From contig NZ_JAPPWA010000002.1 in NCBI RefSeq assembly GCF_029815055.1, forward strand, positions 434,001 to 498,000: DNA of 64,000 bases, written 5' to 3'. Position numbers and translations under genes: made by a program. Each line of letters begins with the position of its first letter. Position 1 is the first letter of the stretch. The notes beneath the pieces are model-generated. The model ran no database searches, had not been told where the DNA came from, and worked only from the letters and a program-made list of their open reading frames with translations. Of this stretch, positions 1-64,000 are shown piece after piece. The stretch is from Ignatzschineria sp. RMDPL8A. GTDB lineage: Bacteria; Pseudomonadota; Gammaproteobacteria; Cardiobacteriales; Wohlfahrtiimonadaceae.

Positions 1-189
1 TGTTTTTGCGAAAATTGTGTGATCTTTTCCGAGGCCTGCATTAATGCCTGCGTGGAATTTAGTACCACGTTGACGAACAATGATAGAGCCTGCTGTTACG
101 AGTTCGCCACCAAAACGTTTCACTCCTAAACGTTTACTTTCCGAGTCGCGACCGTTACGGCTAGAACCAACACCTTTCTTCTGTGCCAT
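1..189 (-). CDS. rpmA: 50S ribosomal protein L27 (partial, 3' end outside window)
   Basis: Large-subunit protein L27, which reaches towards the peptidyl-transferase centre. The reverse strand reads [15 protein letters not shown] from the ATG at 189-187, then the conserved block RGTKFHAG and FAK. About 63 residues are present; the last 20 or so expected from the family (about 85 aa) lie beyond base 1. It follows rplU by 25 nt on the same strand, the usual rplU-rpmA pair. Confidence 0.97.
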
Positions 190-214
190 AATTAAGTTCC
201 TTTTTTAATACTAG

Positions 215-529
215 TTATGCACTGATACCAGTGATTTGAATCTCGGTAAAGTGCTGACGATGACCTTGACGTTTACGATAATGTTTACGACGACGGAATT
301 TAACAATTTCGATTTTACGAGTACGACCTTGTTTTCTTACAGTAGCTGTAACTTTTGCGTTCTCAACAACAGGAGTACCCACGGTTACGTCGCCATTATT
401 GCTAACAAGTAAAACGTCTGAAAGCTCAACTGTTGAACCTTCTTCTGCGCCTTCGATTTTTTCAATACGGAGGATTTGACCTTCCGCAACGCGATATTGT
501 TTACCGCCTGTTCTTATAACTGCATACAT
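215..529 (-). CDS. rplU: 50S ribosomal protein L21
   Basis: Large-subunit 23S rRNA-binding protein of 104 residues, the normal family length. It starts [14 protein letters not shown], the conserved L21 N-terminus, and ends with the basic block [16 protein letters not shown]. An in-frame ATG six codons upstream (547) is rejected: the family begins at MYAV, and a GGAG motif lies 10 nt before the 529 start, inside the longer ORF. It is the first gene of rplU-rpmA, with a good promoter about 110 nt upstream. Confidence 0.97.
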
Positions 530-636
530 TTGCTGAATGCTCCGCATAAAATAATTTACAAAATGTGTGAAAACTGGCTATTGCTTTCTCTTCTTCAATA
601 GTCGCAATCATTATAATTGCCAATTTAAGAGGAACG

Positions 637-665
637 ATTCTAATGATTAAAATTTGATTAGTCAA
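637..665 (-). promoter_or_regulatory. sigma-70 promoter of rplU-rpmA
   Basis: Read on the minus strand: TTGACT (665-660), a 17-nt spacer, then TAGAAT (642-637). It leaves a leader of about 100 nt before the rplU start. Two mismatches in total to the consensus hexamers and ideal spacing make this the likely operon promoter. A second TATAAT-like element closer to the gene lacks a matching -35. Confidence 0.6.
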
Positions 666-834
666 GTTTTAACCAATTATTTTCCCCAATTAAAGAGAGA
701 GCAGAGAATAAAACTAACTATTCTTTGCAGGATTTAACCGTTTATAGCAAATGCCCATTTACCTATCAATCAATCCGTTATTCTCTTATAATATAGGAAC
801 AATTTCAAGTCTTATTTATATAAGGAGTATCGAG

Positions 835-1134
835 ATGATTTTATTACAAATGAATTTTGGCTATCCAAAAGAGGCGATGGGCGATGCTTTAACGGAAAAT
901 GGACGCGGACTTGCGGAAAGTATCAATCAAGAACCGGGCTTTATTTCCAAAGTGTGGATCGAGAATGCGGAGACGGAGGAGAGTGGCGGAATTTATATGT
1001 TCGATACGCTCGAAAATGCTCAAAATTACGCGAAAATGCATGTGGAGCGGGCAAAATCGATCGGCGCAACCAATATTGAGATTAAATATTTTAATGTGAA
1101 TGAACCGCTCTCAAAATTAAATCGCGGGATTTAA
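835..1134 (+). CDS. ydhR: YdhR-type monooxygenase-like protein
   Basis: A 99-residue protein of the YdhR family of small dimeric alpha+beta-barrel proteins (ABM-like fold, putative monooxygenases of unknown substrate). Visible family features are the start MILLQMNF, the segment PGFISKVWIENAETEESGG with the GGIY strand, and the helix ENAQNYAKMHVERAKSIG. The ATG at 835 is chosen because AAGGAG lies 9 nt upstream and the length matches E. coli YdhR (about 100 aa). The ORF remains open further upstream, but that part has no ribosome site. It is a single gene with its own terminator. The function is inferred from family resemblance only. Confidence 0.85.
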   Translation: MILLQMNFGYPKEAMGDALTENGRGLAESINQEPGFISKVWIENAETEESGGIYMFDTLENAQNYAKMHVERAKSIGATNIEIKYFNVNEPLSKLNRGI

Positions 1135-1152
1135 CAGAACAACGATATTGAT

Positions 1153-1177
1153 AAAAGCACCCGAAGGTGCTTTTTTT
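1153..1177 (+). terminator. rho-independent terminator after ydhR
   Basis: Stem AAAAGCACC / GGTGCTTTT around a CGAA loop, running into seven T. It lies 19 nt past the stop codon. Confidence 0.9.
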
Positions 1178-1262
1178 GTTGTCTTTTTTCTATATCTGCT
1201 TGATTTTAAATTAATATTTTGCGAGGGTGATAGGCGTTTTGATTTAAAAGAGAGGTGGGGTT

Positions 1263-1532
1263 ATGGTGAAAATAGATATTGAGGCGGGGTATATGATGGT
1301 ATCGCTGATGATCGCACTTGCGCTTCTTCTTTTTGCGGTACTGGGTTTTCAGCATTTTTATTTATCGAGCATCGAGTCGAAAGTGGTGCTTCGTAACGGA
1401 CATCTCAAATCACTGTGTAATTACAATGTTCAAGCTCTTTCTCAGTATCGCAGTTTTCAAAAAACACGGAAGGCGTCGCGTGTTAATGCTGGTAAGCTCA
1501 CAGAGAAATGCATTGAGCGAATTTCTCAATGA
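1263..1532 (+). CDS. PilV-like minor type IV pilin
   Basis: A short (89 aa) prepilin-like protein. It has a short leader ending in Gly9, then a hydrophobic helix YMMVSLMIALALLLFAVLG (10-28) as in PilV-type minor pilins. After cleavage the fifth residue is Ser, not the Glu that major and most minor pilins carry. The rest is short and basic with cysteines at about 57 and 83, and no PilV globular domain is recognisable. GAGG lies shortly before the ATG. The stop overlaps the next start by 4 nt (ATGA), so translation is probably coupled. It is expected in the inner membrane as part of the initiation complex of a type IV pilus. The identification rests on signature and gene order, not on close similarity. 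Confidence 0.6.
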   Translation: MVKIDIEAGYMMVSLMIALALLLFAVLGFQHFYLSSIESKVVLRNGHLKSLCNYNVQALSQYRSFQKTRKASRVNAGKLTEKCIERISQ

Positions 1533-2602
1533 GGGGGTTATATCGATCTCGTGGCGCCTCACCACTTCAATTAATGATTAGTTTGGCGATTGGGTTGTCG
1601 TTAATTGCCTCCGGATTTCACTATTACAGCGCAATGCTTGTACGGATTCATCAGGATCAAGACCAGATTGAGCTCGTCAATCAATTTGATATGGCAGAAA
1701 TTTTGTTAAGAGATGCCTTTGAGCGAACGGATTATGGTGGTGATGTTGGTGAAATTGTCATTGGTGAAAATATTTCGGCATTTGAAATTAATCTTTTGCG
1801 TTATCCGATTCACTGGTATCGCTTTGAGGATCACTCTTCTGATCGGTTGTCTGATCAATCTCAGGATCAATCCTTACAAGACGGGAATCGAAATACAGGT
1901 GGATTAAGGTTAGCTCGTTCAAATCATGAAAAATCAGAGTATTACATCGGCGGTGTGCGATACGTTGCGCGTGAGAGTGATCTGCTCATTACGACAGAAA
2001 AGATTTCGCTTGGTTATTGGCGGCCCTCTGATGAGGTGTCTCTTTCGGAAGTATTGCAAAGTGCGATCGAGCGAGCGCAAATTGTGTCGGGAAAATATCC
2101 ACCTCTGTTGTGGGCAACGAATGGCGAAACGGGAGTTCTGTTTAAGGTAGGTCTACAGAATAAAGAGGCTTTAGGCATTGCATCAGCAGATCTACGGCAA
2201 ATTAAAGCGCTATCGGCAACGACTCTAAAAGGGAGTGCTACACCCATTTTCCTCTATCAGCTCCAATCAAAGCAGTTTTATACATTAAAAGAACGAGGCG
2301 AGCACGCGTTTGTGATCGATGGGTTTGATGGGCAGGCGTTTATCCGGATTCCAAATATGATTCGTTTTCGGCTTGCTGTCTTTAATAAGAATACTCGGCG
2401 TTGGGAATATGATTGGGATCTAGATGAAACAAATTCTGCGCTGATTTCGGTTGAGCTTATCGGTGGTGTAGGGGAGTGGAAATCCTCAGACGTTGAGTTT
2501 TTATACCGTGAATCTGCTGAGGTTGAGATGATAACGGAAATTAATCACCATCCAAAGTGGGTTGATGCACGCCGTCTGCTTTTCTATCTGGGTGAATCAT
2601 GA
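1529..2602 (+). CDS. PilW-like minor type IV pilin
   Basis: A 357-residue protein with a class III prepilin-type N-terminus: leader MRGLYRSRG, then ASPLQLMISLAIGLSLIASG, which aligns with the PilW signature FSLIELMxALxIG. The residue at mature position 5 is Gln instead of Glu. The length agrees with PilW proteins, which are long for minor pilins. The C-terminal part has the PilW-like alternation of strands, but no catalytic residues are expected. It overlaps both neighbours by 4 nt, so the three genes form one translational unit. PilW primes pilus assembly in other gammaproteobacteria; the same role is inferred here. Confidence 0.7.
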   Translation: MRGLYRSRGASPLQLMISLAIGLSLIASGFHYYSAMLVRIHQDQDQIELVNQFDMAEILLRDAFERTDYGGDVGEIVIGENISAFEINLLRYPIHWYRFEDHSSDRLSDQSQDQSLQDGNRNTGGLRLARSNHEKSEYYIGGVRYVARESDLLITTEKISLGYWRPSDEVSLSEVLQSAIERAQIVSGKYPPLLWATNGETGVLFKVGLQNKEALGIASADLRQIKALSATTLKGSATPIFLYQLQSKQFYTLKERGEHAFVIDGFDGQAFIRIPNMIRFRLAVFNKNTRRWEYDWDLDETNSALISVELIGGVGEWKSSDVEFLYRESAEVEMITEINHHPKWVDARRLLFYLGES

Positions 2603-3762
2603 ATAGGCGCTCTATAAGATTCAAAAACCGAGGCGTCGTACTAATTAGTATGCTCGGGATTTTATTGCTACTTTCGATTTTGGGTGGCTACTATGCCTGG
2701 AAAATAAATGGCGCGCTTCGTCTGCACAATTTAATAGAGATCGATAAAGCCAGCGCAATAGCGTTTACCGATCGTCTTCGGGAGCGCGGGGTTCAATTAG
2801 AGAAAGCGATTAAAACCTGTCGTAACGCGCTCTGTCATTTGGAGGAAAGGATTCAAGGCGATATTAAAGTTGGTTGGAGAGAGATGGTCTATGCCGATCG
2901 TTTTGATCAAACGTTTTCAAGCCAAATAAAAAAGCAGATGATGGAAAACGGGCAGCAATATTTGGTGACTTATTATTATGACGCACCTATGGAATCCTCT
3001 TATTTTGAATTGTGGGGATTGGATGAAATTGAGCGACGTTTTGCATATCTCTCCATTAAGATGGTTGATGGTTTCGATAACCGAGTATTGCATGGCGGGC
3101 GTTATTATCAATTGAGTATTGAAGAGAGTTCGATTGTGATTGAGTCAGAGGGTGAAAAGTATAGGGTGGAGCCTCCAAGCGAACTGTTTTTAAATGATAG
3201 GAAAGAGGTAATCGCAACTGCACTATCGGAAAATGCTTATTATCTTTATTTAAGAGATGGAAATATTTGGTCGATCGATTTAGAAGGATTGATTGCATCG
3301 AAAAGGGCGAATTTAACTTGGATTACCCGTTTCGCGGTTGACGATGCGTCGGGTGGAGAGAGTTCTCGTTTTGTCCTACAAAAGATTGGGTCGATGCTAC
3401 ATCTATATAAGATAGATAAGTCATCCGGTGTGGTACAAAAAAGTGCGTTTGATCTATATAGTGGGCGCCGTTATATCGAGCGCAAATGGATCGATATTGA
3501 GTTGTCAGGTGATGAGGTTTTGGAGGGTGAAGAGGCGTTTGCATGGGGAGTTGCATTTACGGAAAAAGGTAAGTCCGTAATGATTGAAAAATTTGTTCAG
3601 CATTCCTTGGGAATTACGCTAAAATTAAAGGGTGAAGATCGATGTTTAGACATTCGCGCTGATGGACGAGTTCAGACGATTAAGAATGAAATTGAAAGTT
3701 GTGTTTTGGAATTTAGTCAGAATTTAGAGAGCCGGTTCCAATTACATCGATTGGAAGGGTAG
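2599..3762 (+). CDS. PilX-like minor pilin with long C-terminal region
   Basis: A 387-residue protein starting MNRRSIRFKNRG then VVLISMLGILLLLSILGGYYA, the PilX-type N-terminus. PilX proteins normally lack Glu5, and Ser is found here. PilX is usually near 170-200 aa; this one has about 200 extra residues after the pilin part. That part (about 190-345) is rich in short aromatic strands such as YYLYLRDGNIWSIDLEG and looks propeller-like, but no family can be named from reading. It is third in the coupled pil set. No pilY1 or pilE homologue follows; fdhD comes next after 42 nt. Confidence 0.6.
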   Translation: MNRRSIRFKNRGVVLISMLGILLLLSILGGYYAWKINGALRLHNLIEIDKASAIAFTDRLRERGVQLEKAIKTCRNALCHLEERIQGDIKVGWREMVYADRFDQTFSSQIKKQMMENGQQYLVTYYYDAPMESSYFELWGLDEIERRFAYLSIKMVDGFDNRVLHGGRYYQLSIEESSIVIESEGEKYRVEPPSELFLNDRKEVIATALSENAYYLYLRDGNIWSIDLEGLIASKRANLTWITRFAVDDASGGESSRFVLQKIGSMLHLYKIDKSSGVVQKSAFDLYSGRRYIERKWIDIELSGDEVLEGEEAFAWGVAFTEKGKSVMIEKFVQHSLGITLKLKGEDRCLDIRADGRVQTIKNEIESCVLEFSQNLESRFQLHRLEG

Positions 3763-3804
3763 TGCAGTATTAAATATAGAAATATAGAGGGAATAAGAGT
3801 TCAG

Positions 3805-4590
3805 ATGTCAGATCTTCCGAGTTATAAAGCGGTGAGTGTGACGCGTTATCGGGGTGAAAGCGAGTTTGTTGAGGATGATTTTTTGCTCAATGAGAAGCCG
3901 GTATCGATCGTTTATAACGGCTATCCGCATGTGGTGATTATGTGTACGCCGAAGGATTTGGAAGATTTTATATACGGCTTTAGTTTTACCGAAGGGATTG
4001 TGAATCGAGCGGAAGAGATTCTCTCCATTCACCTTGATCTGCGGGAGAATGGCGTAGTAGCAGAAGTGGAAATTTTGCCTGAGTGCATGATTCGGCTCGA
4101 ATCGCGTAAGCGTCAAATGAGTGCGCGTACGGGGTGCGGGATTTGTGGGCTCGATTCCCTTGATCAGGTGGTGCGCCCGCTCAAGAAAATTGAGACACAA
4201 AGTGAGGTTGAGATAAGTGCGATTAATGAGGCGCTTAAAGTGGCGTCTGATTATCAAGCGCTCAATCAGAAAACCGGAGGCGCGCACGGTGCGTTTCTTT
4301 GTGATAGAATGGGTCAAATTCTTTTAGTCCGAGAGGATGTTGGGCGGCACGTTGCGATGGATAAATTGATCGGTGCGCTCATTCGTGCAGGGATTCCCAC
4401 GCACGATAAATTTTGTTTGATCACCTCTCGCGCAAGTTTTGAGATGGTTCAAAAAGCAATTTGCGCAAAATTTAATCTTCTAGTGGCGATCTCCGCGCCC
4501 ACATTAATGGCTGTTAATTTGGCAAAAGAGCATCAAATTAAGCTCGCCGCTTTCTCAAGAGTCAATAAAATAAATGTTTATTCTTCTTGA
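3805..4590 (+). CDS. fdhD: formate dehydrogenase accessory sulfurtransferase FdhD
   Basis: FdhD moves sulfur from IscS to the molybdenum cofactor and is needed for active formate dehydrogenase. The protein is 261 aa, close to the family norm. Seen: the substrate-binding start LLNEKPVSIVYNGYPHVVIMCTPKD, the motif TGCGICG with the two active cysteines (111 and 114), and the C-terminal blocks GGAHGAFLCD, REDVGRHVAMDKLIG and ITSRASFEMVQKA. No formate dehydrogenase genes lie in the window, so its partner is elsewhere. Formate may be relevant if the hydrolase at 31250 acts on an aldehyde-type ring-fission product, but this is only a thought. Its stop codon overlaps the -35 of the rpsL promoter. Confidence 0.95.
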   Translation: MSDLPSYKAVSVTRYRGESEFVEDDFLLNEKPVSIVYNGYPHVVIMCTPKDLEDFIYGFSFTEGIVNRAEEILSIHLDLRENGVVAEVEILPECMIRLESRKRQMSARTGCGICGLDSLDQVVRPLKKIETQSEVEISAINEALKVASDYQALNQKTGGAHGAFLCDRMGQILLVREDVGRHVAMDKLIGALIRAGIPTHDKFCLITSRASFEMVQKAICAKFNLLVAISAPTLMAVNLAKEHQIKLAAFSRVNKINVYSS

Positions 4591-4615
4591 CATAGCAGTG
4601 AACTCTTTATAAAAT
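4587..4615 (+). promoter_or_regulatory. promoter of the str operon (rpsL)
   Basis: TTGACA (4587-4592), a 17-nt spacer and TAAAAT (4610-4615). The -35 is a perfect consensus and overlaps the fdhD stop codon. Transcription is predicted to begin near 4622, at the foot of a hairpin. Confidence 0.75.
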
Positions 4616-4621
4616 TTCATC

Positions 4622-4652
4622 TCTTTGGGAGTATGCCCAAAGAATTTTATTT
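4622..4652 (+). terminator. hairpin with T-rich tail between fdhD and rpsL
   Basis: TCTTTGGG (4622-4629) pairs with CCCAAAGA (4636-4643) around AGTATG, followed by a T-rich stretch (ATTTTATTTTT). It can terminate fdhD transcripts. Because the rpsL promoter start is predicted at the same position, it may instead form the 5' end of the str mRNA. Confidence 0.55.
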
Positions 4653-4688
4653 TTAATAAATTATTGTTTTAGCAAGGATTTAGATTTA

Positions 4689-5060
4689 ATGGTAACAGTT
4701 AATCAATTGGTTCGCCGTCCGCGCAGATCAAAAACTGATAAATCTGACGTTCCAGCGCTTGAGGGTTCACCTCAACGTCGTGGAGTTTGTACTCGGGTTT
4801 ATACAGCGACACCTAAAAAGCCTAACTCTGCTATGCGTAAAGTTTGTCGTGTAAGATTGACAAACGGTTATGAAGTATCTAGCTACATCGGTGGTGAAGG
4901 TCATAACTTACAAGAGCACAGTGTGGTATTGGTTCGCGGCGGTAGAGTGAAAGACCTTCCAGGGGTTCGTTATCACGTTGTACGCGGTGCATTAGACGCG
5001 CAAGGTGTTGATAAACGTCGTCAAGGTCGTTCGAAATATGGTGCTAAGAGACCTCGTTAA
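4689..5060 (+). CDS. rpsL: 30S ribosomal protein S12
   Basis: Decoding-centre protein of 123 residues. The loop TPKKPNSA carries the two lysines (43 and 44 counting Met) that change in streptomycin resistance; both are wild type here. [13 protein letters not shown] is also intact. First gene of the str set rpsL-rpsG-fusA, preceded by AAGGATT. Confidence 0.98.
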
Positions 5061-5097
5061 TAGGTTTTTTGGTATTTTTGGATTTAGTATTTATTGA

Positions 5098-5577
<480 letters not shown>

Positions 5578-5615
5578 GATTGTTACATTAGCTAACAGAC
5601 ACTTGCTGTTTATAT

Positions 5616-5646
5616 ATGCGGTTACTCAAACTTTGGGTTACCGCAT
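5616..5646 (+). other. long hairpin between rpsG and fusA
   Basis: ATGCGGTTACTCAAA (5616-5630) can pair with TTTGGGTTACCGCAT (5632-5646) with one T-T mismatch and one G-U pair. It is not followed by a clean T run, so it looks more like an RNA-processing, pausing or protein-binding site than a terminator. Confidence 0.6.
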
Positions 5647-5692
5647 TTATTGCTTTAAGAAAATTATAATTTTGTAAAGAGAAGGATTTATT

Positions 5693-7792
5693 ATGGCTCG
5701 AACTATGCCTATTGAGCGTTATCGTAATATCGGTATTAGCGCACACATTGACGCAGGTAAAACGACGACGTCAGAGCGTATTCTGTATTACACAGGTAGA
5801 AGTCATCGTATCGGGGAAACTCACGATGGTACCGCAACAATGGACTGGATGAAACAAGAGCAAGATCGTGGTATCACTATCACATCTGCTGCAACTACAT
5901 GTTCATGGAGTGGAATGAAGCAACAATTCCCTGAGCATCGCATCAACTTAATTGACACTCCAGGTCACGTTGACTTCACAATCGAAGTTGAGCGTTCTAT
6001 GCGTGTTCTTGACGGTGCGGTAATGGTTTACTGTTCAGTAGGTGGTGTTCAACCTCAGTCAGAGACTGTATGGCGTCAAGCTAACAAGTATGAAGTTCCA
6101 CGTATCGCGTTCATCAACAAAATGGACCGTACTGGTGCTAACTTCCTACGCGTTGTTGAGCAAATGAAAGACCGTTTACGTGCAAACGCTGTACCTATTC
6201 AGCTTCCAATCGGTGCTGAAGACGAGTTCGAAGGTGTGATCGACTTAGTAACAATGAAAGCGATCTACTGGGACGAAGCGTCAATGGGTATGAAGTTTGA
6301 AGAGCGTGATATTCCTGAAGCGCTTTTAGCAGACGCAGAAAACTATCGTTCACAAATGGTAGAAGCTGCAGCTGAAGCATCAGAAGAGTTAATGGAAAAA
6401 TACCTTGAAGAGGGTGAACTTTCAGTAGATGATATTCGTCGCGGTATCCGTGTGCGTACACTTGCCTCTGAAATCGTTCCAGTAACCTGTGGTACAGCGT
6501 TCAAAAACAAAGGTGTTCAAGCACTTCTTGATGACGTAATCTACTATCTTCCTTCTCCTACAGAAGTAAAAGACATTGCGGGTGAATTGCCTGACGGTGA
6601 GCGTGGTGTGCGTATTTCTTCAGACGAAGAGCCATTTTCAGCGCTAGCGTTCAAATTAGCGAACGACCCATTTGTTGGTAACTTAACTTTCGTGCGTGTT
6701 TACTCAGGCGTGATCAAATCAGGTGATTTTGTTTATAACCCGGTTAAAGATCGCCGTGAGCGCGTTGGTCGTTTACTTCAAATGCACTCAAACTCACGTA
6801 GCGAGATTGATGAGATCCGTGCAGGTGATATCGCAGCGATGGTAGGTCTTAAAGACGTTACTACGGGTGATACTCTTTGTGATCAACAAAACATCATCAC
6901 GCTTGAGCGTATGGAGTTCCCTGAGCCAGTAATCTTTGTTGCAATCGAGCCAAAAACAAAAGCTGACCAAGAAAAAATGGGTATGGCTTTAGGTCGATTA
7001 GCGCAAGAAGACCCTTCATTCCGTGTTCGCACAGATGAAGAATCAGGACAAACAATCATCGGTGGTATGGGTGAGCTTCACTTAGAAATCATCGTTGATC
7101 GTCTTAAAGAAGAGTTCAAAGTTGAATGTGCTGTAGGTGCGCCGCAAGTTGCTTACCGTGAAACTATCACCAAATCTGTCGAAGTTGAAGGTAAATTCGT
7201 TCGTCAGTCAGGTGGTCGCGGTCAGTTCGGTCACGTATGGTTACGTTTAGAGCCAAGAGAGCCAGGTGAAGGATACGAGTTCGTTAACGAAATCGTTGGT
7301 GGTGCTGTTCCTCGTGAATACATCCCAGCTGTTGACGCGGGTATCAAAGAGCAAATGGCAAACGGTGTTATCGCGGGCTACCCAGTAGAAGACGTGAAAG
7401 TAACACTTTACGATGGTTCTTACCACGAAGTTGACTCAAGTGAAATGGCGTTCAAAATCGCAGGTTCTATGGGTTTCAAAGCAGGTGCTGCCAAAGCGGG
7501 TCCTGTATTACTTGAGCCGGTTATGCTTGTTGAAGTTGAAACACCTGAAGATTACATGGGTGACGTTATGGGTGATCTTAACCGTCGTCGCGGTAGTCTT
7601 CAAGGTATCGAAGATGCGTATGGTTCTAAGCTCATCAAAGCGGAAGTTCCATTATCTGAAATGTTCAAATATTCGAACTCACTTCGTTCAGCAACTCAAG
7701 GTCGTGCGACCTACTCGATGGAGTTCTTAAAATATCAAGAAACTCCGAAAAACGTTGCTGATGAAATCATCGCTCGTAACAAAGGCGAGTAA
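5693..7792 (+). CDS. fusA: elongation factor G
   Basis: Translocation GTPase, 699 residues. G-domain motifs are visible: P-loop [10 protein letters not shown] (17-26), DTPGH and NKMD, then domain IV with [12 protein letters not shown] and the C-terminal EF-G block. GAGAAGG precedes the ATG. No second fusA is seen in the window. It lies between rpsG and tuf, with a terminator-like hairpin directly downstream. Confidence 0.98.
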
Positions 7793-7831
7793 TTAAATCC
7801 TTAATTACTAACGCTGTAAAATAAATTATAT

Positions 7832-7859
7832 TTGCAAAATCTAAAACAAGCACTATAAT
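7832..7859 (+). promoter_or_regulatory. promoter of the tuf-rpsJ-S10 block
   Basis: TTGCAA (7832-7837), a 16-nt spacer and a perfect TATAAT (7854-7859). The -10 lies inside the terminator-like hairpin that closes the fusA transcript, so one short sequence both ends one unit and starts the next. Confidence 0.7.
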
Positions 7860-7875
7860 GTAGTGCTTGTTTTTA
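7843..7875 (+). terminator. rho-independent terminator after fusA
   Basis: Perfect 13-bp stem AAAACAAGCACTA / TAGTGCTTGTTTT with loop TAATG, ending in T. The symmetric A and T flanks make it able to work in both directions. Confidence 0.75.
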
Positions 7876-7886
7876 GCTCTTTAACA
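7876..7886 (+). promoter_or_regulatory. boxA antitermination element before tuf
   Basis: GCTCTTTAACA followed by ATTT is identical to the boxA core of E. coli rRNA leaders, which binds NusB and NusE (ribosomal protein S10). It lies about 10 nt after the predicted transcription start and 15 nt before the tuf start codon. rpsJ, encoding S10, is the next gene after tuf. Confidence 0.65.
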
Positions 7887-7901
7887 ATTTGGGGTATTAA
7901 A

Positions 7902-9092
7902 ATGTCAAAGGAAACTTTTAGTCGTAATAAACCACACGTAAACGTGGGTACAATTGGTCACGTTGACCATGGTAAAACTACCTTAACTGCTGCATTAACG
8001 AAAGTTGGTGCTGAAGAATACGGTGGAGATATCCGTGCGTACGATCAAATCGATAACGCACCAGAAGAGAGAGAGCGTGGTATCACAATCTCAACTTCAC
8101 ACGTTGAATATGAATCACCTAATCGCCACTACGCACACGTAGACTGCCCAGGACACGCTGACTATGTTAAAAACATGATCACTGGTGCTGCGCAAATGGA
8201 CGGAGCGATTCTCGTATGTTCAGCTGCAGATGGTCCTATGCCACAAACTCGTGAGCACATCTTATTATCACGCCAAGTAGGTGTTCCATATATTCTTGTT
8301 TTCTTAAACAAAGCAGATATGGTTGATGATGCTGAGTTGATCGAACTTGTTGAGATGGAAGTTCGTGATCTTCTTAACGAATATGATTTCCCTGGCGATG
8401 ATACTCCAGTAATTGTAGGTTCTGCACTTAAAGCGATCGAAGGCGACCAGTCTGAAATCGGTGTACCTGCAATCAAAAAACTTATCGAATCATTAGACGC
8501 ATGGATTCCAGAGCCAGTGCGTGAAATCGATAAACCTTTCCTTATGCCTATCGAAGACGTGTTCTCAATCTCAGGTCGTGGTACAGTTGTAACCGGTCGT
8601 ATTGAAACAGGTATTCTTAAAGCAGGTGAAGAAGTTGAGATCGTTGGTATCCGCGATACTCAAAAATCAACCTGTACAGGTGTTGAAATGTTCCGTAAAC
8701 TTCTTGATGAAGGTCGCGCAGGAGATAACGTTGGTGTTCTTCTTCGTGGTACTCGTCGTGAAGATGTTGAGCGCGGACAAGTTCTTGCTAAACCCGGCAC
8801 AATCACTCCCCATACACAATTTGAAGCAGAAGTTTACGTCCTTTCTAAAGACGAAGGTGGCCGTCATACTCCGTTCTTCAAAGGTTATCGTCCACAATTC
8901 TATTTCCGTACAACTGACGTAACAGGTGCTTGTGAGCTTCCTGAAGGCGTTGAGATGGTAATGCCTGGTGATAACATTAAAATGGTTGTTGAGTTAATCA
9001 ACCCAATCGCAATGGCAGAAGGTTTACGCTTCGCAATCCGTGAAGGTGGCCGTACTGTTGGTGCTGGTGTTGTTGCTAAGGTAATTAAATAA
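7902..9092 (+). CDS. tuf: elongation factor Tu
   Basis: Aminoacyl-tRNA carrier GTPase, 396 residues from [10 protein letters not shown]. The start at 7902 is fixed by homology; an ORF extension to 7863 reads through the hairpin and boxA and is rejected. Motifs: GHVDHGKTT (19-27), DCPGH (81-85) and NKAD (136-139). Only one tuf copy is present here; many gammaproteobacteria have a second near the rpoBC tRNA genes, outside this window. GGGG lies 9 nt before the ATG. Confidence 0.98.
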
Positions 9093-9106
9093 GTTTATTT
9101 CCTTCA

Positions 9107-9130
9107 GAGCATCCCGATAGTGGGGTGCTC
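9107..9130 (+). other. hairpin between tuf and rpsJ
   Basis: GAGCATCCC pairs with GGGGTGCTC (one G-U) around GATAGT. The tail TCGATTTTC is only partly T-rich, so this is more likely an attenuator or processing site than a full terminator. Confidence 0.5.
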
Positions 9131-9155
9131 TCGATTTTCAAGAAATGAGAGAAGT

Positions 9156-9467
9156 ATGGATAATCAAAGAATCAGAATACGTCTAAAAGCATTCGACTAT
9201 CGTTTAATCGATCAGTCAGCAAAAGAGATCGTTGAAACAGCAAAACGTACTGGTGCACAGGTTAAAGGTCCAATTCCTTTACCAATCAAGCACGAGCGTT
9301 TCACTGTGTTAACCTCTCCACATGTTAATAAAGATGCTCGAGATCAGTATGAACTCAGAACGCACAAGCGTTTAATGGATATTGTCAACCCTACAGACAA
9401 AACAGTTGATGCTTTAATGAAGCTCGACCTTGCTGCTGGTGTTGATGTGCAAATTAAATTAGGTTAA
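9156..9467 (+). CDS. rpsJ: 30S ribosomal protein S10 (NusE)
   Basis: A 103-residue protein from [17 protein letters not shown], the same length as in E. coli. It works both in the 30S head and as NusE in antitermination with NusB on boxA. The start at 9156 follows GAGAGAAG; the longer ORF to 9120 runs into the intergenic hairpin. The long L4-controlled S10 leader of E. coli is absent, since tuf ends only 63 nt upstream. Confidence 0.97.
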
Positions 9468-9541
9468 GTTAATTTGCTGCGATGAAGGTCGCCAACCTTC
9501 CTCTCGTAAGTTAACAATTTATTTAAAATTGAGGTATTAAA

Positions 9542-10195
9542 ATGGCAGTTGGATTAATTGGAAAAAAACTAGGAATGAGCAGAGTATTCGGCGAAGATGG
9601 CCGTGCTCAAGCTGTTACTGTAGTTGAAGTTGATGCGAATCAAATTACCCAAATCAAAACTGATGCGATTGATGGTTATACCGCAATCCAAGTTGCAGTG
9701 GGTAAAACTTTAAAAAGCAAAAAAAATAAAGCACAAGATGCTCACTTTGCGAAAGCAAATGTTGAGGGTGGCCGCGCTTTATGGGAATTCCGTGTTGACA
9801 GTGCAGAAATCGAAGGATTCGAACTTGCACAAGAATTAAACGTAGCTCTCTTTGAAGTAGGTCAAAAAGTAGATGTTTCAGGCATCACTCAAGGTAAAGG
9901 TTATGCGGGTACAATTAAACGCCATAACTTTACTGCGCAAAGAAATACTCACGGTAACTCCGTTTCTCACAGAGTTCCTGGTTCTATCGGACAATGTCAG
10001 GATCCTGGTCGAGTATTTAAAGGTAAAAAAATGACCGGTCATATGGGTGCGGTGAGAAGAACAACGCAAAACCTTGAAATTGTATCCGTAGATGCAGACC
10101 GCAATCTGCTCTTAATTAAAGGTGCAATTCCAGGACCTAAAGGCTCAAATGTTGTCGTAAGCCCAGCGGTTAAAATTAAAAGAGGTAAAGCGTAA
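9542..10195 (+). CDS. rplC: 50S ribosomal protein L3
   Basis: 217 residues starting [16 protein letters not shown], an early-assembly protein near the peptidyl-transferase centre. It keeps the central block [27 protein letters not shown]. The leader repeats part of the tuf leader (TTAACAATTT ... GAGGTATTAAAATG). The stop shares one base with the rplD start (TAATG). Confidence 0.97.
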
Positions 10196-10803
10196 TGGAA
10201 ATTCAAGTAGTAGGGGGAACACCCGTACAATTAGATAGCTCATTATTTGCGCGCGAATATAACGAAGCCTTGATTCATCAAGTAGTAACTGCGTTCTTAG
10301 CAGGTAGCCGTGCGGGTACTAGAGCTCAAAAAAGCCGTGCAGACGTTCGTGGAAGTGGTGCAAAACCATGGAGACAAAAAGGCACAGGTCGTGCTCGCGT
10401 TGGTACAGCGCAAAACCCAATTTGGAGAGGCGGTGGGGTAACATTCGCTGCAAGACCTCAAGATTGGTCTCAAAAAGTAAACCGTAAAATGTATCGTGCA
10501 GCAATGCTCAACATTTTGTCTGAATTAATCCGTTCTGAGCGTTTAGTTGTTGTTGAAGAGTTGACAATGGCTGAGCCAAAAACTAAACAATTCGTAGCAA
10601 AATTAGAAGAGCTTGGCGTTGCGGGCAACAAAGTTTTAGTTGTAACTGAAGCTGTAGATTATAATCTCTTCTTAAGCGCGAGAAACGTGCCAAACGTTTA
10701 CACGATCGAAGCATCAATCGTGGATCCTGCTAGCTTAGTTGGCGCTGAAAAAGTTGTCATGACAAAACCTGCACTTGAGTCAATTAAGGAGTGTTTAGCA
10801 TGA
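10195..10803 (+). CDS. rplD: 50S ribosomal protein L4
   Basis: 202 residues. The extended loop with [14 protein letters not shown], which lines the exit tunnel, is intact. In E. coli L4 also represses the S10 operon; the leader target for that is not evident here. It is coupled to rplC and overlaps rplW by 4 nt. Confidence 0.97.
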
Positions 10804-11108
10804 GTATCAGCACAAACGAAAGATTAATGAAAGTGATTCTTGCGCCTCACGTGTCAGAAAAAACTGCACGTCTTGAGGAGGACAGCAATCAAGTAACCTT
10901 TAAAGTGCTTAAAAGCGCGAACAAGAACGAAATTAAAGACGCTGTTGAATTAATGTTCAATGTAAAAGTTGTTGATGTTAAAGTTCTTAATCAAAAAGGT
11001 AAGAGCAAAATGTTCGGCCGTTTCTCAGGAAAAAGACAAGACTGGAAAAAAGCCTATGTCACTCTTGAAGAAGGTTCAGAAACTATTGATTTTTTAGGTG
11101 AGATGTAA
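10800..11108 (+). CDS. rplW: 50S ribosomal protein L23
   Basis: 102 residues from [22 protein letters not shown]. It is located at the tunnel exit and docks trigger factor and SRP. The ATG at 10800 lies 8 nt after AAGGAG and overlaps the rplD stop; an upstream GTG (10791) belongs to that ribosome site and is rejected. The stop shares a base with rplB. Confidence 0.96.
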
Positions 11109-11932
11109 TGAGTATTAAAAAAGCAAAACCAACATCGCCTGGACGTCGTTCTTTAATCGAAGTTAAAGTTGAAGGTTTACACAAAGGTAAACCTTTCGCA
11201 GGCCTTCTCGAAGGTAAAAGCAGCACAGGTGGTCGTAACAACGCAGGTCGTATCACATCTCGTCACAGAGGTGGTGGTCATAAACAACATTACCGCGTAA
11301 TTGACTTCAAACGTGATAAAGACAACATTCCAGCGAAAGTAGAAAGAATCGAGTACGATCCTAACCGATCAGCTCATATCGCTCTTCTATGCTACACCGA
11401 TGGTGAGCGTCGCTACGTAATTGCGCCTGCAAAATTAAAAGCAGGTGACGTTGTATTCTCAGGTGCAAACGCACCGATCCGTACAGGTAACGCGTTACCT
11501 TTACGTAACATCCCAATCGGTTCGACTATTCACTGTATCGAAATGAAACCTGGTAAAGGCGCGCAATTAGCTCGTTCAGCAGGGGCTTCGGTTCAATTAG
11601 TAGCGAAAGAAGGTGAGTACTCAACAATTCGTCTTCGTTCAGGTGAAGTCCGTCGTGTTCACTCAGATTGTAAAGCTACAATCGGAACAGTAAGCAACGG
11701 CGAACACAGCTTGCGTGTTCTTGGTAAAGCAGGTGCTAACCGTTGGAGAGGGATTCGTCCTCAAACTCGCGGTGCTGCGATGAACCCGGTAGATCACCCG
11801 CACGGTGGTGGTGAAGGCCGAACTTCAGGTGGTCGTCACCCAGTTACACCTTGGGGTCAACCTACTAAAGGTTACAAAACACGTACTAACAAGCGTACTG
11901 ACAAATATATTGTTCGTCGTCGTACACGCTAA
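11108..11932 (+). CDS. rplB: 50S ribosomal protein L2
   Basis: 274 residues with the conserved C-terminal block [21 protein letters not shown], including the functionally important histidine in HPHGGG. Primary 23S rRNA binder near the peptidyl-transferase centre. Confidence 0.98.
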
Positions 11933-11954
11933 TTAATCAGATAAAGGGTAAAAT

Positions 11955-12227
11955 ATGCCACGTTCTATAAAGAAAGGTCCATTTATCGATCATCATCTAC
12001 TTAAAAAGGTAGAGGAAGCAATTGAATCTAAAAGCCGTAAACCAATCAAAACTTGGTCACGTCGTTCAATGGTATTTCCAGAGATGATTGGTCTTACAAT
12101 CGCAGTGCACAACGGTAAAATCCATGTGCCTATTTTAATCACAGAAAATATGATCGGTCATAAACTCGGTGAGTTCGCGATTACGCGTACATTCCGTGGT
12201 CATGCCGCAGATAAGAAAGCACGTTAG
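11955..12227 (+). CDS. rpsS: 30S ribosomal protein S19
   Basis: 90 residues, [20 protein letters not shown], ending [11 protein letters not shown]. It forms a complex with S13 in the 30S head. Part of the S10 set, with 22- and 10-nt gaps to its neighbours. Confidence 0.97.
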
Positions 12228-12237
12228 GAGGTAGAAA

Positions 12238-12576
12238 ATGGTTGAGTCAAGAGCAGTACATCGCCATGCGCGAATTTCTCCTCAGAAAGCGCGTTTAGTG
12301 GCAGATCAGGTGAGAGGTCTCCCAGTTGAGAAAGCACTCACTATCTTAAAATTCAGCGATAAAAAAGCTGCAGAGATTATGGCTAAAGTTTTAGTGTCTT
12401 CAATGGAAAACGCTGAAAATAACTTCGGTGCAGATATCGATAATCTTGTAGTTAAATCAGTAATGGTAGACGAAGGTCCTACTCTTAAAAGAATGCGCGC
12501 ACGAGCTAAAGGCCGTGGTGACCGTATCCTTAAGAGAACTAGTCATATAACTGTTACAGTTGCCGAAGTTTATTAG
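12238..12576 (+). CDS. rplV: 50S ribosomal protein L22
   Basis: 112 residues. The conserved beta-hairpin [17 protein letters not shown] that reaches into the exit tunnel (the macrolide-resistance hotspot) is intact. Preceded by AGGAGG 7 nt before the ATG. Confidence 0.97.
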
Positions 12577-12587
12577 GAGTAGAGAAA

Positions 12588-13283
12588 ATGGGTCAAAAAG
12601 TTAATCCTACCGGTATTCGCTTAGGGATTTCAAAAGACTGGAATTCACGTTGGTATGCAACGAGCCAAGAGTTTCCTGAGTTTGTCGAATCCGATTTTAG
12701 AGTGAGAGAATTCTTACGTAAAAAACTTGCTAACGCAGCGGTTTCTAAAATTCAAATCACTCGTCCTTCTAAATCAGCTCAAGTGATTATCCACACTGCA
12801 CGTCCTGGTATCGTTATCGGGAAAAAAGGTGAAGATATTGATGCGCTAAGAAAAGAATTGACAGACATGATGGGTTGCCCAGTTCACGTTTCAATTCAAG
12901 AAATCAAAAAGCCTGAGTTAGATGCTTATTTAGTGGCTGAAGGAATTGCTCAGCAGTTAGAGCGCCGTGTAATGTTCCGTCGTGCAATGCGCCGTGCGGT
13001 AACGAACACAATGCGTATGGGTGCTGAAGGTATTCGTGTGAACGTATCAGGCCGTTTAAATGGTGCTGAGATCGCTCGTGCCGAGTGGTACAGAGAAGGT
13101 CAAGTTCCGCTTCACACTTTCAGAGCTGATATCGATTACGGTACAGCAGAAGCATTAACAACTTATGGGATTTTAGGCGTTAAAGTTTGGATCTACAAAG
13201 GCGAAGTCTTTGATTACCAAGCGAGCAATGAAGAAGAGCCTAAAGCAGGTAAAAGAAGAAGTAGCAGAAGGAAAGGTGAATAG
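12588..13283 (+). CDS. rpsC: 30S ribosomal protein S3
   Basis: 231 residues, [21 protein letters not shown] domain with [12 protein letters not shown] is visible, and the basic tail ends [10 protein letters not shown]. It forms part of the mRNA entry site. Two nt separate it from rplP. Confidence 0.97.
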
Positions 13284-13285
13284 TT

Positions 13286-13699
13286 ATGTTGCAGCCTAAA
13301 CGAACTAAATTTAGAAAAATGCGTAAAGGTCGTAACCGTGGTGTTGCGGCTGCAGGTAACAAAGTAGACTTCGGTGAATTTGGTATTAAAGCAACTGAGT
13401 GTGGTAGAATTACCGCGCGCCAAATCGAAGCCGCTCGTCGTGCTATTAACCGTTACGTTCGCCGTGGTGGTAAAGTATATATCCGTATTTTCCCAGACGT
13501 TCCAGTCACTGGTAAACCCCTAGAAGTACGTATGGGTAGTGGTAAAGGTAACGTTGAGTTTTGGGTAGCGAAAGTTCAACCAGGTCGCGTATTATTCGAG
13601 ATCGAAGGTGTGACTGAAGAAGTGGCTCGTGAAGCATTTAGATTAGCATCTGCGAAGCTATCAGTTAAGACTGCTTTTGCTGAGCGTACAGTTCTTTAA
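13286..13699 (+). CDS. rplP: 50S ribosomal protein L16
   Basis: 137 residues, [19 protein letters not shown]. It contacts the A-site tRNA. The conserved [21 protein letters not shown] block is present. Confidence 0.97.
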
Positions 13700-13716
13700 G
13701 TTAAGTAGGAATTGAA

Positions 13717-13929
13717 ATGAGTAAAATGACAAAAGCATCTCAATTAAGAGAGAAATCAGTCGAAGAATTGAGAGAAACAAGAGTAGAGTTACAGCGTGGA
13801 TTGTTCAATTTGCGTATGCAAAAAGCAACTGGTCAGCTAACTAAACCACATCAGTTCAAAGAAAATCGTCGTGAGATCGCAAGAATTAATCACGTGTTAA
13901 ATGATAAAGCTGAGGCGGGAGAGAAATAA
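13717..13929 (+). CDS. rpmC: 50S ribosomal protein L29
   Basis: A 70-residue all-helical protein at the tunnel exit, slightly longer than the 63 aa of E. coli through its C-terminal tail. Seen: [10 protein letters not shown] and RREIARI. The stop shares one base with the rpsQ ATG (TAATG). Confidence 0.96.
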
Positions 13930-14198
13930 TGGCGACTGCAGAGCAAAACAAAGTAGAACGTACTGTAACAGGTAAAGTGGTATCCAACAAAATGGATAAA
14001 ACAATTACAGTTTATGTTGAGCGTTTAATGAAGCATAAGCTTTATGAAAAATACGTTAAGCGTTCAACCAAGTTCCTTGCGCACGACGAAGAGAACAGCT
14101 GTAACATTGGGGATATCGTTGAGATTAAACAAGTTCGTCCACTTTCTAAGAATAAATCTTGGAAATTGGTGCGAGTGATTGAAGCAGCAAGAGGTTAA
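13929..14198 (+). CDS. rpsQ: 30S ribosomal protein S17
   Basis: 89 residues with the OB-fold segment [17 protein letters not shown] and the block [13 protein letters not shown]. An early 16S rRNA binder. Three bases separate it from rplN. Confidence 0.97.
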
Positions 14199-14200
14199 AA

Positions 14201-14569
14201 ATGATTCAGACACAAACAATTTTGGATGTGGCCGATAACTCAGGTGCTAGAAAACTCATGTGTATCAAAGTACTTGGGGGATCTCATCGCCGTTACGCAA
14301 GTGTTGGCGATGTAATTAAAGTTTCTGTTAAAGAAGCGATTCCTCGTGGACGTGCGAAAAAAGGTGAGATCTACAACGCAGTAGTAGTTAGAACTCGTAA
14401 AGGTATTCGTCGTCAAGATGGTTCTTTAATTAAGTTTGATGGAAACGCTGCGGTTCTTTTAAACAATAACTTTGAGCCAATTGGTACTCGTATCTTTGGA
14501 CCCGTTACGCGTGAGCTTCGCGGTGATAAATTTATGAGAATTATTTCATTAGCTCCAGAAGTAATCTAG
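14201..14569 (+). CDS. rplN: 50S ribosomal protein L14
   Basis: 122 residues, [23 protein letters not shown] subunit-interface protein. First gene of the spc set by E. coli naming, but here there is no gap or promoter before it, so it reads on from the S10 set. Confidence 0.97.
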
Positions 14570-14583
14570 TAGGAGAGACTCAG

Positions 14584-14919
14584 ATGAATAAAATCCGTAA
14601 AGGTGATGAAGTTGTTGTAATCACTGGTAAGAGCAAAGGCCAACGCGGTCACGTTCTTCAAGTGAAAGAAGACAAAGTTTTAGTTTCCGGTGTGAATCGC
14701 TCAATTAAACACGAACGTCCTAACCCACAAGCGGGCATTGAAGGCGGTCGAATTGAGAAAGAAATGTTGATTCATATTTCGAACGTTATGCTTTTCAACC
14801 CAGAGACCAACAAGGGTGATCGCGTAAAAATCGAAGTAACCGAAACAAAAGACGAGTCTGGTAAAGTAACGGTTACTAGAGAGCGCTTCTTTGCATCAAC
14901 AAATAAAAAAGTTGGCTAA
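14584..14919 (+). CDS. rplX: 50S ribosomal protein L24
   Basis: 111 residues with KOW motif KGDEVVVITGKSKGQRGHV, an assembly initiator of the 50S subunit. About seven residues longer than in E. coli. Its stop codon lies in the left arm of a hairpin before rplE. Confidence 0.96.
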   Translation: MNKIRKGDEVVVITGKSKGQRGHVLQVKEDKVLVSGVNRSIKHERPNPQAGIEGGRIEKEMLIHISNVMLFNPETNKGDRVKIEVTETKDESGKVTVTRERFFASTNKKVG

Positions 14920-14955
14920 TTAGATATTCTTTGATAATATAGCCAGCTTCTTTTT
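14911..14955 (+). other. hairpin with T run between rplX and rplE
   Basis: GTTGGCTA (14911-14918, containing part of the rplX stop) pairs with TAGCCAGC (14940-14947, one G-U pair), then TTCTTTTT. It looks like a leaky terminator or attenuator in the middle of the ribosomal run, placed in the only larger gap (104 nt) of that part. Confidence 0.5.
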
Positions 14956-15023
14956 AAGATTAATAGCAAAATCACAGGATGCATCGCATTAAAAGATATA
15001 TCCGTGATTTGTTGAGGATAAAA

Positions 15024-15566
15024 ATGAAAGCAAGATTGAAACAATACTACGACGAGATCGTAGTGCCAAAATTAGTAGAGCAATTTGGCTACAAAAACCC
15101 TATGGAAGTGCCAAAAATCACTAAAATTACGCTCAATATGGGTGTAGGTGAAGCTGTGCTTGATAGAAAAGTAATGGATAATGCTGTTGCTGATATGACT
15201 GCTATTGCAGGGCAAAAAGCGCAAATTACTTTATCGAAAAAGTCAGTTGCAGGATTTAAAATTCGTGATGGCTGGCCGGTTGGTTGTAAAACCACCCTCA
15301 GAAGATCAACTATGTATGAATTCTTAGATAGATTGATCAACATTTCTTTACCACGCGTAAGAGACTTCCGTGGTGTTAATGGTAAATCGTTTGATGGTCA
15401 AGGAAACTATAGCTTCGGTCTTAAAGAGCAAATCGTATTCCCAGAAATCGAATACGAAAAAGTAGATGCTATGCGCGGTATGGATATTAGTATTACAACT
15501 ACCGCTAAGACAGACGAGGAAGCAAAAGCTCTTCTAAGTGCTTTTAACTTTCCTTTCCGCAATTAA
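15024..15566 (+). CDS. rplE: 50S ribosomal protein L5
   Basis: 180 residues from [17 protein letters not shown], matching the family start; it binds 5S rRNA. The ATG at 15024 follows GAGGATAAAA. An ORF extension to 14979 would add 15 residues absent from L5 and is rejected. [11 protein letters not shown] is conserved. Confidence 0.96.
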
Positions 15567-15583
15567 TTTTAAAGTAGGATTTT

Positions 15584-15889
15584 ATGGCTAAAGTATCAAT
15601 GATTAATCGCGAAAATAAGCGTACTGAGCTCGTAGCTAAGTACGCTGAAAAGCGCGAAGAATTAAAAAAAATCATTAGTAGTGAAGACGCTACTATGGAA
15701 GAAAAAGAAGCAGCAATGTTCGCATTACAGAAATTGCCTCGCGATTCTTCACCTATCCGTCGTCAAAGACGTTGTAGCATTACAGGACGCCCACACGGCG
15801 TGTATCGTAAGTTCGGTTTAGGCCGTAACAAATTACGTGAAATCACCATGCGTGGTGACATTCCTGGTTTAAGAAAATCAAGCTGGTAG
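15584..15889 (+). CDS. rpsN: 30S ribosomal protein S14 (long, zinc-free form)
   Basis: 101 residues, [13 protein letters not shown]. This is the long form without CXXC zinc motifs. The C-terminal block [19 protein letters not shown] is intact. Part of the 30S head. Confidence 0.97.
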
Positions 15890-15906
15890 GATAAGGGAGA
15901 ATACGA

Positions 15907-16305
15907 ATGAGTATGCATGATCCAATTTCTGATATGCTAACACGCATCAGAAACGCACAAGCTGCGGAGAAAGTAGTAGTATCTATTCCTTTCTCAAAAA
16001 TGAAAGAATCAATCGCACAAGTATTGCTTGACGAAGGATATATCGAAGACTTTAAAGTTGAAGGTGATAAGCCTGCTACTAAAGCATTAGTAGTAAAACT
16101 TAAATACTACCTTAACAAACCTGTAATCGAGATGATTGAGCGCGTGAGTAAACCAAGCTTAAGAATCTATCGTGACAAAAACAGCCTTCCATCAGTATTA
16201 GGTGGTTTAGGTATCGCGATCGTTTCTACATCTCATGGGGTAATGACTGACCATAAAGCACGCTCACTTTCACTTGGTGGTGAAGTAGTGTGTGTGGTTG
16301 CTTAA
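15907..16305 (+). CDS. rpsH: 30S ribosomal protein S8
   Basis: 132 residues, [18 protein letters not shown]. In E. coli S8 represses the spc operon by binding near the rplE start; the hairpin before rplE could be examined for a similar role. GGGAG precedes the ATG. Confidence 0.97.
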
Positions 16306-16324
16306 TCTTTAAAGGGGAATAGAT

Positions 16325-16861
16325 ATGTCACGCGTAGCAAAACAAGTGATTCCCGTACCTGCCGGTGTTGAAGTAAAAATAGCAGGAAACAATGTTCAAG
16401 TGAAGGGTGCTAAAGGCGAAATCAGTCTTCAGCTTCATTCAGCTGTAGGGATTGAGCAAGATGGTGGCGAGCTTCGTATCGTTCCAGATTTAGCGCAAAC
16501 CAAAGGTAACTACGCAATTGCGGGTACCATGCGTTCACTCGTGAACAACATGATTGTTGGTGTATCAGAAGGCTTCGAGCGTAAATTAATCCTTAATGGG
16601 GTTGGTTATCGTGCTCAAGCACAAGGTGCTAAGTTAAACTTAACCTTAGGTTTCTCTCACCCAGTAGTGCACGAGATGCCTCAAGGCATTACTTGTGAAA
16701 CTCCTTCACAAACTGAAATCATCATCCGTGGCGTTGATAAGCAAGCAGTCGGTGAAGTAGCTGCTAAAATCAGAGCCTACAGACCACCAGAGCCTTATAA
16801 AGGTAAAGGTGTTCGTTATGCTGATGAAATCGTTTCATTGAAAGAAGTTAAGAAAAAATAG
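16325..16861 (+). CDS. rplF: 50S ribosomal protein L6
   Basis: 178 residues, [17 protein letters not shown], with the C-terminal rRNA-binding block [16 protein letters not shown]. It sits near the sarcin-ricin loop and the GTPase-factor site. Confidence 0.97.
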
Positions 16862-16870
16862 GTGAAGTTC

Positions 16871-17224
16871 ATGAGTAAGAGAGAAGCAAGATATAGACGC
16901 GGTCTAAAAACCAGAATTAGAATCCGCGATTTAGGTGTAAATCGTCTAACTGTTCATAGAACTCCAAGACACATTTACGCACAGATTATTAGCGCTGAAG
17001 GAAACAAGGTGTTAGCGTCAAGCTCAACACTCGTTGCGAGCGTAAAATCTCAAATCAAAAACGGTGGCAACATTGAAGCTGCTCAAGCGGTTGGTAAAGA
17101 TATCGCAGAAAAAGCAAAAGCATTAAATATTACCTCAGTTGCATTTGATCGTTCTGGATTTAAGTTTCATGGCCGAATTAAAGCTTTAGCCGATTCAGCT
17201 AGAGAGTCTGGATTAGAGTTTTAA
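16871..17224 (+). CDS. rplR: 50S ribosomal protein L18
   Basis: 117 residues from [11 protein letters not shown], the same length as in E. coli; 5S rRNA binder. [12 protein letters not shown] is conserved. The ATG at 16871 is preferred over the in-frame GTG at 16862 because TAGGTGA lies just before it and overlaps that GTG. Confidence 0.96.
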
Positions 17225-17248
17225 ATTTAGTTAGAAAGGAAATAGAAA

Positions 17249-17758
17249 ATGACAACTAGAGATACAAATATTACTCCTCCAGACGCATTTCAAGAACGAC
17301 TCATCACTGTGAATCGTGTTGCGAAAACTGTGAAAGGTGGTAGACAATTTGCGTTTGCTGCACTTACTGTAGTAGGTGATGGTAACGGTCGTATCGGGTA
17401 TGGCTACGCGAAAGCGAAAGAAGTACCTGCTGCAATCAAAAAATCAATCGAGCAAGCAAAGAAAAACATCCAAACAGTTGCACTTAAAGATGGCACTCTT
17501 CAATACCCTGTAACAGGTATCCATAATGCGGCTCGCGTATTTATGCAACCTGCATCAGAAGGTACTGGAGTAATTGCCGGTGGTGCGATGCGTGCGGTAT
17601 TTGAAGTAGCTGGTGTTAAAGACGTTTTAGCTAAATGTCAAAATTCACGTAACCCAATTAACGTTGTTCAAGCAACGATTAAAGGTCTTGCGATGATGAA
17701 AACTCCAGAAGAAATTGCTGCAAAACGCGGTAAAACTGTTGAAGAAATCAGAGGGTAA
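17249..17758 (+). CDS. rpsE: 30S ribosomal protein S5
   Basis: 169 residues with the S5 N-terminal dsRBD-like domain ([19 protein letters not shown]) and the [14 protein letters not shown] block. It is involved in decoding fidelity and mRNA entry. AAAGGAAATAG precedes the ATG. Confidence 0.97.
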
Positions 17759-17763
17759 GAGTC

Positions 17764-17943
17764 ATGGCAAGCGAAAAAATTACTGTCACTCTTATTAAGA
17801 GTACAAATAGAAGACTTCAAAGCCACAAAGATTGCGTTAGAGGTCTTGGGTTACGTAAGATCAACGATACCGTAACCGTTGAAAGAACCCCAGAAAATAT
17901 GGGAATGATTAACAAAGTTTCTTATTTGCTAAAAGTAGAGTAA
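17764..17943 (+). CDS. rpmD: 50S ribosomal protein L30
   Basis: A 59-residue protein, [15 protein letters not shown], with the conserved [12 protein letters not shown] and the end VSYLLKVE; the same length as in E. coli. Five nt after the rpsE stop. Confidence 0.97.
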
Positions 17944-17971
17944 ATAAGCTCAGATAGGATAGGTATACATC

Positions 17972-18454
17972 ATGAGATTAAATACAATCAAACCTGCTTT
18001 TGGAAGTAAATCAGCGAAGAAACGTGTAGCGCGTGGTATCGGTTCTGGTCTAGGTAAAACAGCAGGACGCGGTCACAAAGGTCAACATTCAAGATCAGGT
18101 GGCTACCACAAAGTTGGTTTTGAAGGTGGACAAATGCCTCTTCAAAGACGCTTACCAAAAGTGGGCTTTAATTCACAGCTTTCATTAGTAACAACAGAAG
18201 TGCCATTAAGCGCTTTAAACAAGCTTCAAGGCGATGTTGTAACCGTAGAAGCGTTAATTGCAAGTAACATTATTTCCGCTAAATTTGAGCGCGTTAAAAT
18301 TATGTTATCAGGCACAATTGACAAAGCTCTAACCATTAAAGGTACCAAAACAGTTAAAAATAGCCGTGGCAACGAAGTTGTTGTCGACGTTGTAAAAGTA
18401 ACTAAAGGTGCTAAAGCGGCGATCGAAGCTGCTGGCGGTAAAATAGAAGACTAA
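17972..18454 (+). CDS. rplO: 50S ribosomal protein L15
   Basis: 160 residues, with the glycine-rich N-terminal arm [18 protein letters not shown] and the C-terminal [12 protein letters not shown]. About 16 residues longer than the E. coli protein (144 aa), the extra length lying in the C-terminal half. Confidence 0.96.
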
Positions 18455-18459
18455 CAATT

Positions 18460-19890
18460 ATGAATAGAACGAATGCAGGGGGATTAGACAGATATTCAGG
18501 TCTGGTCTCTCGTTTATTTTTCCTGATTGGGGCGCTGATCGTATACCGTATTGGTGTACATATCACGATTCCTGGTATTGATGCAGTTGGCTTAATGTCG
18601 ATTATTGAAAGCCAGAAATCAACCGGTGGTATTTCAGCGATGATTAACCTTTTCTCGGGCGGGGCATTTGAAAGAATGTCTGTGTTTATGCTCGGGGTAA
18701 TGCCATACATTACGGCATCGATTGTGATGCAAATGCTTACGGTAGTTTATCCTCCGCTTGAGCAAATTAAGAAAGAAGGTCAAGCCGGTCAGCGAAAAAT
18801 TACACAATACACTCGTTATATGACGATTGGATTTGCATCCGTTCAAGGAATTGTTTATTCAGTAGCAATCGCAAATGGTAGTTTTACAAATGGAACACAG
18901 GTAGTGCTCACAGAACCCACGTTCTTCGTAGCACTATCTACCTTAACTCTTGTGACAGGGACTGTTTTCCTCATGTGGCTTGGTGAGCAGATCACTGAGC
19001 GCGGTGTAGGTAACGGGATCTCTATGATCATCTTTGCAAGTATCTTGATGGGCGTTCCCTCAGGGCTTGCATATCTCTTTGAGATGGCAAAAGTTGAAGG
19101 CGGGCTCGCATGGGCGCTTCCTTTAGTGCTTTTCGCGGTGATCTTGGCGGTAATCTTCTTCATTGTGTTTGTTGAGCGTGGTCAGCGTCGTATTACGATC
19201 AACTATGCGCGCAGACAGCAAGGAAGAATGATGTCACTTGGTGGCCAGCAAAGCCACTTACCCTTAAAACTTAACATGTCGGGGGTAATTCCTGCGATCT
19301 TCGGATCAGCGTTTCTCTCTTTCGTCTACACAATCAGTGATGCTCTACGCAATATCAAGGTTGAGGATGTGAGTGCGGAAGCGTTAGCGAGCCTCGGTTT
19401 CTTGGATAAATTCGGTCATTCTATGGCGATTTTCTTCAATAAAATCGGCGTTGCAGGGGTGCGTTATTTCGCACCAGGTCAACCAGCGTATCTCTTACTA
19501 TTTGCAGCTTTAATTATCTTCTTCTGTTTCTTTTATACTGCAATCCAGTTCAATTCAAAAGAGACAGCGGAGAACCTTAAGCGTCAAGGTGGCTTTATTC
19601 CAGGGATTCGTCCAGGAATTAATACATCACAATATTTTGATAAGGTATTAACCCGTATCACGCTTTGGGGAGCACTTTATATTACTGCTATCTGTCTATT
19701 GCCTGAGTTTATCAATGGCATTTTTAACATGAATATGCATTTTGGTGGGACCTCAGTCTTGATCGCAGTGGTGGTCGTTATGGACCTCATCGCACAGATT
19801 CAAGCACAATTAATGTCGCAGCAATATGAATCGTTAATGAAGAAAGCGAATATTAGTTCGGCATTAGGTGGAAACCCACCATCAATATAA
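18460..19890 (+). CDS. secY: preprotein translocase subunit SecY
   Basis: Pore subunit of the SecYEG translocon, an inner-membrane protein with ten expected membrane segments. 476 residues against 443 in E. coli; extra residues seem to lie in a loop after about 285 (segment RNIKVEDVSAEALASLG). Conserved features: the start of TM1, the GAFERMSVFMLGVMPYITAS plug/TM2 region, and the cytosolic loops FVERGQRRITINYARRQ and RQGGFIPGIRPG. Five nt separate it from rplO. Confidence 0.97.
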   Translation: MNRTNAGGLDRYSGLVSRLFFLIGALIVYRIGVHITIPGIDAVGLMSIIESQKSTGGISAMINLFSGGAFERMSVFMLGVMPYITASIVMQMLTVVYPPLEQIKKEGQAGQRKITQYTRYMTIGFASVQGIVYSVAIANGSFTNGTQVVLTEPTFFVALSTLTLVTGTVFLMWLGEQITERGVGNGISMIIFASILMGVPSGLAYLFEMAKVEGGLAWALPLVLFAVILAVIFFIVFVERGQRRITINYARRQQGRMMSLGGQQSHLPLKLNMSGVIPAIFGSAFLSFVYTISDALRNIKVEDVSAEALASLGFLDKFGHSMAIFFNKIGVAGVRYFAPGQPAYLLLFAALIIFFCFFYTAIQFNSKETAENLKRQGGFIPGIRPGINTSQYFDKVLTRITLWGALYITAICLLPEFINGIFNMNMHFGGTSVLIAVVVVMDLIAQIQAQLMSQQYESLMKKANISSALGGNPPSI

Positions 19891-19908
19891 AAATTTTGGA
19901 GTTTTAAA

Positions 19909-20022
19909 ATGAAAGTTAGAGCATCAGTAAAGAAAATTTGTCGTAATTGCAAAATTATTAAACGCGGTGGTGTTGTGCGAGTGATCTGTTCAGACGGTCG
20001 CCACAAACAACGTCAAGGTTAA
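19909..20022 (+). CDS. rpmJ: 50S ribosomal protein L36 (zinc form)
   Basis: A 37-residue protein, [15 protein letters not shown], too short for most ORF filters. The zinc ligands C11, C14, C27 and H32 are all present, so it is the zinc-binding form. GGAG lies 10 nt before the ATG. It sits between secY and rpsM as in other gammaproteobacteria. Confidence 0.96.
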
Positions 20023-20027
20023 ATTTA

Positions 20028-20056
20028 TTGAGAATAAATAAAATATCGTGTAGAAT
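20028..20056 (+). promoter_or_regulatory. promoter of the alpha set (rpsM-rplQ)
   Basis: TTGAGA (20028-20033), a 17-nt spacer and TAGAAT (20051-20056), five nt after the rpmJ stop. It leaves a leader of about 30 nt, too short for the S4-binding pseudoknot of E. coli. Confidence 0.55.
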
Positions 20057-20091
20057 ATTCTGCTTGATATGATTTTAGAATAAGGTTAAGT

Positions 20092-20445
20092 ATGGCACGT
20101 ATTGCAGGTATCAACATACCACTACAAAAACATGTAGTTATTTCACTACAATCAATTTATGGAATTGGTGCAACTCGCGCAAAAGCAATTTGTGAAGCGG
20201 CGAATGTTGACCCAACAACCAAAGTTAGAGAATTAACAGAAGCGCAAATCGAAGCTCTTCGTGACAAAGTTGGACAGTACACAGTAGAAGGTGACTTAAG
20301 ACGCGAAGTTTCTATGAGTATTAAAAGATTAATGGATCTTGGCTGCTATAGAGGTATTCGTCATCGTCGCAACCTTCCTTTAAGAGGGCAGCGCACTAAG
20401 ACTAATGCTCGTACACGTAAAGGTCCAAGAAGATTAGTTAAATAA
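20092..20445 (+). CDS. rpsM: 30S ribosomal protein S13
   Basis: 117 residues, [20 protein letters not shown], ending with the basic tail [14 protein letters not shown] that contacts the P-site tRNA. First gene of the alpha set. Confidence 0.97.
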
Positions 20446-20463
20446 TAGGAATAGGAATTTATA

Positions 20464-20853
20464 ATGGCAAAACCTTCAGTAAAAGTACGCAGACGCGTAA
20501 AAAGAACGGTTGTAGACGGTGTTGCTCACGTACAAGCATCATTTAATAATACAATTGTTTCAATTTCAGACAGACAAGGTAACGTGTTATCTTGGGCAAC
20601 AGCGGGTGGTTCAGGCTTCCGTGGTTCAAGAAAATCAACTCCTTTCGCAGCTCAAGTAGCAGCGGAACGCGCTGGTGAAGCGGCTAAAGAGTATGGACTT
20701 AAAAATCTTGATGTTAACGTAAGTGGCCCTGGCCCAGGACGTGACTCAGCAGTTCGTGCGCTTAATGCAATTGGATACAAAATTACATCAATCGCTGATG
20801 TAACTCCAATCCCGCATAATGGCTGCCGCCCACCGAAAAAACGTAGAGTGTAA
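20464..20853 (+). CDS. rpsK: 30S ribosomal protein S11
   Basis: 129 residues, with [11 protein letters not shown] and the C-terminal [20 protein letters not shown]; the same length as in E. coli. A 30S platform protein. Confidence 0.97.
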
Positions 20854-20873
20854 TTTAAGGAGTATAAGATAGA

Positions 20874-21494
20874 ATGGCACGTTATTTAGGACCAAAGTGT
20901 AAATTAGCAAGAAGAGAAGGTACTGACCTTTTTCTTAAATCAGGCGCACGTCCTTTTGAGTCAAAATGTAAACATGATAAGACTCCTGGACAACATGGTG
21001 GACGCCCAACCCGTCTTTCAGACTACGGCTTACAGTTAAGAGAAAAACAAAAACTCAAACGCATCTATGGCGTTCTTGAGAAACAGTTCCGTCTCTACTA
21101 TAAAGAAGCAGATCGTCGTCGTGGATCATCAGGTGAGAACTTACTTCAAATCCTTGAGTCACGTTTAGACAACGTAGTATATCGTATGGGTTTTGCTGCG
21201 ACTCGTGCAGAGGCAAGACAATTAGTTAGCCACTGTGCAATCTTAGTGAATGGTGAAAAGGTAAACATTCCTTCTTACCAAGTAAAAGCTGAAGATAAAA
21301 TCTCAGTAAGAGAAAAAGCTAAAAAACAAGCGCGTATCGCTACCGCTTTAGAATTAGCAGAAGGATCAGGTTTTGTAGACTGGGTTGAAGTAGATACGAA
21401 CAAAATGGAAGGCGAATTCAAACGCGTTCCTGATCGTGCGGATTTACCAGCAGATATTAACGAATCACTCGTAGTTGAGTTGTATTCTAAGTAA
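20874..21494 (+). CDS. rpsD: 30S ribosomal protein S4
   Basis: 206 residues, [20 protein letters not shown], an assembly initiator. The S4 domain has [26 protein letters not shown]. In E. coli S4 represses this set; no similar leader structure was recognised here. AAGGAG lies upstream of the ATG. Confidence 0.97.
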
Positions 21495-21542
21495 TATTGT
21501 TATTGATCCGTCTCTTAATTCAGTAATTAGGTAAATATATTT

Positions 21543-22547
21543 ATGGCTTTAAATGAGTTGTTAACTCCACGAATAGTAGATATTCAAACAGATGAGAATC
21601 ACCGCTCGGAGATCTCGCTTGAACCTTTAGAAAGAGGGTTTGCTCATACTTTGGGTAACGCTCTGAGAAGGATTCTTTTGTCATCTATGCCAGGTGCGGC
21701 GATTACTGAGTGTGAAATCGAAGGTCTTCAAAAAGAATATTCGGCAATTCCTGGGATGCATGAGGATGTGATTGACCTGCTTCAGAACCTTAAGGGCGTG
21801 TCATTAATTTTACACGATGCTGAAGAGGCGACGATCACTTTAAATAAAAAAGGCAAAGGTGTAGTTACTGCAGCTGATTTAGAACTTCCGCATAACGTGG
21901 AAGTGGTAAATCCTGATCACGTGATCGCAAACTTAACCTCTAGCGGCAGTGTCAACATGCGCCTTAAAGTCGAGATGGGTCGTGGTTATAGTACTGCGGC
22001 ATCTCGTGAGCTTGAAAGTGGCGATAGTGCTTCTATGCAATTAGGTCTTTTTAAGTTAGATACAACCTTTAGCCCAGTTGAAAAAGTGAGCTATAAAGTT
22101 GAAACCGCTCGTGTTGAACAGCGTACTGACTTAGACCGTCTTGTAATCTCTCTTGAGACAAACGGAAGCATCGACCCTGAACAAGCAATCCGAAATGCAG
22201 CGACGATTCTTCATCAGCAATTAGAGGTATTTGTAGACCTCAAACCAATGCCTGAAGAAGAGCCGGAGCCAGAAGAGCCAGAATTTGAGATCGACCCAAC
22301 ACTCTTAAGACCTGTGGATGATCTTGAACTCACCGTTCGTTCGGCGAACTGTTTGAAAGCAGAAAGTGTTTACTATATTGGTGATTTAATCCAGAAAACT
22401 GAGACTGAACTTCTTAAAACCCCTAACTTAGGTAAGAAGTCACTCACTGAGATTAAAGATGTGTTAGCACAGTATGGTTTATCGTTAGGTATGAAGCTAG
22501 AAAACTGGCCACCACCTCACTTAGATACGACTAAACCACCAGCATAA
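21543..22547 (+). CDS. rpoA: RNA polymerase alpha subunit
   Basis: 334 residues. The N-terminal dimerisation domain has [22 protein letters not shown]. An acidic linker at about 238-250 ([12 protein letters not shown]) joins it to the C-terminal domain, where DNA/activator contacts lie in the segments [18 protein letters not shown] and [15 protein letters not shown]. The normal rpsD-rpoA-rplQ order is kept. Confidence 0.98.
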
Positions 22548-22586
22548 ATAAATTTAGATAATTAAGATTTAATAGGAAGTAAAAAA

Positions 22587-22970
22587 ATGCGTCATCGTAA
22601 ATCAGGTCGTGCCTTTAGTCGCACAAGCGCACATAGAACGGCAATGTTCAAAAATATGTCAGTTTCTATTATTGAGCACGAAATTATTAAAACAACTCTT
22701 CCTAAAGCAAAAGAGTTAAGACGAGTTGTTGAACCGCTAATCACTTTAGCGAAAAATGATACAGTAGCTAATCGCCGTAAAGCGTTTGCTCGTTTAGGTT
22801 CTAAAGAAATGGTTGCAAAACTATTTGATGATTTAGGACCACGTTGCAAAGAGCGTAATGGTGGCTATCTTCGAATTATGAAATGTGGCTTTAGACCCGG
22901 CGATAACGCGCCTATGGCGTATGTTGAATTAGTCGATCGTGTTTTGCCTCAAGTTGAAGAAGCAAACTAA
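22587..22970 (+). CDS. rplQ: 50S ribosomal protein L17
   Basis: 127 residues, [17 protein letters not shown], the usual last gene of the alpha set, followed by a terminator after 20 nt. Preceded by AGGAAG. Confidence 0.97.
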
Positions 22971-22990
22971 TAAAGCGATATAGTTTAAAT

Positions 22991-23021
22991 AGCCGGTTAT
23001 AGCGATATAGCCGGCTTTTTT
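22991..23021 (+). terminator. terminator of the ribosomal block
   Basis: AGCCGG (22991-22996) pairs with CCGGCT (23011-23016), followed by six T in all. It ends the long run that starts at rpsL. Confidence 0.8.
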
Positions 23022-23079
23022 ATTGTGGTTATTTTTCTGCCGATTGCACAAATTTGTGGTAAAACTAGTAGGAGTAAAT

Positions 23080-23270
23080 TTGCTTTCTCGGGGAATTAAG
23101 CTTACTTTAGAAGATTCCTTTAAGATAATGTTGAAGCCATTCGACGTCATCTTAAATTGATTTTCTGGAGGGGTGATCCCACCGATCAGAGCCTTGTTGA
23201 GAATGAACGACTTCTTACATATCGAGAATGCTTGCGCTCAATTGAGGACATATTTTTTAATATTTTATGA
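23080..23270 (+). pseudogene. short broken ORF in front of ileS
   Basis: From a TTG at 23080, five nt after GGAG, one frame reads LLSRGIKLTLEDSFK. The -1 frame then continues from 23124 as DNVEAIRRHLKLIFW and on to a stop at 23268-23270 that overlaps an ATG of ileS. Joined, the two pieces would give a helical protein of about 63 residues. No usual slippery heptamer is seen at the join, so a decayed gene or a sequencing indel is more likely than programmed frameshifting. The product is not recognised. The surrounding 300-nt gap also holds a perfect palindrome, CACAAATTTGTG (23047-23058). Confidence 0.3.
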
Positions 23271-23284
23271 CTAGGGAATACGCA

Positions 23285-26143
23285 GTGACTAAACAAAAAA
23301 ATAATAAATTGAAAGATGAGGGTGTCTATAAGGACACGCTTAATTTACCACAGACCGATTTCGCGATGCGCGGGAACTTACCGGTTCGTGAGCCTATATT
23401 TATTGATCACTGGAATAATATTGACCTATACAAAAAGCAACGTGCAAAATTTGAAGGCCGTCCTAAATTCGTCTTACACGATGGCCCTCCCTATGCGAAC
23501 GGAGCGATCCACTTAGGTCATGCAGTGAATAAAATATTAAAAGATATGATTATTAAGTCCCGCGGACAATTGGGCTATGATGCGCCCTATGTTCAAGGCT
23601 GGGACTGTCACGGATTACCCATTGAATTAGTGGTTGAGCGTAAATTTGGTAAAGTTGGTGAAAAACTGACGGAAGCGGAATTCCGCGCGAAATGTCGCGA
23701 ATTTGCGAAAAGCCAAATTGATATTCAAGCTGAAGGGATTGAGCGCTTAGGGGTGTTATCTCATAAAGAAGCCCCTTATATCACGATGAATCAAGATACC
23801 GAAGCGGATATCGTACTTGCACTTAAAGAGATCGTAAAAGGCGGTCATATTGAGAAGGGTGCCCGTCCGGTTAACTGGTGTATCGATTGTGGATCGTCAC
23901 TTGCGGAAGCTGAGGTGGAGTATGAAGATAAAACCTCGCTCAGTATCGATGTGGCCTTTGGTGTGGAAGATCAAGCAGAGCTTGAAAAACGCATTAATGT
24001 GAGCCTTGATAAGCCGGCATCTGTCGTAATTTGGACCACAACGCCTTGGACACTTCCGGGAAATGCCGCCGTATCCGCACATCCTGAATTTGATTATGTG
24101 GTTGTTGATGCTGAAGAGGCCTATTATCTTGTTGCCGCTGAACTTGCAGAATCACTTCGCGAGCGTTGGGGGAAAGCGCTTCCGGTTGTTGCCGAATTTA
24201 AAGGGGAAGCCCTCGAGAATCTACGCGTATTTCACCCATTCTCAGGTGAAACTGTGCCCGTTATTTTGGGCGATCACGTCACATTAGATGCCGGTACTGG
24301 ATTTGTTCATACCGCACCTGCACACGGTGAGGAAGACTACGCTGTTGCGCAAAAATACAATGTTAGTTTTGAAAACTACGTCCTTGCAAACGGAACGTTT
24401 AATTCACAAACGCCCTTCTTTGCGGGCATGAATATCCGTAAAGCAGAGCCTGAAATCCTCGCAAAACTTGAGGAAAAAGGGATCTTAGTCTGCCAAAGCA
24501 AGATTCGCCATAGCTATCCTCATTGTTGGCGCCATAAAACGCCTACTATTTTCCGTGCAACACCACAATGGTTTATCAGCATGGATAAAAAAGGATTGCG
24601 TCAGGATATTTTAAGCGAGATTGATAAAGTTCAATTCGTTCCAAGCTGGGGGCGTGAGCGCCTTTACGGCATGATCGAAGGTCGTGGTGATTGGTGTATT
24701 TCACGCCAGCGCTATTGGGGTGTGCCGATTCCGTTCTTCCTTCATAAGGAGACCGGTGAGCTTCATCCTCGTACCGATGAATTACTGCAAGAGGTGTCAG
24801 ATCGCATTCGTAAAGATGGATTAGAAGCCTGGTTTGGCGCAACGGTAGAAGACTTTTTACCCGCCGGTGAAGCCAATGATTATGAGAAAAACCGCGATAT
24901 TTTAGACGTTTGGTTTGACTCCGGAACGACGCACTTTAGCGTCTTATCACGTCGTGATGAACTGCAATATCCTGCTGATCTCTATCTTGAAGGATCGGAT
25001 CAGCATCGAGGTTGGTTCAACTCATCGATCTGTACTTCGACCGCGATTAACGGCATTGCGCCCTATAAAGCGCTCTTAACCCACGGATTTACCGTTGATG
25101 GTCAAGGCCGCAAAATGTCTAAATCATTAGGCAATGGGGTCGATCCACACGAAGAGATCAAAAAACGTGGGGCGGATGTCTTAAGACTTTGGGTATCATC
25201 GACCGACTATCGCACTGAAATTCCGGTATCTGATGAGATTTTAACCCGTACTGCGGACACTTATCGCCGTATTCGTAACACAATGCGTTTCCTCCTTGCG
25301 AACACCAATGAGTTCGATATGGATGAAAATGGATTAAGTTATGATGAGATGCTCCCGCTTGATCGCTGGATTGTGGACCGCGCGCTAACAGTGCAAAAAG
25401 AGATTGCGGAAGCGTTCACGAGCTACTCATTCCATAATGTGTATCAAAAGCTGCATTACTTCTGCTCGATCGACTTAGGCAGTTTCTATCTCGATATTAT
25501 TAAAGACCGTCAATACACCTGTGCGAAAGAGTCACTGGCACGCCGTTCGTGTCAAACCGCTCTGTTCCACGTGCTTGAAGCGATGGTTCGCTGGATGGCG
25601 CCGATCTTATCATTTACTGCAGAAGAGATCTGGCTCAACATGCGTGAGCGTGGCGATGAGCGCAGTGAATCGGTCTTTCTTGAGACGTTCTACGAAGGTT
25701 TAGTGCCGCTTGATGAAAATAGTGCGTTTTCGCATAAATTCTGGAGCGAGCTGTTAACGGTTCGTGCGGAAGTGGCGAAAGCGATCGAAAAAACGCGTAA
25801 CGAAGGGGCAATTGGTGCCTCGTTAGAAGCGCGCGCGGTAATCTACGCCGACGGCGAGCTCTATAATGATATTGCTGCCCTTGAAGATGAGTTACGCTTT
25901 GTCCTTCTCACTTCATACGCGGAAGTCAAACCGATGGCGGAAAAACCAAGCGATCTTGAGACTTTAGAGGTGGAAGGATTGACCTTTGCAGTAGCGGTAT
26001 CGGCGCTTGGTGAAGAGTATCACAAGTGTGAACGCTGCTGGCATCATCGTGATGATGTGGGCAAAGTGGAAGTGCACCCAACGCTCTGTGGTCGCTGTGT
26101 TGAGAACCTCTCTCCATTAGGTGAAGAACGAAAATATGCGTAA
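23285..26143 (+). CDS. ileS: isoleucyl-tRNA synthetase
   Basis: Class I synthetase of 952 residues that charges tRNA-Ile and edits valine. Visible: the HIGH-type motif HLGH (76-79), the editing domain with [21 protein letters not shown] at 610-614, and the C-terminal zinc finger [13 protein letters not shown]...CGRC. Start: GTG at 23285 has AGGGA 7 nt upstream; the in-frame ATG at 23267 has no ribosome site but would overlap the upstream ORF by 4 nt, so it cannot be excluded. lspA follows with an 8-nt overlap, the usual ileS-lspA pair. Confidence 0.97.
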
Positions 26144-26657
26144 TATACGTCTATTTAGAAAAGAACTGGCGATGAAATATCGCTGGTTCTTTTTTGCATT
26201 GGTGGGAATCATTTTGGATTTTGTGACCAAACAGATCGCCCACACTCAATTAATTCCTGGGATTTCGGTGCCAGTTTTGCCCTTTTTGGACTGGAATCTA
26301 CTATATAATAAAGGGGCTGCATTCAGCTTTCTGTCCGACCAAGGAGGGTGGCAGCGTTGGTTTTTCACCGCGGTCTCCTTTTTTGCCTCGATCGCCATCG
26401 CCTATTGGATGGTGAAAACAGATCGCCGTGATCGCCTGCAATTGTGGGGATTAACCCTCCTTCTATCAGGTGCAGTGGGCAATTTTATTGACCGACTTTT
26501 CCTCGGGAAAGTGATCGATTTTATACATGTCTCCTATGGCTGGTTTAACTGGCCGGTCTTTAATGTAGCCGACATTTTTGTCTCCGTTGGCGTCGTAATT
26601 ATTTTAATAGCCTCTTTTTTCGAGGGGCGTCAAACGAAGCATTTAACTCAGAATTAG
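26136..26657 (+). CDS. lspA: lipoprotein signal peptidase LspA
   Basis: Inner-membrane aspartic peptidase that removes signal peptides from lipidated prolipoproteins. It has four expected membrane segments. Catalytic aspartates lie in [13 protein letters not shown] and FNVADIFV, and the conserved [10 protein letters not shown] is present. The ATG at 26136 gives 173 residues with AGGTGA 11 nt upstream; starting at 26172 (MKYRWFFF) gives 161 residues, closer to the E. coli length, and is possible. One substrate in this window is the lipoprotein at 51401. Confidence 0.95.
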
Positions 26658-26671
26658 GTAAAAGAGTAACA

Positions 26672-27415
26672 ATGACCATTTTAAGTGAGATTTTAGATTT
26701 TAATAAAGAGTTCGTTGATGCAAAAGAGTATGGCGAACTGCGTACGGATAAATATCCTAGCCGTGAAATTGCGATTTTAACCTGTATGGATGCGCGCATC
26801 GTGGAATTATTACCGAAAGCGATGGGCATCAAAAATGGGGACGCGAAGATCATCAAAAACGCCGGCGCATTAGTGAGTCACCCTTGGGGGGCGGTGATGC
26901 GTAGCTTGATTGTGGCAGCGCTTGAATTTAATGCAAAAGAGATCTTAGTGATCGGGCACACCGACTGTGGTATGCGCGGATTTGAGCCACAACATCTGCT
27001 CGATAAAGCGATGAAATGTGGCATCAAAGAAGAGACCATCACCACCCTTCGTAACGCCGGGATTGATCTTGATGGCTGGTTACGCGGGTTTGATAATGTG
27101 GCCGATTCGGTGCGTTATACCGTTGAAAAAGTAAAAAATCATCCACTCATGCCGCAACATGTCGCCATTCACGGCCTTGTGATGCATCCAACGACCGGGA
27201 AACTTCATACCGTGGTTGATGGCTATAAAAATGAGACCAATCCCAATATTCCAGATCTCCTTCAATCTTATCAAAAAGAGGGCACGGTGCCATGCTGCTG
27301 TTCAGGCGATCACCTTGAAGATTGCAGCGTCTCTGAGTTAGAACTGAGTGATGCCGTGGACCCGAATAAAAGTGCGGTCGCCGCTGAGATTGAATCAGCA
27401 ACCAAAAAAGCGTAA
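26672..27415 (+). CDS. beta-class carbonic anhydrase
   Basis: Interconverts CO2 and bicarbonate. Zinc ligands are visible as C38 in CMDAR (with D40 and R42) and H96 and C99 in HTDCG. 247 residues; after the catalytic core it carries a C-terminal tail with PCCCSGDHLEDC and an acidic end that I do not recognise as part of the core fold. Fourteen nt after lspA, with AGAG before the ATG, so probably transcribed with it. The subtype resembles the short bacterial enzymes with HPLMPQHVAIHGLVMHPTTGKL. Confidence 0.9.
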   Translation: MTILSEILDFNKEFVDAKEYGELRTDKYPSREIAILTCMDARIVELLPKAMGIKNGDAKIIKNAGALVSHPWGAVMRSLIVAALEFNAKEILVIGHTDCGMRGFEPQHLLDKAMKCGIKEETITTLRNAGIDLDGWLRGFDNVADSVRYTVEKVKNHPLMPQHVAIHGLVMHPTTGKLHTVVDGYKNETNPNIPDLLQSYQKEGTVPCCCSGDHLEDCSVSELELSDAVDPNKSAVAAEIESATKKA

Positions 27416-27449
27416 TCGCTTTCATTCATTGTTAATTTAAAAAGAGACT

Positions 27450-28433
27450 ATGACAAAGAAAATTTACTTAGCCAATCCTCGCGGTTTTTGTGCGGGGGTT
27501 GACCGAGCGATCACCATTGTGGAGCGTGCCCTAGATATCTTTGGCGCGCCGATCTATGTGCGTCACGAAGTGGTGCATAATAAATATGTGGTCGATACCT
27601 TAAACGATCGCGGCGCGATTTTTGTAAACGAGCTCGATGAAGTGCCTGATGGAAAGATTGTGATCTTTTCCGCGCATGGCGTATCAAAAGCGGTGCAAGC
27701 GGAAGCGGAGCGTCGCGGGTTAAAAGTGTTTGATGCCACCTGTCCGCTTGTGACAAAAGTGCACTTAGAAGTGAGCCGATTTGCTATCGACGGGAAAGAT
27801 ACCGTATTGATCGGCCACGCCGGACACCCGGAAGTGATCGGGACGATGGGGCAGTTTGATACCTCACATGGCGGAAAAATGCACCTGATTGAAACCGTTG
27901 ACGATGTCGATGCACTGGTGGAAAAGGTCAATAATCCGGATAACGTTGCTTATGTAACGCAAACAACGCTCTCGCTCGATGACACCTCAAAAATTATTGA
28001 TCGTCTCAATGAGTGTTTCCCTAATATTGAGGGGCCGAAAAAGAGCGACATCTGTTACGCAACGCAAAATCGTCAAGATGCGGTGAAAAATCTTGCAGAG
28101 AAATGCTCACTCATTTTGGTAGTGGGCTCGAAAAATAGCTCAAACTCCAATCGTCTCCGCGAGCTTGCGGAAAATGAAGGGGCGGAAGCGTATCTCATTG
28201 ACCGCGCAACCGATATTGATCTTGCATGGCTTGAAACTCATGAGAAAATTGGGGTCACCGCCGGCGCGTCCGCTCCGGATATCTTAGTGCGTGAAGTGAT
28301 TGAGTGCCTTCAAAATGAAGGAGGCGCAACGCTTGAAGGGGATATGCCCGGAACGCCGGAAGATATCGTCTTTGCGCTACCGAAGCCGCTTCGTTTAGAT
28401 ATCGAAACGCGCGATCCCAAAGAATTAAAATAG
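27450..28433 (+). CDS. ispH: 4-hydroxy-3-methylbut-2-enyl diphosphate reductase IspH
   Basis: Last enzyme of the MEP isoprenoid pathway, an iron-sulfur protein giving IPP and DMAPP. The three cluster cysteines are C14 (PRGFCAGV), C98 (DATCPLV) and C202 ([10 protein letters not shown]). 327 residues; SSNSNRL and GASAPD are present. lspA-ispH proximity is normal in gammaproteobacteria, though here the carbonic anhydrase lies between them. It ends at a strong bidirectional terminator. Confidence 0.97.
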
Positions 28434-28503
28434 GGATCGGACAATCTTAGCGATCGACAGAGCGATTAAAGTCGATTAAGACAGATTAAAAAAAACAGAC
28501 ATA

Positions 28504-28538
28504 AAAAACCGCAGGGCGTAACACTCTGCGGTTTTTCT
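28504..28538. terminator. bidirectional terminator between ispH and ilvA
   Basis: Perfect stem AAAAACCGCAG / CTGCGGTTTTT with an 11-nt loop. A and T tails on both sides serve ispH (rightward) and ilvA (leftward). Confidence 0.9.
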
Positions 28539-28575
28539 TTATGCGTTATAAATTGATGTTGTAAATTTAATGGGG

Positions 28576-30090
28576 CTAGAGGAAGAGATGGAACGCGGGA
28601 TTATCCGACTCATCGGCATATTCGTAGCCAAGACGATTGAGGAAATCCTCAAATTCGCGATTATTTTTCTCATCATTGGGGACCTGCATTCCAACGAGTA
28701 CGCGGCCATAGTCCGAGCCGTGATTGCGATAGTGGAAGAGGCTAATATTCCATTTACTCTCCATCGTCGCTAAAAACTGCATCAGCGCGCCGGGGCGTTC
28801 GGGGAAGACAAAGCGGAGCAGACGTTCATCGGTAATGTGATTGGCTTTCCCGCCGACCATGTGACGAATATGCACTTTCGCCATCTCGTTATCACTAAGA
28901 TCAACAACGGCAAAGCCTTGCTCTTGCAGTTTCGCAATAATGCTCTCTTTTTCCACATCGGCGCCGGTCAGTTGAATGCCGGCAAAGACAACCGCTGTAC
29001 TTGGATCGGCAAAGCGGTAGTTAAATTCGGTGATGCTGCGTTTACCGATCATATCGATAAAGTTTTTGAAGCTGCCGGGAATCTCAGGGATCGATACCGC
29101 AAGCAGCGCCTCGGTTTTTTCGCCAAGTTCGGCACGTTCTGCCGCGTAGCGAATGCGCTCAAAGTTAACGTTGGCACCGCTTAAAATCCCGCCCACATGT
29201 TTAAAACCGTGATCGTGATGTTGTTGCAGATATTTTTTAATTCCCGCAACGCTTAATGCCCCGGAGGGTTCGCTCGCCGCACGGGTATTATTGAAGATAT
29301 CTTTCATCGCCGCGCAAATCTCGTCGGTGCTTACGGTGACGATATCATCGACATATTGGAGCGCTAGATCAAAGGTGAGCTTGCCCACTTTTTTAACCGC
29401 CGTACCATCAGCAAACGTGCCCACTTGATCGAGGGTGATGCGCTCTTTTTTCTTAAGAGATTCGAGCATTGAGGCCGACTCTTCTGGCTCAACGCCGATA
29501 ATCTTACACTCTGGGCGAATCGCTTTGACATATTTGGCAACGCCCGCAATGAGACCGCCACCGCCAACGGGAATAAAGATCGCGTCGAGATCGGGCTGTT
29601 GTTCGAGCATCTCTTTACCGATGGTGCCTTGTCCGGCAATCACATCGAGATCGTCAAAGGGGTGAATAAAGGATTTTTGTTCGCGATTGGCCAGCTCTAG
29701 AGCGTAATTGGACGCTTCATCAAAGGTTTCGCCATATAAAATGACGGTCGCGCCCATCTCTTTACAGGCGTTCACTTTGAGCATCGGCGCGGTTGCCGGC
29801 ATCACAATAGTGGTGTCGATCCCAAGATGACGGCCACTTAAGGCAACCCCTTGCGCATGGTTTCCGGCTGACGCACAGATCACGCCACGATTGCGTTCTT
29901 CAGGCGTCAGCTTAAAAATTCGATTATAGGCCCCGCGAATTTTAAAGGAGAAAATGGGTTGCAAATCTTCACGTTTAAGCCAAATTTGTGTCTGAAATTG
30001 ACGGCTTAAGAGATAGAGATGGTCGAGCTGCGTATTAATCGCAACATCATACACCCGGGCGGCCAGTATACTTCGAATTAATGGATCCAT
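28576..30090 (-). CDS. ilvA: threonine deaminase (biosynthetic, IlvA)
   Basis: PLP enzyme that turns threonine into 2-oxobutyrate, the first step to isoleucine. 504 residues. The PLP lysine is K50 in the motif FSFKIRGA, and the phosphate-binding GGGGL is at 176-180. Two ACT-like regulatory domains follow (from about 325 and 420), as in the isoleucine-inhibited E. coli enzyme, which separates it from the short catabolic form TdcB. It lies downstream of the TetR gene on the same strand (136-nt gap). No leader peptide was seen. Confidence 0.96.
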   Translation of the reverse strand: MDPLIRSILAARVYDVAINTQLDHLYLLSRQFQTQIWLKREDLQPIFSFKIRGAYNRIFKLTPEERNRGVICASAGNHAQGVALSGRHLGIDTTIVMPATAPMLKVNACKEMGATVILYGETFDEASNYALELANREQKSFIHPFDDLDVIAGQGTIGKEMLEQQPDLDAIFIPVGGGGLIAGVAKYVKAIRPECKIIGVEPEESASMLESLKKKERITLDQVGTFADGTAVKKVGKLTFDLALQYVDDIVTVSTDEICAAMKDIFNNTRAASEPSGALSVAGIKKYLQQHHDHGFKHVGGILSGANVNFERIRYAAERAELGEKTEALLAVSIPEIPGSFKNFIDMIGKRSITEFNYRFADPSTAVVFAGIQLTGADVEKESIIAKLQEQGFAVVDLSDNEMAKVHIRHMVGGKANHITDERLLRFVFPERPGALMQFLATMESKWNISLFHYRNHGSDYGRVLVGMQVPNDEKNNREFEDFLNRLGYEYADESDNPAFHLFL

Positions 30091-30226
30091 GATTATCCTT
30101 GCGTTCCTTTCTTAGTGTGATTAGTGAAACAAAGAATTCTATAGTAATCCACAAAAGGCGGCTGCGTCTAGCTTTCTGCTTTAATAATCAAGGGAATCTT
30201 GGTTAAGCTGTGTTAAGGGCGCTCTA

Positions 30227-30841
30227 TTACGCCGATTCGGCATCCTGTTTCGGGCATTTTTCTGTGTCGCAGATCTCAGGAAGGAGGAGCGCAAAGAGGT
30301 CATTATCCTCATCAAAAAGCCCTTTTTGCCAATCATTCGGGTTAGAGAGGGAGAGGGTCACAAGATAGGAGTAGATTAAAAAGCCCCGCTGGCACGCTTC
30401 CTTTTTCTCAAAGCCTAAGTTTTCAACGAGTTCGCTGATGTAATCAAGACGAAAGGTATCCACATCGTCCATCATTTTACGCGCCACTTTATCCCGGCGG
30501 GCCCAAGCGCGAATGGCGAGCTCAAAATCCGCTGCCGCTTTCGCAGATTCACCTCGGGTGGGCAGATTAAAGATAATCGCGAGCTGCTCACGGGGGGGAT
30601 AATGGGTATTTTTAAGCCGGCGAATCACCTGATCGGTCGCGCGCGTTTTCCAGTCGACTAAGATTTCTTGCAGAAGCTCATTGCGCCCTTTGAAGTGATG
30701 ATAAAAACTGCCGCGGGTGATGCCGATATTTTGCGCCAATGTCTCGACGCGAACGGAATCGATCCCGCTTTTAATAAGCATTTGTTGACCCGCCTTAATC
30801 CAATCACTCCGTGAGAGCGGGGTCGATGATTGTTTGACCAT
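30227..30841 (-). CDS. TetR/AcrR-family transcriptional regulator
   Basis: 204 residues. N-terminal helix-turn-helix at about 11-60 with VETLAQNIGITRGSFYHHFKG, the typical TetR recognition helix. The C-terminal ligand domain (NLPTRGESAKAAADFELAIRAWARRD) resembles regulators of the TetR_C type but does not reveal a ligand. It points away from the aromatic operon across a 408-nt region with two palindromes at the operon promoter, so it is the best candidate repressor. The same palindrome before the ferredoxin reductase would make that gene part of its regulon. Its own promoter is not clear. Confidence 0.88.
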   Translation of the reverse strand: MVKQSSTPLSRSDWIKAGQQMLIKSGIDSVRVETLAQNIGITRGSFYHHFKGRNELLQEILVDWKTRATDQVIRRLKNTHYPPREQLAIIFNLPTRGESAKAAADFELAIRAWARRDKVARKMMDDVDTFRLDYISELVENLGFEKKEACQRGFLIYSYLVTLSLSNPNDWQKGLFDEDNDLFALLLPEICDTEKCPKQDAESA

Positions 30842-31106
30842 AGCTGATTATCCCTTCGTTGATTTGGCTCTATTTTAGTGGTTTCACCTGCGATTTACCA
30901 TCATGAGCGAGGCTTTTTTTGGGGAGAAATTCCCCATTTGATTGATTGTGCATGATATGAGGCAATGGGGCCTTGATATAGAACAAATTACCCTATTGAG
31001 TCGCTGAAACCCTCGATAAAATCAGGCGCATTATCATTTCATAGATCCCGCTCAAAATCGAATTAATTCCAATATTTTGATTAAAAATCATGCAATAATA
31101 CAAAAA
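30842..31106. other. upstream part of the TetR / aromatic operon intergenic region
   Basis: AT-rich, with no open frame worth calling. It holds an inverted repeat GGGGA-GAAAT-TCCCC (30921-30935) and a dyad TTGAT-TAA-AAATCA (31078-31090) about 70 nt before the predicted operon start. No complete promoter for the TetR gene could be assigned; a TAAAAT lies before it on the minus strand without a good -35. Confidence 0.4.
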
Positions 31107-31122
31107 CATACAGTAGTGTATT
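31107..31122. promoter_or_regulatory. operator O1 of the aromatic operon (imperfect copy)
   Basis: CATACAG-TA-GTGTATT, two mismatches from the perfect palindrome downstream. It overlaps the start of the -35 hexamer, a position where bound repressor would block polymerase. Confidence 0.55.
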
Positions 31123-31149
31123 GACTTTCGTCAAAAGCACTCCTAAGAT
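31121..31149 (+). promoter_or_regulatory. promoter of the aromatic degradation operon
   Basis: TTGACT (31121-31126), a 17-nt spacer and TAAGAT (31144-31149). It is flanked on both sides by CATACAG palindromes. The predicted start is near 31156, leaving a leader of about 95 nt before the hydrolase gene. Confidence 0.65.
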
Positions 31150-31154
31150 GAAAC

Positions 31155-31170
31155 CATACAGCTCTGTATG
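31155..31170. promoter_or_regulatory. operator O2 of the aromatic operon (perfect palindrome)
   Basis: CATACAG-CT-CTGTATG, perfect 7-bp arms over the predicted transcription start. It is directly followed by TTGAT-CTCG-GTCAA (31171-31184), an FNR-like dyad. The same 16-mer occurs at 45902-45917 before the ferredoxin reductase. Confidence 0.7.
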
Positions 31171-31249
31171 TTGATCTCGGTCAAACGATACAGGGGAATA
31201 AAATAAAAAACAAATAAAGAAGAACGATAAAAACTTGGGAGGAATCACA

Positions 31250-32065
31250 ATGGAAGGGATTGGCAAAAGCCTAATGGCGGCAGACCACAAAACGAATTAT
31301 CACGAAAGTGGTGAGGGCGCACCCCTCTTTTTGCTCCACGGCTCAGGCCCGGGCGTTTCAGGCTGGACCAACTGGTCGAAAACCATCGGTCAATTTGATG
31401 ATAAATGGCGCGTGATTGTGCCCGATATCGCAGGCTTTGGGTTTACTGAATTTAAAGAAGATTCAAAATACAACATCAAGCTCTGGGTGCATCATTTAAT
31501 CGGCATTATGGATGCGCTTGGCATTGAGAAAGCCTCATTTGTAGGTAACTCATTTGGCGGCGCTCTTGCGATCGGATTAGCGCTTTTTGATCCAAGCCGC
31601 GTGGATAAATTGATCCTACTTGGAACACCGGCCGGTGAATTTGTCCAAACGCCTGGATTACGTGGCGCGTGGACTTATGAGCCCTCAGTTGAAAACATGC
31701 GTTCCTTATTGGAGCTCTTCCCATACGATAAATCTTTTATCACCGACGAGCTGGTGAAAAGCCGTTACGAAGCCTCTGCCCGTGAAGGGGCGCAAGAAGC
31801 GTTGCGTAAACTCCTTCCCAAGCCAAAAGATGATGGGGTGACCATGGTTCGTGGCTTCCCGGATACCTCGCTTGTCAACATTCAAGCGCCGACATTAGTA
31901 GTGCACGGCCGTGAAGATAATGTAGTGCCGCCTGAGTGTGGATTACTCCTTGCAAAAACGATTCCAAACGCCGATCTCTACCTCTTTGGCCAATGCGGTC
32001 ACTGGGTACAAACCGAGCAATCTGAGAAGTTTGTATCGATTGTGCGTCAATTCTTGGAGGCATAA
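31250..32065 (+). CDS. meta-cleavage product hydrolase (DmpD/XylF-like)
   Basis: Alpha/beta hydrolase that cuts a carbon-carbon bond in the ring-fission product, releasing 2-oxopent-4-enoate and a carboxylic acid. 271 residues. Oxyanion segment HGSGPG (30-35), nucleophile S101 in GNSFGG, acid D223 in HGREDNVVPP and H251 in GQCGHW. The overall pattern is nearest to 2-hydroxymuconic semialdehyde hydrolases (DmpD, XylF), with BphD/MhpC as other members. GGGAGG lies 8 nt before the ATG at 31250; a TTG 15 nt upstream is rejected. First gene of the operon, three nt before the next. Confidence 0.9.
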   Translation: MEGIGKSLMAADHKTNYHESGEGAPLFLLHGSGPGVSGWTNWSKTIGQFDDKWRVIVPDIAGFGFTEFKEDSKYNIKLWVHHLIGIMDALGIEKASFVGNSFGGALAIGLALFDPSRVDKLILLGTPAGEFVQTPGLRGAWTYEPSVENMRSLLELFPYDKSFITDELVKSRYEASAREGAQEALRKLLPKPKDDGVTMVRGFPDTSLVNIQAPTLVVHGREDNVVPPECGLLLAKTIPNADLYLFGQCGHWVQTEQSEKFVSIVRQFLEA

Positions 32066-32067
32066 TT

Positions 32068-32364
32068 ATGAGCCGTAATGTATTAGAACGAGTGCTGTGG
32101 CACTTGTCGGTGGAGCGTCTTGCGAAAGATCGTTTCCGCGAAGATCCTGAACGCTATCTCTCCCGTTTTGATTTAGATGACGATGAGAAACAGATGGTGC
32201 TTGAGTTTGATGTGGCGGGCTTACAAAAAATCGGGGTGAATCCGATGCTCACCATGGGCTTTTGGCAGGAGATGTCTCCAAATCGCAGTATGCGCCTCTA
32301 TAAAGAGAAATTGGGCGCTGCGGGGAAAGATCTCAATGCGTTTTCAGCGGCGTTAAAGGAGTAG
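32068..32364 (+). CDS. LigA-like small subunit of extradiol dioxygenase
   Basis: A 98-residue helical protein with the LigA-type segment DRFREDPERYLSRFDLDDDEKQMVLEFDVAGLQKIGVNPML. Such proteins (alpha subunit of protocatechuate 4,5-dioxygenase, CarBa) pair with a LigB-type catalytic subunit. Here the next gene, three nt on, is that partner, so the two should form one heteromeric ring-cleavage enzyme. It has no metal-binding residues of its own. GGAGG precedes the start. Confidence 0.82.
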   Translation: MSRNVLERVLWHLSVERLAKDRFREDPERYLSRFDLDDDEKQMVLEFDVAGLQKIGVNPMLTMGFWQEMSPNRSMRLYKEKLGAAGKDLNAFSAALKE

Positions 32365-32367
32365 GAA

Positions 32368-33216
32368 ATGGCGAAAATTGTAGGAGGCTTTTGGGTGCCT
32401 CATGACCCAGTAATGTTTGTAGCGCCGGACGCGCCGGAAAAATCGGTAGCGGATCGTATGTGGAAAGCGTATGAAACCTGCGGAAAACGCATGGCAGAGC
32501 TCGATGCAACGGCTGCGATTATCGTTGGAAATGACCATTACATTCTCTTTGGTACCAACTGTTTACCGCGTTACCTTATTGGGACGGGCGATGTTGATGG
32601 ACCGATCGAGAATTTAAAAGGGCTTGAACGGGGCGTAGTGGAAAATCACCAAGCGCTCGCGCAGCACATTGTCAAACAGGGCGATGTGGAGAATTTCGAC
32701 TGGTCAGTGGCGCGCAGTTTCACCGTTGATCATGCCTTTTCGATCCCGCATCAATATTTAGTCTCTGTGGCGGAAAAAGAGCTAGGCCGTACGATTCCAT
32801 CGATTCCAGTCTACCTTGCAAGCGGCGTGGATCCGTTTATCTCGCTCAATCGGACTCGCGAACTGGGTGAACACATTCGTCGCGCGGTGGAATCATTCCC
32901 AGAGGATGAGCGCGTGGTCATTATCGGCAGTGGCGGGATTAGTCACTGGGTGGGTACCGTTGAGATGGGGAAAGTGGCGGAAGATTTCGACCATGAAATT
33001 CTCGATCTTGGGGTGAACGGCGATCTCGATGGCTTAACCCGCTATTCAAACGAAGAGATTTTAGAGCGCGGTGGCAATGGGGCGATGGAGATTCGTAACT
33101 TTATCTGCGCAATGGCCGCAGTTCCGAATCCAAAAGGTGAAGTGATCGATTATGCGCCGGTGCGCGAGTGGGTCACAGGGCTCGGATTCTTACAGATTCA
33201 CGCCAATGATGCGTAA
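32368..33216 (+). CDS. LigB-type catalytic subunit of extradiol dioxygenase
   Basis: Class III extradiol dioxygenase with non-heme iron; opens a catechol-type ring beside the hydroxyls. 282 residues. Iron ligands by family position: H12 (VPHDP), H57 (GNDHY) and E241 (NGAMEIRN). Acid-base histidines: H122 or H128 (DHAFSIPH) and H193 (GSGGISHW). The pairing with a LigA-like gene resembles LigAB, CarBaBb and AmnBA rather than single-subunit MhpB. Which catechol it takes is unknown. GGAG lies 7 nt before the ATG. Confidence 0.88.
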   Translation: MAKIVGGFWVPHDPVMFVAPDAPEKSVADRMWKAYETCGKRMAELDATAAIIVGNDHYILFGTNCLPRYLIGTGDVDGPIENLKGLERGVVENHQALAQHIVKQGDVENFDWSVARSFTVDHAFSIPHQYLVSVAEKELGRTIPSIPVYLASGVDPFISLNRTRELGEHIRRAVESFPEDERVVIIGSGGISHWVGTVEMGKVAEDFDHEILDLGVNGDLDGLTRYSNEEILERGGNGAMEIRNFICAMAAVPNPKGEVIDYAPVREWVTGLGFLQIHANDA

Positions 33217-33334
33217 GTCGGCCATTAATGGTCATCAATGATTAATAAATAATCAGAATCACAATAAAAATAATAATGCCGTCGCATCAGGCGGCAAAAC
33301 AGTTGTAAAAGCTTAAGCTGTAAAGGGGAGAACA

Positions 33335-33685
33335 ATGTCTAAAGTTTTTTTATGCAGTGCCGAGGAATTAGGTCCAAATTCACTTAAAAAAGTGTCCAAT
33401 GAAGCGGTCGGCGATCTATGTGTTTACAATCTCGATGGCGAATTTTTCGCAACATCAGATATGTGTACCCACGCAACGGCATCACTCGCCGATGGGTATA
33501 TCGAAGATGATCTTATCACTTGCCCAGTCCATTGGGGCCAATTTGATATTCGTACCGGTGAAGCGGTGGCGTTTCCCTGCGAGAAGCATCTGCGCACCTT
33601 TAAGATTTATGTGGAAGATGGCGAGGTTTTTGCGGATTTAGACGCTCATGCCGATGCCGCCGTTGAAGCCAATATTGAGCCGTAA
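33335..33685 (+). CDS. Rieske [2Fe-2S] ferredoxin of ring-hydroxylating dioxygenase
   Basis: Electron carrier between the reductase (45834-44629) and the terminal oxygenase (next two genes). 116 residues. Cluster ligands C44 and H46 (CTH) and C63 and H66 (CPVHW) have BphF/HcaC-like spacing. An acidic, Ala-rich tail (DAHADAAVEANIEP) is longer than in many relatives. AGGGGAG lies before the ATG. The 118-nt gap before it contains five AAN triplets in a row (33263-33277) and a TGATTA/TAATCA dyad. Confidence 0.93.
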   Translation: MSKVFLCSAEELGPNSLKKVSNEAVGDLCVYNLDGEFFATSDMCTHATASLADGYIEDDLITCPVHWGQFDIRTGEAVAFPCEKHLRTFKIYVEDGEVFADLDAHADAAVEANIEP

Positions 33686-33781
33686 TAAGGTCGGCTCATC
33701 ACTTAAATTGAGCTGACACAAACGCGCCCACCACACTTTAAAAATATAATAACGGGCGCTCATACTAAAAACGATACCGAT

Positions 33782-33796
33782 AATAACAACAATAAG
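33782..33796 (+). promoter_or_regulatory. AAN-triplet tract in the leader of the dioxygenase alpha gene
   Basis: AAT-AAC-AAC-AAT-AAG, 35 nt before the ATG. It resembles the A-R-N / catabolite-activity motifs bound by the distal face of Hfq. Similar tracts occur before other genes of the cluster. Confidence 0.35.
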
Positions 33797-33831
33797 CATG
33801 TTATAAAAAATACGATTTGGAGGAAATAGAT

Positions 33832-35175
33832 ATGGCGAATCAATCGAGATTACGTCCTTTAGAGGCGACTCCCGCACTAACGGAGTTAGATCGTCTCTGC
33901 GATATGGAAGAGGGGCGTTTAGCTGGAAAGATTTTTTGGGATCAAGACATTTATGAGCAGGAGCTAGAGAAGATTTTCGCACGCTGCTGGCTTTTTATCG
34001 CACATGAATCACAAATCCCGAATGCAGGCGATTATCTCACCACCACCATGGGTGAAGATGAGGTGTTAGTGGTGCGTCAACGTGACGGATCGATCAAAGC
34101 GTTTTTAAATGCCTGTCCTCACCGCGGTAACAAAGTCTGTTTTGCGGAAGCGGGCAACGCGCGCGGGTTTATCTGTAACTATCACGGCTGGTCTTTTGGG
34201 CAAGATGGGGCGCTTCGCGGTGTTCATGAGTCGGATATTTATGAGCAGAGCGATTTTGATAAAACTCAGCACGGCCTTCGTTCCGTGGCGCAGATCGATT
34301 CCTATAAAGGATTAGTCTTTGCCACTTTTGACCCAGAAGCCCCTTCATTAGAAGAGTATTTAGGGGAGATTACCTGGTATCTCGATGCGATTTTAGATAA
34401 CGATGAAGGCGGCACAGAGTTTGTGGGCGGCTGTATTCGTTCAACGATCGAGTGTAACTGGAAATTAGCGGCGGAAAACTTCGTTGCAGACATTTTACAC
34501 GCCGGCTGGACGCATGACTCAGCAGCGCGCGCAATGCTTGGCGGCCCTGTGGCAAAAGTGAGTGACTTCCCAGAATCCTATCAAGTGAACTGGAACGGTC
34601 ACGGCTATGAATTTGCCCGCGACTTTGTTGGAAACGCAGCGGTACTTGGCGAGCGTGCGATCAACAAATATCTTCACTTACATCGCCCGAAAGCGGAAGA
34701 ACGTTTAGGTGAATTCCGTGCGTCGATGATTGGTGCGGTGTCATCCTGTACTGTGTTCCCGAACTTCTCATTTTTACCGGGGCAAAATACGATGCGCGTT
34801 TGGCAACCTCGTGGCCCCAATAAAATTGAGCTCTTTACTTGGGTGCTCGTCAATAAAAATGCCCCCGAAGAGATTAAAGAAAAATGGCGTAAAGGGGCGA
34901 TGATGACCTTCTCTCCGACCGGCGTTTTCGAGATGGATGACGGTGAGAACTGGGAATATTGTACCAAGACAAGCCGTGGCGCAGTAACGCGTTATCAGGA
35001 TCTTTTCATCGGACTTGGAATGAATACCCGTGTCGATGACACCGAACTTCCAGGCAACGTCTTTACCGGTCAAATTAACGAAGCGAATGCTCGTGCGTAC
35101 TATCAGCGCTGGAAAGATCTGCTCGAAGCGGATAGCTGGAAAGATGTACCGGATCGCAATGGCAAAATGAAGTAG
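33832..35175 (+). CDS. ring-hydroxylating dioxygenase alpha subunit (HcaE/BphA-like)
   Basis: Catalytic subunit that adds both atoms of O2 to an aromatic ring, giving a cis-dihydrodiol. 447 residues. Rieske ligands C95/H97 and C115/H118 (CPHR, 17 residues, CNYHGW). Mononuclear iron site N216-x3-D220-x2-H223-x4-H228, and a DDGENW segment (369-374) where the carboxylate ligand of this family lies. By reading, it follows E. coli HcaE (phenylpropionate dioxygenase) through much of its length, for example LFIAHESQIP and GEITWYLDAILD. Substrate cannot be read off. GGAGG lies 8 nt before the ATG; an upstream TTG at 33817 is rejected. Confidence 0.93.
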   Translation: MANQSRLRPLEATPALTELDRLCDMEEGRLAGKIFWDQDIYEQELEKIFARCWLFIAHESQIPNAGDYLTTTMGEDEVLVVRQRDGSIKAFLNACPHRGNKVCFAEAGNARGFICNYHGWSFGQDGALRGVHESDIYEQSDFDKTQHGLRSVAQIDSYKGLVFATFDPEAPSLEEYLGEITWYLDAILDNDEGGTEFVGGCIRSTIECNWKLAAENFVADILHAGWTHDSAARAMLGGPVAKVSDFPESYQVNWNGHGYEFARDFVGNAAVLGERAINKYLHLHRPKAEERLGEFRASMIGAVSSCTVFPNFSFLPGQNTMRVWQPRGPNKIELFTWVLVNKNAPEEIKEKWRKGAMMTFSPTGVFEMDDGENWEYCTKTSRGAVTRYQDLFIGLGMNTRVDDTELPGNVFTGQINEANARAYYQRWKDLLEADSWKDVPDRNGKMK

Positions 35176-35184
35176 GAGGCTCCC

Positions 35185-35712
35185 ATGACAGATTCAAATA
35201 GACAGTATGCTGATATCGATGCAACCCGCGAAGTGGAACGCTTTTTATTAAAAGAGGCGCGTCTGCTTGATTGGGAATGTTGGGATGAATGGCTCGGGAC
35301 GCTTTCGGAAGAGATTCATTACTGGATGCCCGGGATTGAAAATCGTCGCCGTGAAGATAAATTAGGGCAATATACCCGCGAACACATGGCCTATTTCGAT
35401 GATGGTCTGCGTGATTTAAATCGTCGGATTGAGCGCTTTAAGCAACCGTCGGCGTGGGCAGAAAACCCACAAACTCGTAACGTACATATCGTCACCAACA
35501 TTGAGGTCTTTAATGGCGAAAATGAGGGTGAATATGAGGTGCATTCATGCATCTATAACGTGCGTAGCCGTGGGCTTGATGAGGAATATAAGCTTGCGGG
35601 CCGTCGTGAGGATATTATCCGCCGCGAAGAGGGTGAATTAAAGCTCTATCGCCGTAAGATTTTAATCCCGAACGCGTCGCTTTTATTCAAAAACCTCAAC
35701 ACCTTCCTATAG
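35185..35712 (+). CDS. ring-hydroxylating dioxygenase beta subunit
   Basis: Structural small subunit (175 residues) of the alpha3beta3 oxygenase, with an NTF2-like fold. Seen: EVERFLLKEARLLDWECWDEWL and the C-terminal LYRRKILIPNASLLFKNLNTFL typical of HcaF/BphE. Nine nt after alpha and nine nt before the diol dehydrogenase. Start GGAGG(N)6ATG. Confidence 0.93.
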   Translation: MTDSNRQYADIDATREVERFLLKEARLLDWECWDEWLGTLSEEIHYWMPGIENRRREDKLGQYTREHMAYFDDGLRDLNRRIERFKQPSAWAENPQTRNVHIVTNIEVFNGENEGEYEVHSCIYNVRSRGLDEEYKLAGRREDIIRREEGELKLYRRKILIPNASLLFKNLNTFL

Positions 35713-35721
35713 GAGGTAATG

Positions 35722-36528
35722 ATGGGATGGTTAGAAGGCTATAGCGCGCTTGTAACCGGTGGCACCGGTGGCATTGGTAGTGCCATCGTGCGCCGCTACG
35801 TTAAAGAGGGTGCGAAAGTGGGCGTGCTTGCACGAAATGAGGCGGAGCTTGCCAAATTAAAAGAGGAACTCGGCGATTCGATCATCACCATTTGCGGAGA
35901 TGTGACCAAGGCTGAGGATAATGCGCGCGCCGTTTCTGAAACGGTCAAGGCATTCGGTAAACTCGATACTTTTGTGGCAAACGCCGCGGTATTTGATTAT
36001 TTTACTCGCCTTGAAAAGATTGCCCCTGAGGAGTTTGAGGCAAGTTTCCAAAAGCTCTTTTCGGTTAACGTTCAAGGCTATCTGCTCGGGGCGCAAGCGG
36101 CGATTCCAGAGCTGCGTAAAACGAAAGGATCGATGATCTTTACGCTCTCCAATAGCTCGTTTTATGCCGGCGGTGGCGGGATTTTATATGTCACCTCAAA
36201 GCATGCAGTTGTGGGCCTTGTGCGTCAGCTCGCCTTTGAACTCTCGCCCCATATTCGCGTCAATGGCGTGGCTCCCGGCGCGACGGATACGGCGATGTCG
36301 AGCTTAGATGGGCTTAATCAAAACAGTGTGCCGCTCAATGAGCTGCCCGATTTTGAGAAAAATGCTGCGATGGCGGTACCGCTTCAAAAAGTGGCACAAC
36401 CAGAAGAGCATACTGGGCACTATGTGCTGCTCGCGTCGCGGGAAAATTCAGCGCTCACTACAGCCACCATTATTCACAGTGATGGCGGGTGGGAAGTGCG
36501 AAAACCGGGCGTTCATAATCGCTCGTAA
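35722..36528 (+). CDS. cis-dihydrodiol dehydrogenase (short-chain dehydrogenase)
   Basis: NAD-dependent enzyme that re-aromatises the cis-diol to a catechol. 268 residues. Nucleotide loop TGGTGGIG (12-19), catalytic S143, Y156 and K160 in FTLSNSSFYAGGGGILYVTSK. The run IFTLSN..YxGGGGxLYxxSKHAxxGLxRQLAxEL is shared with BphB/HcaB. The ATG at 35722 is used because AGGAGG ends 5 nt before it; the ATG at 35719 is only 2 nt away. Fourth oxygenase-related gene in a row, so the upper pathway is complete except for the reductase. Confidence 0.92.
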   Translation: MGWLEGYSALVTGGTGGIGSAIVRRYVKEGAKVGVLARNEAELAKLKEELGDSIITICGDVTKAEDNARAVSETVKAFGKLDTFVANAAVFDYFTRLEKIAPEEFEASFQKLFSVNVQGYLLGAQAAIPELRKTKGSMIFTLSNSSFYAGGGGILYVTSKHAVVGLVRQLAFELSPHIRVNGVAPGATDTAMSSLDGLNQNSVPLNELPDFEKNAAMAVPLQKVAQPEEHTGHYVLLASRENSALTTATIIHSDGGWEVRKPGVHNRS

Positions 36529-36578
36529 CGGGCAAAATATCGATATTAAAATTAACAAAGAAAAGTGAGGCAATGGCG

Positions 36579-37571
36579 ATGACAGAGCGGGATTTACTTC
36601 AATCATTAACGCTTCCAGTGATGGTGGCGCCGATGTTTCTGGTGTCAGGGCCGGAGCTGCTCCTTGCGTCGTGTCGTGCGGGGGTGATTGGCAGTTTACC
36701 AACGCCGAACGCGCGGGATTTAACGATTTTAACCAGTTGGCTCGATCAGATTCAAGAGGGCATTGCCACGATCAAAAAAGAGCGTGGTGAAGGTGGTGAG
36801 CGTAATGAGAGAGATGAGAATGATCAAAATGTGCCCCTTTGGCTCTTAAATATGATCGTCCATCGCACCTATGACCGATTTGATGCGGAGCTTGAGCTTG
36901 TTAAGCAATATCAGCCACCGCTTGTAACTACGGCGCTCGGTTCGCCAAAACGAGTGGTTGCCGATGTGCATGCCTATGGCGGAAAAGTCTTTGCCGATGT
37001 TACTAATGTGACGCTCGCGAAAAAGGCGATCGATGCCGGCGTGGATGGGCTGATTTTAGTTTGTCATGGCGCAGGCGGGCACACAGGGCTTCATAATCCC
37101 TTTGCCTTTATTGCTGAGGTGCGGAAGTTTTGGGATGGCTACATTGGGCTTTCCGGCGGGATTATGAATGGTCGCGATCTTCATGCTTGCAAGGTACTCG
37201 GCGCGGATTTTAGCGTGATGGGCACCCGATTTATCGGCGCAAAAGAGAGTTTGGTGGTGGATGATTATCGCACCATGCTGGTGGAATCGGATTTAACGGA
37301 TGTAATCACAAGCGATAAAGTGAGCGGCGTTCCGGCGAATTGGCTTAAAAAGTCGTTAGAGAAAAGCGGCGTTTCGATTGAGACCCTGCCGGGGAAAGCG
37401 GCGGATTTTTCAGGCAATATCGCTAACGATAAAAAAGCGTGGCGGGATATCTGGTCAGCTGGTGAAGGGGTTGGACAAATCACAACGTTTCAAACGGTGT
37501 CAGAGATTGTAGCGACACTTTTGGCTGAATATGAGGCGAGCTTAGGAAAAAAGGGACGTTCACCTGCATAA
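36579..37571 (+). CDS. nitronate monooxygenase-family FMN protein
   Basis: FMN-dependent TIM-barrel enzyme of the 2-nitropropane dioxygenase family, about 330 residues. Seen: VMVAPMFLVSGPELLLASCRAGVIGSLP at the start, GLILVCHGAGGHTG and VMGTRFIGAKES near the FMN phosphate. Characterised members oxidise nitronates, and others are of unknown activity. The histidine in CHGAGGH matches the family motif region. Not a usual member of a meta-cleavage operon, so it may hint at the substrate or act in detoxification. GAGG lies 8 nt before the ATG at 36579; the ATG at 36573 is too close. Confidence 0.82.
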   Translation: MTERDLLQSLTLPVMVAPMFLVSGPELLLASCRAGVIGSLPTPNARDLTILTSWLDQIQEGIATIKKERGEGGERNERDENDQNVPLWLLNMIVHRTYDRFDAELELVKQYQPPLVTTALGSPKRVVADVHAYGGKVFADVTNVTLAKKAIDAGVDGLILVCHGAGGHTGLHNPFAFIAEVRKFWDGYIGLSGGIMNGRDLHACKVLGADFSVMGTRFIGAKESLVVDDYRTMLVESDLTDVITSDKVSGVPANWLKKSLEKSGVSIETLPGKAADFSGNIANDKKAWRDIWSAGEGVGQITTFQTVSEIVATLLAEYEASLGKKGRSPA

Positions 37572-37766
37572 TTTGATCGCCACCTAGAAGATTTTAGAGT
37601 ATTGTAATTTATACAAGTTAATAAAATATAATATTAACAAAGATTAATTAAGATAAATAAAGATCTAAGAAGATCTATAAGAAAACCAAAGAACAATAAA
37701 AACAAATCGACGCTCATTGTAAGCGTGACAGAGATAAGTAAAACCAAAAAAGGTAGGTAGGGGGAC
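37572..37766 (+). other. AT-rich leader before the hydratase gene
   Basis: 195 nt without an ORF. Contains a small palindrome TTGTA-ATTTA-TACAA (37602-37616), a TATAAT (37627-37632) with a poorly spaced TTGTAA before it, and the AAN tract AAC-AAT-AAA-AAC-AAA (37692-37706). It may hold an internal promoter or be an unstructured mRNA leader. Confidence 0.35.
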
Positions 37767-38549
37767 ATGATTTTAGATCATTTCAAAAAGGCAGCGGAGC
37801 AACTCGCGACCGCGCGTGCAAATCGCACCACCTGTGGGCGCATTTCCGATCAATATGGCATTCATACCATGGATGATGCGTATCGCGTTCAAGAGATCAA
37901 TACTGAGCTTGCGCTCAAAAACGGTCGCCGCATTGTGGGCCGTAAAATTGGGCTCACCTCAAAAGTGGTGCAAGAGCAACTTGGCGTCGATCAACCGGAC
38001 TTTGGCATGCTCTATGCCGATATGGAAGTGGGCGATGGCGAAGCGATCGATTCAAGCCGTCTAGTCCAGCCGAAAGTGGAAGGGGAGATTGCCTTTGTGT
38101 TAAAGCGCGATCTGCCAACGGAAGATACGAGTCTTGCGGAGCTCATTAGCTCGATCGATTACGTGCTCCCGGCGCTTGAAGTGGTGGATACGGTGATCGA
38201 TAAGTGGGATTTTACCCTTGCCGATACCATCGCCGATAACGCCTCAAGCGGGCTCTACGTCCTCGGTAAAACACCGATCACCCTTGAGTCGCTCAACCTT
38301 GAATTAGAGGGCATGCTGCTCTATAAAAATGGTGAGCTTGCCTCGATGGGCGTTGGGGCGGCGTGTCTTGGCAATCCGCTCAATGCTTGCCTCTGGCTTG
38401 CACGCACCATGTCGCAAAAGGGCCGTCCATTACTCTGTGGCGATGTTCTCCTCTCAGGAGCGCTCGGACCGATGGTCAATGTGGCAAAGGGCGATAAGAT
38501 TTCAATGAAATTGACCCGTCTTGGTGAAGTGAGCTGCGAATTTATCTAA
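37767..38549 (+). CDS. dmpE: 2-oxopent-4-enoate hydratase (2-keto-4-pentenoate hydratase)
   Basis: Adds water to 2-hydroxypenta-2,4-dienoate to give 4-hydroxy-2-oxovalerate. 260 residues, the family length (DmpE, MhpD, XylJ, BphH). Seen: GRKIGLTSKVVQEQLGVDQPDFG, the metal-binding acidic pair in KVEGEIAFVL, and the C-terminal GDVLLSGALGPMVNVAKGD. Oxalocrotonate decarboxylase is a sister family, but there is no tautomerase or dehydrogenase branch here, so hydratase is the better reading. GTAGGTAGGGGG lies before the ATG. Confidence 0.9.
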   Translation: MILDHFKKAAEQLATARANRTTCGRISDQYGIHTMDDAYRVQEINTELALKNGRRIVGRKIGLTSKVVQEQLGVDQPDFGMLYADMEVGDGEAIDSSRLVQPKVEGEIAFVLKRDLPTEDTSLAELISSIDYVLPALEVVDTVIDKWDFTLADTIADNASSGLYVLGKTPITLESLNLELEGMLLYKNGELASMGVGAACLGNPLNACLWLARTMSQKGRPLLCGDVLLSGALGPMVNVAKGDKISMKLTRLGEVSCEFI

Positions 38550-38767
38550 GGGGTTTATCTACGATCATTTGATCGAATTAGATTCGATAGCAGTGCGGGC
38601 TAAATAACCGCCAATATCAATATAAAAAGAACAATTACTTACCTTTGCGATAAAGGGAAGCCGGGATTTTCACGCCTAAAAAAGGGGAAATCTCTCTTAC
38701 GCTGGACTGTAAAAGCACACAAAACGATAAGAATAAAAAACCACAAAAATGATTGGAGGAAGCAATT
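38550..38767 (+). other. leader before the CoA-ligase gene
   Basis: About 218 nt without an ORF. The distal part is A-rich, with AAC-GAT-AAG-AAT-AAA-AAA (38723-38740) before GGAGGAA. No terminator is present, so transcription probably continues from the hydratase gene. Nothing else was recognised. Confidence 0.35.
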
Positions 38768-40690
38768 ATGTGTAGGACATTGGGCCGGAATCGGAGTTTA
38801 GTGTCTGCAACGGTACTGAATAATTTTCAGCAACGCCATCACGCGGCAGAGAGTGAGCGAGCCGATCTCGCCCCTGCAGCGGTCATGTGCGAATACCGTG
38901 CCGATGGAAGTTTTATTATGCGATCCCCAGAAGAGCTGCAACCTTACGCCCGTTGCGTTGGCGAGTGGCTCGACTTTTGGGCAGCGGAGAAGCCAGATCA
39001 CACGTTTCTAGCGGAGCGTGAGGGGGACGGCTGGCGTACGCTTAGCTATAAAGAAGTGCGTGAGCAGATTGGACGGATTGCGCAAGGTCTTCTCGATCTT
39101 AAGATCCCGACGTGCCATCCGATTGTGTTTCTCTCCGGAAATGGAATCAGCCAAGCGCTTATGACTTTAGCGGCGTACCATGTCGGTATTCCTGTGGCAA
39201 CGATCTCCGCTGCCTACTCTTTAAGACCGAAAGAATTTAGTCGTCTTAATTGGATCTTAAATACGCTTGAACCCTCGGCGGTATTTGTTGATGATGGCGC
39301 AAAATATGAAAATGCCCTTCGCGGTGTGGAAGTCGATAGCCGTCTCATTATCGAGCATAACGCAGAGCTCTTCCCCCAAGCGGTCACCTTTGATTCGCTC
39401 TTAAATGCAAAAGAGACGGATGAGGTTTCTGACTACTTTGAGCAAATTACCCCCAATACGGTGGCGCGTTATCTGATGACCTCAGGTTCAACCGCCGATC
39501 CGAAATTTGTGGTGCACACACAACGCATTCTCTGCTCAAATCAGCAGGCGATCGCGCAGTGCTGGCGCTTTGTGGAGCAAAAAGAGATTGTAGTGGTGGA
39601 TTGGCTTCCGTGGAGTCACGTTTTTGCCTCAAACCATAACTTTAATATCGTGCTGCGTAATGGCGGAAGTCTCTATATTGATGATGGAATGGCGACCGAT
39701 CAGCTCATTGATCGCACCGTTGAAAACATCAAAATGGTGAAACCTTCGCTCTACTTTAACGTACCGCGCGGTTATGAATTATTGCTCCCCTATCTTGAAA
39801 ATGATCCGGAGTTTGCCAAAGCATTCTTTGGGCGTTTAGAGCTTCTCTTCTATGCAGGGGCGGCGCTTCCAAAAAATGCGTGGGACCGCTTAGTCACGGT
39901 TTCAGATACCGTTCGCGATAAGCCTCTATTTGTGGCAACTGAGTGGGGCACAACGGAAACAGCACCAGTGATTACCAACGTTCACTACACTTTGGATGGC
40001 CCGGGGAATATCGGGCTGCCTGTTCCCGGCGTTGAGGTGAAATTTGTTCCCACCGAGGATAAATTTGAGATGCGCGTTCGCGGTGAGTCGATCTTTAATC
40101 GTTATTTAGGCGACCCGTCGATTACTCAAAAAGCCTTTGACGAGGAAGGGTTTTATCACACCGGCGATGCGGGACATCTCGCGAATCCCGAGCGCCCTGA
40201 GCAAGGCATTATCTTCGATGGCCGAATCACTGAGGACTTTAAGCTCAATACTGGAACGTGGGTTTCAGCCGGGGTGATGCGCCCGCTCTTAGTGGATGCC
40301 TTCTCGCCTTATGCGCTCGATTTTGTCATTACCGGACACGATCAGGAATATGTGAGTGCGATGATGTTTGCAACGAAATATCTCCACGAACTCGCAGACG
40401 ATCCTGAGATGGCGCTCTCGATGGAAGATCTCTCCGATCACCCGAAAGTGCGCACCGTGTTACTTGAGTGCATGAGTACGTTCCAAAAGGACAATCCTGC
40501 GTCATCACGCCATATTAAACGCCTCATTATTCTCGATCATCCGCCCTGCTTGGAATCGGGTGAGACGACGGATAAAGCGTATATTAATCAGCGGAAAACC
40601 TTAGCGCGCCGCCGTGATCAAGTGGAAAAACTCTACACCAAGCAACCGGGCCGAGAAGTGATTCGTCTGTCGGAACGTGTACGCAATTAA
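38768..40690 (+). CDS. AMP-dependent acyl-CoA ligase, feruloyl-CoA-synthase-like
   Basis: 640 residues of the ANL superfamily, which activate carboxylic acids via an adenylate to CoA thioesters. P-loop MTSGSTADPK (237-246), aromatic/A5 region TEWGTTETAPV, GFYHTGDAGH, and a C-terminus CLESGETTDKAYINQRKTLARR that matches the Fcs-type ending with GE-TDK-YINQR. The first 45 residues (to the CEYRADGS block) are weakly conserved. It may activate the aromatic substrate, or the side-chain acid released by the hydrolase. GGAGGAA lies 8 nt before the ATG at 38768; an upstream TTG is rejected. Confidence 0.85.
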   Translation: MCRTLGRNRSLVSATVLNNFQQRHHAAESERADLAPAAVMCEYRADGSFIMRSPEELQPYARCVGEWLDFWAAEKPDHTFLAEREGDGWRTLSYKEVREQIGRIAQGLLDLKIPTCHPIVFLSGNGISQALMTLAAYHVGIPVATISAAYSLRPKEFSRLNWILNTLEPSAVFVDDGAKYENALRGVEVDSRLIIEHNAELFPQAVTFDSLLNAKETDEVSDYFEQITPNTVARYLMTSGSTADPKFVVHTQRILCSNQQAIAQCWRFVEQKEIVVVDWLPWSHVFASNHNFNIVLRNGGSLYIDDGMATDQLIDRTVENIKMVKPSLYFNVPRGYELLLPYLENDPEFAKAFFGRLELLFYAGAALPKNAWDRLVTVSDTVRDKPLFVATEWGTTETAPVITNVHYTLDGPGNIGLPVPGVEVKFVPTEDKFEMRVRGESIFNRYLGDPSITQKAFDEEGFYHTGDAGHLANPERPEQGIIFDGRITEDFKLNTGTWVSAGVMRPLLVDAFSPYALDFVITGHDQEYVSAMMFATKYLHELADDPEMALSMEDLSDHPKVRTVLLECMSTFQKDNPASSRHIKRLIILDHPPCLESGETTDKAYINQRKTLARRRDQVEKLYTKQPGREVIRLSERVRN

Positions 40691-40737
40691 TCAGAAATAG
40701 AGACGGGAGGCGGGCAATCTTCCTTCCGTTTCGAAGT

Positions 40738-40752
40738 AAAAACAACAAAAAC
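40738..40752 (+). promoter_or_regulatory. AAN-triplet tract before the acetaldehyde dehydrogenase gene
   Basis: AAA-AAC-AAC-AAA-AAC, 20 nt before the ATG and next to GGTTAAAGGAG. A possible Hfq distal-face site that could cover the ribosome site. Confidence 0.35.
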
Positions 40753-40772
40753 AGAGGTTAAAGGAGTGACGT

Positions 40773-41720
40773 ATGGTAGAGAAAGTACGTGCAGCGATTA
40801 TCGGATCGGGCAATATTGGCACCGACCTGATGATCAAAATTTTAGAGCAAGGGGAAAATGTCGCGATCGATACTGTCGTCGGAATTGATCCCGATTCAGA
40901 TGGATTGGCACGAGCGCGCAGTTTAGGCGTAAATACCACGCACGAAGGGGTCGAGGGCTTAGTTAAAATGCCTAGCTTTGAGTCGATCGACATTGTGTTT
41001 GACGCCACTTCAGCAGGCGCGCATCTCTTTAATGAGCGCATTTTACGCGAGCATAAAAAAGAGATTCAACTGATTGACTTAACGCCCGCGGCGATTGGTC
41101 CGTACTGCGTTCCGGTAGTCAATCTTGAGGAGCATCTTGATAAGAAAAACGTCAACATGGTGACCTGTGGTGGTCAAGCGACGATTCCAATTGTCCATGC
41201 CGTTTCAAGTGTGACCAAGGTGCATTACGCAGAGATTGTTGCTTCAATTAGTAGCCGCTCCGCAGGGCCTGGAACGCGCGCTAATATCGATGAATTTACC
41301 GAAACCACTTCCAAAGCGATTGAGATGATCGGTGGGGCAACCAAAGGGAAAGCGATTATCGTCTTAAATCCTGCCGAGCCACCATTACTCATGCGTGATA
41401 CGGTCTATTGCTTTACCGATAATGCCGATCAGGAAGCGATTCGCACGGCGATTGAAAAACGCGTGGCAGAGGTGAATCAATATGTGAAAGGCTATCGCTT
41501 AAAGCAAGACGTTCAGTTTGAGGTGATTCCGGAAGATGCACCGCTTAATCTCCCTGAGATTGGCTATAAATCAGGCCTTAAAGTGGCGGTTTATCTTGAA
41601 GTGGAAGGCGCCGCTCATTATCTGCCTGCGTATGCTGGAAACCTCGATATTATGACCTCAGCCGCGCTTGCGACCGCTGAGAAAATCGCGACCAATTTAC
41701 ACACCCAACAGGAGGCCTAA
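40773..41720 (+). CDS. dmpF: acetaldehyde dehydrogenase, acylating
   Basis: Converts acetaldehyde, NAD and CoA to acetyl-CoA, working as a channelled complex with the aldolase encoded next. 315 residues. Nucleotide-binding GSGNIG (11-16) and catalytic C132 in VTCGGQAT. The DmpF/MhpF/BphJ family length is about 305-315. AAGGAG lies 6-7 nt before the ATG. The stop is two nt before the aldolase ATG. Confidence 0.95.
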
Positions 41721-41722
41721 TC

Positions 41723-42742
41723 ATGAGCGTACCTGAAAAACTCTATATCTCTGATGTGACGCTTCGCGATGGCAGCCATGCGATTCGTCATCAATATTCG
41801 ATTGAAAATGTTCAAGCCATTACCAAAGCGCTCGATGATGCCAATGTCGATAGCATCGAAGTGGCTCACGGTGATGGATTACAAGGATCGAGTTTTAACT
41901 ACGGATTTGGCAAGCACTCGGATCTTGAGTGGATTGAAGCGGCGGCCGATGTAGTTAAAAACGCCAAAATTGCAACGCTCCTCCTCCCCGGGATTGGCAC
42001 CACGCACGACCTCAAAAATGCGTATAACGCAGGGGCGCGTGTGGTGCGCGTTGCAACCCATTGTACCGAAGCGGACGTATCGGCTCAGCATATCAATTAT
42101 GCCCGTGAGCTTGGTATGGATACGGTCGGATTTTTAATGATGAGCCATATGACAACGCCGGAAAATCTCGCCAAACAAGCGAAATTGATGGAAGGCTACG
42201 GCGCAACGTGCGTTTATGTGGTCGATTCCGGCGGGGCGATGACGATGGATAATGTCCGCGATCGCGTCCGTGCGGTACGGGATATTTTATTGCCGGAAAC
42301 GGAGATCGGCGTGCATGCGCATCATAACTTATCGCTCGGGGTTGCGAACTCGGTAGTGGCCGTTGAAGAGGGTGCAAACCGTGTGGACGCAAGTTTAGCG
42401 GGAATGGGCGCTGGTGCAGGAAATGCGCCGCTTGAGGTCTTTATTGCGGTAGCCAATAAACTTGGCTGGAAGCACAATTCAGATCTTTATACCTTGATGG
42501 ATGCCGCTGACGATATCGTTCGTCCCCTTCAAGATCGCCCCGTTCGTGTTGACCGTGAAACCCTCGCGCTTGGTTATGCGGGCGTTTATTCAAGCTTCCT
42601 CCGTCATTCGGAAGTGGCGGCTGAACGTTACGGGCTTAAAACCGTCGATATTTTGCTTGAACTTGGCAAACGTAAGATGGTGGGCGGGCAAGAGGATATG
42701 ATCGTCGACGTGGCGCTCGATCTTCTCAATCGTCAAGGCTAA
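41723..42742 (+). CDS. dmpG: 4-hydroxy-2-oxovalerate aldolase
   Basis: Splits 4-hydroxy-2-oxovalerate into pyruvate and acetaldehyde, the last step of meta-cleavage. 339 residues, a metal-dependent TIM barrel of the DmpG/MhpE/BphI class. [10 protein letters not shown] (11-20) with R15 and D16, and metal histidines H198/H200 in GVHAHHN. The C-terminal part forms the channel to the dehydrogenase. Last gene of the operon; a terminator lies 150 nt on. Ribosome site AGGAGG overlaps the end of dmpF. Confidence 0.96.
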
Positions 42743-42888
42743 CCGTAGACGTTAGACATACCTAAACGTGTCCCTATGAATTGATTTGATTGACTTGGTT
42801 AATGGATAGGGCGCGAACTTTGATCTCCAGGAGTAATGGATAATTTACTCACACTATATCTCCATGATATATCGCGATTTATCGCATT

Positions 42889-42924
42889 GGCTTAGATTCT
42901 GGGTAAGGGATCTAAGCCTTTTTT
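42889..42924 (+). terminator. terminator of the aromatic operon
   Basis: GGCTTAGAT (42889-42897) pairs with ATCTAAGCC (42910-42918), followed by six T. It is the only terminator-like structure from the hydrolase gene to this point. Confidence 0.85.
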
Positions 42925-43049
42925 ATGGGGGATTTAAACAATTTCACTCGAATCTTGATATTGATTAAAAAGAGCCTCGGTAAAATTGCCGAGAGACCGC
43001 TATTCACATAGCATGGAAGGGTATATGTAACCTTATTTCTGGAGGGCTT
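42925..43049 (+). other. leader of the SPOR-domain gene
   Basis: Rest of the 307-nt gap after the aldolase gene. Contains TTGATA and TAAAAT at unsuitable spacing, a short hairpin CTCGG/CCGAG near 42980, and CTGGAGG before the ATG. No firm promoter. Confidence 0.3.
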
Positions 43050-44528
43050 ATGAAACATCTTTTTTCGCTCCTAGCATCACTTTCCTGCATGACCTTTGCC
43101 ATGGCGCAGGCCGATATCGCAACCACCACTAATCCCGCTACAAATTCCGCGGAATATTCTCCTTATGATGTAGAAGTGGTGACCAAACAGACCCCGCAAT
43201 GGTTTTTAGAAACGGGCAATTTTATCTCCCATCTCCAAGCGCTCGATGCATTTCATCAGCTTGAAAAAGACATTAAATCGGCGCCGTTTTATCAGGAAAA
43301 TCGCCGCCATTGCCACAACATCAGTATCGATCAACATAACGGGCGTTATCGTCTTCTTGTCGGGCCCTATTTAGACCGCACCGATTCCAAAGAGATGCAG
43401 GTCTATCTTGCCAAAGAGGCCTATAAAAGTTTCCCTATCGCGCTCTATAAAGATCGTTACTACAATTTTGATCTAAACGTTCAAGCCAACATTCATGAAA
43501 TTGCCGAAACGGCGTATCAAAACCGTAAAAATGAGCTGATTGGTCAAGAAAAATGGATCAATGTACTCGCTGAAAAAGAGGGCGTAGTCTCCCCATCCAA
43601 TGCATTAAAACTCACCGCAGAGCGCACCGAATCCCGCGATAATATCTATCTAGAAGTGGCAACGGATGAGGGGTTTGCGCCGGCATTTCCCCTTGGTATC
43701 GCTTTTGCAGAACATGCCGGATTTACCCTCGATGAGCTCTTTTGGTGCAGTGATAATGGATTGATGTTTATGCTCGATGGGCACTATTATCAGATGCGCG
43801 TTGAGCCGCTAGCGTCGAGTGATTTGACCGATAATGTCGCGAAAGATCCCGCGCTTGATCTAACCAATATTAAACGTAAACCGCTTAATGAATTTGATGC
43901 GACGCGCTTTAATGCCCAAGTGATTTCGGGCGATGTGGCCTCTGAGGGGTATCATGAATCGCTCCTTAAAATTGAGGTAAAATCGCTTGAGAAAAATCGT
44001 CGCGGGCAGGTGCTTTACCATATTTTAGATGGCTCGTGGGCCGATCATAACAGTGAATCGGTGGAGCTTGGCAGTTATAAATGGGACGGTAAAACCTTAA
44101 CGCTCTACACCTATTGGGCCCGTTTAGGCGATGCGCCGGTGAGCCCTTTTGGTGGGCAAAAAATCACCTATCATTGGGATGATAAAGCACGTAAATTTAC
44201 CTTAAATAACTTTGAAGAGTATTCGCTGGTTCCCGGGTTTTGGCAGGGCAGTGATGGCCGATCGGTGGTTGATCTGCCGATGGGTAAAGACTCCATTTTA
44301 GAAACGCCGCGAATGCCGGAAGATGAAAAACTGATTAATGAATATATCAGCGCCCATAAACTCGGTTTTTACTCGAATCGTGAGACGCTCAACCGTAAGT
44401 TTTTACTTGGGGATAATGCCCGTAAATTGATGGATGAAGTGCGCGGAGTGATGAAGCAAAGCATCGAGGCGAAAACGGGTGATTGGGAAGAGCGCGCGAA
44501 AAAAGGCGATATGCGTTTTATGAAGTAA
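43050..44528 (+). CDS. secreted SPOR-like domain protein of unknown function
   Basis: 492 residues with a signal peptide (basic MK, hydrophobic core, AMAQA then cleavage near residue 21), so periplasmic or exported. At about 48-125 there is a SPOR-like segment (WFLETGNFISHLQALDAFHQLEKD, then YRLLVGPYLDR); SPOR domains bind denuded septal peptidoglycan. The remaining 350 residues contain several strands with aspartate and tyrosine and no family I recognise. It has its own terminator and sits between the aromatic operon and its reductase gene, without an obvious link to either. CTGGAGG lies before the ATG. Confidence 0.6.
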   Translation: MKHLFSLLASLSCMTFAMAQADIATTTNPATNSAEYSPYDVEVVTKQTPQWFLETGNFISHLQALDAFHQLEKDIKSAPFYQENRRHCHNISIDQHNGRYRLLVGPYLDRTDSKEMQVYLAKEAYKSFPIALYKDRYYNFDLNVQANIHEIAETAYQNRKNELIGQEKWINVLAEKEGVVSPSNALKLTAERTESRDNIYLEVATDEGFAPAFPLGIAFAEHAGFTLDELFWCSDNGLMFMLDGHYYQMRVEPLASSDLTDNVAKDPALDLTNIKRKPLNEFDATRFNAQVISGDVASEGYHESLLKIEVKSLEKNRRGQVLYHILDGSWADHNSESVELGSYKWDGKTLTLYTYWARLGDAPVSPFGGQKITYHWDDKARKFTLNNFEEYSLVPGFWQGSDGRSVVDLPMGKDSILETPRMPEDEKLINEYISAHKLGFYSNRETLNRKFLLGDNARKLMDEVRGVMKQSIEAKTGDWEERAKKGDMRFMK

Positions 44529-44545
44529 TGCCTTAAAGCAGCATT

Positions 44546-44594
44546 AAAAAAAGCCTTATTCTGATTGAGTTTTACGCTTAGAATAAGGCTTTTT
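44546..44594. terminator. bidirectional terminator between the SPOR gene and the reductase
   Basis: Stem AAAAAGCCTTATTCT / AGAATAAGGCTTTTT, 15 bp perfect, symmetrical tails. It ends the SPOR gene rightward and the reductase gene leftward. Confidence 0.92.
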
Positions 44595-44628
44595 CTTGTT
44601 ATATCGGAATCTCGATATGGCAAAAAGA

Positions 44629-45834
44629 TTAACGCAAGGTCATTACATCAATTGAGGTGTCGGCTAATTTTTCCGGATCAAGCACCATTTTGCGTTTAAA
44701 CCACATGCGTCCAATGCCGATCACTTTTGGGTCATTGATCGCTACAATGGAGCGGACGCGATTTTCACTATCGAGGTGAATATAGGCTTTTTGCGTCTCG
44801 CCACTGTCGCGAATAATGAGCGTGCACTCCTCATCGATGGGAAGGCTCATAATCTGAATGTTATGATCGTATTGATCCGACCACACCCACGGAATTTCCC
44901 CATAGGCCGGCGGATTTTTCCCCATAATCGCTTTCGCGGCGATCATCGCTTGATATTGTGCGTTGGCCCAGGATTGCGTACAAAAGCCGACAACGGGGTG
45001 AATCGCCACATCGCCTGCAGCATAGATATTCGGGTCAGACGTTTGGCCAAACTCATCGACGATAATCCCGCCTTTAATCTCAAGCCCCGCATTTTCCGCA
45101 AGTTCTGTAGCAATCTCAGCACCCGCCCCAACAAGGACGATATCGGCATTCACCTCATCGCATTCCGTTGTTAAAGTCAGCGTGCCATCGGCATTTTCTG
45201 CAAGATCGATCGCCCCGCAATTAAGGTGAATGTTGGTCCCTTTTCCGGTATGAAGAGTGTAGAGATACTCAGAAACCTCAGGCGGTGCACTTCGGCCACA
45301 TAGACGCGGTGCAAGCTCAAAAAGATCCACATTAAGCCCAAGTTTATTCGCCGTTGCGGCCACTTCCAGCCCAATCCAGCCGCCACCAATAATCGCTAAG
45401 CGTTTTCCGGCTTTAAAAGCCGCTTGCAGTTTTAACGAATCATCAATGGTGCGAAGGGTATGCACATTTTCAAAGGCAGTCCAATTGGCATTTGGCACAC
45501 GAGGACGGCTACCGGTGGCTAAAATGAGGCGATCATAGGGGAGTGTTGTCCCATCATTTAAGGTGACGGTTTGCGCATCACGATCGATCGCTTCTGCGCG
45601 CTTGGGTTTATGCCAATCGATGTTGAGCGCGTCGATCACCTCGGGTGAAAAAAACGATAAAATCTCAGGGGATTCCTCGCCGGCGAGCACACTTTTTGAG
45701 AGAGGCGGGCGCTCGTAAAAGATCTTTTCTTCATCAGAAATAATGGAGAGCGTTCCCTCAAAACCCTCTTTACGCAAGGTCTGCGCCGCAAATGCCGCCG
45801 CTTGACCGCCCCCGATAATGACAATGGATTCCAT
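44629..45834 (-). CDS. ferredoxin reductase of the ring-hydroxylating dioxygenase
   Basis: FAD/NADH oxidoreductase (BphG/HcaD/TodA type) that feeds the Rieske ferredoxin encoded at 33335. 401 residues. FAD-binding VIIGGGQAAAFAAQTLR near the N-terminus, LATGSRPRVPN, NAD-binding IIGGGWIGLEVAATANKLG, and the second FAD motif YAAGDVAIHP. The start at 45834 follows GAGGAGGAG by 5 nt; the longer ORF to 45849 includes that site. It is apart from and opposite to the operon it serves, but its promoter carries the identical operator. Confidence 0.92.
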   Translation of the reverse strand: MESIVIIGGGQAAAFAAQTLRKEGFEGTLSIISDEEKIFYERPPLSKSVLAGEESPEILSFFSPEVIDALNIDWHKPKRAEAIDRDAQTVTLNDGTTLPYDRLILATGSRPRVPNANWTAFENVHTLRTIDDSLKLQAAFKAGKRLAIIGGGWIGLEVAATANKLGLNVDLFELAPRLCGRSAPPEVSEYLYTLHTGKGTNIHLNCGAIDLAENADGTLTLTTECDEVNADIVLVGAGAEIATELAENAGLEIKGGIIVDEFGQTSDPNIYAAGDVAIHPVVGFCTQSWANAQYQAMIAAKAIMGKNPPAYGEIPWVWSDQYDHNIQIMSLPIDEECTLIIRDSGETQKAYIHLDSENRVRSIVAINDPKVIGIGRMWFKRKMVLDPEKLADTSIDVMTLR

Positions 45835-45886
45835 TGTTCTCCTCCTCACAATTTAACGGTTTTATTTTTTATTGTTCTTTAGCCGT

Positions 45887-45900
45887 TTGATTTATATCAA
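45887..45900. promoter_or_regulatory. FNR-like dyad in the reductase leader
   Basis: TTGAT-TTAT-ATCAA, a perfect match to the FNR/ANR consensus TTGAT-N4-ATCAA. It directly abuts the CATACAG palindrome, downstream of the predicted transcription start. Confidence 0.5.
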
Positions 45901-45901
45901 C

Positions 45902-45917
45902 CATACAGCTCTGTATG
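45902..45917. promoter_or_regulatory. operator O3 before the ferredoxin reductase
   Basis: CATACAG-CT-CTGTATG, identical to O2 at 31155-31170; flanking C and G extend the arms to 8 bp. It covers the predicted start of the leftward transcript. Confidence 0.7.
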
Positions 45918-45920
45918 GTT

Positions 45921-45949
45921 AGCATAGCGCGGAATAAAAAAGGGTGCAA
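45921..45949 (-). promoter_or_regulatory. promoter of the ferredoxin reductase gene
   Basis: Minus strand TTGCAC (45949-45944), a 17-nt spacer and TATGCT (45926-45921). The operator starts 3 nt after the -10, the same layout as promoter and O2 of the main operon. Confidence 0.55.
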
Positions 45950-46016
45950 TAGGGAGGCCGGGAATTGGCAGATTATTGCACCGGATTGGGTTTAAAATGA
46001 TGAGTGTATTGTGAGA

Positions 46017-46880
46017 TTATTTCGGGGGAATTAAGCGAAAGGTAGTCTCGATAAAGTGTTTTGCGCGGTTAAAAGGCGCTTCGGAATTGCCATTGATTTC
46101 AGCAGTGGCGGGAGAATTTTGCTCGGTCGCATTCTCTAGAGGGGCGCTCAGATCGAGTAACGGCCGTTCGGTACGCACTTTTTGATCGCTAATCACCGCA
46201 TGAAAGGGGACGCTCGATAGGGTCTCTTCAGATTGAATAATCACAAAGCTAAACATGGTGATCGAATCGGGAATCGTACTTGGGCAGACTTTATAAAATT
46301 TACTGTTATAAATAAGCGCTAGCAGCGGCGCGATACTTTCGGCAGTTTCCCCATAAAGCGCGATCTTTTTATGAAACCATGGGCGAATTAAATTTGGAAT
46401 AAAGCTCCAATAACGAAAGGGGGTTGTGCGAGAACGCGTTGCGGAGATATCAAATTCGTAGCGTTTGGGGTCCATCAGCGTTACGGGAAGCTTAAAGAGA
46501 TCCTCATAAAAGGTCTTATCTTGTGGCTCGCTACTGTAGATATGGGTCGGGGTAATGCCAAGATGATTGATGAGATCAAAGACGCGATTGGTCCACTCAT
46601 CCCAGCCATTGGGGTAGGGTGGAATGCCATCTTCATTTAGGTGATGCACATGAATATTTGGGCGCCCGGCAAAGATCGTTTCCGCCCAAGAAATGCGGTC
46701 TTCAGGCTTCGGCATCGCATTAAAAAGGCTCTCGTTAAAGAGTTTTGTATCGCGATTGGATTCACTGCAAATGATTAAATGGAGCGAATCGACGCGATAG
46801 GAAGCCTCTAAGATCATATTGATGTGGCCAAGATGGAATGGGAAAAACTTCCCTAAAATTAAGCCGGTACTCGGTAACAT
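46017..46880 (-). CDS. NadR-like NMN adenylyltransferase with degenerate kinase half
   Basis: 287 residues. The N-terminal nucleotidyltransferase domain follows NadR closely: GKFFPFHLGH (10-19), EDGIPPYPNGWDEW, YSSEPQDKTFYEDL, VTLMDPKR and ISATRSR (145-151), then PFRYWSFIPNLIRPWFHKKIAL. NadR continues into a ribosylnicotinamide kinase domain with the P-loop GGESSGKST; here that place reads YGETAESIAP, so the lysine and serine are lost. The remaining 110 residues are short and unlike a kinase. No DNA-binding N-terminus is present either. The likely activity is NMN (or nicotinate mononucleotide) to NAD, without ribosylnicotinamide phosphorylation. AAGGATG precedes the start. Confidence 0.8.
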   Translation of the reverse strand: MLPSTGLILGKFFPFHLGHINMILEASYRVDSLHLIICSESNRDTKLFNESLFNAMPKPEDRISWAETIFAGRPNIHVHHLNEDGIPPYPNGWDEWTNRVFDLINHLGITPTHIYSSEPQDKTFYEDLFKLPVTLMDPKRYEFDISATRSRTTPFRYWSFIPNLIRPWFHKKIALYGETAESIAPLLALIYNSKFYKVCPSTIPDSITMFSFVIIQSEETLSSVPFHAVISDQKVRTERPLLDLSAPLENATEQNSPATAEINGNSEAPFNRAKHFIETTFRLIPPK

Positions 46881-47024
46881 GATGCATCCTTAAAACAAAA
46901 GGTTTAAGTCAATAGTGTAGCATTTTTCGTGGCGAGTGGAAGCGCAATCGCAGGCATCAATCTGCGTTAAGAGCATGATATGATAAGGGCTCACTCTGCT
47001 TATTTATAGGATGATTTTATCGTT

Positions 47025-48515
47025 ATGCAAGAATTGACCGATTTTATAGTGCCATTTTTGACGTGGCTCGTGCTTATTTTATACACCGGCGCGATTATTG
47101 GTGTTGCGGTGCAGGTAATTTATGAGACAACGAGTCCAAGTAAAACGCTCGGATACCTGCTTTTGATCATCTTTATTCCGCTCCTTGGGGTGATTTTATA
47201 TCTCTCCATTGGAGTCAATTATCGCAATCGAAATATGTACAGTAAAAAAGTGATGGCCGATGATGCGACGGAAGCGGAGGTAAAACGCTATATCAAAACC
47301 CTAAAACATGAGGCGCTTGAGCTCGATAACCCCGCAATTCAGCAGTATGAGAATCTCGCGCGTTATATTGCTTCAGATCGGATTCATTGGCTCAGTCAAT
47401 ATAATGATGTGACCCTTTTAAATAACGGGGAAGAGAAATTTCCAGAGGTGCTCAAAGCGCTCGAAAACGCGAAATCCACCATCCATATTGAATATTACAT
47501 TGTGCGGAATGACAAGATCGGCAACGCCATTAAAGAGGTGCTGATTCGTAAGGCAAAAGAGGGCGTTAAAGTGCGCTTTATCTACGATGATTTTGGCAGT
47601 GGTGCCATTCGTAAAGCCTATGCAAAAGAGCTTCGCGATGCGGGCGTTGAGATCTATCCGTTTCGTAAACTCATTTTTATTATGCTCGCTAATCGCCTCA
47701 ATTATCGCAATCACCGTAAGATTATTGTGGTGGATGGCGTTGTTGGGTTTGTTGGTGGGATCAATATTGGCGATGAATATATCAACGAGGGGAAAGGCGC
47801 GGAGGATCTTTATTACCGCGATACCCACGTTAAAGTGGTGGGCTATAGCTGTTATTCGTTGCAATATATCTTTCTCTCGGATTGGAATTTTTGCGCCAAT
47901 CAGCGCATTGTTCCTTCTGAAAAATATTTCCCTCATATCGACCGCTCGCAGTTTGATCATCACCAAGAAACGGCTCAAATTGTGGCAAGTGGCCCCGATT
48001 CACCGGAACCGATGATTATGAATTCGCTTATTTTAGCGATCGCTAATTCCAAGCGTGAGGTACTCATTACAACGCCCTATTTTGTCCCGTCTGAAATGGT
48101 CTTATCGGCGCTGAAAATGGCGGCGATGAGCGATGTGAAGGTGAAGGTGTTAATTCCAAAGAAAACTAACTCATTCTTTGTACGCTGCGCCGCGAATTCG
48201 CTCTTTGAAACGCTGATGGATGCGGGAGTGGAGATCTATCATTATGAGCGTGGCTTTATCCATGCGAAAACTTCGGTATTTGACCGGAAAGTTGCGATGG
48301 TGGGGACGGCGAATATGGACAATCGAAGTTTTGACCTTAACTTTGAGGTAAACGCGGTCGTCTATGATGAAGCCTTTGCAAAACGTATGGCGGACGACTT
48401 TTTTGAAGATCTCACACACGCGACAAAAATCGATCCGCTTGAGTGGAAAAAGAGCCGTTCGAAAGCGCGGATTTTCTTTGAAAAAGCGATCTATCTCTCC
48501 TCCTCGTTGCTCTGA
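47025..48515 (+). CDS. cls: cardiolipin synthase (ClsA type)
   Basis: Phospholipase-D superfamily enzyme that condenses two phosphatidylglycerols into cardiolipin at the inner membrane. 496 residues. Two N-terminal membrane segments (about 10-33 and 41-63), then two HKD motifs: H230-R-K232...D237 (NHRKIIVVDG) and H413-A-K415...D420 (HAKTSVFD), followed by GTANMDNRSF. Two transmembrane segments plus the length near 480-500 point to ClsA. TAGGATG lies before the ATG. It stands alone. Confidence 0.93.
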   Translation: MQELTDFIVPFLTWLVLILYTGAIIGVAVQVIYETTSPSKTLGYLLLIIFIPLLGVILYLSIGVNYRNRNMYSKKVMADDATEAEVKRYIKTLKHEALELDNPAIQQYENLARYIASDRIHWLSQYNDVTLLNNGEEKFPEVLKALENAKSTIHIEYYIVRNDKIGNAIKEVLIRKAKEGVKVRFIYDDFGSGAIRKAYAKELRDAGVEIYPFRKLIFIMLANRLNYRNHRKIIVVDGVVGFVGGINIGDEYINEGKGAEDLYYRDTHVKVVGYSCYSLQYIFLSDWNFCANQRIVPSEKYFPHIDRSQFDHHQETAQIVASGPDSPEPMIMNSLILAIANSKREVLITTPYFVPSEMVLSALKMAAMSDVKVKVLIPKKTNSFFVRCAANSLFETLMDAGVEIYHYERGFIHAKTSVFDRKVAMVGTANMDNRSFDLNFEVNAVVYDEAFAKRMADDFFEDLTHATKIDPLEWKKSRSKARIFFEKAIYLSSSLL

Positions 48516-48641
48516 TCGAATATTGGGGTTATTAGAGATTAATATAGAATAATAGAGAGTTGTTTTCACTCCCATACGCTTCTTAATAAAAATCAAATAA
48601 GCGGTCTTTTCCTCAGATGATTGTCGATATTTCTTAATGAT

Positions 48642-48668
48642 TGGGCAATATTTGTTATAATTTGCCCA
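48642..48668. promoter_or_regulatory. inverted repeat around a -10 box before the LysM-FecR gene
   Basis: TGGGCAA (48642-48648) and TTGCCCA (48662-48668) flank a TATAAT (48656-48661). No good -35 is visible, which would suit an activated promoter, or the repeat may be a repressor site. The 190-nt gap holds nothing else. Confidence 0.4.
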
Positions 48669-48706
48669 TTATTTATCGATGTATTATTAATGAAGGATCG
48701 TTCACG

Positions 48707-50350
48707 GTGAATCAGTATATTTCAATCAAGCGCCAGCCTCTTATGGGCTTTGTGGCGCTTATATCGGGCCTTATTCTGAGCCTTATGGCGGCCATGGCAC
48801 AGGCCGATGAATCAGAAGAATATTTTCTTTACAAAACGGTGGAGGGCGATAGTTTATGGAATATTACCGAGCGCCACTTAACCGATATTAAACATTGGGT
48901 GCAACTCGAGAAATTAAATGGCCTGCCCAATAGTGATTATATCGAGCTTGGCACCGTTATTCGTATTCCGAAAGCGTGGCTTAAAAAGCGTGAGGCGAGC
49001 GCGACACTGACGGCGATTAAAGGTGAGGTGGAGCTTAAACGCGATAATCAAGAGATTGAGCTTGATCGTACAACCATGGCGAGTGATCGCGTTGTTTTAT
49101 TGCCGGGAACGACGATCACCACGCATGACCAGGGCTTAGCCACCATTGAATTTAATGATGGCTCGCAACTTCTGCTGCAAAGTAATAGTGAGCTTGAACT
49201 GCGTCAATTTGATGCGCTTGGCGATGGGTCACTGAGTGATATTGAGATTAAACTGCATAAAGGGCGCGTTGAAAGTTCGATTCCTTCGAGCCCAATTTCA
49301 AACACCAACTATCGCGTTTCGACCGATGTGAGCGTAAGCTCGGTGCGCGGAACGACTTTCCGGGTGAGCGTTGGCGCTGAAGATGCGGCAATTACCGAGG
49401 TGTTGGAAGGAAAAGTGCAAGCGGATCGCAATACCGATAGCCAAACCATCTTACTTAAACGTGGTGAAGCGGTGGTGCTCGATGCCACAACCACCGAGAT
49501 TAAAGCGGTTGAACTCTTGCCACCGCCGATCTTTGAGATGGAGACCATTGTCGAAACCTCGCCCTTTAGCATTACGCTTCCTGAAAATCCAAAAGCAACG
49601 GGATATCATCTATCGATCGTGCCTTTTGGAGAGAATCCAAAACAGCCGATTTTTAGCCAAAGCGTTAGCGGAAATGTGGTGGAGAGCTCGCAAATTGACG
49701 ATGGACGTTACCATCTGTTTGTCAGCGCCATTGATGAATTGGGCGTAATGGGGATACCTGCGCAACACGATATTATTGTGAATGCTCGTCCTTACGCACC
49801 GGTGTTAGGTGCGCCGACCCATGAACAAAAACAGCTCCTTCGTGAGCTTGTCTTTAAATGGGATGCGAAAGATGAGGCGTTAACCAGTGGCTACTATCTC
49901 CAAATTTCAGACGATGAGAGCTTCCGTCTACCGATTGTCAACGAGCCGATTTTGCCGGGCGTTGAATATAATCTAAAAGAGGGGCTTCGTGCGGGGGTCT
50001 ATTATTGGCGCGTCGCGGCACTTGATCAATTTGAGCAACGTGGGCCATTTACTGAGCCACAAAGTTTCCGCGTACTGCTTGAAAAACCTGCGCTGAGCGC
50101 GATGGATGTAGTGGTGAGCGATATTCGTTTAACTTGGCCGGCGCTTGAAGAGGGTTCGCAGTACCGCATTCAAGTCTCCACCGATGCGAACTTTAATCAT
50201 ATCTTCTTTGATGAAACTACCGCCGCTGCGGAAATGCCGATGAGCGCGATGAAGCCGGGCGATTATTTCTTCCGCGTGCAAACCATTGCAAGTGATGGCT
50301 TTGTCGATGAGTGGAGTGAGGGTAACCCTTTTAATGTTCCCGCAAAGTAA
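48707..50350 (+). CDS. secreted LysM and FecR domain protein
   Basis: 547 residues from a GTG with AAGGA 9 nt upstream; the longer ORF to 48641 crosses the promoter region. Long basic signal peptide with cleavage near AMAQA (about residue 33). LysM domain at about 40-89 (YKTVEGDSLWNITERHL...LGTVIRIP) expected to bind peptidoglycan. FecR-like beta domain at about 100-280 with TTHDQGLATIEFNDGSQL and VSVSSVRGTTFRV. The C-terminal 250 residues look like two or three Ig/FN3-like repeats, each ending in YYWRVAALDQ- or YFFRVQTIAS-like strands. Known relatives are of unknown function. Not a sigma regulator, since it lacks the FecR membrane/cytosolic part. Confidence 0.8.
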   Translation: MNQYISIKRQPLMGFVALISGLILSLMAAMAQADESEEYFLYKTVEGDSLWNITERHLTDIKHWVQLEKLNGLPNSDYIELGTVIRIPKAWLKKREASATLTAIKGEVELKRDNQEIELDRTTMASDRVVLLPGTTITTHDQGLATIEFNDGSQLLLQSNSELELRQFDALGDGSLSDIEIKLHKGRVESSIPSSPISNTNYRVSTDVSVSSVRGTTFRVSVGAEDAAITEVLEGKVQADRNTDSQTILLKRGEAVVLDATTTEIKAVELLPPPIFEMETIVETSPFSITLPENPKATGYHLSIVPFGENPKQPIFSQSVSGNVVESSQIDDGRYHLFVSAIDELGVMGIPAQHDIIVNARPYAPVLGAPTHEQKQLLRELVFKWDAKDEALTSGYYLQISDDESFRLPIVNEPILPGVEYNLKEGLRAGVYYWRVAALDQFEQRGPFTEPQSFRVLLEKPALSAMDVVVSDIRLTWPALEEGSQYRIQVSTDANFNHIFFDETTAAAEMPMSAMKPGDYFFRVQTIASDGFVDEWSEGNPFNVPAK

Positions 50351-50385
50351 TCGCTGTTAACGATCACTAAAGTAGTTAAAAAATT

Positions 50386-50412
50386 AAAGCCCGTGTCATA
50401 ACGGGCTTTTTT
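50386..50412. terminator. terminator after the LysM-FecR gene
   Basis: AAAGCCCGT / ACGGGCTTT around GTCATA, then TTT. The left flank (minus-strand T-rich, AATTTTTT) suggests it also stops the leftward Nudix transcript. Confidence 0.88.
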
Positions 50413-50466
50413 ATGTCGATCGGTTTTTGGTTTTAATCAATGAGTGACAAATGAAAACCAGAAAAA

Positions 50467-51351
50467 TCAGGCGTCGCTCATCAGTCTTTTGGTTAAGAGC
50501 TCAAAGTGCGGGTGAGTCTTTGGAATCGAGCCGTGCCGCAACATAAACTGAAGCATTACAAGCGCGCTATTATCTTTAAATTGATGCTCTTCAATGAGCG
50601 TTGCAATCGAATCTAGCGGGAGACACTTAAACTGGAGCATCTCTTCGTCATTCACTTTAGGGATAAAATCTTGCGGCAGCTTTAAATCGTAACAAAAGAG
50701 GGTCTCTTGGCGAATAGTCCGATCGACTTCTTCCATATTGTGGAGCAGGCCTTGATAGCGCATGGTTACGGCTAAGTGATGGGGAATGCTCGCCTCTTCC
50801 ATCGCTTCACGTTCAGCACTCTCATCGACGGATTCTCCATAGGTAAGCCCCCCTGCGGCGATCTGATCAAACTTAAGCGGGGCAATGCGTTTTTTAGTGG
50901 AGCGTTGTCCAATCCAGCAACGAAGCGGATTTTCCTCATTCTCAAACGTGGTAAATCCATTAATATGAGCGCCATAGGTACGCACACCAAAAAAGGGGGC
51001 CGCGCTCCGCTCGATCACAAAGAGAAGATCATTCTCACGGAGCGAGGTTTCATATACGCCATAGAGCTCCCCTCGCCATTCATTGAGATGGCCTGCCTCA
51101 TAAAGCATTGCACTGATCTCGGCGATCTCGGCACTTCGTGATTCGGACGAGCGAGATAAAAATGGTTCGGCAAGCGTTATGGTATCTGAACTTTGATCGA
51201 TGGTGAAAACCTGATGAAACGGCGCAATAATCTCCGCATGATCGCGGTGAATCCAGCCAATCGGGGCGCTATTATTGGTTTTTTTTAAGGCATAAAAATC
51301 CTCGAAACGGGGGGATGCGATCCGTTCGAGAGCAATTTTATAATTAATCAT
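50467..51351 (-). CDS. Nudix hydrolase, DUF4743-type
   Basis: 294 residues. The Nudix box is GX5EX7REUXEEXxU at 167-189 (GGLTYGESVDESAEREAMEEASI), with the usual late Gly replaced by Ser. The N-terminal part with WIHRDHAEIIAPF and the middle FFGVRTYGAHINGF are as in the thiamin-pyrophosphokinase-related Nudix proteins (DUF4743), which hydrolyse nucleoside or thiamin-type diphosphates. Start MINYKIALERI at 51351; the ORF to 51411 overlaps the lipoprotein gene and has no ribosome site. Last gene of the long leftward unit. Confidence 0.85.
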   Translation of the reverse strand: MINYKIALERIASPRFEDFYALKKTNNSAPIGWIHRDHAEIIAPFHQVFTIDQSSDTITLAEPFLSRSSESRSAEIAEISAMLYEAGHLNEWRGELYGVYETSLRENDLLFVIERSAAPFFGVRTYGAHINGFTTFENEENPLRCWIGQRSTKKRIAPLKFDQIAAGGLTYGESVDESAEREAMEEASIPHHLAVTMRYQGLLHNMEEVDRTIRQETLFCYDLKLPQDFIPKVNDEEMLQFKCLPLDSIATLIEEHQFKDNSALVMLQFMLRHGSIPKTHPHFELLTKRLMSDA

Positions 51352-51400
51352 CCGTGATATATCACTTTTATATTGAGATCGGTTCGATCGGCTCGACCGA

Positions 51401-51988
51401 TTAGCGCGCAATCTCGTCGATCACTTTAGGAATCATGCGGCTAAAGAGACGATTGTACGCCTCCACGCCGGCTTTCGCGTTATAGTCCAAAATGGTCTCT
51501 TCATCGAAGAACATTTTTGAGCGAATGATGCGTTGGTTATGGGTATCGACAAGGCGAACATGCATGCGCGCAACTGCTTTATAGGGGGACTTGGTAAAAT
51601 CTTGCTCGAGCGTATAGAGATGAAGATCAAGGCGAAGCGGGGTACTTAAGTCGCTCGGTGCGCTGATTACATCGCTAAAACGGCCTGATTTGACGAGGCT
51701 CTCCACCATAAGATCTTGAATCATGCGCGGCACAGGAATGCTCCATTGACTTTGGGTGTAAAACTCCACCTGATTGTCGTGGCGTTTATATTCCATCTGT
51801 GTGGTATTTAAGATCGCTGAAGATTTCACCGGTTCAACGCGAAGCGCAGGCTTTGGTTTTGCGTGCGAGGCGGTAATAGCCTGATCATCTGGCGTAATGA
51901 GATAATGTTGCGGCGCAGGACCCGATTGACAGGCAATGAGCAGAAGCGACGCAGCGGCAGTTAAGCATAATTTATAGAGTGTTTTCAT
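51401..51988 (-). CDS. ABC-type transport auxiliary lipoprotein (PqiC-like)
   Basis: 195 residues with a lipoprotein signal ending LLLIAC (C20). The family is the ABC transporter auxiliary component (PqiC/YmbA-like), with LRVEPVKSSAILNTTQMEY and SQWSIPVPRMIQDLMVESLVKSGRF. It is expected in the outer membrane, receiving lipids or substrate from the MCE protein encoded 11 nt upstream. The complex is thus permease, ATPase, MCE protein and lipoprotein. Confidence 0.88.
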   Translation of the reverse strand: MKTLYKLCLTAAASLLLIACQSGPAPQHYLITPDDQAITASHAKPKPALRVEPVKSSAILNTTQMEYKRHDNQVEFYTQSQWSIPVPRMIQDLMVESLVKSGRFSDVISAPSDLSTPLRLDLHLYTLEQDFTKSPYKAVARMHVRLVDTHNQRIIRSKMFFDEETILDYNAKAGVEAYNRLFSRMIPKVIDEIAR

Positions 51989-51999
51989 CGAATATCTCC

Positions 52000-52881
52000 T
52001 TATTCACCCGGGCCTTTTTTGTTTTGCGGTTTCCCCATAATGAGCGAGCTTGGCTGATGGCGAAGTTCCTCAAGCAGGGTTGAAATGGTGAAGAGCATTT
52101 GCGAGAGTTCCGGCCCAAGTTGGCTGATGGTGCCATCGGTATTGTTCGCAACGGTACGCCACTCTCTTAAAAGAGCATTAATCTCTTCGGGCGTTGTTTT
52201 GAGCTCTTCGAGCAGTTTATTAATGCGCGGTTTTGCACCAACGGCGATATCATTGCCTGTTGCCACCAATACCGAGGTATCATCAATCAGTTTTTCTACT
52301 TTTGGCGCACTCTGATTGAGCGCGGTGGTAATCGCTTCAATATTTTTAATGGTGACGTTGATGCTCGCGATATTTTCATCGTTTAAAAGACCATCAAATT
52401 GATCGGAAAGCCCGGCAACGGAGGTGGTGATATTGTTGATCGCTTCATCGAGCCGTTTTGAGAGCGAGGGCCCATTTTGAATGCGCGGCACCGGCTCATG
52501 ATCGGTAGGAAGAAGCAGCTTCGAATCCGGCGTACCATCAGTGAGACTGACGCCTACAAGCCCGGTAATTCCCTTAGCAATCAGCACCGCTTTGGTGTCC
52601 TCTTTAATGGGCGTTCCTGAATTGATATTAAGCAGAATCGTCACAAAGCGCGGGTCGTCTTGATTGAGCGAAATATTTGCAACTTTACCAACTTGCACTC
52701 CTTGATAATCGATGTTGCTATTGACGGAAAGTCCGGCAACCGATTCCTGAGTAACCACACGATATTGCACGTAACTAACCTTTTCCGTCCCGACCGTAAG
52801 CCAGACAGAAAGGGCCATAAACAGCAGGGAAAACCCTACAATAAAGGCACCAACTAAGGTGTAACTAAATTTATTTTCCAT
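52000..52881 (-). CDS. MCE-domain (MlaD-family) lipid transport protein
   Basis: 293 residues: one N-terminal membrane helix (about 6-30), one MCE domain (about 38-115, with SVAGLSVNSNIDYQGVQVGKV), then a long helical region and a Pro-rich end. Single-MCE proteins form hexameric rings anchored in the inner membrane that pass lipids across the periplasm. The longer helical tail recalls LetB/PqiB-like needles or the mycobacterial type rather than short MlaD (183 aa in E. coli). Start at 52881 (MENKFSYTLVG) within the end of the ATPase gene (11-nt overlap). Confidence 0.88.
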   Translation of the reverse strand: MENKFSYTLVGAFIVGFSLLFMALSVWLTVGTEKVSYVQYRVVTQESVAGLSVNSNIDYQGVQVGKVANISLNQDDPRFVTILLNINSGTPIKEDTKAVLIAKGITGLVGVSLTDGTPDSKLLLPTDHEPVPRIQNGPSLSKRLDEAINNITTSVAGLSDQFDGLLNDENIASINVTIKNIEAITTALNQSAPKVEKLIDDTSVLVATGNDIAVGAKPRINKLLEELKTTPEEINALLREWRTVANNTDGTISQLGPELSQMLFTISTLLEELRHQPSSLIMGKPQNKKGPGE

Positions 52882-53671
52882 ATGCATCCTTTGTCGCACG
52901 GCCGCGCGAGCCTTGAAAATAATCTTGAATTAATGGGTGAGGATTATTGACTAAAATCTCCATCGGCTCAAAGGCGAGGAGCTTTTTCTCACCTAAAAAC
53001 GCGATGCGATCGGTGGTGGCCCAGAGCGAATCTAAATCGTGGGTGACCATCACAATCGTTAAATTAAGCGAGGCTTTTAACTGGCACATGAGCTCATCAA
53101 ATGCCCCGGCAGAAATCGGGTCAAGCCCGGCAGTTGGCTCATCTAAAAAGAGCATTTTGGGCTCAAGGGCGAGTGCGCGCGCTAAACTTGCCCGTTTTAC
53201 CATCCCGCCTGAGAGTTCTTTGGGAAGGCGCGTTGCCGCATGATCGGGAAGGCCCGCGAGTTTGATTTTGAGCATCGCAATCTCTTTCATGCTCGACTCA
53301 GAGAGGGAATAGTGCTCTTTAAGCGGAATCATAATGTTTTCAAGCACTGTGAGCGAGCTAAAGAGCGCACCACTTTGAAAGAGCATGCCAAATATTTTTT
53401 TAAGTTTTAGTTGCTCGCCACTTGAGATTCCCCACACCGGGCGATCCATCAGATAGACCTGGCCGGAAGCCGGGCGCAATAGCATAATAATCGAGCGAAC
53501 CAGCGTGGTTTTTCCCGAGCCTGAACCACCGACAAGGCCGATCATTTCACCCTCGTGCACCTCCATACTCAAATCTTCATGAATGGAGTGCGTGCCAAAA
53601 CGGTTATAGATATGCTCAAGGCGAATCACGATCTTTCGATCTTTGGGGGCATAGTGTTTTAATGGATCCAT
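52871..53671 (-). CDS. MlaF-like ABC transporter ATPase
   Basis: 266 residues. Walker A GGSGSGKTT (48-56), signature LSGGM (153-157) and Walker B MLFLDEPTAGLDP (173-185). ATPase of an MCE-linked lipid transporter, cytoplasmic side. Eighteen nt after the permease gene, GGAGCAACAGGAAC before the start. Confidence 0.93.
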   Translation of the reverse strand: MDPLKHYAPKDRKIVIRLEHIYNRFGTHSIHEDLSMEVHEGEMIGLVGGSGSGKTTLVRSIIMLLRPASGQVYLMDRPVWGISSGEQLKLKKIFGMLFQSGALFSSLTVLENIMIPLKEHYSLSESSMKEIAMLKIKLAGLPDHAATRLPKELSGGMVKRASLARALALEPKMLFLDEPTAGLDPISAGAFDELMCQLKASLNLTIVMVTHDLDSLWATTDRIAFLGEKKLLAFEPMEILVNNPHPLIQDYFQGSRGRATKDAYGK

Positions 53672-53689
53672 TATTGTTCCTGTTGCTCC

Positions 53690-54793
53690 TTACAGTCCGA
53701 TGTTGCGCGTGGTGATCGAAAAGATCGCCTCGAAAATAATCACTAAAAAGATCGATTGTACCACGGCGGTGGTGGTTTGACGTCCGACACTGTCAGCGCC
53801 GCCTTGCACTTGGAAGCCTTGATAACAGCCCACAAAGGTGATGATAATGGCAAATACTGGCGTTTGTGCAAGCCCGACCAAAAAGCTATTGATGGTGACG
53901 GTTTGCGGAATACGCTCTAAAAACTCCGCAAAACTGATATCGAGGAAGGTATAAGAGAGCACCATCCCGCCTAAAATCCCTAAGATATCGGCAAAAATGG
54001 TTAAAAACGGCATCGCCACCAGCATCGCAAGGAGTTTTGGAATCACGAGCTGATCGATCGGATTAATCCCAATCGTTTCGAGCGCATCCACCTCTTCATT
54101 GACCTTCATCGTCCCAATTTGCGCGGCAAAGGCCGATCCCGTTCGCCCGGCAATAATAATTGCCGTGAGCATCGGCGCTAAAATACGCAATGTCGAGATG
54201 GTAATCAGATCGACCGCAAAAATATTGACGCCAAACATTCGCAGTAGTGTTCCGCCTTGATAGGTGATCACAAACCCCACGAGAAAGTTAAGCAGTCCCA
54301 CAATGGCAAGGGCATTGACCCCCGCGGTTTGGATATTGGCCCAAAAGGTACGCCAACGAATGCGCCACGGACGCAGAAGATTTTTAAAGAGTTCAAGCGA
54401 GGCCTCACCAGTAAAAGCGAGAAACCCCATAGCATCGATGGTGAGGTTGATTCCATATTTCCCAAGCTGACTGAGATAATTGAGCAGCGCCGGAGTTTTC
54501 GCAGGCGGCAGATCAAAATTGAGCTTGGTATCGATAAAGTTAAAAAGATCGAGATCCTCTTTTTTAAGCCCGGTAAGCGTGCCTTTTTTTCCCGCCTCTG
54601 AAGCCGTGTAAAGGAGCTTCGAGATAAGGTAGCAACCATTGGTATCGATCGATTCGATATGGCTGGCATCGAGGGTGAAATTCTCGGAAAGCGCATTAAA
54701 TTTAAGTGCATCCATCGCTGATTTTGCCGTATCCATTTTGGGCAAAATCCAGTCTCCGGAGAGGGTAATTGAATCTGAATGAACGGTAATCAT
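53690..54793 (-). CDS. MlaE-like permease with N-terminal STAS domain
   Basis: 367 residues. Residues 1-100 form a STAS-like domain (ENFTLDASHIESIDTNGCYLISKLL), comparable to MlaB but fused to the permease. Residues 130-367 are the MlaE permease with YQGGTLLRMFG, IAGRTGSAFAAQIGTMKVNEEVDALETIG and five or so membrane helices. Because STAS is fused, no separate mlaB is needed. Overlaps the PH-protein gene by 4 nt. Confidence 0.92.
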   Translation of the reverse strand: MITVHSDSITLSGDWILPKMDTAKSAMDALKFNALSENFTLDASHIESIDTNGCYLISKLLYTASEAGKKGTLTGLKKEDLDLFNFIDTKLNFDLPPAKTPALLNYLSQLGKYGINLTIDAMGFLAFTGEASLELFKNLLRPWRIRWRTFWANIQTAGVNALAIVGLLNFLVGFVITYQGGTLLRMFGVNIFAVDLITISTLRILAPMLTAIIIAGRTGSAFAAQIGTMKVNEEVDALETIGINPIDQLVIPKLLAMLVAMPFLTIFADILGILGGMVLSYTFLDISFAEFLERIPQTVTINSFLVGLAQTPVFAIIITFVGCYQGFQVQGGADSVGRQTTTAVVQSIFLVIIFEAIFSITTRNIGL

Positions 54794-55635
54794 GAGGCAT
54801 TATCCTGTGGGTCACCAAGATCAAGCAGTGATTTGCGCAGCGTTTTAAGGCGCGGAATGGCTGGAAGCTCGCAAATATAACCGCCGTTTGTCTGAATAAT
54901 TAAGCGCCCAACATTTAAAAAACGGCTCACGATGCCCATTTTAATTTGGAAAAAGCTGATCTGTTTCGGCGCAATGTCGATAATCTCCGGTTTAATCAGC
55001 CCACTTTTAATCACAAGGCGACGATTGGTAAGAAGAATTTCGGTGGTAATAAAGTAGATTGCCGCGCGAATCAGGCGATACGCTGCGTAGATCAATACCC
55101 CGTAGCTCAGCCATTTACGCGGATGGAGATAGGTGGTGCTTAAAAGATGGGTGATTCCTTCGGGCATCTTATCTTGAAGAGTGGCAAAACCGAGCGCCAT
55201 TTGAGAATAGAGATCATTAGCCATCAGCGTTTTTGAACGGGCAGGGAGCTCAAAAATATCGAGCACAAACATTAAGTTGAATGGGCCTTTGGCGAGCGCC
55301 CCGAGCCAGAGATAGAGCCCTAACAGAAGCCATAAAAGCGGCACCAAAAAAATCCAATAATGAACGCGAACGATCGACTCAAGCGTTTCATGATCGCCCA
55401 AGATCGTGCTTGAATCCCCATTATCGTAATGACTTTTCACCGCACGTTTCTCAGTAGCATCTTGTGAATCGGTCGTTGCTTTTTTAGGCCATTTAGGCAG
55501 ATTAAATGCCGGTTTATTGAGCGCTAACTTAGGCATCGATAATTTTTTCTCAAGGGGCACTTCCTCTTTCTGGCGAAGCGGAATTCCTGATGATTGCATG
55601 GATGGTGTCGTCTCTGTGCTCTTCAATTCTTGCAT
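54790..55635 (-). CDS. membrane protein with bacterial PH domain
   Basis: 281 residues. The first 85 are polar, charged and probably disordered (PSMQSSGIPLRQKEEVP...). Two membrane segments follow (about 95-115 and 175-195), then a YdbS/bPH2-type pleckstrin-homology-like domain: YFITTEILLTNRRLVIKSGLIKPEIIDIAPKQISFFQIKMGIVSRFLNVGRLIIQT. PH-like membrane proteins are not usual Mla partners. The 4-nt overlap with the permease gene implies coupled synthesis and perhaps a joint role at the membrane. Confidence 0.8.
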   Translation of the reverse strand: MQELKSTETTPSMQSSGIPLRQKEEVPLEKKLSMPKLALNKPAFNLPKWPKKATTDSQDATEKRAVKSHYDNGDSSTILGDHETLESIVRVHYWIFLVPLLWLLLGLYLWLGALAKGPFNLMFVLDIFELPARSKTLMANDLYSQMALGFATLQDKMPEGITHLLSTTYLHPRKWLSYGVLIYAAYRLIRAAIYFITTEILLTNRRLVIKSGLIKPEIIDIAPKQISFFQIKMGIVSRFLNVGRLIIQTNGGYICELPAIPRLKTLRKSLLDLGDPQDNAS

Positions 55636-55648
55636 GCGTAACCTACTA

Positions 55649-56353
55649 TTATCTCCGATTTAGTTTGCGCCACTCGGCGGGATTTTGCTGATCACCAGGC
55701 TTGGACCAGATGCCAATTTTTTCATGTTGTGCGGTTTTTTCAGTGGCGAAGTATAGTTTATCATTATTATACTGATGATAAACAACTGCTTGCCCTGCTT
55801 CGACCATTTTTAGTCCGAGATCGTTTTCCTCGATGGGCTCGCCTTGGTAGATTTTCGCCACATAACGCTGATACCGATCGATATCAAGGATCTCAACGCT
55901 CACATCCTTTTTATTGGTAATGAGGGATTTAAGATAAGCGGTTGAATGCTCGCCCCACGGTTTTTGCTCGGTCTCTGGCGCATCAATGCCCCAAACTCTG
56001 ATCTTTAAACGGGTATTTTTCTCATCGTAAAAGCAGTGCGCGGTCACCGTATCCCCATCGCTAATGGAGTGGATTTTACACGCGGTGAGCGTCGTCTTTT
56101 TCGGGATAGTATTATCGACCACATAGGGGTCTTGGTAATAGGAAAAGACCAAGAGCCCGATCGAGATGAGCGCAATGGGAAGGATCGCGTAGAGCGTCGG
56201 TTTCTTACCTTTTTTAAGATCGGTGATGATCTTTTTTGAACTCTGTTTGACGTAGCGCTTGCCCCGTTTTTGCTGTTTTGAAAAGAGCCCGTAAAGGTGT
56301 TGCACGAGCTCTTTGAGTAGACGGTTATTGCGATTGTTTTTATTGATCTGCAT
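55649..56353 (-). CDS. membrane-anchored thermonuclease-family nuclease
   Basis: 234 residues from MQINKNNRNN. Basic N-terminus, one membrane helix (about 53-72), then a staphylococcal-nuclease-like domain (90-225): D101 (SDGDTV), R119 with IRVWGIDAPETEQ, GEHSTAYLKSLI and DRYQRYVAKIYQG. All catalytic positions look kept, so an active, inner-membrane-tethered nuclease facing the periplasm is expected. The longer ORF to 56527 runs back through pgpA in another frame and is rejected. Thirteen nt from the PH gene. Confidence 0.88.
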   Translation of the reverse strand: MQINKNNRNNRLLKELVQHLYGLFSKQQKRGKRYVKQSSKKIITDLKKGKKPTLYAILPIALISIGLLVFSYYQDPYVVDNTIPKKTTLTACKIHSISDGDTVTAHCFYDEKNTRLKIRVWGIDAPETEQKPWGEHSTAYLKSLITNKKDVSVEILDIDRYQRYVAKIYQGEPIEENDLGLKMVEAGQAVVYHQYNNDKLYFATEKTAQHEKIGIWSKPGDQQNPAEWRKLNRR

Positions 56354-56391
56354 AACGAAAAATGACCTCCAAAATCTTAAAAACGACCGAT

Positions 56392-56880
56392 TTACAGAAG
56401 CCCAGGAATTGGCACATAGAGGCGAATGAGGTGAAATACGCCGCAAGCAATGCTGCCCGCGATCATATCGTCGATCATAATGCCAACGCCGCCGCCAATC
56501 TTTTGGTCTGCAACGCGAATCGGCCACGGCTTTATGATGTCGAAAATGCGAAAGAGAATAAACCCGATCACCATATTAGTCAGGCTAAAGGGAATCGCGA
56601 TCATGGTGATCCAAAGCCCGACAAATTCATCCCAGACAATGCCCCCGTGATCGTGTACGCCAAGCTCATCACTCGCTTTTTGGCAGATGTAAAATCCAAA
56701 GAGGGAAGCCACCACAATCACAAGAAGATAGGCCCATAAAGGGAGAAATGTTAATCCCACCCAAAACGGGAGTGCCGCGAGTGTTCCAAAGGTGCCGGGC
56801 GCAACAGGCGCACACCCTGAACCAAAGCCGGAGGCGATAAATTGAGCGGGCGTTTTAATGGTGATTTTTGGCTGAGTCAT
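56392..56880 (-). CDS. pgpA: phosphatidylglycerophosphatase A
   Basis: Removes the phosphate from phosphatidylglycerol phosphate at the inner membrane, supplying PG for cardiolipin synthase. 162 residues with FGSGCAPVAPGTFGTLAALP, the acidic VWDEFVGLW, FRIFDIIKPWPIR and GIMIDDMIAG blocks of PgpA. Four membrane helices. Twenty nt after orn. Confidence 0.94.
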   Translation of the reverse strand: MTQPKITIKTPAQFIASGFGSGCAPVAPGTFGTLAALPFWVGLTFLPLWAYLLVIVVASLFGFYICQKASDELGVHDHGGIVWDEFVGLWITMIAIPFSLTNMVIGFILFRIFDIIKPWPIRVADQKIGGGVGIMIDDMIAGSIACGVFHLIRLYVPIPGLL

Positions 56881-56900
56881 GGTCGCTAGATCTCCGCGAA

Positions 56901-57446
56901 TTACGCTTCTTTCACAAAATAATGATCGCGATAATGCTTGAGTTCGCCAATCGATTCTTCAATATCATCAAGCGCTAAATGCACGCCTTTTTTCTCATAG
57001 CCCGGATGCTCGGGATACCAGCGTTTCACGAGCTCCTTGATGGTGCTCACATCGATATTGCGATAGTGGCAAAATTGATCGAGATGCGGCATATATTTCT
57101 TAATAAAACGGCGATCGGTGCCGATGCTGTTACCACACAGAGGCGTTTTTCCATCAGGGATATATTGGCGCACAAATTCAAGAGTTTTCGCTTCCGCTTC
57201 TTTAACGGAGATCGTACTCTCTTCGACGCGTTTAGTCAGGCCAGATTCGCCGTGAGTTGTAGTGCACCACTCGTCCATCAAACCTAAAATGTCGCTTGGC
57301 TGATGAATGGCGATGTTCGGCCCTTTGGCGATAATGTTGAGTTGCTTGTCGGTAATGATCGATGCGATCTCAATAATATGGTGCGTGGTTTCGTCTAGAC
57401 CGGTCATTTCAAGGTCGATCCAGAGTAAGTTATCCGCTGATTTCAT
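56901..57446 (-). CDS. orn: oligoribonuclease
   Basis: 3'-5' exonuclease for 2-5 nt RNA and pGpG. 181 residues of the DEDDh class: D11 and E13 in WIDLEMTGLD, GTDRRFIKKYMP, NIDVSTIKELVKRWYP, and H/D in HLALDDIEESI. Its first position in the leftward unit orn-pgpA-nuclease-PH-mla-like-Nudix puts that set under one promoter, probably between 57447 and 57490. Confidence 0.96.
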   Translation of the reverse strand: MKSADNLLWIDLEMTGLDETTHHIIEIASIITDKQLNIIAKGPNIAIHQPSDILGLMDEWCTTTHGESGLTKRVEESTISVKEAEAKTLEFVRQYIPDGKTPLCGNSIGTDRRFIKKYMPHLDQFCHYRNIDVSTIKELVKRWYPEHPGYEKKGVHLALDDIEESIGELKHYRDHYFVKEA

Positions 57447-57489
57447 GTTAACTCCTAAATTTTCTGTGCACTGATTTTAGCATATTCTT

Positions 57490-57526
57490 TAAAAAAGAAG
57501 GGAGTGAGACTGATCTGTCCACTCCC
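57490..57526 (-). terminator. terminator after yaaA (leftward)
   Basis: On the minus strand GGGAGTG (57526-57520) pairs with CACTCCC (57506-57500), followed by TTCTTTTTT. It separates yaaA from the orn unit. Confidence 0.75.
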
Positions 57527-57569
57527 TCGGGATCATCTAAGCGCTTAAAGGCGGGCGGTTGACGATCGA

Positions 57570-58343
57570 TTATGCGCCGAGTTTACGCTGAAAAAGCATC
57601 TCATTTTTGCCATTCATTTCGATAAATTGATACCCATCGGTATTAAAGGCTTTAAGATCGTCGACGGTTTGTGCGTTGGTTTCAGCGGCAAAGCGCGTCA
57701 TAAGGCCACGGGCTTTTTTCGCGTAGAAGCTAATCACTTTAAAAGTGCCTTTACTGAAATCTTGGAACACCGGCGTAATTACCGGCGCGTTTAGTGCCCT
57801 TGGCTGAACCGCTTTAAAATATTCATTCGATGCGAGATTGATCACCGCTTTGTGGCCCTGTTCCTCGATCGCCTCATTGAGTCGATTAGTGACCTGATTG
57901 CCCCAAAACTGATAGAGATTGGTGCCTCGATCGTTTTTAAGGCGGGTGCCCATCTCAAGACGATATGGGAAAATCAGGTCCAGCGGTTTAACCGCGCCAT
58001 ACAATCCCGAGAGCATTAAAAGATGATCGTTTAGATAAGTCATCTCTTTTTCAGAGAGCGTATATGCGTCGATTCCTTCATAGACATCGCCTTTAAAGAG
58101 AAATAGCGCTTCTTTGGCATTCTCGTGGGTGAAGGGTGTTTCGTAATTGTGAAAGCGCTCGACATTTAGGTCAGCAATCTTTTCAGAGACCTTCATCAGC
58201 GCCTGAATATCCTCAGAGCTGTAGCGTTTTAAGATCTCAACGAGCTCGGCAGAATGCTCAAGCAGACGAGGTGATGAGTCGCCGCGAAAGGGCGGGGTTG
58301 TGGTCTCATCGAGTGTTTTAGCCGGGGAGAGTAGAAATAACAT
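57570..58343 (-). CDS. yaaA: peroxide stress protein YaaA
   Basis: 257 residues, start MLFLLSPAKTLDE, with YGAVKPLDLIFPYRLEMGTRL and INLASNEYFKAV. In E. coli YaaA lowers free iron during hydrogen peroxide stress and belongs to a DNA-binding fold (DUF328). GGAG lies 8 nt upstream. It has its own terminator. Confidence 0.95.
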   Translation of the reverse strand: MLFLLSPAKTLDETTTPPFRGDSSPRLLEHSAELVEILKRYSSEDIQALMKVSEKIADLNVERFHNYETPFTHENAKEALFLFKGDVYEGIDAYTLSEKEMTYLNDHLLMLSGLYGAVKPLDLIFPYRLEMGTRLKNDRGTNLYQFWGNQVTNRLNEAIEEQGHKAVINLASNEYFKAVQPRALNAPVITPVFQDFSKGTFKVISFYAKKARGLMTRFAAETNAQTVDDLKAFNTDGYQFIEMNGKNEMLFQRKLGA

Positions 58344-58405
58344 CGAAAATCTCCTTTAGATAATCAGTTGAATGGGCAACCAGTGGTGTTTTATTTAGTG
58401 TGCAC

Positions 58406-59179
58406 TTATGGCGAGGTCACAAGTGCGAGGCGTTTTTTATGCGCGTCATTGCGATCAAGGGCGTAGAAAAAGAGTAGGTTCGCTAAATAGGCAAAGACCG
58501 TACTGACAAGGAGGTCAATGGGGGAATGCATGCCAAGGCGAAGGCGGCTGATCAGCATTAAGACCGCCCAAAGCGTCAGAATCGAGCCCACCGCAAGCGT
58601 CCATGGATGTTTTTCGCGGGTTAAAAAACCTAAAAAGATAAAGACCCAGCACGCGGCAAAAATCGTATGCCCGGAGGGAAATGAGTATCCGGTTTCATGC
58701 TTCCAATGGTTTTTAAGATAGCTTGGCGTATGGGTGTCGTTCTCGGTTAAATGGGCGATAATTTCTCCGCGATGTTTGCGTTTGTTTTGATAAAAATCGG
58801 TAAGGTCATCGAGCTCGCCGTTTGCCAGCTCCACCACATAACTCATATAGGGGCGCGGTTCTTTGTAGAGCTGTTTTAAGCCGGTTTTAATCACTTGCGT
58901 CCCTGCTTGGAGGATAAACACGCTGAGGAAAATCATGATCCAACCATGCTTTTTATCACGGCAGAGAAGGACGAGCAGAATCGCTAGAAACAGTGAAAAG
59001 GCACCGGCATAGTAGGGCGCCGATCCCGTTTCCGTTAAGCCATAGAGAAATGCATCAAAAATGGTGTAGGCCTGCTCAGCGCTCCAATTCCAGCCGATCG
59101 CCCAGGTGATAAGTGGAATCGCGAGCAGTAGTAAGAAAACAGCGGTAAAACGAAAGGTCAAGGGTTTGAACGTATCCAT
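58406..59179 (-). CDS. PAP2-family membrane phosphatase (PgpB-like)
   Basis: 257 residues with about six membrane helices. The three phosphatase motifs are present: K102-LYKEPRP (102-110), PSGH (168-171) and SRLRLGMHSPID (211-222). PgpB acts on PG phosphate, undecaprenyl diphosphate and related lipids; the large loop between motifs 1 and 2 is as in PgpB. Together with pgpA and cls, this is a third PG/lipid-phosphate gene in the window. Confidence 0.9.
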   Translation of the reverse strand: MDTFKPLTFRFTAVFLLLLAIPLITWAIGWNWSAEQAYTIFDAFLYGLTETGSAPYYAGAFSLFLAILLVLLCRDKKHGWIMIFLSVFILQAGTQVIKTGLKQLYKEPRPYMSYVVELANGELDDLTDFYQNKRKHRGEIIAHLTENDTHTPSYLKNHWKHETGYSFPSGHTIFAACWVFIFLGFLTREKHPWTLAVGSILTLWAVLMLISRLRLGMHSPIDLLVSTVFAYLANLLFFYALDRNDAHKKRLALVTSP

Positions 59180-59243
59180 GAAGGTCCTTTTGCGTTAAAT
59201 ATCGGTAAATTGAGAGTGAGGATGATCCGCTTCGAGGATCCCG

Positions 59244-60035
59244 TTAGAGATCAAAATAACGGGTCAACATTTGATGCACGCCATCCTCGGCATTGCTTGG
59301 AATAATCCGGCTTGAATCAAATTGCTCTTTAAGCTGCGGCGTTGCATTTTCCATGATAAATGAGGTGCCAACGAGATTGAGCATCGCAAGATCATTGAGC
59401 TGATCGCCCACCGCCATCGCTTCATCAGGAGAAACATTAATCCGCTCAAGCACCGCCTCAACGCCGGTGGCTTTACTCACCCCTTCAGGCATAATTTCAA
59501 GATAGTTGGAGGCTGAGGTCATAATGTTCACCCGCTCAAAATGGGCATGGGCTTTATCTTGATAGAGGATCGATTTTTCCGGCGGCACAATAAAGAGTGC
59601 TTTGGTAAAGGTCATCGCATCCCAATTGGTAATTGAATCGGTGTCGATATAGGTCTCATTTTCATAAAAGGAGGCGTGTTGCTGTCCGCCGCGATTATAG
59701 ATGATGTCATCGTGATAAAAGACGGTATCAAGGGCGTGAGTTTTCTCAAAATCGAGCACATCAAAGACCGTTTTAGCCGGAAGCGTATGCTGTGAAATAA
59801 CTCTGTTATCAAGGAAATCAAAGACCCGCGCGCCATTGTAATTGATGATGTAACGGCAATCTCCGAGCTCAAGGGCAAAGCGATGTGAGCTTGCATAACT
59901 TCGGCCGGTGCTAAAGATGATCTCAATCCCTTCATTTTGTAGGATTTTGAGCGTTTTCATCAAGGGCTCGGAAAAGGTGTGGGCGGGCGTTAAGCTCGTG
60001 CCATCGAGGTCTAAAAATATAGCTTTGATCGACAT
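59244..60035 (-). CDS. Cof-type HAD phosphatase
   Basis: 263 residues of the HAD superfamily with the Cof/YidA C2 cap. Motif I DLDGT (9-13), motif II FSTGR, a lysine in the SKATG block, and motif IV VGDQLNDLAML. Acts on small phosphate esters (sugar phosphates, FMN or PLP in relatives); substrate unknown. A TATAAT at 60074-60069 lies upstream on the minus strand. Confidence 0.92.
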   Translation of the reverse strand: MSIKAIFLDLDGTSLTPAHTFSEPLMKTLKILQNEGIEIIFSTGRSYASSHRFALELGDCRYIINYNGARVFDFLDNRVISQHTLPAKTVFDVLDFEKTHALDTVFYHDDIIYNRGGQQHASFYENETYIDTDSITNWDAMTFTKALFIVPPEKSILYQDKAHAHFERVNIMTSASNYLEIMPEGVSKATGVEAVLERINVSPDEAMAVGDQLNDLAMLNLVGTSFIMENATPQLKEQFDSSRIIPSNAEDGVHQMLTRYFDL

Positions 60036-60137
60036 GTTTTCTGTGCGTTTAGATTAAAATTTGGGTCAATTATACTGAAAATTGAAGGAAAAAGAGAGTT
60101 TATTGCGCTTATCGTCCCGATAAATGGGCAACATATT

Positions 60138-60167
60138 TTGAATATTAACGGCATTATGCATTATACT
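60138..60167 (+). promoter_or_regulatory. possible hfq promoter
   Basis: TTGAAT (60138-60143), an 18-nt spacer and TATACT (60162-60167), about 87 nt before hfq. Imperfect but the best pair in the gap. Confidence 0.4.
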
Positions 60168-60253
60168 TATACAGATGTCAGCGTGTGGGTCATAAATCTT
60201 GGATGCGCCTGCATAACAATAACGATAATGAAACAAAATAAGTGAGAAAAACC

Positions 60254-60499
60254 ATGGCAAAAATGCAATCCTTACAAGAACCTTTTTTAAATGCGCTTCG
60301 TAAAGAGCGTGTTCCTGTGTCGATCTTTTTAATCAATGGAATTAAATTACAAGGTCAAATCGAATCATTTGACCAATTTGTCATTTTACTGCGCTCAAAT
60401 GTGAGCCAAATGATCTATAAACATGCGGTTTCAACCATCGTGCCAGCGCGCAATATTTCGATGGATGATGGCCGTGATGATAATGGAGATGAAGCGTAA
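60254..60499 (+). CDS. hfq: RNA chaperone Hfq
   Basis: Hexameric Sm-like protein that pairs small RNAs with mRNAs. 81 residues from [34 protein letters not shown]; the core through [12 protein letters not shown] is nearly as in E. coli. The C-terminal tail is only about 15 residues and acidic ([12 protein letters not shown]), against about 35 in E. coli. The ATG at 60254 is family-conserved; a GTG at 60242 is upstream. The leader carries A-rich triplets (60215-60240) typical of Hfq binding, suggesting autoregulation. hflX follows as usual. Confidence 0.97.
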
Positions 60500-60584
60500 T
60501 AATCATTGTTAACGACGATGAAACGCCGTCCATTTTAATCAACCTTAATCAATATTAAATAAAAGGGGTATTAGACAGACCTGA

Positions 60585-61883
60585 ATGAGTACATTTGAGA
60601 CACCGACGCCGGTCAGCGACCGCGCAATTTTAGTGGCACTGACCATGCCCGATACCGAATCCGGTGAGTTTGAGGAGTTCCAAGAACTTGCCGATTCAGC
60701 AGGCGTAGAAATGCTGGAATTTATTACGGGACGACGTGATACGCCTGACTTTAAATATTTTTTAGGCAGTGGTAAGGCCGATGAAGTCGCGGAAGCCGCT
60801 GAAAGGCTCGAAGCGAACGTCATTATTGTCAATCATGATTTAACGCCAAGCCAGACACGAAACTTAGAGAATAAGTGTGAGTGTCGGGTCGTCGATCGAA
60901 CAGGACTCATTTTAGATATCTTTGCCCAGAGAGCTCAAACCTTTGAGGGGAAACTTCAAGTTGAGCTCGCTCAGCTGACACGCCTCTCCACTCGCCTTGT
61001 GCATAAGCATAGTAATCTAGCGCAGTTACGCGGTGGGGCGGTAGGACTTCGGGGCCCCGGTGAGACGCAACTTGAGCAAGATCGCCGTCTGATCGGAACT
61101 CGCATTAAGCAGCTTAAAAAACGCCTTGAAAACGTCGAGAAAATGCGTGAACAGGGTCGTCAAGCTCGGCGCCGTAATGAGGTGCCGACCATTGCACTTG
61201 TTGGGTACACCAACGCCGGTAAATCCTCACTCTTTAACCATTTAACCGATTCGAAAGTCTATGCGAAAGATCAGCTCTTTGCGACGCTTGATCCCACGCA
61301 CCGCGGGCTCGATTTAGAGCATGTCGGACGAACTATTTTAGTGGATACGGTTGGTTTTATCTCAAAGCTCCCCCATGATCTAGTCAATGCATTCCGCTCA
61401 ACGCTTCATATGGCAACGGAAGCGGATCTTTTGCTTGAGGTGATCGATGTGGTTGACCTTGAACGCGATCTCAAAATTAACGAAGTGGCGACGGTTTTAG
61501 AAGAGATTGGCGCTGATGAGGTGCCACGCATTCAAGTCTTCAATAAGATCGATCTTGACCCCCACATTGAGCCGCATGTTGGTAAAAATGAACATGGGGC
61601 GATTACACAGGTATGGATCTCGGCTGAAAAAGGCTTGGGGATCGATCTATTATTGGACGCGATCGCTCAGTTTTTCCAAAAATCCCATGTGCGCGAAACG
61701 ATAGTATTGCCACCGGATGAAGGGCGCTTACGCGCGGAGCTTTATGAGCTTGATGCCGTTGTGAGTGAAGCATTTAATGAGCAAGGAATGGCGGAACTTG
61801 AGGTCTATTTAGCACGCCATAAGTTAGCGCGATTGATGAAGCAATTTCCGAGTGCAAAAAAGTTTTTTGCCCTTGAAAAATAG
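60585..61883 (+). CDS. hflX: GTPase HflX
   Basis: Ribosome-associated GTPase that splits stalled or heat-damaged ribosomes. 432 residues. N-terminal HflX domain with FLGSGKADEVAEAAERLEAN and NHDLTPSQTRNLE, glycine-rich LRGPGETQLEQDRR, then the G domain with GYTNAGKSS (207-215) and DTVGFISKLPHDLV. hfq-hflX-hflK-hflC is the gammaproteobacterial order. Confidence 0.96.
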   Translation: MSTFETPTPVSDRAILVALTMPDTESGEFEEFQELADSAGVEMLEFITGRRDTPDFKYFLGSGKADEVAEAAERLEANVIIVNHDLTPSQTRNLENKCECRVVDRTGLILDIFAQRAQTFEGKLQVELAQLTRLSTRLVHKHSNLAQLRGGAVGLRGPGETQLEQDRRLIGTRIKQLKKRLENVEKMREQGRQARRRNEVPTIALVGYTNAGKSSLFNHLTDSKVYAKDQLFATLDPTHRGLDLEHVGRTILVDTVGFISKLPHDLVNAFRSTLHMATEADLLLEVIDVVDLERDLKINEVATVLEEIGADEVPRIQVFNKIDLDPHIEPHVGKNEHGAITQVWISAEKGLGIDLLLDAIAQFFQKSHVRETIVLPPDEGRLRAELYELDAVVSEAFNEQGMAELEVYLARHKLARLMKQFPSAKKFFALEK

Positions 61884-61981
61884 CTGAGAATTAGGTGCAA
61901 AAGCTCCCAACAATTGGTATCTTATGGTGTCAAGAAAAATTAAGATCGTCACAACGTCAATCAGAAATGTAAAGGTAGTTG

Positions 61982-63274
61982 ATGAAAAAGAGAATTTTAG
62001 AAATGGCTTGGAAAGCGCCCAATGATGGGCAAGATTCAGGTCAGAATCGAGGCAATAATGGCTATCGTCCGCCGAATCAGGGTGGGGAATCTGAGCTAGA
62101 TAAATTACTTAAAAAAGTAAAATCGAGTTTAGGAGGCGGCGGTTCATCGGCAGGCACTCCTAAAGGGCTTGGCCTTTATGTCGGCGTTGGGCTTGTGGTC
62201 GCGCTCGGCTTTTGGCTCTCAACCGGAATTTATACCGTAGATGCGGGGCAAAAAGGGGTTGAGCTTTTCTTAGGTAAATACAGTAAAACGAAAGATGCGG
62301 GGTTAACGTGGCGTTTCCCAAGTCCGCTCGGTGAGCATCGCATTATCGATATTCAGCGTCGTTATTCGCAAAAAATTGGCGGATCAGCCACTAATGGTGG
62401 TCGTAGCTCTGCGATGTTAACCAAAGATGAGAACATTGTCGATGTGCGCGTTGAAGTGCAATATCAGATCGATAATTTAGAGCCGCATAAATATTGGTTC
62501 GCCTCGGTCAATCCCGATGCAACCCTTAAAGAGGTGGTCGACAGTGCCACCCGTGAACGCGTTGGGCAGACCCTTCTTGATGATATTTTAACGGACGGCC
62601 GTGAAAAATTGATGCAAGAGGTGAAAGAGCTCGCTCAGAGCATTATTAATAACTACGGCATCGGTTTGACAATCACGAACGTCAACTTGGAAGATGCGCA
62701 AGCACCGCTCGCGGTTCAAGATGCCTTCTCGGATGCGATTCGTGCCCGTGAAGATGAACAGAGTCGGATTAATCAATCGCTTGCCTATAAGAGTAAAGTA
62801 GAAGAAGAGGCACGCGGGGAAGCGGGCCGAGAAATCCAGCAAGCCGAAGCCTATCGTGATAGTAAAATTGCGGTGGCGCGAGGGGAGGCGGAACGCTTTA
62901 ACCAACTCTATACGGCCTATAAAGTATCGCCCGAAATTACCCGCGAACGTCTCTATTTAGAAACGATCGAAGAGGTATTACAAGGCACCAATAAGATCAT
63001 CATGAGCGAAGGCAACAGCAATAATTTAATGATGTTACCGCTCGATAAAATGATGAAAGAGCGTAACGATTCGCCAAAAAAGAACAGTGATAAAGATTCA
63101 ATTTTAACGCGCGAAACGTTACCCAGTCAGTCAGGATCGCCCTTAATGCAAGGATCTAATAGCACTCGATCGGGCGCAACCGTTACACCGCAGGCACCTG
63201 CGAAAACCTACGAACAAGCGGCACCGTACAACAATAATACAACGATCCGCAGTCGTACACGTACCGGTTATTAA
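61982..63274 (+). CDS. hflK: FtsH modulator HflK
   Basis: SPFH/prohibitin-family protein, inner membrane with a periplasmic ring, forming a cage with HflC around FtsH. About 430 residues: Gly/Asn-rich N-terminus, membrane helix at about 63-83 (GLGLYVGVGLVVALGFWLS), SPFH domain with GLTWRFPSPLGEHRIIDIQ, coiled-coil EEEARGEAGREIQQAEAYR. C-terminus Ser/Thr/Asn-rich. AAAGG lies 6 nt before ATG 61982; ATG 62003 gives MAWKAPNDG, which matches the usual HflK start, so the true start may be there. Confidence 0.95.
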   Translation: MKKRILEMAWKAPNDGQDSGQNRGNNGYRPPNQGGESELDKLLKKVKSSLGGGGSSAGTPKGLGLYVGVGLVVALGFWLSTGIYTVDAGQKGVELFLGKYSKTKDAGLTWRFPSPLGEHRIIDIQRRYSQKIGGSATNGGRSSAMLTKDENIVDVRVEVQYQIDNLEPHKYWFASVNPDATLKEVVDSATRERVGQTLLDDILTDGREKLMQEVKELAQSIINNYGIGLTITNVNLEDAQAPLAVQDAFSDAIRAREDEQSRINQSLAYKSKVEEEARGEAGREIQQAEAYRDSKIAVARGEAERFNQLYTAYKVSPEITRERLYLETIEEVLQGTNKIIMSEGNSNNLMMLPLDKMMKERNDSPKKNSDKDSILTRETLPSQSGSPLMQGSNSTRSGATVTPQAPAKTYEQAAPYNNNTTIRSRTRTGY

Positions 63275-63287
63275 GAGGTGAAACAGT

Positions 63288-64000
63288 ATGAATAATAAGA
63301 TGTTAACAAAGCTTGCCTTACCGATTGTTTTGGTGGGCGGATTTTTATTGAGCGACTCATTTTTCACGCTTAAAGAGTGGGAAAAAGGGCTTCAATTCCA
63401 GTTTGGTCGAATCGTTAAAGAGCACACAGAGCCCGGGCTTCACATGAAAGTGCCCTTCATTCAAAACGTGCGTAAATTTGATGGTCGTATCCACACGCTT
63501 GAAACGAAACCTGAGCCGTTTTTAACCTCAGAAAAGAAAAACCTCATCGTTGATACCTTTGTTAAATGGAAGGTCAAAGATGCGCGCACCTACTATACGA
63601 GTGTGCAGGGCAATCCCATCATCTTCAATCAGCGTTTAGAGCCGATTGTAAAAAACAACTTCCGTGCAGCTTTTGGTAAGCGTGATGTTCAAACCGTTGT
63701 CGGCGGGACTGTGGAAGCGAAAATTCGTCACGAAGAGAGCGATAAGCGTCTCGTATTTGATAATCCTGAAGATGTATTAGCGGCCGATGAGTCTCTACTT
63801 CGCGATATCAACAAATCCGATGTGGAAGTAGTGATTAAGAGTAAAGAAGTTGAGATTGCTGAAATTGCTGGGCAAAAGGTTAATCTTAACAATACCGTTC
63901 GTCGTGAAATTGAAGATAATATTCAAGCCGCCCTCATTATTGAAGCGGGTAAATATGGCGTTGAGATCGTCGATGTGCGAATCAACGGCGTTGAATTACC
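63288..64000 (+). CDS. hflC: FtsH modulator HflC (partial, runs off the window)
   Basis: 237 codons from MNNKMLTKLALPIVLVGGFLL to the window end, with no stop. Membrane helix at about 8-22, SPFH domain with EPGLHMKVPFIQNVRKFDGR, NLIVDTFVKWKVKDARTYY and GVEIVDVRINGVELP. Thirteen nt after hflK, AGAGGTG before the ATG. Partner of HflK. Confidence 0.96.
   Translation, partial: MNNKMLTKLALPIVLVGGFLLSDSFFTLKEWEKGLQFQFGRIVKEHTEPGLHMKVPFIQNVRKFDGRIHTLETKPEPFLTSEKKNLIVDTFVKWKVKDARTYYTSVQGNPIIFNQRLEPIVKNNFRAAFGKRDVQTVVGGTVEAKIRHEESDKRLVFDNPEDVLAADESLLRDINKSDVEVVIKSKEVEIAEIAGQKVNLNNTVRREIEDNIQAALIIEAGKYGVEIVDVRINGVEL

Follow-up and report, generated by a model that had tools for sequence, protein, structure and literature searches.

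Putative Hfq distal-face sites upstream of aromatic pathway cistrons in an Ignatzschineria relative in which no crc gene was found

In the window analysed here, i.e., the whole stretch of 64,000 nucleotides, nearly all separately spaced gene starts of an aromatic pathway are preceded by a run of AAN triplets. Catabolite repression based on Hfq is known from Pseudomonas and Azotobacter, where Crc serves as co-repressor. The present findings suggest that the pathways are switched at the RNA level as in Pseudomonas, yet without Crc. The tracts, which precede the majority of separately spaced cistrons in the aromatic pathways, are read as putative Hfq distal-face (A-R-N) sites that would form a genome-wide, Crc-independent post-transcriptional catabolite regulon; on the sequence evidence, a probability of roughly 0.57 is given to this reading. 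The genes and tracts are listed below with their copies of the CA motif (AANAANAA), a leader being counted as positive when it held at least two.

31250-42742, + strand: aromatic pathway genes (hydrolase, LigA, LigB, ferredoxin, alpha, beta, SDR, NMO-like, hydratase, CoA ligase, acetaldehyde dehydrogenase, aldolase)
44629-45834, - strand: ferredoxin reductase (HcaD/AndAa-like)
31202-31224, + strand: tract before the meta-cleavage hydrolase gene; A-rich, broken, AATAAAAAACAAATAAAGAAGAA; three CA motifs; 25 nt from its end to the start codon
33263-33277, + strand: tract before the Rieske ferredoxin gene; AAT AAA AAT AAT AAT; AAN run of 5; three CA motifs
33782-33796, + strand: tract before the ring-hydroxylating dioxygenase alpha subunit; AAT AAC AAC AAT AAG; AAN run of 5; three CA motifs; 36 nt from its end to the start codon
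37689-37706, + strand: tract before the 2-keto-4-pentenoate hydratase gene; AAN run of 6; four CA motifs; 37692-37706 reads AAC AAT AAA AAC AAA
38624-38635, + strand: distal second tract before the CoA ligase gene; AAN run of 4; 132 nt upstream of the start codon
38723-38740, + strand: tract before the acyl-CoA synthetase (ligase) gene; AAC GAT AAG AAT AAA AAA; AAN run of 4; two CA motifs; 28 nt from the start codon at 38768
40738-40752, + strand: tract before the acetaldehyde dehydrogenase gene; AAA AAC AAC AAA AAC; AAN run of 5; three CA motifs; 21 nt from its end to the start codon
45862-45879, - strand: tract before the ferredoxin reductase gene; AAN run of 5; four CA motifs; 45876-45861 reads AAC AAT AAA AAA TAA A

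All six tracts of the original prediction, namely those before the ferredoxin, alpha, hydratase, ligase, acetaldehyde dehydrogenase and reductase genes (the six named leaders), are present at their positions, although the ligase tract contains one GAT and is not a pure AAN run; the tract before the hydrolase gene is a seventh, absent from that list. A target leader was defined by at least three consecutive A-R-N triplets in or near the ribosome-binding site, and the six named leaders carry AAN runs of 4-6. The distance from tract end to start codon is 12-61 nt (median 30, n = 21 tracts), and 20-61 nt in the six. The tracts lie just upstream of strong Shine-Dalgarno sequences with their A-runs unpaired in predicted folds: the ferredoxin tract is predicted to be unpaired between hairpins, the acetaldehyde dehydrogenase tract to lie immediately 3' of a stable hairpin, and the reductase tract to form the loop of an AACGG/CCGUU hairpin.

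The longest AAN run in the 100-nt leaders was 5, 5, 6, 4, 5, and 5 in the six named leaders, compared with a mean of 1.86 in 250 sampled other leaders, 10 of which had a run of at least 4. At least two CA motifs were found in 6/6 named leaders versus 21/495 background leaders (p 1.4e-8), and at least one in 72/495 of the latter. Some of these background leaders include coding sequence, since many ribosomal-protein genes were missed by the gene caller; a gap limit of 500 or 300 nt did not materially change the comparison (14/355 positive at gaps of at most 300 nt). The signal is confined to the coding strand, as AAN runs of at least 4 occur in 21/495 background leaders versus 5/495 for the complement NTT. 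In 200 dinucleotide shuffles of the six named leaders, the CA count averaged 6.1 and reached 14 at most, versus 19 observed. Equal density in the leaders of unrelated genes, the outcome that the original prediction named as counting against it, is thus not what was found. For the paa and hpa leaders (see below) the CA count was 31 versus 7.3 in shuffles, while the background leaders gave 107 versus a shuffle mean of 92 (largest 112, 30 shuffles), i.e., no triplet excess. Among leaders with at least 38% A, 12/19 catabolic versus 10/98 background leaders were CA-positive (p 2.2e-6), which argues that the tracts are not mere A-richness.

Positive leaders were found in 7/9 cases in the window cluster, 4/4 in paa and 6/12 in hpa, against the same background of 21/495, and the leaders of putP, a dadX-like gene and aceB also bear tracts. 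The six named leaders had been selected for carrying tracts, and the hpa and paa clusters were first spotted through their tract-bearing leaders; a held-out count was therefore made on genes that were read only once the clusters were known, 5/10 of which had at least two CA motifs (p 5.2e-5). On an a priori gene list outside the clusters the count was 2/5 (the putA, gabP and gltL orthologues lacked a tract), versus 0/18 for the leaders of housekeeping genes, those for ribosomal proteins and RNA polymerase among them. Tracts occur on some non-catabolic leaders as well (surA and tpx, by NCBIfam; metH and panB, by reading of the sequences). The A-rich sites are nevertheless concentrated on catabolic and uptake genes, as in members of the Hfq-Crc/CrcZ type, and the pattern is best fitted by putative Hfq distal-face sites that extend to two further aromatic pathways, paa and hpa.

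The gene for the proposed regulator lies within the window, as originally predicted:

60254-60499, + strand: hfq (Pfam Hfq, 101 bits), sole copy in the genome

Over residues 1-73 its product can be aligned to Hfq of E. coli (E 2.5e-33), and over residues 1-69 the two are closely similar, with changes that include Y25F, K47R and N48S; the distal-face region is conserved, as in Hfq-Crc/CrcZ systems. Of the Hfq/Crc control originally proposed, the Hfq distal-face (A-R-N) part is favoured by the enrichment, whereas the Crc part fell away: no crc gene was found in the genome, as none of its three Exo_endo_phos proteins is Crc. The best of these, ExoIII, matches Exodeoxyribonuclease III at E 6e-77 versus 1e-13 for Crc, and with Crc as query the sole match was this ExoIII protein, at 28% identity. 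Nor was a CbrB-like regulator found in the one strong match (235 bits) among the five Sigma54_activat matches of the genome, which appears from its ORFs to be a PilR-like regulator adjoining a histidine kinase; of the other four, the next (61.7 bits) lies in a 469-aa frame, and three are weaker. No Rfam families were detected within the 64-kb window, and a literature search on the genus and Hfq gave no match.

A system of this kind would need a means of relief, for which one intergenic region is a candidate:

G000:C2:20980-20570, - strand: candidate decoy RNA, 411 nt, intergenic; A-tracts in predicted hairpin loops; terminator

This region, non-coding by our own gene calls, holds the richest 300-nt stretch in a scan of 917 kb, with 5 clusters and 12 motifs; its fold z is -4.5. 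As modelled, it looks like an independent CrcZ-like decoy. The CrcZ model (Rfam RF01675) gave nothing above cut-off over the genome, with scattered weak matches only, the candidate itself scoring 16 and 12.6 bits against a 95-bit threshold. In the accessible part of PMC4063720, CrcZ is described as 407 nt long with six A-rich stretches; the candidate, at about 400 nt, is likewise of this size and has several A-rich stretches, but it shows no family-level similarity to CrcZ and has a different gene neighbourhood. In Acinetobacter baumannii, sRNA99 carries several AAN motifs, three in all, and was likened to CrcZ by its authors (PMC12802169, excerpts); the candidate would similarly be a non-Pseudomonas RNA with several such motifs, while a link of sRNA99 to a catabolic regulon was not seen in those excerpts. 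The candidate was not found in 30 relatives, and a scan gave no sigma-70-like match directly upstream of it. In the one near-identical MAG available it is interrupted by the end of a contig. Tracing it by synteny was rejected, as the same flavoprotein neighbour occurs in five Ignatzschineria-type genus genomes without such an array.

In the proposed mechanism, free Hfq hexamers would occupy the tracts when a preferred carbon source is present, impeding ribosome loading at each cistron. Upon its exhaustion, the candidate decoy RNA, if produced, would draw Hfq off through its several A-rich hairpin loops, after which the pathway would be translated. The fullest version is put forward tentatively, at less than even odds: this Crc-less Ignatzschineria relative would have an Hfq-only catabolite-repression regulon that spans three aromatic pathways, uptake genes and the glyoxylate bypass, with a distal-face site for each separately spaced cistron, and repression would be lifted by a CrcZ-like decoy that evolved independently and shows A-triplets in hairpin loops. 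As in the Hfq-Crc/CrcZ systems of Pseudomonas and Azotobacter, catabolic and transport genes carry consecutive A-R-N triplets close to their ribosome-binding sites, and Hfq is present; unlike in those systems, the sites are placed 12-61 nt upstream of the start codon, and the majority of separately spaced operon cistrons have one. In the amiE model the sites are within the ribosome-binding site, and the tracts here are farther upstream. E. coli is not known to possess Crc. There, RecB expression is under Hfq control, for which Y25D and K56A mutants were used (PMC12342828, accessible part); this is a likeness in that post-transcriptional fine-tuning by Hfq without Crc is proposed here too, but RecB is a single target and a catabolic regulon is proposed here. 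According to the accessible part of PMC4063720, the main repressor in P. aeruginosa is Hfq, which binds A-rich sites at the ribosome-binding site, and Crc has an auxiliary role. If the reading is true, the same site grammar in a lineage where neither crc nor crcZ was found would separate the core (Hfq, A-triplets and decoy) from the Pseudomonas-specific parts, and would provide a naturally Crc-free system for asking whether Hfq suffices alone. It would also offer a rule for genome scans, namely, coding-strand A-A-N triplets in a fixed zone upstream of catabolic genes.

Other roles for the tracts have to be weighed. The rpoS leader, with its (AAN)4, is a precedent for Hfq docking, and the tracts may be landing pads of this type that bring in base-pairing sRNAs, for which specific sRNAs would be needed and the effect could be activating. 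The motif and its upstream placement are the same, and several tracts are flanked by stable predicted hairpins; however, only A-triplets are common to three pathways and unrelated transporters, and that many cistrons have a site of their own is more readily explained by a global repressor than by a separate sRNA for every leader, making this role unlikely. It is rather improbable that they are A-rich ribosome standby sites or translation enhancers that aid the 30S subunit (protein S1), unrelated to Hfq control: their location next to strong Shine-Dalgarno sequences and their predicted unpaired state would suit such elements, but the absence of positive leaders among the 18 housekeeping genes and a triplet period above that expected from A-richness would not.

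Unpaired intercistronic spacers for RNase cleavage or per-cistron stability adjustment would be in line with the wide, hairpin-flanked gaps (118, 146, 195, and 82 nt), given that the paa/hca/mhp genes of E. coli lie close together for the most part (-19 to 26 nt), apart from two larger gaps (100 and 577). This is very unlikely, since an A-A-N period is not expected of cleavage sites and tracts also stand at operon fronts (hydrolase, reductase). Hardly any weight is left for chance, or for low complexity of AT-rich sequence between genes: leaders are generally AT-rich and at least one CA motif is not rare in the background, but enrichment, strand asymmetry and functional bias speak against it, and chance and plain A-richness were both rejected on the shuffles and the A-matched control.

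Returning to the putative Hfq sites, their distribution among relatives was also assessed. The orthologous clusters of three Ignatzschineria-group genomes are mostly without tracts, with at least two CA motifs in 4/21 leaders of the seven tract-bearing genes, these four being the hydratase and ligase leaders in two genomes; the hpa-oxygenase leaders of four relatives gave 1/4, and paaA was found in only 1/25 relatives. In the sister MAG L125 (97.5% identical), the tracts differ at 1 position in 160 nt versus 40 in 1364 in the remaining intergenic DNA, a difference that is not significant (p 0.059). Alpha leaders were examined at 34 of 73 loci, a set that leaves out L125 and 38 others; 33/34 have no CA motif and that of Pseudomonas sp. 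TH10 has two. Inheritance of the tracts together with the gene cluster was rejected on these leaders, which indicate that the alpha tract did not arrive with the gene.

The tract-bearing genes form a meta-cleavage pathway, encoding a hydrolase, LigA/LigB, ferredoxin, dioxygenase alpha and beta subunits (HcaE-like), SDR, NMO-like, hydratase, CoA ligase, acetaldehyde dehydrogenase, and aldolase proteins, with the reductase encoded separately. The source genome is 2.18 Mb in size; among named records, the cluster recurs most closely in a MAG labelled Lysobacteraceae (97.5% DNA identity over 16 kb), followed by Ignatzschineria records whose alpha subunits are 91% identical. The A-triplet runs noted before the ferredoxin, alpha, hydratase, ligase, acetaldehyde dehydrogenase, and (minus strand) reductase genes were confirmed at the coordinates given in all six cases, although the ligase tract is broken by GAT. 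A seventh, broken tract precedes the hydrolase gene, and a second one the ligase gene. The tracts lie directly 5' of the Shine-Dalgarno sequence and end 12-61 nt ahead of the start codon, with a median distance of 30 nt (n = 21); the tract-holding gaps inside operons are wide (118, 146, 195, and 82 nt). Third letters within the runs are T (42), A (28), C (25), and G (12). In predicted folds of the six leaders, the tracts are mostly unpaired and often adjoin a GC-rich hairpin, the reductase tract being placed within a hairpin loop.

Leaders (100 nt before the start) were compared with those of 20 background stretches of 20 kb, in which genes were called with a simple codon model of our own; a second 20 stretches were added later, and the final set includes extra paa and hpa regions. 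Consecutive AAN triplets number 5, 5, 6, 4, 5, and 5 in the six leaders versus a mean of 1.86 in 250 other leaders, 10 of which reach 4. Runs of at least 4 occur in 22/448 leaders of the enlarged background on the coding strand versus 5/448 on the opposite strand. At least two CA motifs (i.e., Hfq/Crc-type sites) are present in 7 of the 9 leaders of the window cluster versus 21/495 in the final background, so that an equal A-triplet density in unrelated leaders, which the original prediction counted against itself, was not seen; with gaps limited to 300 nt, the background count is 14/355. The six leaders hold 19 CA motifs versus a mean of 6.1 in dinucleotide shuffles (largest 14 of 200 shuffles), and the background leaders 107 versus 92 (largest 112 of 30 shuffles). 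The triplet period is therefore present in the catabolic leaders and not detectable in the others.

The distribution of the tracts has the look of a regulon. Other top-scoring leaders belong to 4-hydroxyphenylacetate genes (hydroxylase oxygenase and reductase, semialdehyde dehydrogenase, HpaA), to transporters (proline symporter PutP, a metabolite:H+ symporter), and to surA, tpx, fructose-bisphosphatase, and one unnamed protein. At least two CA motifs occur in all four phenylacetate leaders (paaK, paaA, paaB, paaE) and in 6 of 12 hpa leaders, names being by NCBIfam. Because the paa and hpa clusters had been noticed through their tracts, the genes fetched afterwards were also counted alone, giving 5/10 (p = 5.2e-5). 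For gene sets picked a priori from E. coli K-12, with orthologues outside the three clusters, the counts were 2/5 for catabolic genes (putP, dadX; putA, gabP, and gltL fell below two CA motifs) versus 0/18 for housekeeping genes (p = 0.04, a small sample). Malate synthase A (aceB), the first gene of a glyoxylate-bypass group, has a double A-triplet tract about 185-230 nt upstream (locus L028, 13011-13056). In E. coli's own paa/hca/mhp leaders, at least two CA motifs occur in 1/10, paaX only; the K-12 paaX leader (L225) holds an AAN run of 4 and two CA motifs.

The hfq gene does lie inside the window, as had been stated, and is the sole one of the genome. Its product differs from E. coli Hfq by, e.g., Y25F, K47R, and N48S; the residue at position 25 packs against adenine in Hfq's distal site, and the ring is retained with phenylalanine. 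The Crc half of the proposed Hfq/Crc reading did not hold, as none of the three Exo_endo_phos proteins of the genome is Crc: the best candidate has the sequence of an exonuclease III, and a search with P. aeruginosa Crc matched solely this protein (28% identity). The result was the same for 15 of the 16 other members of the family covered by that search. A second homologue (37-40% identity), present in one relative (G002) and in members of other families, is as similar to the Neisseria AP endonuclease (PDB 2jc5) as to Crc, and is not counted as Crc here. Five sigma-54-activator matches were found in the genome, and the one strong match looks like PilR. The hfq leader itself (window about 60200-60253) contains ATAACAATAACGATAATGAAACAAAATAAG, possibly an autoregulatory Hfq site.

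Taken together, the tract-bearing leaders are likely to be under Hfq control, and the effect on their genes would somewhat likely be repression. In published work, Hfq represses catabolic genes by way of A-rich sequences located at the RBS; Crc is an auxiliary, and CrcZ relieves the repression (PMC4063720, PMC8395346, PMC5815094). Site grammar and target class are the same here, and perhaps the decoy, i.e., an RNA titrating Hfq off its sites; unlike in published Hfq/Crc repression, the pattern occurs without Crc. No paper on Hfq catabolite repression without Crc was found in the library searched, partly judged by the titles of 15 of 55 papers, which is not proof of absence.

Control of the proposed Hfq regulon by a decoy RNA is possible. 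A genome-wide pattern search and weak CrcZ scores converge on about 20.6-21.0 kb of one contig (C2) of the source genome (G000), minus strand:

L060:1070-1480 = G000:C2:20570-20980, minus strand: candidate RNA of 411 nt between genes, its predicted fold showing A-rich loops in hairpins and a 3' stem resembling a terminator

This stretch holds 5 CA clusters and 12 motifs within 300 nt, and none of the 917 kb scanned is richer in such clusters. Its predicted fold (-121.6 kcal/mol, z -4.5 over 411 nt) places AAAAACAAAAACAAAUA, ACCUAAUAAAAACAAUAA, and GAACAAUAAGAAUAAA in hairpin loops, and the 3' end is a strong stem followed by five U. CrcZ has a length of 407 nt and contains six A-rich stretches (PMC4063720). 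No sigma-70-like match lies directly upstream of the candidate, an 83-codon ORF overlaps it, it was not found in 30 relatives, and of the query only the final 205 nt are present in the sister MAG (L125), at a contig end. The candidate may be a decoy that arose convergently, or may have no significance.

Most tracts are missing from three Ignatzschineria-group clusters, where at least two CA motifs occur only before the hydratase and ligase genes, in two genomes. In these clusters, the genes for ferredoxin and acetaldehyde dehydrogenase nearly abut the preceding genes, so their leaders look to have been gained or lost between genera. In G007, a relative taken as Ignatzschineria cameli, 10/226 leaders have at least two CA motifs, among them that of a kynureninase (named from sequence reading), and a catabolic bias is not clear; such a regulon may be partly present there, comprising different genes. 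In the same genome, the leader of DUF485 yjcH-like and acetate permease actP-like genes (L213 about 7386-7600, minus strand; named from ORF reading) holds six CA clusters, with 11 motifs in 300 nt.

Two further elements accompany the hydrolase and reductase tracts:

Window 31154-31171 and 45901-45918: palindrome CCATACAGNNCTGTATG(G), hydrolase and reductase promoters
Window 45887-45900 (exact) and 31171-31184 (one mismatch): FNR/ANR-like box TTGATNNNNATCAA

The palindrome, of which a weaker copy lies at window 31106 and no further copy with at most three mismatches elsewhere in the window (chance 0.74), probably serves as operator for the TetR-family gene located at 30227-30841. Each FNR/ANR-like box adjoins a palindrome just 5' of the A-tract, suggesting that the hydrolase and reductase promoters may be under oxygen control.
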